Positions 1 to 32,813 of a stretch of 32,813 bases of DNA are shown in pieces. The translations under genes and the position numbers were made by a program. The stretch is from Candidatus Wolfebacteria bacterium (GTDB taxonomy: Bacteria > Patescibacteriota > Minisyncoccia > Phycocordibacterales > NVSU01): NCBI GenBank assembly GCA_002401345.1, contig NVSU01000013.1:1-32813 (forward strand), in the 5' to 3' direction. Each line of letters begins with the position of its first letter. Position 1 is the stretch's first letter. The notes beneath the pieces were generated by a model that did not search any database, had not been told where the DNA came from, and saw only the letters and a program-made list of their open reading frames with translations.

Positions 1-56
1 AGTCCTAAAGGTAAATTATTTGACTCGAATATTTCTAAACCCTAATACCACAAATT

Positions 57-797
57 ATGAGAACAAAAATCAAAGCACTGGTCAGTGTAATGGCATTCAT
101 TGGATTTGGTTCTGTATCCAATACCCACGCGCAAGCTCAGAAGTTCAACACACCAGTTATAGCTCCAGTTAAACTCAATAACCTGTATGTAAATGTTGAA
201 AATCCATTGAAGATAGCTGTGGCTGAGATTGCTGATTCCAGCCTCACTGTGAGTATATCCGGATGCGGTACCTCATCCATTGAGCATGTAGTTGACAAAT
301 GGTTAGCTGAAGATTTTGAAACTGGAAACTTAGTCGAGGTTGTGGAATCCGGCTATTCAGTATGGGTCACAGAAGTTGGCAAAGCAACCATCACAGTTAA
401 CTATACATACCCTGATGGAACCACGCGTACAAGCCATCAGTTTTTCCAATGTCTGAATCTACAAAAACCCCTTGCTTCTTTCATGGGAATTGAAAATGAG
501 GGTGAGATTACCAAAGATAATTTGAAACGTGCTCAGGGTATATATGCAAAGGTTTTATCACAAGGTTTCCCGTACAATTGGACGGTTCAGTCATTTTCTC
601 TTACGTTGGTGAGTTATAAAAAAGGAAGCAAGCATACTCAAACTTTAACCTCAGAATCTAATAGGCTGACACCAGAGATGAAAGAGCTACTAGAAAAAGT
701 GCATCAGTTCGATGAAATACGAATTGAGAATATTAAAGCTGTTGGTGAAACTTCGGAGCACATTACTCTTGAGCCCCTTTACATTCAAGTAATGTAA
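57..797 (+). CDS. Secreted protein resembling the GldM C-terminal domain
   Basis: Signal peptide (MRTKIKALVSVMAFIGFGSVSNTHAQA). 'PVIAPVKLNNLYVNVENPLKIAV' resembles the GldM 'V.P.KMN.LYRGVDNP' pattern, and the 'GEITKDNLKRAQGIYAKV...FPYNWTVQSFSLTL...FDEIRIENIKAVG' layout also fits. Coherent 246-aa ORF. Confidence 0.75.
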   Translation: MRTKIKALVSVMAFIGFGSVSNTHAQAQKFNTPVIAPVKLNNLYVNVENPLKIAVAEIADSSLTVSISGCGTSSIEHVVDKWLAEDFETGNLVEVVESGYSVWVTEVGKATITVNYTYPDGTTRTSHQFFQCLNLQKPLASFMGIENEGEITKDNLKRAQGIYAKVLSQGFPYNWTVQSFSLTLVSYKKGSKHTQTLTSESNRLTPEMKELLEKVHQFDEIRIENIKAVGETSEHITLEPLYIQVM

Positions 798-948
798 CGG
801 GTGTTACTATGGGGCGAGATTACATGAGTCATATCGTCCACTAAAACAAATATTAGAAAGACCGTAGCACATTTACAAAAATAACGAACACCGGAAAAAT
901 AGGCTTTTGCACGTACGCATATAGGTGTAACCACTTTACTTAAAAACC

Positions 949-1401
949 ATGAATATGAACACAGCTAAGCAATTTGTGTTATTAGGATGCACTTTGCTTT
1001 GCACTCATGCCTCCGCCCAAAATCAGTCCTTTGATACACAATTTGATGAATCCTCCATAGAAGACACAATCAAAATTGTGGCACATGCTGGATCTTATTG
1101 TCAGGATATTGAACTGACGTGTCCTGCAAATGGAAAAGAGATCTGTATGTTCAAGATACTTTCAGATTCAGCAGGAAGTATCACCATAAGATTTATAAAC
1201 AAAGAAGGCAAATTCTATAACGATGGAAACTACTTCTATAGAGATCCCAAATTTACTGCTGATGAGTCATCTGTATCCGGATATTATTTCTCAAATACTG
1301 ATTTTTCCTCAGAAAATACAGAGAAGATAGGATTTATGTCGCAAGGAAAGGAATGCGTTCCCTTGTTAATAGTACGCGAACAGGCCACAAAATTTGAATG
1401 A
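949..1401 (+). CDS. Hypothetical secreted protein
   Basis: 150-aa ORF with N-terminal signal peptide (MNMNTAKQFVLLGCTLLCTHASAQ) and terminator-like hairpin downstream. Confidence 0.6.
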   Translation: MNMNTAKQFVLLGCTLLCTHASAQNQSFDTQFDESSIEDTIKIVAHAGSYCQDIELTCPANGKEICMFKILSDSAGSITIRFINKEGKFYNDGNYFYRDPKFTADESSVSGYYFSNTDFSSENTEKIGFMSQGKECVPLLIVREQATKFE

Positions 1402-1492
1402 CACTGGAAGAAGAAAACAGGTAGTAATCAAAATTGAAATTGATTTAGAAGAAGTTATCAAGGGCAGTTATTATATGCAACTTAAATACGAG

Positions 1493-1511
1493 AAACGCCA
1501 TCGCGTTTTTT
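1493..1511 (+). terminator. Short rho-independent-terminator-like hairpin
   Basis: aaacgc-catc-gcgttt followed by a T run. Confidence 0.35.
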
Positions 1512-1620
1512 GCGCAGGAAGTAAGATCCAGATTGAAGCAGGAATTTCTGCCCTTCTTCTTCATAGCCTCATTACTCCGTCTAGACCTTCAAACTATTAA
1601 ACATTAGATACACCAAACCC

Positions 1621-1800
1621 GTGAGAAAATATACCCAACAGCAATCTGATGAAATGTACGCAATACTCACGGAAATACATGACGCACTCGGTGACCTTAG
1701 GAATAATACGGAGGGAAAAATCGTGATTAATCTTTATGAAAAAGGCTGGTTTCATGGCATTGACGATTTTCTTAAAAGAATGAATAAACCTGTTAAATAG
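1621..1800 (+). CDS. Small hypothetical protein (GTG start, 59 aa), not in supplied ORF track
   Basis: Reads VRKYTQQQSDEMYAILTEIHDALGDLRNNTEGKIVINLYEKGWFHGIDDFLKRMNKPVK*. A terminator-like hairpin starts at the stop codon. Confidence 0.45.
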   Translation: MRKYTQQQSDEMYAILTEIHDALGDLRNNTEGKIVINLYEKGWFHGIDDFLKRMNKPVK

Positions 1801-1820
1801 AGTAGTTATACTCTTTTTTT
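1799..1820 (+). terminator. Rho-independent terminator
   Basis: agagta-gtta-tactct followed by a 7-T run. Confidence 0.6.
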
Positions 1821-1896
1821 GGGGAAATTCATTCAGTACCTTTCGCCCTCACAAAATCCTGAATCTTAGCGCTCTACTAATCCAAACTGAAAAATA

Positions 1897-4800
1897 ATGA
1901 GAACAATCACATTAACACTAATCGCAGCCATGTTCAGTAGTCTATCTTTTGCGCAAACCGGAGCAACGTGCAACGATGCAATACCACAAACATCAAACAG
2001 TACGTGCGTGTTTACCAACCACACAACCACCACACCGGAAATGTGGTTTACATTCACTGCTTCAAGTACGGATGTTCAAATAAGAGTGGTGAGTGAAGCA
2101 TTTGGAACCAACACCCCTCACGTACATAATATTTCACTTTTTGAGGGAACCTGCACAAATCCAAACTTGATTGCACAGGACGAACTACCCTTTATTGCTA
2201 TAGCGAATGACCTAACTGTAGATGCATCTGGGTTAGTTCCGGGAAACACTTATTACATAAGGGCAAAAGTCCCTGCTTCAGCAACAGCTTGTACGGCAGC
2301 CGCTTGTCCAGGTACTACTACCGTTTCATTTGTGCTATGCATCCAGGATATTGAAGTGTTTCTGCCTCTTGATTTTAGCTTCGTTCTCGATAATTTTGGA
2401 GTAAAAGACGTCCCCTCAAGTAGCCACACATACTACACAAACAAAGGACAAATTGTAGATACAGATGGGAATCCCAAACGAGATATTTTGCTCTATACAA
2501 CACAATCAAGTCCTAATGTTTTTGTATTTGATGATCATCTTTCTTACGTGTTTGCAAAACGGGTCGCTGCCGATACTATTACGGTGGATACATTGCATAG
2601 AGTGGACATGACACTCGTTGGTGGCAACTCCGCTGCCAGAGCATTTAAAACCGAACAAGTACCGGGTAGCTTTAATTATTATTTAGGCCATATCCCAACT
2701 GGAATAACTAACATGCTAGGGTATAACAAAGTTGTTTGCAATGATGTGTATCCTGATATTGATATGCAGTATTACAGTAATTCGGACGGGATGAAGTACT
2801 ATTTTATCCGCCAACCAGGTGGGAATCCCAATGATATTGTAATGAAATTTGAGGGCGCAACTTCGGTAGATGTAACTCCTGATGGTGGTTTGATAATAGC
2901 AACACCTCTGGGAACTATTGACTTCGACCCTGGACATGCCTATGCAATTAACCCTGGAGGCAAGGTTGTTCCAATGCCTTGGCAGGCTAAGTTTATGAAA
3001 GTAACAGCTAACAGTGTGAAATTTGATATACACAGCTTCCCTTCATTTATGCCTCTCGTTATCCAAGTTGATAGAGGACATAGCAGTCAATCTCAGGCGG
3101 CTATTGATAATCTTGAATGGTCAACCTATTGGGGTGGTGTTGAACCTGACTTTTTCACGGACATTAAAAGTGATAATAGTGGAAACATGTATATCACAGG
3201 ATATACAAATAATTTGAACTTCCCCACATTAACCGGATTTTATGTGGATACCGCTGTTAATATAGGAGGTGACCCTGATGCCATTCTAATTAAATTGAAT
3301 AGCAACTGTGAACCAGAATGGACAACCATTTATGGCGGTGATACAAATGGAGTTGGAAACGCTGGATGGGGTATTGATATTGCTAATTCGGTTGCCGTTG
3401 GCAACGCCGGTCAGGTGTATATTGCAGGTCAAACCACAAGTATTGATTTCCCTTTATTTAATGACAATAATGAGTTTTTTGATGGCACCAATGGCTGTTT
3501 TGTCAATACTTCTTGTTGGGATATATTCATCATTAGGTTTGATGGCAATACAGGAATTCCGCTCTGGGGTACGTACTATGGCGCTGACAATGTGGATGAG
3601 CTAGGATCGGACATCGAACTAGATAATAACGGAAATTTATACGTGGTCGGTCATGGTGTACCGTCTGCAACCCCCTTACTACCTGCTACTGGAGCTTCTA
3701 ATTTCACCAGTGGAAATGGGGTAATACTAAAGTTTGATCAAACAGATTCTCTGGTGTGGGCTACACTCTTTGGTACTCAGCAAGTAAGTGCGGGAGAAAG
3801 CATTAATGCAATTCATATAGATCCATCAAACAACATATATATATGTGGAACTACGGTTGATCCAGTTTCTTTGAATCCAATACCTATTGTGAACCCCGGA
3901 GTAAATGCCAGTTTTTCAGGGGCAACCGATGGTTTCTTTGCGAAATTCAATAGCAATGATCTTCTAACCACTTCCACATATATAGGAGGCTCATCCACTG
4001 ATCGAGCCAACGGAATTACAACAGATCCTTCAGGAAAGATTTATATTACCGGACTTACTTTTAGTCAAGACTTCCCTACACAATCACTAGGTGATATTGG
4101 TGCATATTTTGTCGATACTCTCACTGTACAATTTACAACGAGAAGTGATGCTTTTGTAACCCAACTAGAAAGTGATGGTCAACTCAGACATTCAACATAT
4201 TGGGGAGGATTTGGGGATGATCAAGGAATTGATATAATCTCAGGGAATGATGGCTTGATCTATATCGGTGGAAATACTATGAGTGATTCAAGTAGTTTTA
4301 TACCCGATTATATCACAATACCATTTCCGAACAGCACTCCACCTGATGTATTTATTCAACCTCACATGAAGGGTGGGCCTGGATTTGAATTCGATGGTTT
4401 TGTTTCAGCAATTACTCCCTCTTTTCAAATAAAATGGAGCACATATTTCGGAGGAAACTCTGGTGATGTCCTTAACGCAATCCATGCGGATGACAATAAA
4501 CTGTATATAGCTGGATATTCTCAATCCAGCGGTCAGAAGATACCGCTAGTTGATTTCAATACATCAAGTACTACTGACTATTATCAAGATGTAAAAGTTG
4601 GTAGTTGGCAAGATGGCTTTGCCGCTCGTTTTGATTTAAGTCCAGTCATTATACTCTCTGACAACCATGCTGTTTTAGGGCATTCTGTTTTAAAGGTTTT
4701 TCCGAATCCCACCACTGGCAAAATATTTATCCCTTATCAAAAATTTATAGGGGCAACCATTTCCGTTTTTGACGTACTTGGAAGACATGTAATTTCGGAA

Positions 4801-4929
4801 CAGATGCCTAAGCGCATAAACGGTGATGGGGTCTTTGAATTGGATATGACCAATGTTGCGAAAGGTGTGTATGTAGTACGGATAGATTCGGAGAAGGAAA
4901 GAATTACTAGTAAATTTATTGTGGAATAA
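1897..4929 (+). CDS. SBBP beta-propeller repeat protein with T9SS type A sorting domain
   Basis: Signal peptide. Repeated 'W.TY.GG...D...I..D..GN.YI.G.T...FP' SBBP-like units. C-terminal 'VFPNPTTGKIFI...VFDVLGRHV...GVYVVRI...KFIVE' T9SS tail. Confidence 0.9.
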   Translation: MRTITLTLIAAMFSSLSFAQTGATCNDAIPQTSNSTCVFTNHTTTTPEMWFTFTASSTDVQIRVVSEAFGTNTPHVHNISLFEGTCTNPNLIAQDELPFIAIANDLTVDASGLVPGNTYYIRAKVPASATACTAAACPGTTTVSFVLCIQDIEVFLPLDFSFVLDNFGVKDVPSSSHTYYTNKGQIVDTDGNPKRDILLYTTQSSPNVFVFDDHLSYVFAKRVAADTITVDTLHRVDMTLVGGNSAARAFKTEQVPGSFNYYLGHIPTGITNMLGYNKVVCNDVYPDIDMQYYSNSDGMKYYFIRQPGGNPNDIVMKFEGATSVDVTPDGGLIIATPLGTIDFDPGHAYAINPGGKVVPMPWQAKFMKVTANSVKFDIHSFPSFMPLVIQVDRGHSSQSQAAIDNLEWSTYWGGVEPDFFTDIKSDNSGNMYITGYTNNLNFPTLTGFYVDTAVNIGGDPDAILIKLNSNCEPEWTTIYGGDTNGVGNAGWGIDIANSVAVGNAGQVYIAGQTTSIDFPLFNDNNEFFDGTNGCFVNTSCWDIFIIRFDGNTGIPLWGTYYGADNVDELGSDIELDNNGNLYVVGHGVPSATPLLPATGASNFTSGNGVILKFDQTDSLVWATLFGTQQVSAGESINAIHIDPSNNIYICGTTVDPVSLNPIPIVNPGVNASFSGATDGFFAKFNSNDLLTTSTYIGGSSTDRANGITTDPSGKIYITGLTFSQDFPTQSLGDIGAYFVDTLTVQFTTRSDAFVTQLESDGQLRHSTYWGGFGDDQGIDIISGNDGLIYIGGNTMSDSSSFIPDYITIPFPNSTPPDVFIQPHMKGGPGFEFDGFVSAITPSFQIKWSTYFGGNSGDVLNAIHADDNKLYIAGYSQSSGQKIPLVDFNTSSTTDYYQDVKVGSWQDGFAARFDLSPVIILSDNHAVLGHSVLKVFPNPTTGKIFIPYQKFIGATISVFDVLGRHVISEQMPKRINGDGVFELDMTNVAKGVYVVRIDSEKERITSKFIVE

Positions 4930-4938
4930 TTACGACTT

Positions 4939-5913
4939 ATGAGAACGTATTACTTTAAACTCATTTTAGCCGTTTGCTTTTTATCACCATATCTCAAGGA
5001 GTGTGCTCACGCACAAGATTTATTGGCCGGAGAAATCACCTCGAATCACGTATCTGGATTTACCTATGACGCCATTATTACAATTTATGCCAAAGACACG
5101 GCAATTAATCGTGACTCAATTATTATCGCTTGGGGTGACGGTGTTAATGACACTGTACTCAAAATCTCAGATAATAAAATAAATGACTTGCGCGTGATAA
5201 CCTATATGGGTACACATTTGTTTCCTGGTGATGGGGTGTATTCAATTAGCTATTCTGGCAACTATAGAGTGTCTGGATTAGAGAATATTCCTTTTTCAGA
5301 GACTACTTCGTTGCTACTTGAACATACACTATTGATCTCATCAACATATAATAACTCATCCGTCCAATTCCTATCACCTCCTTACGATATTGGGGCGTCC
5401 GGTGAAGTATATAACTATTGGCCTGCGGCTTATGACCCTGATGGTGATAGTTTGTCATATTCTATTAACGCGCCTTCTGGTAGTGGTTCGTCTATACCAG
5501 CAGGAATCTCAATTAATGCAATAACGGGCGATCTTATTTGGAATTTGCCATCCCAGGCAGGAGACTATGCGATTAGGCTTGAGGTGACAGAGTGGAGAAA
5601 CAGTACCATTATCTCAACTGTAAAGAGAGAAATGCTCATTCATATTAGTGCTTTTACATCAATCCACATGCCTGTTTCAAATGACATTAAAATTTACCCC
5701 AACCCCACAGCCGGGCTGATCACCGTAACCGGCCTTCCCCGAGAGCCGACCAGGATCACCGTTTATAATGTTCTGGGCCAGATGGTTCATGAAGAGACGC
5801 TGACAAGGTCAGGTGAACCGGTTATTGATTTATCAGATTTAACAGATGGGATATATTTAATCCAAGTGAAGGAAGGTCAGCAGACCCATGGGATAAGGAT
5901 AATTAAACAGTAG
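4939..5913 (+). CDS. T9SS type A sorting domain protein with putative Ig-like domain
   Basis: Signal peptide. 'YDPDGDSLSYSINAPSG...ISINAITGDLIWNLPSQAGDYAIRLEVTEW' Ig-like segment. 'IYPNPTAGLITV...VYNVLGQMV...GIYLIQV' tail. Confidence 0.88.
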   Translation: MRTYYFKLILAVCFLSPYLKECAHAQDLLAGEITSNHVSGFTYDAIITIYAKDTAINRDSIIIAWGDGVNDTVLKISDNKINDLRVITYMGTHLFPGDGVYSISYSGNYRVSGLENIPFSETTSLLLEHTLLISSTYNNSSVQFLSPPYDIGASGEVYNYWPAAYDPDGDSLSYSINAPSGSGSSIPAGISINAITGDLIWNLPSQAGDYAIRLEVTEWRNSTIISTVKREMLIHISAFTSIHMPVSNDIKIYPNPTAGLITVTGLPREPTRITVYNVLGQMVHEETLTRSGEPVIDLSDLTDGIYLIQVKEGQQTHGIRIIKQ

Positions 5914-5919
5914 GTTCAA

Positions 5920-6516
5920 ATGCGGGTAATTGTAATTGCGGTAATACTGTTAAGCTTACATTTTAGGTTACTAGCCCAAAACGAGCCTACCGTTACTATT
6001 GCTCCTGATCCATTTGTGGATACCACAACCATTACTTTTTCGCTCTCCTTTTCAGATACGGTCTCGCTGATTGTATATAATCAATTTGGGGAATTAATAG
6101 ACAGTATACTAAATGAACAGTTAATGCCTGCTGGAACACAAAGTATTCAGTTTATTGGAGACACTCTTCCAATAGGCAAATACTTTGCCCACTTAGACGT
6201 TGATACACATCTGATTGTTACCCAATTCATCAAGATAGGACAGCTAACTTTGGGTGAAGTGAGGTATGGGTTGGAACAACTCAATATTAACATCTTTCCG
6301 AACCCGACTACCGGGCTAATTACAATAACAAATCTACCTCAAGAAATAACCAAGATCGCAGTTTACAATGTCCTAGGTGAGCTGGTGCTTAACCAGGAGC
6401 TAATTGAGTCAAACAAAGCCTTAATTCACCTAGATGATTTACCCAATGGCGTTTATTTTCTTCAGGTGAGTAACGGAGAAAACGCTATGTCTGTAAAAGT
6501 CATTAAACAAGATTGA
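5920..6516 (+). CDS. T9SS type A sorting domain protein
   Basis: Signal peptide and C-terminal 'IFPNPTTGLITITNL...VYNVLGELV...GVYFLQVSNG..MSVKVIKQD'. Confidence 0.88.
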   Translation: MRVIVIAVILLSLHFRLLAQNEPTVTIAPDPFVDTTTITFSLSFSDTVSLIVYNQFGELIDSILNEQLMPAGTQSIQFIGDTLPIGKYFAHLDVDTHLIVTQFIKIGQLTLGEVRYGLEQLNINIFPNPTTGLITITNLPQEITKIAVYNVLGELVLNQELIESNKALIHLDDLPNGVYFLQVSNGENAMSVKVIKQD

Positions 6517-7007
6517 TGTCGGTATTAGAGAAAAATAACGAATTACAAGGAGACCTTGGGGAGACGATATTTAAGCATTTCTGCAATAATCGGCAGTATG
6601 CATATATCAAACTGGAAAAAATATATAATACGTTCACTCCTGATAATAAATTGATTTTCAATTATGGATTTAACCGAGTTGAAGTTACAATCCCGGACAA
6701 GATTTGTGAGGAAATAAGAGAGACGTGTATGCCAAGCAATAAAAATAATAACTCACCTTCATTTAAGGTGGATTTTCTTACCGTTGCAATGAGATATGAT
6801 TTTACGTCTCAAGAAGGAACGTGGGTTCATCCACCGGATCTAAGAATATCAGCTTTTAAGTGGGTTGAGATCAAGACTGGAAACGGAAGGTTAACCAAAA
6901 ATCAAAGGGACTTTATTAAAAAAGAAGGCGGAAAAATAACCCGTAAGATTTTCCGTATTCATGCAGAATTCCCAGAACAGTTTGAAATTAAGGAGGAGAG
7001 CATCTAA
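6516..7007 (+). CDS. Putative PD-(D/E)XK nuclease-fold protein
   Basis: 'GDLGETIFKHF' ... 'FKVDFLTV' ... 'FKWVEIKTGNGRLTKNQRDFI' matches the E...D...ExK arrangement. The ATG overlaps the preceding TGA stop (TGATG). Confidence 0.65.
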   Translation: MSVLEKNNELQGDLGETIFKHFCNNRQYAYIKLEKIYNTFTPDNKLIFNYGFNRVEVTIPDKICEEIRETCMPSNKNNNSPSFKVDFLTVAMRYDFTSQEGTWVHPPDLRISAFKWVEIKTGNGRLTKNQRDFIKKEGGKITRKIFRIHAEFPEQFEIKEESI

Positions 7008-7025
7008 ACTATTTCTATTGATAAC

Positions 7026-7448
7026 TTAATTTGCAAATGTGATCGCCTCACAGGTTTGTAAGTTTTCTCTGAAAATCAATCCTTGAACCCCAGGCTTTTC
7101 ATTGATTGCTACACTTATTATTTCTTGTAGTTTAGCTCCTAAATCAATATTGTTTATGATGGCTTTTCCAAATTCTTTTAGAATATCTCCGCCCTTTTTC
7201 CCTTTTGTATTTAATAATATTTCCTCAACTACTCTCTTATCTACATAACCTAAAGACGTGTAAGGTACTTGTGGTTCGGAGTATATAAATACATATATGC
7301 CCTGAACGGGATATACATTTGCCTTACTCTGAACGGGTAACTGTAAATCTCCATGATGACCATCATTCATATCATGATGTAAAGACCACCAAGTAATTCC
7401 GGAAGTCATAATGCCTGTGAGAACTACTGAAAGAACAATTTTTTTCAT
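7026..7448 (-). CDS. Hypothetical membrane-anchored protein
   Basis: 140-aa ORF with N-terminal hydrophobic anchor (MKKIVLSVVLTGIMTSGITWW). Confidence 0.55.
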   Translation of the reverse strand: MKKIVLSVVLTGIMTSGITWWSLHHDMNDGHHGDLQLPVQSKANVYPVQGIYVFIYSEPQVPYTSLGYVDKRVVEEILLNTKGKKGGDILKEFGKAIINNIDLGAKLQEIISVAINEKPGVQGLIFRENLQTCEAITFAN

Positions 7449-7624
7449 CTTACTTTATTTTTTCACAATTCGCCCTTCTCGTTTTAAATAATGGATCAAG
7501 AACCTATAACGTTCTGATTATCAAAAATGGAGAAATTTTTCGAATCAAACTAGAGTAGAAATACCCTATTAATATAACCTGAATGTCTGATACCTCTAAG
7601 CTAGATTTAATTTGAGCTCACAAA

Positions 7625-7750
7625 GAACCAAAGAAATACGCCTGCTATTAAGCAGACTGATGTCCTTTGATACATTGTTCGCTGAAAAAGTGCAATCGTT
7701 ATTGAAAATTCCCCCGAACACATTCGTGGTCAGTTTTCATAACCATTGCT
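7625..7750. repeat. Dispersed imperfect repeat, copy A
   Basis: Aligns to 9528-9645 (agaaccaaa...; ...cttTGaTACAtTGTTC...; ...TCAGTTTTCATAAcCATT...). Confidence 0.55.
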
Positions 7751-7814
7751 TAATCATGGATTATTGGGTTTTGCAATTCCAAACGAACTGGAGAAAGGTG
7801 TTCTCTTAGCTTTA

Positions 7815-8297
7815 CTAATATTCTCTCCTTCTAATCATAACAAAATACATGGTCGCCCCTGTTCTGATCAGTGTGTAGTGGCCCAGTTCAAGTTCGTATT
7901 TATGGGTTCCGTAATTGGTTGATTTTATTGCACCGTGAGAAGTGGAATCGGTTTTGATATACCCGCGCCATTTTAATTTGTTCTTTATTTCCAAATATGA
8001 ATTGAAGTCGTTTGTAGAATATAGGACGGTGGCAACCTCTCCGGCTCCGGCCTTATCCTGGCTGTATTGCACCCTTCCAAAGGAATTGGACCTTACTGCG
8101 TATACAGTGCCCATAGAATCCACTTCTCCCCTGTCTTTATAGTTCTTGTCATCTAGATACGTATTGAGCTCTATTGTTCGCATTTCAACGAAGTTTTCCA
8201 ACTCAAGCAGGGAGATCTGCTGACTGTACCCTGGTAGGGTGGATGACACGAGTAACACAATTATCAGTAAGTCTTTCAATCTATACTTTAGTTTCAT
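7815..8297 (-). CDS. Hypothetical secreted protein, paralogous to 18349..18774
   Basis: Signal peptide. Shares the layout SLxELExxxxM...FxxxLxIxxKLxxRGYI...Y.THKYELxLxH with the other ORF. Confidence 0.65.
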   Translation of the reverse strand: MKLKYRLKDLLIIVLLVSSTLPGYSQQISLLELENFVEMRTIELNTYLDDKNYKDRGEVDSMGTVYAVRSNSFGRVQYSQDKAGAGEVATVLYSTNDFNSYLEIKNKLKWRGYIKTDSTSHGAIKSTNYGTHKYELELGHYTLIRTGATMYFVMIRRREY

Positions 8298-8405
8298 TTA
8301 CCAATCTTATAGTTCGTCCTAAGTTACAAAACACAGAAAACAAGTGGGCGTTTACTACATTTGAAGGAGGATCGAGATGGGTTGTTTAACTTTGTTTCTT
8401 CGTGC

Positions 8406-8424
8406 CTCGTAAAGGATTTACGAG
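8406..8424. promoter_or_regulatory. Perfect 8-bp inverted repeat between divergent genes
   Basis: ctcgtaaa-gga-tttacgag. Confidence 0.4.
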
Positions 8425-8530
8425 TCCCCTCCTTCCCTTTTACAATAGGGTGTTTCTACTATATTATCTAATCCGGGATTTTTGTATACTGCACCGTGAA
8501 CTGAACACTAACCACTAACATTTAGCAATT

Positions 8531-9445
8531 ATGAAATCACGATTATGTATCTACTTACTCTTATCTCTATTCACGTATCAATCAGCATTTGCATGGAATC
8601 ACCGTGGACATAAGATTGTGGCAGCCATAGCTTATTCTAATCTCGATAAACCAAAGCAGATTGAAATGACTGACATTCTAAAGCATCATCCTGATTACAA
8701 CGATTGGTCATTGGACTTTAAAGAGATGGATAATATTGATTTCGGGATGTATCTATTTATGCGGGCTAGTACCTGGCCTGACGAGATACGAAGATCGGGA
8801 CATGAACACGATCATCAATTTTGGCACTACGTTACGTATAAGATGAATTTTGTGGATGGTCATACAACGGATAGACCAGAGCCAGAAGATGATGTGTTAT
8901 ACGGCATTTCCGAATCTATTGATAGAGTTTCCGATGATCACAATTCTATGTCTGTTAGAGCAATGTATTTGAGTTGGCTCATTCATCTTGTAGGGGATAT
9001 TCATCAGCCACTTCATTGCGCTTCTTTATTCAGTGAAAAGTTCCCAAAAGGAGATCGGGGTGGTAATAAGATTTTCCTAATATTTAAGCAAGGATGGAAA
9101 GCAAAAAAACTTCACAGCTATTGGGACGGATTATTAGGAGGTGGCAAGTCTTATCCAAGCATGATAAAAGACGTAAATAAATATTTGAAAAGCCACCCCA
9201 AGAGTGCGTACGCAAACCTGTTAAAAGAAAAAGATCCTAAAGCGTGGAGCATCGAGAGTTTTAACTTGGCTGTTAAAGTGGCTCATCTTAACGGAGAGGT
9301 TGGGAAATTAAAAGGAATTAAAAACAAAGATTCCGCTCCATTAGTACCCAAACCCGATGATTATTACAAAAATGCCAAAAGCACTGCCGAAAGCCAGATT
9401 ACTCTTGCCTCCTACAGATTAGCAAAGCTGATTGAAGAATTTTAA
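8531..9445 (+). CDS. S1/P1 nuclease family protein
   Basis: Signal peptide then mature N-terminus WNHRGHKIVAAIA. 'ASTWPDEIR', 'HFWHYV'-like 'HDHQFWHYV', and 'SWLIHLVGDIHQPLHCA' Zn-binding motifs. Confidence 0.9.
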   Translation: MKSRLCIYLLLSLFTYQSAFAWNHRGHKIVAAIAYSNLDKPKQIEMTDILKHHPDYNDWSLDFKEMDNIDFGMYLFMRASTWPDEIRRSGHEHDHQFWHYVTYKMNFVDGHTTDRPEPEDDVLYGISESIDRVSDDHNSMSVRAMYLSWLIHLVGDIHQPLHCASLFSEKFPKGDRGGNKIFLIFKQGWKAKKLHSYWDGLLGGGKSYPSMIKDVNKYLKSHPKSAYANLLKEKDPKAWSIESFNLAVKVAHLNGEVGKLKGIKNKDSAPLVPKPDDYYKNAKSTAESQITLASYRLAKLIEEF

Positions 9446-9527
9446 TGTTTTTATTTCCTAGACATTTTAGGTCAATAATCTTTGTATGGTCAACAGGATA
9501 TTAAAGTTAAAGAATTACATGCTCATA

Positions 9528-9645
9528 GAGAACCAAAATACATGTCCACGATTAGTGGACTTATGTGCTTTGGTACACTGTTCACCAACAAAGTAATCTC
9601 TATGAAAATTTCTCCCTTCGGGATCAGTTTTCATAATCATTACCA
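9528..9645. repeat. Dispersed imperfect repeat, copy B
   Basis: Homologous to 7625-7750. Contains hairpin gtccac-gatta-gtggac where copy A has ctgct-atta-agcag. Confidence 0.55.
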
Positions 9646-10013
9646 GATAAGCAAGTTAACCTATACCCCTAGCCCGTTTGTAGACACAACAAACCAACTA
9701 GAACCATCCATGTAGGAGACCTATCTTTTTATTGTAGTCAGTAAATGATACAGCTAATTTATTTCCCAAGATTAACAGGAGAAGTATACACTTATACAGA
9801 TGTAGATTGACCATGCCTGCTATTTTTCTCCCTACCTCCATAGGATTACTTCCTTAAGCTTGAGTAAACAAAGGTATTCCTAACCCACAACACACTTCCC
9901 TACAGTTCGTGCCCTCTGGGTGGCAATGGACTTTCACGGCATAAATTCTCACTCTGCTCCGATTTATTCCATGTTCCATTGCCATATTGTGTTTCAGGTC
10001 TGGTTTGAGTTTA

Positions 10014-10032
10014 CATCGCATAAGCGATGCGA
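10014..10032. promoter_or_regulatory. Overlapping inverted repeats upstream of the recombinase gene group
   Basis: catcgc-ataa-gcgatg and tcgcat-aagcg-atgcga, ~40 bp upstream of the 10070 ORF. Confidence 0.4.
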
Positions 10033-10069
10033 ATTCAATTAACAACCAGGTCAAAGCAGACCACAAATT

Positions 10070-10483
10070 ATGTGTAGTATGAAAACAGAAACAGCAAAAA
10101 ATAATGGAAAAGTTGGTAATAATGGTGCATCAAAGAATGGCGCGAGCGATTCAAAAGGCAACGGTAAAGCTGACATGAAAGTATTAAAAGATCAGCCTGT
10201 TGTGGAACCAAAGCCTATTGATGTAAATCAGCGGGTTCAAAAGATCAAAGAAGCTCGCGGACTTACTATAAAGACAGATAGAGTCATTGAAACATTGAAC
10301 CGCTTGCGTGAGTTTAAATTCTTAGCAGATGACGGATCATATCTCACTATCAGTGATAGGGATAACAAGGAGTTTAGTACCACAAATTCTAATTTGATTG
10401 AACTGTTGGTTGAGCATCTTGAAATACTGTTGGATGGCAGGGCAAAGCAACTGGAAGATCAGATCGTTGCGTTTGAGATTTAA
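10070..10483 (+). CDS. Hypothetical protein with low-complexity G/N/K-rich N-terminus
   Basis: 137-aa ORF with structured C-terminal half, preceding the recombinase in the same direction. Confidence 0.6.
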   Translation: MCSMKTETAKNNGKVGNNGASKNGASDSKGNGKADMKVLKDQPVVEPKPIDVNQRVQKIKEARGLTIKTDRVIETLNRLREFKFLADDGSYLTISDRDNKEFSTTNSNLIELLVEHLEILLDGRAKQLEDQIVAFEI

Positions 10484-10539
10484 TAACCTGAAAGCCCTGT
10501 CGGCAGAACCATCGGCAAGGCTTTTTAACATCTACACAA

Positions 10540-10679
10540 TGGAAATAACGAATCAACACACAGAAATAGACAACTCAGGTATTCTTGAAGCATTCAGCGA
10601 TTTACTAGATGATCTTTTCCACGAAGGGTATGCTGAAAGCCTCATACATGAAACCCAGAAATGTACAGGATTGAATTAG
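10540..10679 (+). CDS. Small hypothetical protein (MEITNQHTEIDNSGILEAFSDLLDDLFHEGYAESLIHETQKCTGLN)
   Basis: Internal ATG of the 10398..10679 ORF avoids overlap with the 10070 gene; directly precedes the recombinase. Confidence 0.45.
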
Positions 10680-10739
10680 CTCAATTTTGTGACAACCATG
10701 ATTTTAGTTTTACGTACAAAGTCAAAAGCATTTAATCTA

Positions 10740-12518
10740 ATGGAGACAAAAAAGAAAGTCGGTATATGGATCAGAGTTTCAACTGAAGATCAGGCCAAAG
10801 GAGAAAGCCCAGAACATCACGAAAAACGTGCAAGCTATTATGCCAAAGCAAAAGAATGGGAAGTAATTAAGGTATATAATCTTCGAGGTGTAAGCGGAAA
10901 ATCGGTCATGGACCATCCAGAAACTAAAAGGATGTTAGCTGACGTGCAAAATAAGCGCATTACAGGGCTTATCTTCTCAAAATTAGCCCGTCTTACCAGA
11001 AACCTAAAAGAACTCTTAGATTTCTCGGAAATATTCCAAGAGCATAATGCAAGTATGATCTCTCTAGGAGAATCAATCGACACGTCAACCCCTGCGGGAA
11101 GACTCTTTTATGCAATGATAGCAGCAATGGCTCAGTGGGAACGCGAAGAAATTGCTGGGAGAGTGGCCGCCTCAGTTCCCATTCGGGCAAAGCTTGGCAA
11201 ACCATTGGGAGGTGCAGCACCATTTGGATACCGTTGGCTGACAAACGGTGACGGGAAAGCAACAAAACTTGCTATAGATGAGCATGAAGCCCCAATTCGC
11301 AAATTTATTTTCGAACTTTTCTCAAAGCATAAGCGCAAGAAAACCGTAGCTGGAATGCTTACTAAAAAAGGATATCGAACCCGTAATGGGTCTAAGTTCT
11401 CGGATACCACTATTGACCGATTGTTAACTGACCCTATTGCCAAAGGCACAAGACGGGTGAATTATACAAAGAGCCTAGGGGTAAACAAAAAGTGGGAGAT
11501 CAAACCAGAATCAGATTGGGTATATAATGATGTTCCCCCTATTGTTTCAGATGATCTTTGGAACGCATGCAACACTATAATAGACGAACAGAGAAAGAAG
11601 AATAAGAGGAAACCACGCGGAGCAAAGAGATTGTTTGCAGGTCTTGTTTATTGTCATTGCGGAACTAAAATGTATGTATCCTCATATATTCCAAAAGGAC
11701 TATCTCCTAACTATAAATGTGAAAAGTGCAAAAACAAAATAGCACTGGATGATTTAGAGGAAATCTATTACGTTGAACTCCAAACCTTCTTAATCAACGG
11801 AGGACATATAGAAGAATACCTCAAAAAAGCTGATTCACTTGTGTATGATAAAGCTGAACTACTGAGTTCTCATACAAACGAGAAAGAGAAACTGGAGAAA
11901 GAAATGGATCGTCTTGTTAAGCTCCATTCTGAAGGAGAACTACCAACGAAAGGGTTTAACAAACATTACAATCCTTTATTTGAACAAGCTGAACAAATAG
12001 AACTGCAGATACCAGAAATACAGGCTGAGATTGATTTTCTTAAAATTGAATATCTGTCAGGAGATCAAGTATTGAAAGAGGCACATACAATCTATGATCG
12101 TTGGCCTAAACTAGAGCTACATGAGAAGCAACTCATTACTGAAGACCTTACTGAGAAGATCACTATTGGATCGGATGAGATCCAATTCGAATTCAATTAT
12201 ACGCCTGTGCCACGTTCTTCTAATAAAACCCTTACAAAAGAGCAACACAACAACATGGATGCGTTGCCCTTTTGTAAAATCACACTGAATACCCTGAAAT
12301 CTCCACCCCGTTCACTCTTATACCCCATTGAACTAAACACCCTAGGCGATCACATTCGTAAACGTAGATTGGAATTAGGATTATTGCAAAGAGATGTGGC
12401 CAAGATAATGGGTGTTTGTGAGGACACCATTACGGGTTGGGAAACAGGAAGAAGCAATCCTTCTAAAAGACTCATAGGAAGTATAATCAAATTTCTGAAT
12501 TACAACCCATTTGATTAA
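10740..12518 (+). CDS. Large serine recombinase with C-terminal XRE-type HTH domain
   Basis: Resolvase N-terminus 'VGIWIRVSTEDQAKGESPEHH', 'FSKLARLTRNLKELLDFSE', 'DTSTPAGRLFYAMIAAMAQWEREEIAGRV', recombinase domain, 'YCHCGTKM...YKCEKC' zinc ribbon, coiled coil, then 'LGDHIRKRRLELGLLQRDVAKIMGVCEDTITGWETGRSNP' HTH. The ATG at 10740 is preferred over the upstream GTG at 10689. Confidence 0.93.
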   Translation: METKKKVGIWIRVSTEDQAKGESPEHHEKRASYYAKAKEWEVIKVYNLRGVSGKSVMDHPETKRMLADVQNKRITGLIFSKLARLTRNLKELLDFSEIFQEHNASMISLGESIDTSTPAGRLFYAMIAAMAQWEREEIAGRVAASVPIRAKLGKPLGGAAPFGYRWLTNGDGKATKLAIDEHEAPIRKFIFELFSKHKRKKTVAGMLTKKGYRTRNGSKFSDTTIDRLLTDPIAKGTRRVNYTKSLGVNKKWEIKPESDWVYNDVPPIVSDDLWNACNTIIDEQRKKNKRKPRGAKRLFAGLVYCHCGTKMYVSSYIPKGLSPNYKCEKCKNKIALDDLEEIYYVELQTFLINGGHIEEYLKKADSLVYDKAELLSSHTNEKEKLEKEMDRLVKLHSEGELPTKGFNKHYNPLFEQAEQIELQIPEIQAEIDFLKIEYLSGDQVLKEAHTIYDRWPKLELHEKQLITEDLTEKITIGSDEIQFEFNYTPVPRSSNKTLTKEQHNNMDALPFCKITLNTLKSPPRSLLYPIELNTLGDHIRKRRLELGLLQRDVAKIMGVCEDTITGWETGRSNPSKRLIGSIIKFLNYNPFD

Positions 12519-12530
12519 TTGACAGGACAA

Positions 12531-12599
12531 ATGTCGAACCTTTTTGATGAGGATTTAGACAAGATTATTGAACTTTCAAAGCTCCTGAAGGCCGCTTAA
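12531..12599 (+). CDS. Possible micro-ORF (MSNLFDEDLDKIIELSKLLKAA)
   Basis: ATG-initiated 22-aa ORF 12 nt after the recombinase stop; no other support. Confidence 0.2.
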   Translation: MSNLFDEDLDKIIELSKLLKAA

Positions 12600-13082
12600 A
12601 TAATAGGGTTATAACTTCTTCAATTTATATAATTCCATGCATTGTGGAACGCCCTGCGCCCACGTGATTTTGGGTTCCAATTGAGGCTAATGTAGATTAA
12701 ACAAAAAATCAAGGCTTTAAATAATATTGGTGAGTCAAAAGGGCACAGGTTTCGAACTTTTTGCAAAATGATTTGAAATGTGTAAAAGGCTTTAATTGAC
12801 GGGAACAGCCCTTATTTTGAACTTATACAAGTAGATATATGACTATACCACTCATCAACTAATGAATCGAATTGAATAAGATTCTTGAATTGATTGCCTG
12901 GAGACGAGAATTAATTCTTGCCTTCGAGTTTATCCAATCCCTGCTGGATTAAGATTTTCGTTTCTTCTGGTTCATAAGTCTACCATGCCTCAAACAGCTC
13001 TGTTATATGAACCTCCAGTGCACCTGAAATATCAGCTAGTAATTGTTGCGAAGGTAAGCTCTCTAATTACCGCTAACGATAA

Positions 13083-13733
13083 CTAAAACTCAAATAAAAA
13101 GTGTTTTAGTTCAATGCTATCATGTTTGGATATATACAGATCTTCGAAGCCTGTGCTATCAGAGCACATCGCTAATACTTCTGCCTTTCTACCGTCCTTT
13201 TCCAATAATTTATTAATCCCATCAACGCATTTTTTTTTGGTTCCATATAAAACATAACCAGCTAAACAGCCCCTTGGATATCTCTCCGTAGTGAAATTTT
13301 CAATCCCGGTATCTATATATCTTCTTTTTAAATAAGAAGCAGAGATAATAGTTCCATTCGACTTTTTCCAATCTGAACTACATAAGTTTTTCGCTTCAAC
13401 GTAATATTCATGTTTATTTGAAGGACTGGTAAAGCTCCCTAACCAAAAATCAATCCTTGGTTGTCTCCTTGGATCGTCCTTTGTTTTAGGGATTGGCAAA
13501 CCGTCATTTTCCGGTTCCACCTGGGTTTTGATAAAGACACATTTCTCCTTTGTCGTTTTACTTTTTCTCATGAAAGTCGCTAAATAATTTGTGAAAGAAT
13601 CTTCAATCCAGTCTCGGTTATATTTGGCATCCTTAATCGCCTCTTGATATCCTTCTACCAAAATGGAAGTACAAATGAATTCAAAACTCCCAACAAAACT
13701 CTGCACAATGTCTGTACTCAAACCACCACTCAT
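13083..13733 (-). CDS. Putative PD-(D/E)XK restriction endonuclease component
   Basis: 'PRIDFWLGSFTSPSNKHEYYVEAKNL' gives a D...ExK motif. Overlaps the upstream MTase stop by 4 bp. Confidence 0.6.
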   Translation of the reverse strand: MSGGLSTDIVQSFVGSFEFICTSILVEGYQEAIKDAKYNRDWIEDSFTNYLATFMRKSKTTKEKCVFIKTQVEPENDGLPIPKTKDDPRRQPRIDFWLGSFTSPSNKHEYYVEAKNLCSSDWKKSNGTIISASYLKRRYIDTGIENFTTERYPRGCLAGYVLYGTKKKCVDGINKLLEKDGRKAEVLAMCSDSTGFEDLYISKHDSIELKHFLFEF

Positions 13734-16700
13734 TTATTGAATACCATTATTTCATTAATAACTGAGTTAGCATCATCCATTCCTTGAGAACGAGTCCAAT
13801 ATCTATTCTGATTGGGCTTCACAATGAATATGGTATCACCATCATAAAACCTGATCTGCTTGCGGACGAAGATATTTTGAGAGTACTTTTCCAAAGTATG
13901 TTCGTTGATTTTATTTAGATGGCTTTCTATCTCTACAATCGAATCCATAACAATTGGAGCCTTCAAATCTGATTCGGGGACGAAGTGAAACGCGACCACT
14001 GTCAAGGGGAAATGGTGAGGTGAAACATAAACCATTGCGTTAACTTTTAACGTCCCAGAAATTAAAAACTCATTTATTTCAGCACAAACGATTTCTGCAA
14101 AGCCAATTGTTTCAGGGTTCTTTGTACTTATAGGGTTTAGGGCAATGGATTTGGCCCCTTTAAAAAATAATGGTAATGTAAAATCACAAAAGTCTCTGAT
14201 AAGAATGACATCTCGAACTGTTAACTTCAAAGACTGCTGAATTAGCTCACTTAGCTCCGTCTTAATGCTCTTGTCTTGAGCAAAAAATTGATCTCGTTCA
14301 TGTCGGATCGAATCAAACAAATCGCCATATGCTTGAAAGTCCTCTTCAGGTACTTGCGGAAGCCGTTTTACATCTGTGGGTTTGATTTCTTCTCTTTCAA
14401 TTCCAAGTGATGCTGAATGCAGAAATAGAAAATACATGCCAAAATCGGAATTAATTAAACAAGTAATTGCCTTCAAAAGCAATTCGCTTTTATGGTGAAT
14501 CCCATACACCTTGCTGTTAAATGAACATGAATAATCCAGAAAAGAAGCACACACGCGATTCTTGCTTAACCCCTCTTTGATAAGTACATGGGGTCCCTGA
14601 AACGCCTTCATCTTGCCCAGTCTCCTGAACGAATCTATTTCAGGCAAATCATTATACTGATCTAATTTGTAATAGGACAAGTAATGAGAGATTGCGTTAT
14701 CCGTCTTAAGGCTTTTGTTTATTGAGTATGTTTGGGGCTTGTCAGTATAGTAACGAACGATATGTTCTGGCAGAATAAACGGAATATTTCTAAGACTGTT
14801 ATTACGAATTGGTTTTGTAGTGGTACCATCCAAAGTTTGAAAGCCAACACCGTTATTTTCTTCATCAAGCAAATCTTTAATTGGAGAAATTTGCATAAGC
14901 CTATCTATTAATAAATAGTCTGCCATTGTTCCCCACTGAGCAATTTTCCAAATTTTAGTATCCGGTTTATGGCATATTTCTCTTGGAAGGTACTTAATGT
15001 CTGTTGCCTCAATTATTACTCCATCAACAACATTGTGTTTGATAAAAGTTTTAGGAGCCCAGTATTCAATAGTATCTCTATAGTTCCTGGGGGGCGAGTT
15101 CCCATTCTGAAAAAACACAATACTGATAGGAACAACAGCAGATGAAAAGAGATGTCCTCCAAAATCCTTTGGAGCTTTTCTCAAAATTGATAGGTTAAAA
15201 ACTTTCTCGACAAAATTCTCATTGAATAACCACTGTCTAAAATTTTGAGCTTTAGAATGCGAATTAGTTAGAATCTTCGTATTAAACACAAGGCCTGCTC
15301 TGCCATTAGGTTTTAATAAACTTGCCGATTTATGAATAAAAGGTATTACGTATTGTGAACTAAAGTTCCGAGAATGGCAATATGCTTTGATGCTTTCTGA
15401 AAGGCCATTGGCTCCAAATGGAGGATTTCCAACAATAACATCGTATTTGATTTTCTCAAACTCACCATCTAAGGCTATAGTATCACATCTATATAAATTA
15501 TGACCCTGGTTCTCATCTTTTTCTGAGTCAATATCTCGAATCAAATTGGGAAACTTTTCCTCGTTTTTCAACCAAACGTCTCTTGGTGAGAGAAAGTCCA
15601 ATAATGCAAGATACAGGCTGAATGATGCTACTTTGATCGATTTATCGTCAATTTCTACTCCAAATATAGAATCAGTCAAAATCTGCGAAAGAACAGAAAA
15701 CTCTGGTGTTACTCCCGGGTGAGCATTTTTCCAATATTGGACTACTCGTTTATAAGCCTGTGCTAAGAAGATTCCTGATCCGCATGCTGGATCAAGTATT
15801 TTTAACTTGTAGTTCGTTCCTCCATTTGGCAAGACATTATCTAAGACCAACTCAACTAAAGTAGGAGGAGTGTAATACGTCCCTGTTTGTTTCTTACGAA
15901 TCGGATCAAATTCTGCCAAAAACTTTTCATAAATCTCACTGAGTAATTCAATCCTGATAAAACTAAAATCAAATAGTCTCCAATTGAAAAATTTCTGTTG
16001 GGCCAGGTTGATATCTCCGTCTGTCAAACAATGCTTAATTAACGTAAGATGTTCATCCGTTATTTGTGAGCGTTCCTCATCCGATATCGGGAAAACATTT
16101 CCATTAAAATGGACTAGAATTTCATCAAACAACGCATATGTCAAATCTTTGGAATCAAGAATATTTAAAAAATCATTGTCGCCAGTTTTTTTCCAAATTT
16201 CTTGTGGAATTGCCTGCCGATCTTGCAAGTACATAATAAAAATGCAGCGCATAAGCAGGTGATGAACAGCTCTGTGTTCATCAACATCCTCTTTAATTTT
16301 TCTTGCCAATTTTACCAAAGAATTCACCAGATAATGGTCAACTTTAGTTTGCAGTTTTACTTTTTTGGAATAGTCGGTCATCCAGATTGACCCAGAGTCG
16401 ATTGCGATCCTTGAAAAAACATGTTGAAGCCTCTCTAGCTTTGCCGAATCCCTTAAAACGCACTGCTCAATAGTTCGGATCTCTAATTCTTTTGGTAACC
16501 TAACCTCAGCGTCCACTCTATTGAGCAACACAGGGCTTTCATTACAATTGTATATTCTTATCTCTGCTGGAGAAGTAACGTACAAGAAAGTCACCCTGCT
16601 ATTGTTCCATATTTTGCGCTGTAATTCGGCAATTTCCTTTAATGTATCCAGATCAAATCGGGATACTTTTTTGAAGAAGACGGCAGGATAATTTCCAGAG

Positions 16701-16810
16701 TAGTGAACCGCATCAGCTCCTATTTTTTCAATGAGCATCAACCCTTCTGATGGCATCTTCGAAGCTTTAATATCAAACCCAAGTTTTAGTATGAAAAAAT
16801 CGCTGCTCAT
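13730..16810 (-). CDS. N6-adenine DNA methyltransferase (Eco57I / type IIG-like)
   Basis: Motif I 'ILDPACGSGIFLAQAYKRV', 'FGVEIDDKSIKVASFSLYLALLDF', motif IV 'YDVIVGNPPFGANG', with long C-terminal TRD-like region. Confidence 0.88.
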   Translation of the reverse strand: MSSDFFILKLGFDIKASKMPSEGLMLIEKIGADAVHYSGNYPAVFFKKVSRFDLDTLKEIAELQRKIWNNSRVTFLYVTSPAEIRIYNCNESPVLLNRVDAEVRLPKELEIRTIEQCVLRDSAKLERLQHVFSRIAIDSGSIWMTDYSKKVKLQTKVDHYLVNSLVKLARKIKEDVDEHRAVHHLLMRCIFIMYLQDRQAIPQEIWKKTGDNDFLNILDSKDLTYALFDEILVHFNGNVFPISDEERSQITDEHLTLIKHCLTDGDINLAQQKFFNWRLFDFSFIRIELLSEIYEKFLAEFDPIRKKQTGTYYTPPTLVELVLDNVLPNGGTNYKLKILDPACGSGIFLAQAYKRVVQYWKNAHPGVTPEFSVLSQILTDSIFGVEIDDKSIKVASFSLYLALLDFLSPRDVWLKNEEKFPNLIRDIDSEKDENQGHNLYRCDTIALDGEFEKIKYDVIVGNPPFGANGLSESIKAYCHSRNFSSQYVIPFIHKSASLLKPNGRAGLVFNTKILTNSHSKAQNFRQWLFNENFVEKVFNLSILRKAPKDFGGHLFSSAVVPISIVFFQNGNSPPRNYRDTIEYWAPKTFIKHNVVDGVIIEATDIKYLPREICHKPDTKIWKIAQWGTMADYLLIDRLMQISPIKDLLDEENNGVGFQTLDGTTTKPIRNNSLRNIPFILPEHIVRYYTDKPQTYSINKSLKTDNAISHYLSYYKLDQYNDLPEIDSFRRLGKMKAFQGPHVLIKEGLSKNRVCASFLDYSCSFNSKVYGIHHKSELLLKAITCLINSDFGMYFLFLHSASLGIEREEIKPTDVKRLPQVPEEDFQAYGDLFDSIRHERDQFFAQDKSIKTELSELIQQSLKLTVRDVILIRDFCDFTLPLFFKGAKSIALNPISTKNPETIGFAEIVCAEINEFLISGTLKVNAMVYVSPHHFPLTVVAFHFVPESDLKAPIVMDSIVEIESHLNKINEHTLEKYSQNIFVRKQIRFYDGDTIFIVKPNQNRYWTRSQGMDDANSVINEIMVFNK

Positions 16811-17267
16811 CTCAGTGTAAATGTGTCAGAATAGAAACCATAAACCGTCCATTCGCCTAAATTAAAAATCCTCGAAATCAACATATCGACACTCCACTAA
16901 TTTTTTCAACAAAAAAAAGGATAGTAAAACTATAATTCCGCCTAATATTCGGACGGGCAGTCAAGGTATAAATTACGGTTAATTTAACCTTAAAAATCTG
17001 TTTAAAATGAAGAACAAAAGAAGAAAACTCAGTTAGGAGTTCGGAATATTATTAATTAAAGTATCTCCAACATAACTGGAAATCGAAAAAATAATTCCGC
17101 CAAAATTCTTTGTTAAACGACCTCCTTTTATCGTCTAACCGTCTTTCGTATATTTTTTAATGAATTTGTCAATTTCCATTAAGCTATTGATAGAATAATC
17201 CAAATTTACTGCGTCAGATTTATACGCTTTTACAATCCAATCAGATTGGTGTTTAATATTTAAGATT

Positions 17268-17654
17268 ATGCTCCTTACTCCACAAATAAAATACGATGGC
17301 CACCTTTTATTGGACGCTTACTCATTTAGCAGTGAAGAAATAAACTCGGTTTCATTTGTTCTTGTTAAGGCGAATAATAATATAGTCACTGAACCATTGC
17401 AGAAGGACCAGGAAGGCAGAGATGGACTTCGCTATATTATAGTGGAGAGTCTGATTTTCAGACTTGAAGATCTTCTCAATTTGACATTTGAACTAACACC
17501 TGATGATAGGACAAGAGTGACTTTCGAGGAAACCTATTTCAATGCTGATGCTGATGGAGATGGGGCATCAAGTTACAAATGCTCCAAAATTGATACCCCC
17601 CCCCGGATGGTTGCCAGACAATTTTTGCAAACGATGAGAAAGAGGCAGCCGTAA
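17268..17654 (+). CDS. Hypothetical protein with C9 homopolymer near its 3' end
   Basis: 128-aa ORF crossing a C9 run at 17596-17604. A +1 frame change opens a continuation to 17719. Confidence 0.5.
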   Translation: MLLTPQIKYDGHLLLDAYSFSSEEINSVSFVLVKANNNIVTEPLQKDQEGRDGLRYIIVESLIFRLEDLLNLTFELTPDDRTRVTFEETYFNADADGDGASSYKCSKIDTPPRMVARQFLQTMRKRQP

Positions 17655-18039
17655 AGTGTGCGTTGATTGCTAACTCAAATAACTGGTTGGGTGGAGTGCC
17701 GACACCTGGAGAGTGCTGAACTTGACAAAAATGCCTGCTGCCAACTCTTTTTTCTCACATGTTATTAAAAATGAGGGAAGGAAATCAAACCTTTACAAGT
17801 TGAGGAAATGAAAACTAAACCTCTCCTTAACCCTCCAGCCTGAACGACTAACACAAACATCGGCTGAACAAAAGAAGGTGAGAAACGGACTTTGGGGTTC
17901 AAGGGATGGAGATTATCACTTGCCGCAAATAAATGGCTCTGTGAAAATAGGTAGGGCTGAAAATTGCAATTAATCCCAATGAGGTGTTAGGACTTGTGGA
18001 TTCCGCAAAACAAAACACCATATCTTTATGCTGACAGTA

Positions 18040-18317
18040 TCCGAGCACTATCCGGTTGCATTGCCCTTTAGTAAAATCATACTGAATACCCCAAAATCTC
18101 CACCTCCTTCCCTCTTATATCTTAATGAACTAAAGTCCTTGGGCGACCATATCCGCCAGCATAGACCAGACCTTGTATTCTTTTACAGAAAGATGTTGCA
18201 CTTACAATTGGTACATGTGAGGACACAATTACAGGTTGGGAGAATGGAAGAAGTAATCCTGCTAATAAATTTATTGGGGGTATCACTAAATTTTTGGGGT
18301 ATAATCCGCTTCCATGA
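18040..18317 (+). pseudogene. Frameshifted remnant of serine-recombinase C-terminal XRE-type HTH
   Basis: 'ALPFSKIILNTPKSPPPSLLYLNELKSLGDHIRQHRPDLV' then, one frame over, 'QKDVALTIGTCEDTITGWENGRSNPANKFIGGITKFLGYNPLP*'. This aligns to the recombinase C-terminus (ALPFCKITLNTLKSPPRSLLYPIELNTLGDHIRKRRLELGLLQRDVAKIMGVCEDTITGWETGRSNPSKRLIGSIIKFLNYNPFD*). Confidence 0.85.
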
Positions 18318-18348
18318 AATTACAGTCTTATGGAAAAAACGGAAGCTG

Positions 18349-18774
18349 CTATCCCCTCTTAAACTTCATGCTAATGACATAAACATCTTGCCCTGTATTC
18401 TCAATAACATGGTCTAAACGTATCTCATATTTATAGGTTGCGTATACTTGCATTAAGTCAGAAGATTCAATCAGGATATATCCTCTCATTTCTAGCTTCT
18501 TTGATATAGTCAATTTAGCATCAAAACTTGATGTGGTGTACTTTACTAATGTATCTTGGTGCTCAATCATTCCTGTAGCGTTCTTCCAGCTCCTTACGTC
18601 TTTAACGGAATTACTCTTAACGTCTGTGTACATTTTGCCCGTTAAGACGCCATCCAATGCACCTAAACTCATCTGAGAATAAAGCTCCAATTCTTTCAAT
18701 GAAGGACCCTGTGCACAGCAAAATGTAGTCTGGATTAACAAGGAAAGGCATCCTAATACTATACGCTCTTTCAT
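18349..18774 (-). CDS. Hypothetical secreted protein, paralogous to 7815..8297
   Basis: Signal peptide; shared spacing and motifs with the 160-aa ORF at 7815..8297. Confidence 0.65.
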   Translation of the reverse strand: MKERIVLGCLSLLIQTTFCCAQGPSLKELELYSQMSLGALDGVLTGKMYTDVKSNSVKDVRSWKNATGMIEHQDTLVKYTTSSFDAKLTISKKLEMRGYILIESSDLMQVYATYKYEIRLDHVIENTGQDVYVISMKFKRG

Positions 18775-18943
18775 AGATAATAAACTATCACTAAGATACT
18801 CCTGCCTCTCCTAAAATCAGTATATCAATGCTTGTTCAACTCATCCCCAAGGTAACCTAAATCCAGCAAATTTTATAACTTAGTCAATAGGTGTTTGTAC
18901 ATTAATCCCGATACAAACCAGAATAATTGTCAGAACAACTTCT

Positions 18944-20203
18944 ATGGAAGAATTATTGCCTCAAATCTTAAACGATACAATAAGCTTACAAGATACCTTC
19001 CCTCTTTTAATAGACAGGGAAGTTGATTATATCAATGAAGCAAAAGAGTTGTTTGATGGTGAATTTTATAGCTACTCCCTGCTAGCAATTTGGAATGCAG
19101 CAGTGAACAATCTGAAAAGGAAGGTTGAAGCATATGGTGTTGAATTGTGGTCATCTGTTGTTAAGGACGAACCTGGACGGAAAAAACATGATGGCGATGG
19201 TGATACCATTTCCGAAAGGTGGAGTAATGTTGATGACCTCACTTTAATTGCAGGTGCTACCAAACTTGGCTTGCTAAATCCAAAAGCAGGGAAAACATTG
19301 GAGATGATTAACTGGATGCGTAATCATGCTTCCCCCGCACATGACTCCGATCACCGAGTAGAACGAGAAGATGCAATAGGTCTTATATTGCTTCTTCAGA
19401 AAAATCTGTTTGAACAACCAATTCCAGATCCAGGACATTCTGTATCCTCCTTATTTGACCCGATAAAAAACAAGGTCCACACTCCAGATGAATTGAATGT
19501 ACTGAAGGACCAAATCAATTCTTTCAGGCCACAAGACATACGAATTTCATTTGGCTTTTTTACTGATTTATTGACTGCTGGAGAGGAACCTTCGACTACA
19601 AATGTTATTGCACTATTCCCAACAGTTTGGGAGAAATCGAATGACGATTTAAGAAAAGCTCTCGCAATAAAGTATCATACATTTATCATTGATCCAGATA
19701 CTGATGGCAGCTTAGATGAAGGTGCTAAAACTAGAGTCTTTGAAATGTTAGTTACATTAGACGCTGTACACTATATTCCAGATGGAACTAGGGCGAGACT
19801 TTTCAGAAGAGCGGCCCAACAACTGGCAATTGCAAAAGACACTAGCTATGGCTGGAAAGATGAAGAAGCCGCCTCCAGAAGTTTATTACAATTAGGAACA
19901 TCTATTCCAGAAGTGGCATTTATAGAAGTCTTTCAAGAGATACTTTCTGTTTATTGCGGTAATTATTGGGGTCGTTCAGATAGTCACTTTAGTCTTAAGG
20001 ATTTTATTGAGGTGCTTAACACCGACCGGTTAAGGATCGTGATGAAGATATTCAGAGAAATTGACAGAGTTCAGGCAGAATTATTTTCACCAAAGGCTAA
20101 AAACTTTGCTGTACAACTTCTTACGTCATTTGAAGTTAGGCTGACATTAGAAGCACATAAAAAAGAATTAACCGACACCTTAGAAATTATCAAGGAATTA
20201 TAG
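18944..20203 (+). CDS. HEPN-like domain protein of unknown function
   Basis: N-terminal 'EAKELFDGEFYSYSLLAIWNAAVNNLKRK' helix and 'MINWMRNHASPAHD' R-x6-H motif (codons 19319-19342) resemble HEPN; long helical C-terminus. Confidence 0.65.
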   Translation: MEELLPQILNDTISLQDTFPLLIDREVDYINEAKELFDGEFYSYSLLAIWNAAVNNLKRKVEAYGVELWSSVVKDEPGRKKHDGDGDTISERWSNVDDLTLIAGATKLGLLNPKAGKTLEMINWMRNHASPAHDSDHRVEREDAIGLILLLQKNLFEQPIPDPGHSVSSLFDPIKNKVHTPDELNVLKDQINSFRPQDIRISFGFFTDLLTAGEEPSTTNVIALFPTVWEKSNDDLRKALAIKYHTFIIDPDTDGSLDEGAKTRVFEMLVTLDAVHYIPDGTRARLFRRAAQQLAIAKDTSYGWKDEEAASRSLLQLGTSIPEVAFIEVFQEILSVYCGNYWGRSDSHFSLKDFIEVLNTDRLRIVMKIFREIDRVQAELFSPKAKNFAVQLLTSFEVRLTLEAHKKELTDTLEIIKEL

Positions 20204-20269
20204 TACCGGACTTTAACTCGTATATTAAAAACAGAAAATCAATCATGGCTGATATCATATCCAATAACA

Positions 20270-23200
20270 TCATTTGTTCCTCTCGGATTTTTTCTTTCTC
20301 TTCATCGCATCCAGAATTACCTTAGACACTGAATCTCTCTTTTTATCCATTTCCGATTCAGGAATGGCATTGTATTTAGATTTTACCCGATATCCCTTTG
20401 TTCGTTTCTCAATTGAGGCAATCTGAGCAATTTGCTGATCTAAGAAAAAAGCCAATTGCCCCTTGGTAAAAACTTTGACCATTGATTGCACCGAGGGAGT
20501 AAGATTGGAATAAAGAAATTCCTTTAAGCTATTGGCGTGATGTTCTCCTGAAGAACAAACAACAACTATCTTATAACCAGCAGTTAGGCACTTTTCAATA
20601 TTTTTAATCTCATACTCTTTAGTGGTCACAGATATTTCACACGCAATCCTTATTTCACCAAGTTCCAGTGCAACATCAACTCTCCCTTTTCCGTGCGGTA
20701 CTTCTTGCTCAATAGTTGCTTTAAATCCTCTGGATTCTGCTAGCTTTTTCACATATGTCTGAAGATAACGATGTTCTGTTATACCCTTTCTCTCAGATTC
20801 CACCTTTTGTATCTCATCTCTCTCAATACTTGGCTTGTCATCAGCCACAGGCTGTTCCACTATAGCTTGAGGTTCTTCCTTTTCAGAAATAGGATGAATA
20901 TGTGAGACCAAATTATCTGCTATCCCTTTTTCAATATTTTCACGATTCTCACCATACTTGTCTCTAGATAATCGTATGATATTAGCTTTCCTTTCCGAAG
21001 CTATATTCTTATCTACTTTATCAGGGAGAACAGTGACCAGATTAAAATCACTATCTCTTTTATCCACTCGTACAATAGCCTCACCAATATTCAGATTTTG
21101 CAAGTCCGATGAGCTGAAGTACGAAAATCCATCTTCCAATTTCTTTGCATCAAAATCTCCTAGTCTGAAACAAATTCGTGTTCCTGCATTGGATATAATG
21201 GAATTTGCTACTTCACTATCCTGTTTCTGGATTTGGTCAAGATTCTGATGTGCTGCAACAAGTCCAAAATGGTATTTTCTTGCACCAGATAATATGTCTT
21301 CCATAGACTTTGTAATAAAATTCTGGAATTCGTCCACGTATAGGAAATAGTTGTTTCTAGATGCATCACTCTTCGCCTGACGGGCCATTACAGCCTGATG
21401 GAGTTTTGACACAATGAGCGTTCCCAAAAGGTAGCTATTCTCAGACCCTATAAGACCTTGTGAGAGTTTGACCAAAAGAATTTTACCTCCGTCCAGAATA
21501 GAATTAAAATCCAAACCCTCCTTTTGCGCCATCATATTGCGGATTAGTTTGGGACGTAAGAAGGTGTTAAGTCGGGTGAGTAGCGGTGCAATGGAATGGC
21601 TTTTCAAATGAGGAAATTCATTTTCCCAATAGTAGACTACGCTAGGATCGCGTACCGTTTTCATAAACGTATCACGGAATTTCTGCTCAACTAAAAATCT
21701 TCTTAAATCAAGTAGAGTACCCCCCTTGTCACTTTCTAAGAAGGCAGAAATTGCATTTGAAAGAACTGAGGTCATTACATCACCCCAACTCGTGGCAATC
21801 CTTTGGAATAGTGCAATCAAATCCGAGGAAAGCACAATCTTTTCAATCTCTGAATGCGCTGTTAATAGATTAAATCCTACTGGGTAGTCATAATCTGAAG
21901 GATCAACAAGTACAACATCTTTATGTCTGTGATCTGGTATATGTGATAGTACGTTATCTATAAGGTCACCGTGAGGATCTAACACAGCTATTCCATTACC
22001 CTTTTCAATATCCTGTATAATTTGGTTCAACAGGAATACTGATTTCCCCATGCCTGTTGCACCTATAACATGAATGTGTCGAAGCTTTTGTTCAGCACTC
22101 AGTCCAACTTCCGTTTCTTTGGAATGATGCAAATTTACACCTAAAACGTATTCATTGTTACATACAGCATCTGGCGCTTTTTTAGTTTTACCCAAATCAC
22201 GTCCTAATTTTTCTGACACTACGGAAGCAGACGGAAGATGAACCAATGAGACGAGTTCCTTACTGTTCAGGATCATTCCTAGTCGATGTGAGTTTCTGTG
22301 CAATACCCCGAATAAGTGTGCATCATATGGGTACTTGTCATTAGAGAGTGCGATTAACTCATTTGAACTAGGTCGAGAGAGTAGTTTTAATACGCCGGCA
22401 ACACTTTGCACTATTTCCAATGACCGCTCGTTAGACTCACTCTGTGCAAGCACACGTATTACCACACTAAATAGAGGTGAAGCTACTTTCTCTCTAGTCA
22501 AAGAGAGGATTTCAGGGGCATCTGAAAAGAAACAACCTCCAGAATCATCCTGAACTGCATGGAGCATTTCTTTTGCCCACGGATTTTTAACGCCTTGAAA
22601 TAAGACCTGTATTGCTCCCATTTCACCACTCTCTATCCCCTCTAGTGCACCCGCGATACTTGAAAGAAGATCAGGATTAAATCCCCTCACAGATTGCAAT
22701 GGACACATAAACTCATCGGATAAACCAAAATCCACAATGAGCATTTCTTGAAATCCATCATATTCCTGATACTTCTTTATTAAATACCCCTGCTCGATGG
22801 TAAGAACAACTTCTGGATAAAATGCTTTTACTTGATTCAAGACATATGACTCATCAGGCTGCCTGCACGTAATCTGAATAACCGTCTTGTCATGAGTACT
22901 AATCACCTCATAACAAATTGGCAAACGACAATTAGAAAGCATCACCAGAAAACTTTCAGCAGTATCAATTGAAGTATCTTGACCCTTTGGTACATTTATT
23001 TGAATTTCACTTAATGTATACATGTCCTCAGAAGGAAATGCTGATCTATCTATACTTATATCGCTTAAGTCGGTGTCCTCATTTTGCACCTGAGTCGATT
23101 TACTTCTAAACATATCTGCAATGGAACTTAATAGTGTAGGTTCTCTTCCATCGTCTATAGCTAGATCAGGAGAAACAGGAATCTGTAATAGTGGAGCAAA

Positions 23201-23305
23201 AGGAGGTTCAAGTTGGACAGGTTGACCGTAGACGTACCACCCACGACCAAAGTGTTCCCACTTATAGAACTGAGACGTAAGATTTTCACTTGATGAGGGG
23301 ATCAT
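20270..23305 (-). CDS. TraG/VirD4-HerA-like P-loop ATPase with C-terminal nuclease-fold-like domain
   Basis: Walker A 'GATGMGKSVFL', 'GIAVLDPHGDLIDNVL', Walker B 'YFLYVDEFQNFI', 'GLVAAHQNLDQI'. Tail 'RGFKATIEQEVPHGKGRVDVALELGEIRIACEISVTT'. Confidence 0.85.
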   Translation of the reverse strand: MIPSSSENLTSQFYKWEHFGRGWYVYGQPVQLEPPFAPLLQIPVSPDLAIDDGREPTLLSSIADMFRSKSTQVQNEDTDLSDISIDRSAFPSEDMYTLSEIQINVPKGQDTSIDTAESFLVMLSNCRLPICYEVISTHDKTVIQITCRQPDESYVLNQVKAFYPEVVLTIEQGYLIKKYQEYDGFQEMLIVDFGLSDEFMCPLQSVRGFNPDLLSSIAGALEGIESGEMGAIQVLFQGVKNPWAKEMLHAVQDDSGGCFFSDAPEILSLTREKVASPLFSVVIRVLAQSESNERSLEIVQSVAGVLKLLSRPSSNELIALSNDKYPYDAHLFGVLHRNSHRLGMILNSKELVSLVHLPSASVVSEKLGRDLGKTKKAPDAVCNNEYVLGVNLHHSKETEVGLSAEQKLRHIHVIGATGMGKSVFLLNQIIQDIEKGNGIAVLDPHGDLIDNVLSHIPDHRHKDVVLVDPSDYDYPVGFNLLTAHSEIEKIVLSSDLIALFQRIATSWGDVMTSVLSNAISAFLESDKGGTLLDLRRFLVEQKFRDTFMKTVRDPSVVYYWENEFPHLKSHSIAPLLTRLNTFLRPKLIRNMMAQKEGLDFNSILDGGKILLVKLSQGLIGSENSYLLGTLIVSKLHQAVMARQAKSDASRNNYFLYVDEFQNFITKSMEDILSGARKYHFGLVAAHQNLDQIQKQDSEVANSIISNAGTRICFRLGDFDAKKLEDGFSYFSSSDLQNLNIGEAIVRVDKRDSDFNLVTVLPDKVDKNIASERKANIIRLSRDKYGENRENIEKGIADNLVSHIHPISEKEEPQAIVEQPVADDKPSIERDEIQKVESERKGITEHRYLQTYVKKLAESRGFKATIEQEVPHGKGRVDVALELGEIRIACEISVTTKEYEIKNIEKCLTAGYKIVVVCSSGEHHANSLKEFLYSNLTPSVQSMVKVFTKGQLAFFLDQQIAQIASIEKRTKGYRVKSKYNAIPESEMDKKRDSVSKVILDAMKRKKKSERNK

Positions 23306-23347
23306 ATATTACTTTTAGAAGAACTTTCCATTCATTAAATTCTATGC

Positions 23348-24334
23348 TTATTGCTGTTTCGCATTTTTCAACTCGGTAAATATAGAAGACAAATCTAGCA
23401 CCTGTTTCCTGTTCATTGCCTGTGGTGCCATTGTGATCAATTTTTCTATATACCTTTCAGCGTATCCCCCATAAAAGTTTATCTCCTCCTTCACTTGTCC
23501 AACTGTTTTATCTCCAAGAAATAACCCTGCAATACTATACAATGGGTAAAGAATAACTTTTTTGAATATCAATGCGATTACATTTGCAATGAACACCGGA
23601 ATACCATAAACTATCGCCACTATTGGATTACAACCAGGTTTACCGTATGTCTTCCTATGAATCCTATTACCAAAATTTACAAGCCATAAAGTAACCGTGA
23701 GTACTTTGTCTGGCAACCATATCCTTGAGAGTGGCAAAAACATTAAAAAACATGCGATTGTGTGTATGCACCAAATAGCAAGTAGGCCATTTGTCCAAAG
23801 AGGAATTTCAATATACCTACCAATAATAACCAACCATATAAGTATTACAGTAGCGGAAGCCCATGCAACAACAGATTGTATTGGTATATCATCTTTCAAT
23901 TCCTCCATCAATACTTCCCGAAGTATAAAGCCTTTAGATACCACAAACTCTTTGGTGTGATACTTATATTTAGTTGATTTTACAAAAGTCCATACCTCCT
24001 GAATCATCTCCTGAACCATTTCGATAACCTCATATGACAACCCTAGTTCCTCTTCTCCTGGGGCATACTCCTTCTCTCTGATCGGTTGTTCATATACAGT
24101 CTCCTGATCCCTCAAATATGACTCTAAGAATGCAATACAAGGCTCTATTGCTATAAAATTCTCTTGAAACCTTTGGTACAAGTTCGGATCAGTTTCCCTT
24201 TTATGATGAACTAAGTCAGGGTGCCATCGGCTCTTTATTTTCCTTTCGACTACCTTTAAGTCTTCAGCTTTTAGCTTTTTAATATCGGTTATTACAAGAA
24301 GCCTAATTGCTTGATCAAGAGTAATCTCATCCAT
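23348..24334 (-). CDS. Membrane protein with degenerate N-terminal J-domain
   Basis: 'VVERKIKSRWHPDLVHHKRETDPNLYQRFQENFIAIEPCIAFL' contains an HPD tripeptide in J-domain context. Several hydrophobic segments (VVAWASATVILIWLVIIG, GLLAIWCIHTIACFLMFLPL, PIVAIVYGIPVFIANVIALIF). Confidence 0.65.
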   Translation of the reverse strand: MDEITLDQAIRLLVITDIKKLKAEDLKVVERKIKSRWHPDLVHHKRETDPNLYQRFQENFIAIEPCIAFLESYLRDQETVYEQPIREKEYAPGEEELGLSYEVIEMVQEMIQEVWTFVKSTKYKYHTKEFVVSKGFILREVLMEELKDDIPIQSVVAWASATVILIWLVIIGRYIEIPLWTNGLLAIWCIHTIACFLMFLPLSRIWLPDKVLTVTLWLVNFGNRIHRKTYGKPGCNPIVAIVYGIPVFIANVIALIFKKVILYPLYSIAGLFLGDKTVGQVKEEINFYGGYAERYIEKLITMAPQAMNRKQVLDLSSIFTELKNAKQQ

Positions 24335-24340
24335 ATTTCC

Positions 24341-24940
24341 CTATGGTCTATAGAATTCTTTCATTATTGGTTTGGCAGCACCTTCTGAGAACCCCTTAAA
24401 TCCTTGAGTAGAGGTAATAGACTCTATGGCATTGAGCACACAAGTATGAATCATTCCCTGAAACATCTTGTGGGTATCTTCTTGATACCAGGTCTTACTT
24501 TTCATATTATTCTTCAGCACTGGTCCGATGAACGGAAAGCAGTATAACAGTCGTTGCCAAAAGCTGATCTCCCTATTAAACCACCAGGAAACAAAAAATC
24601 CTGTTCCGAACAAGCCAGAAGAAATCTTGAAAACATATGGTCCGCGAGATACGCATAAGTACTCTCTTCTAGACGAAAAAAATCCCCCTTCCTTGTATAA
24701 CTTTCTGGAGATTCTTATGCCGGGAATATTGCAGATAATGACATTACGCTCTACTGATTTATAAAATGCTTGTGTAGAGCACTGTATGTTTTGAATATTC
24801 TGCGACCAATTTGAAATTTCTATTTCTGATACAGTAAGTGTCTCTCCAATATAGGAACCAATAGACCAACCTTGCTTTATTCCAGATATAAAGGGCTGCA
24901 ATTCGTTTTTTGACATCAAAAAAAGTGAAGGTTGCCTCAA
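24341..24940 (-). CDS. Hypothetical protein, possibly membrane-associated
   Basis: 199-aa ORF (an internal start at MSKNEL is possible); ends 6 bp before the J-domain gene. Confidence 0.6.
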   Translation of the reverse strand: MRQPSLFLMSKNELQPFISGIKQGWSIGSYIGETLTVSEIEISNWSQNIQNIQCSTQAFYKSVERNVIICNIPGIRISRKLYKEGGFFSSRREYLCVSRGPYVFKISSGLFGTGFFVSWWFNREISFWQRLLYCFPFIGPVLKNNMKSKTWYQEDTHKMFQGMIHTCVLNAIESITSTQGFKGFSEGAAKPIMKEFYRP

Positions 24941-25014
24941 AATTTAAACCTCGTTTGCATAAAAAACCTACTACCAATAACATACGAATAAATGACAAGT
25001 ATAAATTTGAAGGT

Positions 25015-25650
25015 TTAAGAAATAATATTTGCCAATATCTCCCTTACTTGTATTTTGTTGTTCACCGTAGTATTTATCTTGAACTTCTTAATCAACTTCA
25101 GACTGTCATAATACTCATTATAAAGATCATTCTTGTATACCGCTAATTTCTTGTTGGTTAAGTGAATCGGAATATTGATTGCTTTCCTAGACAAATTCTT
25201 GTCTGTATTATATCGCAATCTCTCTATAATAGTATTAGGTTCTGCCGTCACTAGAATTAAGATGACATCTCTTTCAGTTAACTCTTTCTCCATCTCAAGG
25301 GCATAGTCGAAGCGATCTAAATTGAACAACAGTTTACTGTATACAACTTCAGTGAGAAACAGACGCTCAATTATCATATTGTCGTGCTTAATACTATCAA
25401 CAACCCCAAAAATCTCATTCGTTCTCATCCTTAAATAATTTATTGAACTACATATAATATCAGAATCTAAATTCTCAAAATGTTCCGGATCATAAAGCAA
25501 TTTAATCTCTGGAAATTGCCTAAGTAAATGTTGGTGGAAATAATCATGCAGTTCTATAACCATTGCCCCTGGAAGAAAAAATTTTATCAAGGATGAAACC
25601 GTACCCTTCCCGCAATAATTGGCACCCTCAATTAAGACACGCTTTACCAT
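25015..25650 (-). CDS. P-loop nucleoside/nucleotide kinase-like protein (dTMP kinase-like)
   Basis: N-terminal 'MVKRVLIEGANYCGKGTVSSLIKFFL' Walker A, 'DNMIIERLFLTEVVYSKL', 'VILILVTAEPNTIIERL'. Confidence 0.7.
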   Translation of the reverse strand: MVKRVLIEGANYCGKGTVSSLIKFFLPGAMVIELHDYFHQHLLRQFPEIKLLYDPEHFENLDSDIICSSINYLRMRTNEIFGVVDSIKHDNMIIERLFLTEVVYSKLLFNLDRFDYALEMEKELTERDVILILVTAEPNTIIERLRYNTDKNLSRKAINIPIHLTNKKLAVYKNDLYNEYYDSLKLIKKFKINTTVNNKIQVREILANIIS

Positions 25651-25661
25651 AATTACTTGAA

Positions 25662-26483
25662 CTATTCGTAAACGTATGGAGTCAAAAAGTCCTTTTCATA
25701 AAAGACCTTTTCAACAAAACTATTTACGTTTATCTCTTGTAAAGGGTCATTAATACTATCCTGTTTAGTGTGATTTTCAACTCGAAGGAGTAGTCCCCAT
25801 TTATTTTCTTTTAATAACCCCTTATGTTTCAAATCCTTAAACTCATCCTTTGATTTAAACAGTGAACTCAGATAAAGCAAACAAGCGCTAGTAGAAACAG
25901 TTGTTACACCACAGCAAATTAACACATGTTGTTCAGTCCCACTGGTATTTCGTATTGATCCATTAAAAATTACGCCATAACATACTTTCACAAGTTGACC
26001 GGCTTCTCTTTCTATTTCAAAAACTCTTTCTTTTCCTTGTGATTGGGAAGGGTACACAAGTATCCCTTTCGGATCTTTGATAAATTTGATTGGGGCACCA
26101 ATTTTGCCAAGCAAGTGCCTTGTCCCAGGATTCCATTTTGGACCGCTAATGCTGAGAACATTAGGATGCAAACTTATGTTGGCGCCAAGTGTGCCTCCAT
26201 CCTGTATGAGAATTTTTTCAGAGTCAAATAGGGTATTAATCGTCTGAAAACCAACCAAGAGCGCATATACATCTCCTTGTTGAACAATAACTTTATTGTC
26301 CTTTTCACCGGGAGGTATAGAACCATATGCATATATGATCTCCTTGTTAGTATTAAAAGATAAGGCCCTTGCAAAAGCTCTCCATCCGACAAAATATTTA
26401 ACACATCGCTCAATCTGCTTTCCAATAACAGCTCCAATAATAAGAACAATTATACCGGCAACTATATTCAAAATCAGGTCCAT
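25662..26483 (-). CDS. N-terminally membrane-anchored protein of unknown function, possibly Rossmann-like
   Basis: TM helix 'LILNIVAGIIVLIIGAVIG', then 'VYALLVGFQTINTLF..', 'NVLSISGPKWNPGTRHLLGKIG', 'EQHVLICCGVTTVSTSACLLYLSSLF'. Confidence 0.6.
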   Translation of the reverse strand: MDLILNIVAGIIVLIIGAVIGKQIERCVKYFVGWRAFARALSFNTNKEIIYAYGSIPPGEKDNKVIVQQGDVYALLVGFQTINTLFDSEKILIQDGGTLGANISLHPNVLSISGPKWNPGTRHLLGKIGAPIKFIKDPKGILVYPSQSQGKERVFEIEREAGQLVKVCYGVIFNGSIRNTSGTEQHVLICCGVTTVSTSACLLYLSSLFKSKDEFKDLKHKGLLKENKWGLLLRVENHTKQDSINDPLQEINVNSFVEKVFYEKDFLTPYVYE

Positions 26484-26511
26484 TCTAATAGCGTATTTAA
26501 GTGTTTATTTA

Positions 26512-27207
26512 TCAGCCTCTGGATTCAATCTGATTAATTTTTTTTACAATTACGTTTGGGGGTATATCTTTAGTAACAACTGCCCCAGCACAGATATATG
26601 AATTATCTCCTATATTGATTCCACCTATGATAGTTGAATTAAAAGCTATTATAACGTTGTTACCAATTTTCGGGGAACTATCCAATGGGTTTTCCTCAGC
26701 AACTCCATGCTTTAAATATTTATGTACTAATGAACCATAAACACTGGAATAATCACCGATAACACAGTCATTGCATACAAACCCTCCAATACGCGAGTGT
26801 GAACCTATACTAACTCTTTTGAATATTTGTGCACGATAGTGAATTTTCGTATTATTTCCAATGCAAGCACCTCGTCCAATATATGATTGCTCCCCGCAGA
26901 TAACATTGTTTCCCAGTGAAGCACCTGAATAAATAATAGTTCCAGCTTGAATGTGACAGTGACTACCGACTGTAGTCACTATTTTTTGGTCTGTAGATGT
27001 AGTGTGTTTTTCTGGTATCAGGATGGAACGAAGGTCATCTCTCAATAATTTACCAATTATAGAACTGGCTTCTATTATCGTATTACTTCCAACTTCGACA
27101 GTTGATGGGAAACTTGCTGACTTATGGATGACTGCTCCATTTTCTAGTTGTATATAAGCCTGCTTATCGAAGTTAAATTGTTTCATTAGATGCTCTTTAA
27201 GATCCAA
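26512..27207 (-). CDS. Left-handed beta-helix (hexapeptide repeat) acyltransferase
   Basis: Tandem hexapeptides: 'IGRGACIGNNTKIHYRAQIFKRVSIGSHSRIGGFVCNDCVIG', 'IIGGINIGDNSYICAGAVVTKDIPPNVIV'. Confidence 0.88.
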   Translation of the reverse strand: MDLKEHLMKQFNFDKQAYIQLENGAVIHKSASFPSTVEVGSNTIIEASSIIGKLLRDDLRSILIPEKHTTSTDQKIVTTVGSHCHIQAGTIIYSGASLGNNVICGEQSYIGRGACIGNNTKIHYRAQIFKRVSIGSHSRIGGFVCNDCVIGDYSSVYGSLVHKYLKHGVAEENPLDSSPKIGNNVIIAFNSTIIGGINIGDNSYICAGAVVTKDIPPNVIVKKINQIESRG

Positions 27208-27974
27208 CTTACCGCTTTATCGTGTACGTATTTCTCAATAGTCGGGTCTTTAAATGCGTGTCCTCCACTAACTACAATATCAAGCTCTACGTTTGGCTCA
27301 ATTGTGCAATAATCTTGTGCAAATTTTACTGACACTTTATCATCGCTATCACCATGAAACACTAAAGATGGAGCTTGCAGCTTAGAAATACCTAAATATG
27401 GAAACATTAATGCCATTTCTAAATACAGCGATACTGATCCAACAAATTCATTTAAGATTGTAGTCCCCCCTTCATCTAATAATTGTAGCGCTTTTTCATC
27501 AGAAATTGCCCCTTCCCATTCAAGTATCGAATTAGTAAAAGTACCTTGATAGTCCAGTACGGGATTAAGAAAGACAAAAAGCTCAATCTCTTGTTTAATC
27601 CTTAATTGACGCTCTAGGAGAGCAACACTACCACCAAAACTAGATCCTATTATTACTATCCGTTTACCTCTTCGTTTAATCCATTTTAAAACGGTTATGT
27701 AGTCATACAGAGCACCCTGAACGTCAAAATCCTTACTTGGGATGTCACTTTCTCCGTGTCCACGAAAATCAAATCGAAAAACCTCTAATCCAACAGTCAG
27801 CAGCCTTCCAGCAAATCGGTCAAATCGACCTTTTTCATGTTTATCAGTAAAAATACCATGCAACAGTAACACAATGCAATTTTCCAAAGAATTACCCGCT
27901 GGAACTTCATAAATCGCTTTAATATCGTGTCCATCAGGTGTACGAATATTGGGGTATGAAATTTGATCATTCAT
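27186..27974 (-). CDS. Alpha/beta hydrolase
   Basis: 'IVLLLHGIFTDKHEKGRFDRFAGRLLTVGLEVFRFDFRGHGESD', nucleophile elbow 'VIIGSSFGGSVALL', 'SLVFHGDSDDKVSV', 'VVSGGHAF'. Overlaps the next gene by 22 bp. Confidence 0.9.
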   Translation of the reverse strand: MNDQISYPNIRTPDGHDIKAIYEVPAGNSLENCIVLLLHGIFTDKHEKGRFDRFAGRLLTVGLEVFRFDFRGHGESDIPSKDFDVQGALYDYITVLKWIKRRGKRIVIIGSSFGGSVALLERQLRIKQEIELFVFLNPVLDYQGTFTNSILEWEGAISDEKALQLLDEGGTTILNEFVGSVSLYLEMALMFPYLGISKLQAPSLVFHGDSDDKVSVKFAQDYCTIEPNVELDIVVSGGHAFKDPTIEKYVHDKAVSWILKSI

Positions 27975-28172
27975 TTTATGAGTATTACATATCTTAACAT
28001 ATCAGAGGGTCTATTCCCAACATCCTCTAAAATTGAAATATACAAAAATCCCATAAGAAGCTTTATCGCTGCAAAGTTTAGACAGTGCAGATCCTGAATA
28101 CATGACCATTACACTCAAACTTATCCAGAGCTTTCATGAAAGGTGTGTTTTTACCCCCCTTGTTCTCAACTT

Positions 28173-28197
28173 TCATAACCCTATCATAGGGATATGA
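28173..28197. promoter_or_regulatory. Inverted repeat overlapping the start codon of the 28194 ATPase (operator-like)
   Basis: tcataaccctat-c-atagggatatga, 11 of 12 positions complementary. Confidence 0.5.
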
Positions 28198-29375
28198 AGC
28201 AACTCCCTGACGAAAATCGCATCTCATATTTTGCCCGAACCAACTTCCGCAACAAGGGGAATAAATTTGGCATCAAAAAAGGAGACAGAAAATCTCATAT
28301 CTACACCATAGGTAAAACATCCACCGGCAAGTCTACCTTCCTGGCCAATCTCATGAACTCAGACCTTCAAAATGGTGAAGGTTTTTGCCTTATAGACCCC
28401 CACGGTGATCTTGCTCTGAAGATATTGCGAATGATTCCTGAGAAGAGGAAGAGCGATGTAATTTTATTCAATCCTGGACAAAGTGATCATTCAATTAGCT
28501 TGAACATATTACAAGTATCTAGCAACGAAGATAAATACCAAATCGCCTCTAGTTTTATAAGCATCCTCAAAAAAATATACGGGGATTCTTGGGGTCCTAG
28601 ACTAGAATACACCTTGCGAAACACACTTTTAACTATTCTGGAATTCCCTGAAATGGGAACGTTGCTTTGGATTCCGAAACTCTTAACCAATCAAGCATTC
28701 CGAACAGAAATTGTCAGCAATATTCATGATGAGTATTTGCGAGTATTTTGGGTTGATGAGTTTATGAAATACACTCCACGATTCCGACAGGAAGTTATTT
28801 CACCGATATTAAATAAGATTGGACAGTTCTTATCCAACCCCAACATTAGAAGAATCTTTCAAAAGCCAAGGAGCAATTTCAATTTCAGAGAGATTATGGA
28901 TAATGGAAAAATTCTAATTGCAAATTTGTCCAAAGGGAAAATAGGAGAAGACAATGCGGCACTATTAGGAGCTATGCTTGTTTCAAAAATTGAATCAGCA
29001 GCATATTCTCGGCAGAACATTCCAGAAGAAAAACGAAGGTCCTTTTATCTATACGCGGATGAATTTCAATCGTATACTACATCTAGTTTTGCCTCCATTT
29101 TATCCGAGGCCAGAAAATTCAACCTCTCCCTTATTCTCGCACACCAACATTTACATCAGTTAGATCCCCTGACCAGAGGGGCTATTTTTGGTAATGTCGG
29201 CACCATCATATCTTTTAGAGTAGGTGCAGAAGATGCGGAATATTTAGCTGAGGAATTCTATCCGAAATTCAATAAAGGTGACTTCCTAGATTTACCCAAT
29301 TACCACATGTATTTACGAATGATGATAAATGGAGAGATCAGCAAGGGATTTAGCGCAAAAGTGCTGAACATATAA
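28194..29375 (+). CDS. Compact TraG/VirD4-HerA-like P-loop ATPase
   Basis: 'IYTIGKTSTGKSTFLANLM', 'GFCLIDPHGDLALKIL', 'SFYLYADEFQSYT', 'LSLILAHQHLHQL'. Confidence 0.85.
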   Translation: MKQLPDENRISYFARTNFRNKGNKFGIKKGDRKSHIYTIGKTSTGKSTFLANLMNSDLQNGEGFCLIDPHGDLALKILRMIPEKRKSDVILFNPGQSDHSISLNILQVSSNEDKYQIASSFISILKKIYGDSWGPRLEYTLRNTLLTILEFPEMGTLLWIPKLLTNQAFRTEIVSNIHDEYLRVFWVDEFMKYTPRFRQEVISPILNKIGQFLSNPNIRRIFQKPRSNFNFREIMDNGKILIANLSKGKIGEDNAALLGAMLVSKIESAAYSRQNIPEEKRRSFYLYADEFQSYTTSSFASILSEARKFNLSLILAHQHLHQLDPLTRGAIFGNVGTIISFRVGAEDAEYLAEEFYPKFNKGDFLDLPNYHMYLRMMINGEISKGFSAKVLNI

Positions 29376-29498
29376 CCATATATCCCCTTTTCTGATCTGG
29401 CGTTTTTACCCGTCTTACTCCATACTTTAGTTTCATATACAGTTCCAATAGATGATTTATAGTCGTAGTAATCATCTTGTAAAGAATTAAGAACTGGT

Positions 29499-29792
29499 AT
29501 GAAACGAGAGAAGAGTAACAAATCAAAACCAGAATATATTCCCAGAAACAATCTGTGGGTGATGCGCAAAAGGCAACATATATCACAAAAGCAACTAGCG
29601 AATATTTTAGGCCATAAGACCACATCACTCATATATCGTTGGGAAAAAGGGAGTATTACCCCTGACTTGAACAACGCCCTTAAACTCTCCATTGCTCTTT
29701 CCTCCCCTCTAGAGCACCTCTTTCACGAGCACTATACATTTCTTAAATCTCAGATTGTACCGCGCAAGGCAGATCAATCCACAGATAAGTGA
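29499..29792 (+). CDS. XRE-family HTH transcriptional regulator
   Basis: 'NNLWVMRKRQHISQKQLANILGHKTTSLIYRWEKGSITPDLNNALKLSIAL'. Confidence 0.85.
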   Translation: MKREKSNKSKPEYIPRNNLWVMRKRQHISQKQLANILGHKTTSLIYRWEKGSITPDLNNALKLSIALSSPLEHLFHEHYTFLKSQIVPRKADQSTDK

Positions 29793-29846
29793 GGTGAACA
29801 ACCCTTATCTGACAATTTATTAGCAAATCATAATCGTACGACTGTC

Positions 29847-29872
29847 GCTATTATTATATAGATAATAATAGC
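29847..29872. promoter_or_regulatory. Perfect 11-bp inverted repeat upstream of the RuvC/SSB gene group
   Basis: gctattattat-atag-ataataatagc. Confidence 0.5.
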
Positions 29873-29894
29873 GTTTGACGTACACGACACCCCC

Positions 29895-30152
29895 ATGAAT
29901 AAATTTGATGCCCCATTGGGCATTTCTAAAGAAAAATTACTTGCAAATCAGTTAGCCATTAGATTAAAGGATATTGAAAACGTTAATCTCTATGAAAATT
30001 TCTGTCAAGTATATACCTCACAATCACTCACAGAAACACTTGGCAAAGTAGAGGCGTTTCCCGATGACAAGATTCGCAAGACTAAGGGCGCATTATTTAC
30101 CTACTTGATCAAACGATATGGCAAAAAGCAAAGTCAACGTGAAATCCGGTAA
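29895..30152 (+). CDS. Hypothetical protein
   Basis: 85-aa ORF, overlaps the RuvC-like ORF by 35 bp in the same direction. Confidence 0.55.
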   Translation: MNKFDAPLGISKEKLLANQLAIRLKDIENVNLYENFCQVYTSQSLTETLGKVEAFPDDKIRKTKGALFTYLIKRYGKKQSQREIR

Positions 30153-30735
30153 CAGTACCCAATCATCATTCCCAACACCATATGTAAGCAGAATACTAGC
30201 AATTGATCCAGGAAGCAGATATATGGGTGTAGTTGTTTTAGAAAATGGTGCTCCTGTGTATTATGGAGTGAAATCACTCACAAAAGCTAGACTGTACAGG
30301 AGAAAAGTTAGAACCGCTCATGATGATGGTCACTTACTACTGAAAAGAGTTGCTGCCCCTGCGAGGCTGCCTCTAAAGCAAGTTCACAAGATTATTCAAA
30401 AACTTATTGATACGTTTAATCCAAAGTGCCTTGTAATAGAGAAACCTTTTGACAGATGGCGCAAGCAGTCAAAATTATTGAACAAGCTCGTCAAGGAGAT
30501 CACTAGGACTGTAAGGCAAAACAACGTGGAGTTAATCGAGCTCTCCCCAGAGGAAGTCAGATTAACCATTACCAAGAATGAGCACGCAACCAAGCAAGAT
30601 ATAGTAAACGCTCTTTCTTCAATATCCGATCTCAGCGTGCTTCTTGAGTTTGATAGGATTAATGACCGGTACTGGCATCACATGTTCGATGCACTTGCAC
30701 TGGCTGTAGCCGTAGAGATGAAAGCACAGCTCTAA
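30118..30735 (+). CDS. RuvC-like (RNase H-fold) nuclease
   Basis: 'RILAIDPGSRYMGVVVLENG', 'PKCLVIEKPF', 'RYWHHMFDALALAVAVE' match acidic motifs of the RuvC/RNase H fold. Confidence 0.82.
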   Translation: MAKSKVNVKSGNSTQSSFPTPYVSRILAIDPGSRYMGVVVLENGAPVYYGVKSLTKARLYRRKVRTAHDDGHLLLKRVAAPARLPLKQVHKIIQKLIDTFNPKCLVIEKPFDRWRKQSKLLNKLVKEITRTVRQNNVELIELSPEEVRLTITKNEHATKQDIVNALSSISDLSVLLEFDRINDRYWHHMFDALALAVAVEMKAQL

Positions 30736-30805
30736 TTCAGTCAGACTGAACCCCAACAAATCTTGAATACTAACCGAGGACTTCTGTTCTCACAATACCG
30801 AATGC

Positions 30806-31129
30806 ATGGAATTATTTACCGAAGAAACAGAAACGGAATTACAGAAACAATACAAGGATGGAAGTTCTCTATCGCAGAATGTAATCGTAAAGATCTTCAA
30901 TCCATATAGTAGTTGGGCATTGTACATAATAAATCAAGACCCAAAGGACCCAGATTATTTATGGGCTATTGTAAAGGGATTTGAAGTTGAAATAGGGTCG
31001 GTTTCTAAATCAGAACTAACAACTCAACGAGTACCCCCATTCAATACTCCTTTAGAGCGTGACCTCTTTTTCACCTCAACTAACACCAAAGAGGTCTGGA
31101 ACAAATTGCGAAGAGGTGAGCATGTGTAA
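30806..31129 (+). CDS. DUF2958-like protein
   Basis: 'VIVKIFNPYSSWALYIINQDPKDPDYLWAIVKGFEVEIGSVSKSELTT...PLERDLFF' resembles the DUF2958 layout (K.F.P...WY..E.DPED..FG.V.G...E.G..SL.EL...ERDL.F). Confidence 0.7.
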   Translation: MELFTEETETELQKQYKDGSSLSQNVIVKIFNPYSSWALYIINQDPKDPDYLWAIVKGFEVEIGSVSKSELTTQRVPPFNTPLERDLFFTSTNTKEVWNKLRRGEHV

Positions 31130-31163
31130 TTAAATCAATTATGAACCCTTTAAACTTTGGATT

Positions 31164-31622
31164 GTGGAATCAAGATCACTAATAAAAGTAATCCAACTAT
31201 ACAGCCACGAAGACCATAATGGAATTGAAAAGACAGCTAGGAATATCCTCGTAAATATATATACCCAAATGGATGGATATATAGAGGAACACGGGAGATA
31301 TCTAGCGGAATTTCTGAAAGACTTTCGCATTGAAGAAGATTGTCATCCCTCTGAGGATATAAAGGTTGCTGATGGAGCTTGTTGTTTGGCTGTCCAGATA
31401 CTTGTCCACTTGCAAAAATGGAAAGGCTATATCTATTTATTGCCATTTGATGTGGATGAGTGTGGACAGCGATACGAATACTACATCACCGTAGATGAAG
31501 ATATAATGACAATTGACATGAAGGTCATTGATGTGCTTCATAACAAATCTTTTTTCGAGGGTACTCCTGAGCAATTCCTGAAGAAACTCTGGACTATGCC
31601 ACGAAAACATAACCTCAATTAA
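31164..31622 (+). CDS. Hypothetical protein
   Basis: 152-aa ORF (GTG start) within the collinear 29895-32031 gene group. Confidence 0.55.
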   Translation: MESRSLIKVIQLYSHEDHNGIEKTARNILVNIYTQMDGYIEEHGRYLAEFLKDFRIEEDCHPSEDIKVADGACCLAVQILVHLQKWKGYIYLLPFDVDECGQRYEYYITVDEDIMTIDMKVIDVLHNKSFFEGTPEQFLKKLWTMPRKHNLN

Positions 31623-31671
31623 GTTAATTAATAAACCAGTCTGATGAATTTCAGACACAAACACACAGTAA

Positions 31672-32031
31672 ATGACAACAATGAAAAACACAGTGCAATT
31701 AATTGGTAATCTTGGAGCTGACCCAGAATTAAAAGAAGTAGGCGATAAAAAAACATCGGTTGCAAAAATGACATTAGCAACAACGGACACCTACAAGAAA
31801 GCGTCTGGCGAAAAGGCTACAGAGACCCAATGGCACAATTTAGTTGCCTGGGGAAAGACTGCAGAAATAGCTGGAAAGTACCTTCAAAAAGGTAATCGCA
31901 TAGCTATTACAGGAAGACTTGTGAATAAGTCCTATGAAGACAAGAAAGGTATCAAACGATATGTCACAGAAATCGTTGTTTCAGACTTGTTAATGCTTGG
32001 TGATAAACCACCTGATAACAAGAAGAAATAA
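31672..32031 (+). CDS. ssb: Single-stranded DNA-binding protein
   Basis: 'MKNTVQLIGNLGADPELKEVGDKKTSVAKMTLATTD...TQWHNLVAWGKTAEIAGKYLQKGNRIAITGRL'. Confidence 0.93.
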   Translation: MTTMKNTVQLIGNLGADPELKEVGDKKTSVAKMTLATTDTYKKASGEKATETQWHNLVAWGKTAEIAGKYLQKGNRIAITGRLVNKSYEDKKGIKRYVTEIVVSDLLMLGDKPPDNKKK

Positions 32032-32050
32032 TTGATGTTTTATCAATACA

Positions 32051-32086
32051 TCCTCCTCAATGCATGAGCAAAGAGGAGGATTTTTT
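32051..32086 (+). terminator. Rho-independent terminator downstream of ssb
   Basis: tcctcctc ... gaggagga followed by tttttt. Confidence 0.75.
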
Positions 32087-32118
32087 ATCTGAATGTGCAA
32101 ATCTATATCTCGGAACTC

Positions 32119-32643
32119 TTAACTATAAAACGTGACACACCTCTCAACAAAACTCGTCAGATAATCTTCTACATGAACATTCTGTAAGGTATCCCCATGA
32201 TGCTCTTGTACAAACTTTTTGTCTCCCCTCATGTCCACATGTTTGGTAACAGTGATTATGTTTTGGTAAGGGTTTAAGTTGAATTCTATGTACGGACTAC
32301 TGCTTTTAATTTGCTTTCCACCTCTAATCAGAAAATGTACTTTTATGAAGTTTTCTGTTACTGGCTTAACACCCTCCAATTGCTCGTTGGTGTAGTAGAC
32401 TAAGGTCGGTTTCGGATTACCCTTAAAGGAGCCATCGGCCAGATCCAGAAATGGCAGGATTACATCCTTCCTAAGTCGAACAAAGCCCTGCTTAGCACTA
32501 ACTTCAAACTCCCGATCTCGAATCATCTTCTCCTTCATTTGTTCCTTTTGAGTCTGCTGAGCTTCTCCTAAGGATTCACCCAGTTCTTCCAATTTACGCT
32601 TTAAATTATCATCCATAATATATAGGTTAAAAATGAGTACCAA
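32119..32643 (-). CDS. Hypothetical protein
   Basis: 174-aa ORF; the likely start is the internal MDDNLKRK. Coherent sequence without a recognised motif. Confidence 0.6.
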   Translation of the reverse strand: MVLIFNLYIMDDNLKRKLEELGESLGEAQQTQKEQMKEKMIRDREFEVSAKQGFVRLRKDVILPFLDLADGSFKGNPKPTLVYYTNEQLEGVKPVTENFIKVHFLIRGGKQIKSSSPYIEFNLNPYQNIITVTKHVDMRGDKKFVQEHHGDTLQNVHVEDYLTSFVERCVTFYS

Positions 32644-32743
32644 AGGTATAGATAATAGTTATCCATCAGTCTATCAACTACTTGATGCTTTTTGTAATCC
32701 TAAATTAATATTCAGATCAGACCTCCGCGCAGCACCGGGATAA

Positions 32744-32789
32744 CGCCCAACGGCCATTCTGATTTGGCGGCCAGAATAGCCGTTGGGCG
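32744..32789. repeat. Long imperfect inverted repeat with attC-like ends
   Basis: cgcccaacggccattctg-atttggcggc-cagaatagccgttgggcg: 18-bp arms with one mismatch. Contains GCCCAAC (RYYYAAC) and GTTGGGC (GTTRRRY). Confidence 0.7.
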
Positions 32790-32813
32790 AGATTTTATTA
32801 AAAATCCGTATCG

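Follow-up and report, generated by a model that had tools for sequence, protein, structure and literature searches.

The window analysed here is a stretch of 32,813 nucleotides, the forward strand of contig NVSU01000013.1 from an assembly (GCA_002401345.1) assigned to a Candidatus Wolfebacteria bacterium. Within it, seven open reading frames run in one direction on the minus strand, from 27974 to 20270, and end in a TraG/HerA-like ATPase. The locus raises the question of whether these genes form a single new system for defence or DNA transfer or else two neighbouring operons, the options offered by the initial annotation, or belong to something larger. The layout described there is borne out, as are the short gaps and overlaps (-22, +28, +11, +74, +6, and +42 bp in order of transcription), and the closing ATPase (ATP) has a TrwB/TraG/HerA match in Pfam (E 1e-10). 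The names given to the genes fared unevenly: Pfam backs three of the seven (alpha/beta hydrolase, hexapeptide transferase, and TrwB/TraG/HerA ATPase), while the J-domain and kinase names stand on a motif each, with no supporting Pfam, NCBIfam, or PADLOC match.

The recurring M1-ATP pair

Relatives of ATP were collected with a two-sequence profile on genome contigs, a single-sequence query having matched nothing; loci were gathered using ATP as the query, so that ATP is present in every element by construction. Full-length relatives occur in many phyla, mostly Bacteroidota and Verrucomicrobiota, and mostly share 38-51% identity over ~1000 aa. At 67 of 71 loci (Bacteroidota, Verrucomicrobiota, Planctomycetota, and others), the small membrane protein M1 is encoded immediately upstream of the full-length ATP relative, and only in the window copy does the J-like gene separate the two. 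The remaining five genes of the run do not recur with the ATPase at any locus examined, and BLAST comparison with the 10 kb on either side of ~80 ATPase relatives matched none of them.

This distribution weighs heavily on the proposal that all seven genes make up one new functional system. Shared direction, short gaps, and a search of the minus strand that detected no terminator-like site within the run (weak evidence) speak for it, but it is very improbable given five genes without relatives beside the ATPase elsewhere and a J-like protein that is missing from 146 other searched genomes of the bin's order. With five genes of the run never accompanying the ATPase at the loci examined, the single-system reading fails the refutation test that the initial annotation had attached to it, namely a gene set that does not co-occur beyond this genome. 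Judged by gene neighborhoods, the arrangement is beyond chance for only two of the seven, M1 and the ATPase, which are the only conserved pair of the run and the core of a widespread mobile island. The genes for the hydrolase, the acyltransferase, the TM protein, and the kinase-like and J-like proteins have the look of passenger cargo. The J-like gene lies within the M1-ATP pair, and the other four lie between that pair and the second ATPase gene (atp).

Table 1. Positions of the island genes and attachment-site features in the window.
Feature	Position	Strand	Remarks
SR, large serine recombinase	10689..12518	+	Full-length, 609 aa; Resolvase and Recombinase domains, fused C-terminal Xre HTH; putative backbone
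Predicted attP crossover region inside SR	12236..12257	+	Divergence point of related integrated SRs; start of the second copy's homology
Type IIG-like restriction-modification gene and partner	13083..16810	-	Flanked by the two att-like copies; defence cargo
Second, decayed attP half and SR HTH end	18054..18307	+	Convergent with ATP; probable attL-like end of the element
419-aa unknown, phrog_27609	18944..20203	+	Convergent with ATP; cargo
ATP, VirD4/VirB4/HerA-type ATPase	20270..23305	-	1011 aa; by Pfam, fold, and motifs; putative backbone
Membrane protein, J-like	23348..24334	-	328 aa; HPD motif in KSRWHPDLVHH; cargo or local accessory
M1	24341..24940	-	199 aa; one N-terminal TM helix and small alpha/beta domain; family motif FDICAAPFGTGFFVSWW; putative backbone
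P-loop protein	25015..25650	-	Kinase-like by motif GANYCGKGT only; putative cargo
TM-anchored unknown	25662..26483	-	273 aa; putative cargo
Hexapeptide-repeat acyltransferase	26512..27207	-	Pfam E 9e-24; putative cargo
Alpha/beta hydrolase	27186..27974	-	Pfam E 6e-13; putative cargo
atp, second small TraG/HerA ATPase	28194..29375	+	393 aa; 51% identical to the ATPase directly upstream of M1 in locus L023; putative backbone
Xre-type HTH regulator	29499..29792	+	Putative backbone
p85	29895..30152	+	85 aa, upstream of RuvC; putative backbone
RuvC-like resolvase	30118..30735	+	205 aa; putative backbone

The initial annotation passed over this pairing, the C-terminal PD-(D/E)XK-like domain of the ATPase, and the plus-strand genes of the same element (28194-30735 and 10689-12518). 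ATP carries a Walker A motif GATGMGKS at residues 415-422 and a Walker B DE at 658-659, has TrwB_AAD_bind and TraG-D_C matches above the Pfam cut-off, and matches VirB4, TrwB, and HerA in fold. Its C-terminal domain (E866, D877, E890, K905) follows the alpha-beta-beta-beta-alpha-beta core order of PD-(D/E)XK nucleases in a predicted model (m85809ba3caf9; H828-858, E862-868, E875-882, E885-892, H897-908, E913-918). D877 is invariant and E890 nearly so, with S, C, or N at +2 instead of the usual K; the invariant K905, in the following helix, may serve in place of the missing lysine. Foldseek matches of M1 are START/SRPBCC-like and weak (best E 2e-3, TM ~0.3), so no function is given to this protein, and comparison with solved structures returned chance GPCR-type matches only.

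Backbone genes and integration sites

Core and cargo of a single mobile island make up the run, and the island extends beyond 20270-27974. In the fuller reading, which we regard as probable, the island is integrative and its backbone would comprise SR, the Xre regulator, p85, the RuvC-like resolvase, atp, M1, and ATP, with the other five genes of the run carried as cargo. SR lies directly downstream of ATP at 28 of 70 loci, and its detached HTH half is found there, convergent, at 11 further loci. An atp gene of ~400 aa, whose product in the window matches FtsK below the cut-off only, shares a contig with ATP in about half of 27 genomes, at distances ranging from adjacent to ~80 kb. The minimal order atp-M1-ATP-SR is seen at one locus (L034); an HTH/RuvC block, sometimes with p85, lies near atp in several elements as well as in the window, and ArdC, RadC, and DnaG genes are found upstream in related loci.

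Bounded elements in other genomes measure 30-48 kb; each interrupts dprA or ssb and has SR and ATP at the same end. A 47.9-kb insertion in Mesoflavibacter cuts dprA between 156739 and ~204626, and the missing HTH half of SR lies at the far end; in Zhouia and Aequorivita, ssb is cut by insertions of 30 kb and 43 kb, and both the SR HTH half and an intact ssb copy are present. These insertions, at dprA in genome G163 and at ssb in genomes G161 and G174, combine a recombinase gene with element ends that split a target gene. Integrated SRs diverge from one another at a single point, and one runs in frame into comM/yifB. Comparison of these relatives has shown a crossover point inside the SR gene that leaves the catalytic part at one end of the element and the HTH part at the other; because the attachment site sits inside the SR gene, integration detaches the C-terminal HTH domain. 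Excision by SR would yield a circle and restore the full-length recombinase. The integration targets are dprA, ssb, and comM, probably joined by radC and others, and the complete ssb borne by an element beside the split gene may repair the damage from insertion.

Two other origins were considered and rejected. A known plasmid backbone was discarded since no plasmid record carries ATP at 80% coverage. A phage origin was set aside because only one full-length ATP relative occurs among viral contigs and none of ten window proteins matches a phage structural family.

Transfer or defence

The earlier suggestion of DNA transfer is supported by inference for the M1-ATPase core, as the putative backbone of an element with a serine recombinase, and the suggestion of defence finds support in the cargo of sister elements. 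The odds are about even that ATP and M1 together move the island, acting as a DNA translocase in the membrane. M1 would anchor ATP at the membrane, a hexamer of ATP would pump element DNA out of the cell, and the nuclease domain or RuvC would make or resolve the transfer substrate, so that the M1-ATP machinery would take over the roles of relaxase and type IV secretion. Amongst 27 whole genomes that carry ATP, PF03432, the one relaxase family covered, is missing from 21 and the VirB4-type PF19044 from 18, with G163 included in both cases.

The main competing explanation is that M1 and ATP themselves serve in defence, as a membrane-anchored translocase-nuclease of the HerA type that would degrade invading phage or plasmid DNA and travel as island cargo. 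HerA-nuclease pairs are known defence modules, DUF4297-HerA is among the fold matches of ATP (8zir, E 8e-11), PADLOC returns a weak mad8 match (E 2e-17), and defence genes are numerous in the flanks, with Thoeris TIR, caspase, E1-E2, dCTP-deaminase, and RT genes in the cargo of related elements. We nevertheless consider this explanation unlikely, though it retains more weight than any other alternative discussed here. The pair lies at the end that carries the recombinase, and the same element holds a second ATPase and RuvC, which makes the pair resemble backbone rather than swappable cargo. ATP also lacks a good PADLOC HerA match (E 3e-6, over 58 profile positions only), scores 14 bits against NCBIfam HerA_antiphage (cut-off 800), and ranks VirB4 and TrwB folds above DUF4297-HerA.

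Taken at its broadest, the transfer reading would describe a new class of bacterial islands that spread without a relaxase or type IV secretion system by means of a membrane-anchored HerA/VirD4-type ATPase-nuclease, a second ATPase, and a RuvC-like resolvase; their serine recombinase gene would carry attP and be switched by loss of its HTH on integration, and they would insert in genes for DNA uptake and repair (dprA, comM, and ssb) and ferry defence systems. This full description is tentative, its chances lying somewhat below even. If true, widespread islands in Bacteroidota, Verrucomicrobiota, and other phyla carry phage defence between species by a route that escapes element finders based on relaxases and type IV secretion systems.

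Relation to known elements and the window's own copy

The island family is apparently without prior description: the literature covered, which excludes subscription papers and preprints, yielded no description of the island, of serine recombinases with internal attP, or of relaxase-free HerA elements. ATP provides the VirD4/TrwB-type coupling ATPase expected of integrative and conjugative elements of the type IV secretion kind, whose PF03432 and PF19044 components are missing from most of the 27 genomes. Actinobacterial integrative conjugative elements (AICEs), in which a single hexameric translocase of the FtsK/SpoIIIE type may replace an entire type IV secretion system (PMC3218068), are likewise integrative, with a small backbone, cargo, and possibly the same economy of transfer. 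However, ATP is of the VirD4/VirB4/HerA type with a nuclease-like domain, not FtsK/TraB, and has no FtsK_SpoIIIE match; the island, known here from sequence only, occurs in other phyla and has two ATPases, M1, and RuvC.

Archaeal suicidal integrases (SSV1, pT26-2, pTN3) also carry attP inside the integrase gene, which is split on integration, and a review describes them as exclusive to archaea (PMC8371274). The island has a bacterial serine recombinase rather than an archaeal tyrosine recombinase, and SR loses only its C-terminal HTH while the catalytic part stays whole; if the interpretation is true, gene-splitting integration extends from archaeal tyrosine recombinases (PMC8371274) to bacterial serine recombinases. 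Integration into natural transformation genes is shared with AbaR islands, which insert in comM (PMC11472951), and with phage A118, which inserts in comK (PMC3556126), but their recombinase layout and backbone differ. If the reading is true, natural transformation (dprA, comM) would be disabled by mobile DNA in this island too, which has been proposed as a way to escape removal by homologous recombination (PMC12637031, PMC11472951).

DUF4297-HerA and HerA-NurA likewise couple a HerA-family hexameric ATPase to a nuclease; in ATP, however, the nuclease-like domain is fused C-terminally and is accompanied by a membrane partner and recombinase linkage. A resemblance to MADS (the weak mad8 match and a mad2 match of a nearby methyltransferase) was rejected as generic: for the methyltransferase, type IIG is by far the better fit (1e-55 vs 2e-24), and a scan of nine window proteins yielded no further MADS gene.

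The assignment of the bin invites the further possibility that ATP belongs to the chromosomal DNA-handling machinery of Patescibacteria, since related ATPases (typically 30-39% identical, ~920 and/or ~610 aa) occur in all 41 genomes of its order. This is very improbable: full-length relatives with the nuclease domain are mostly from Bacteroidota and Verrucomicrobiota, and T9SS and GldM-like genes are present on the contig, as are paralogues common to it and two other contigs of the bin. A Patescibacteria host is rejected on gene content and composition; the DNA seems to come from Bacteroidota and to have been mis-binned in a Patescibacteria MAG. An M1 homologue was also sought upstream of chromosomal Patescibacteria/Kerfeldbacteria ATPases, where the genes seemed unrelated on visual inspection.

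The window's element lacks a defined right-hand boundary; the bounded ends described above come from other genomes. Its predicted crossover motif reads KEQHNN, compared with NGQH in relatives. Because a full-length SR coexists with a second att copy, the window suggests a tandem or accreted arrangement.

The minus-strand run and the larger element around it

The initial annotation described a run of seven closely spaced genes on the minus strand of the window, and this run is borne out, with intergenic distances of -22, 28, 11, 74, 6 and 42 bp; no terminator-like site was found on the minus strand within it, so that a single transcript across the run is possible judging from the sequence. Of the gene names, alpha/beta hydrolase, hexapeptide transferase and TrwB/TraG/HerA ATPase have Pfam support; the J-domain and kinase labels are supported at the level of motifs only. 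Apart from the ATPase (ATP) and the TM protein M1, the remaining five genes have no match within 10 kb of any relative of ATP, and the J-like protein is absent from all other genomes of the bin's order (147 genomes searched). The run thus combines an M1-ATP pair with passenger genes (cargo) and forms part of a larger element, to which the recombinase at 10689 belongs as well, since the window contains all of the backbone genes in the block next to the run.

Coordinates of the features in the window and of ssb genes in related loci
Feature	Sequence	Position	Strand	Remarks
Serine recombinase	window	10689-12518		full-length
Recombinase 3' end, first copy	window	12257-12508		~73% identity between copies, which flank a type IIG-like restriction system
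Recombinase 3' end, second copy	window	18054-18307		decayed; convergent with ATP
419-aa ORF	window	18944-20203		convergent with ATP; strong phrog_27609 match (E 6e-94, unknown function)
Seven-gene run	window	20270-27974	-
ATP, 1011 aa	window	20270-23305	-
J-like gene, 328 aa	window	23348-24334	-	membrane protein, HPD motif; between M1 and ATP
M1, 199 aa	window	24341-24940	-	directly upstream of ATPase in relatives
Backbone block	window	28194-30735	+	small ATPase atp, Xre regulator, 85-aa protein, RuvC-like resolvase
Complete ssb	window	31672-32031		downstream of RuvC-like block; not adjoining an HTH half
Complete ssb after HTH half, by split host ssb	L153	941-1282
Complete ssb after HTH half, by split host ssb	L155	899-1231
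Complete ssb after HTH half, by split host ssb	L157	735-1076
Complete ssb after HTH half, by split host ssb	L158	930-1265

Relatives of the ATPase, gathered with a two-sequence profile of ATP, came from 80 loci belonging to Bacteroidota, Verrucomicrobiota, Planctomycetota and further groups. Most matches extend over the whole ~1000 residues, and identities are mostly 38-51%. Around these loci, selected by the ATPase itself, ORF calling (by a greedy six-frame method) and clustering revealed one strong partner, the ~190-aa M1, found in 67 of the 71 loci with room for it; in 28 of 70 loci a serine recombinase lies on the same strand no more than 700 bp downstream of the ATPase. Whole genomes of relatives often encode, on the contig that carries ATP, a second TraG-like ATPase (~400-440 aa), which adjoins ATP or lies up to ~80 kb from it; the tally of these small ATPases is a lower bound because PF12696 missed some of them. 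The order atp-M1-ATP occurs in several loci (with the recombinase next in L034), and regions read at length contain near atp an Xre regulator, a RuvC-like resolvase and sometimes an 85-114-aa protein. The window's atp is 51% identical to that beside M1 in locus L023. The complete ssb of the window could be an element gene.

Integration and the split recombinase

Comparison of sequences indicates that the attachment site is inside the recombinase gene and that integration takes off the recombinase HTH, because of split dprA and ssb genes, far-end HTH halves and a common point of recombinase divergence. In Mesoflavibacter zeaxanthinifaciens, the recombinase stops where a truncated dprA starts, and the remainder of dprA lies 47.9 kb away (codons 1-176 and 169-367 of a 367-aa reference, by tblastn with relatives' dprA); the far end carries a 145-aa frame matching the C-terminal HTH part of full-length recombinase relatives. 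When aligned, ATP-adjoining recombinases have common sequence to one point and diverge beyond it: a few full-length proteins (609-649 aa; window, L035, L049, L052, L066) go on with one or two HTH domains, and the others run into other DNA, namely ssb (L051, L053, L062, L065), dprA (L060) or, as an in-frame fusion, comM/yifB (L039). Reading of translations suggests radC in L056 and comM in L034, several target identifications being short reading frames judged by eye. In Verrucomicrobiaceae (L077, L079-L082, L091) the recombinase reads into one common downstream cupin-like gene, likely a fixed target site.

In Zhouia and Aequorivita (G161, G174), where the ssb-splitting elements measure about 30 and 43 kb, the far end runs from the ssb N-half through the recombinase HTH half to a complete element-borne ssb, and ends of the same structure occur in G165 (contig C115) and G159; from its arrangement, the element-borne ssb looks like target-gene rescue. 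Another 11 loci have a detached HTH half downstream of ATP, in convergent orientation. In the window, the last ~250 bp of the recombinase, from just past the predicted crossover, recur 2 kb downstream of ATP, a layout as in L047 and L075. This second copy is likely one end of the ATP element, the restriction module having accreted at a second att copy, and the right end presumably lies beyond the contig.

Excision to a circular form would restore the HTH to the recombinase, which could then regulate it. This is comparable to archaeal suicidal integrases (PMC8371274), with the difference that in the present elements the catalytic part survives integration.

Cargo and possible function of the M1-ATP pair

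In the window, the slot between atp and M1 holds the acyltransferase, hydrolase, TM and kinase-like genes, as cargo does in sister loci. Among 130 genes upstream of M1-ATP in those loci, the commonest recognisable kinds are TPR proteins, ArdC-type, MPTase-PolyVal, ThsB TIR, DnaG-like primase, RadC, E1-E2, caspase and reverse transcriptase; these raw frequencies do not prove enrichment for defence. The cargo of the Mesoflavibacter element includes a dCTP-deaminase defence protein, a PDC-S28 protein, three TIR proteins and a caspase.

The structure of ATP, predicted with confidence (mean pLDDT 85), matches VirB4, TrwB and HerA, and its C-terminal part follows the alpha-beta-beta-beta-alpha-beta order found in PD-(D/E)XK nucleases, with E866, D877, E890 and K905 conserved. 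Since this domain lacks the usual lysine, its activity as a nuclease is uncertain. M1 consists of a single N-terminal, likely membrane-spanning helix and a small domain with no clear relative. Most ATP-carrying genomes searched, including Mesoflavibacter, lack the relaxase family PF03432 and the VirB4-type family PF19044. In the transfer reading, which has about equal chances of being right or wrong, M1 would anchor a hexamer of ATP, which would transport the element's DNA through the membrane; the main alternative is a role of the pair in nuclease defence. The analogy is with actinobacterial elements, in which a single FtsK-like protein moves DNA across the membrane (PMC3218068).

Host of the contig

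In size and in its relatives the bin fits Paceibacteria. The window contig (C14) encodes a T9SS sorting domain, GldM-like domains and an S1/P1 nuclease, and its tetranucleotide profile resembles those of contigs C15 and C19 more closely than those of most contigs in the bin. These two contigs (L112 and L116) carry close paralogues of the window's GldM-like 246-aa and 150-aa genes; the three thus have GldM-like and T9SS-related paralogues and composition in common. All three are probably Bacteroidota contigs misplaced in the bin (MAG contamination), which makes the bin's own order a weak ground for testing co-occurrence. All 40 genomes searched in the Paceibacteria order (G001-G040) have chromosomal homologues of the ATPase core, usually ~920 and ~610 aa long, and these possibly represent a related two-ATPase machine.
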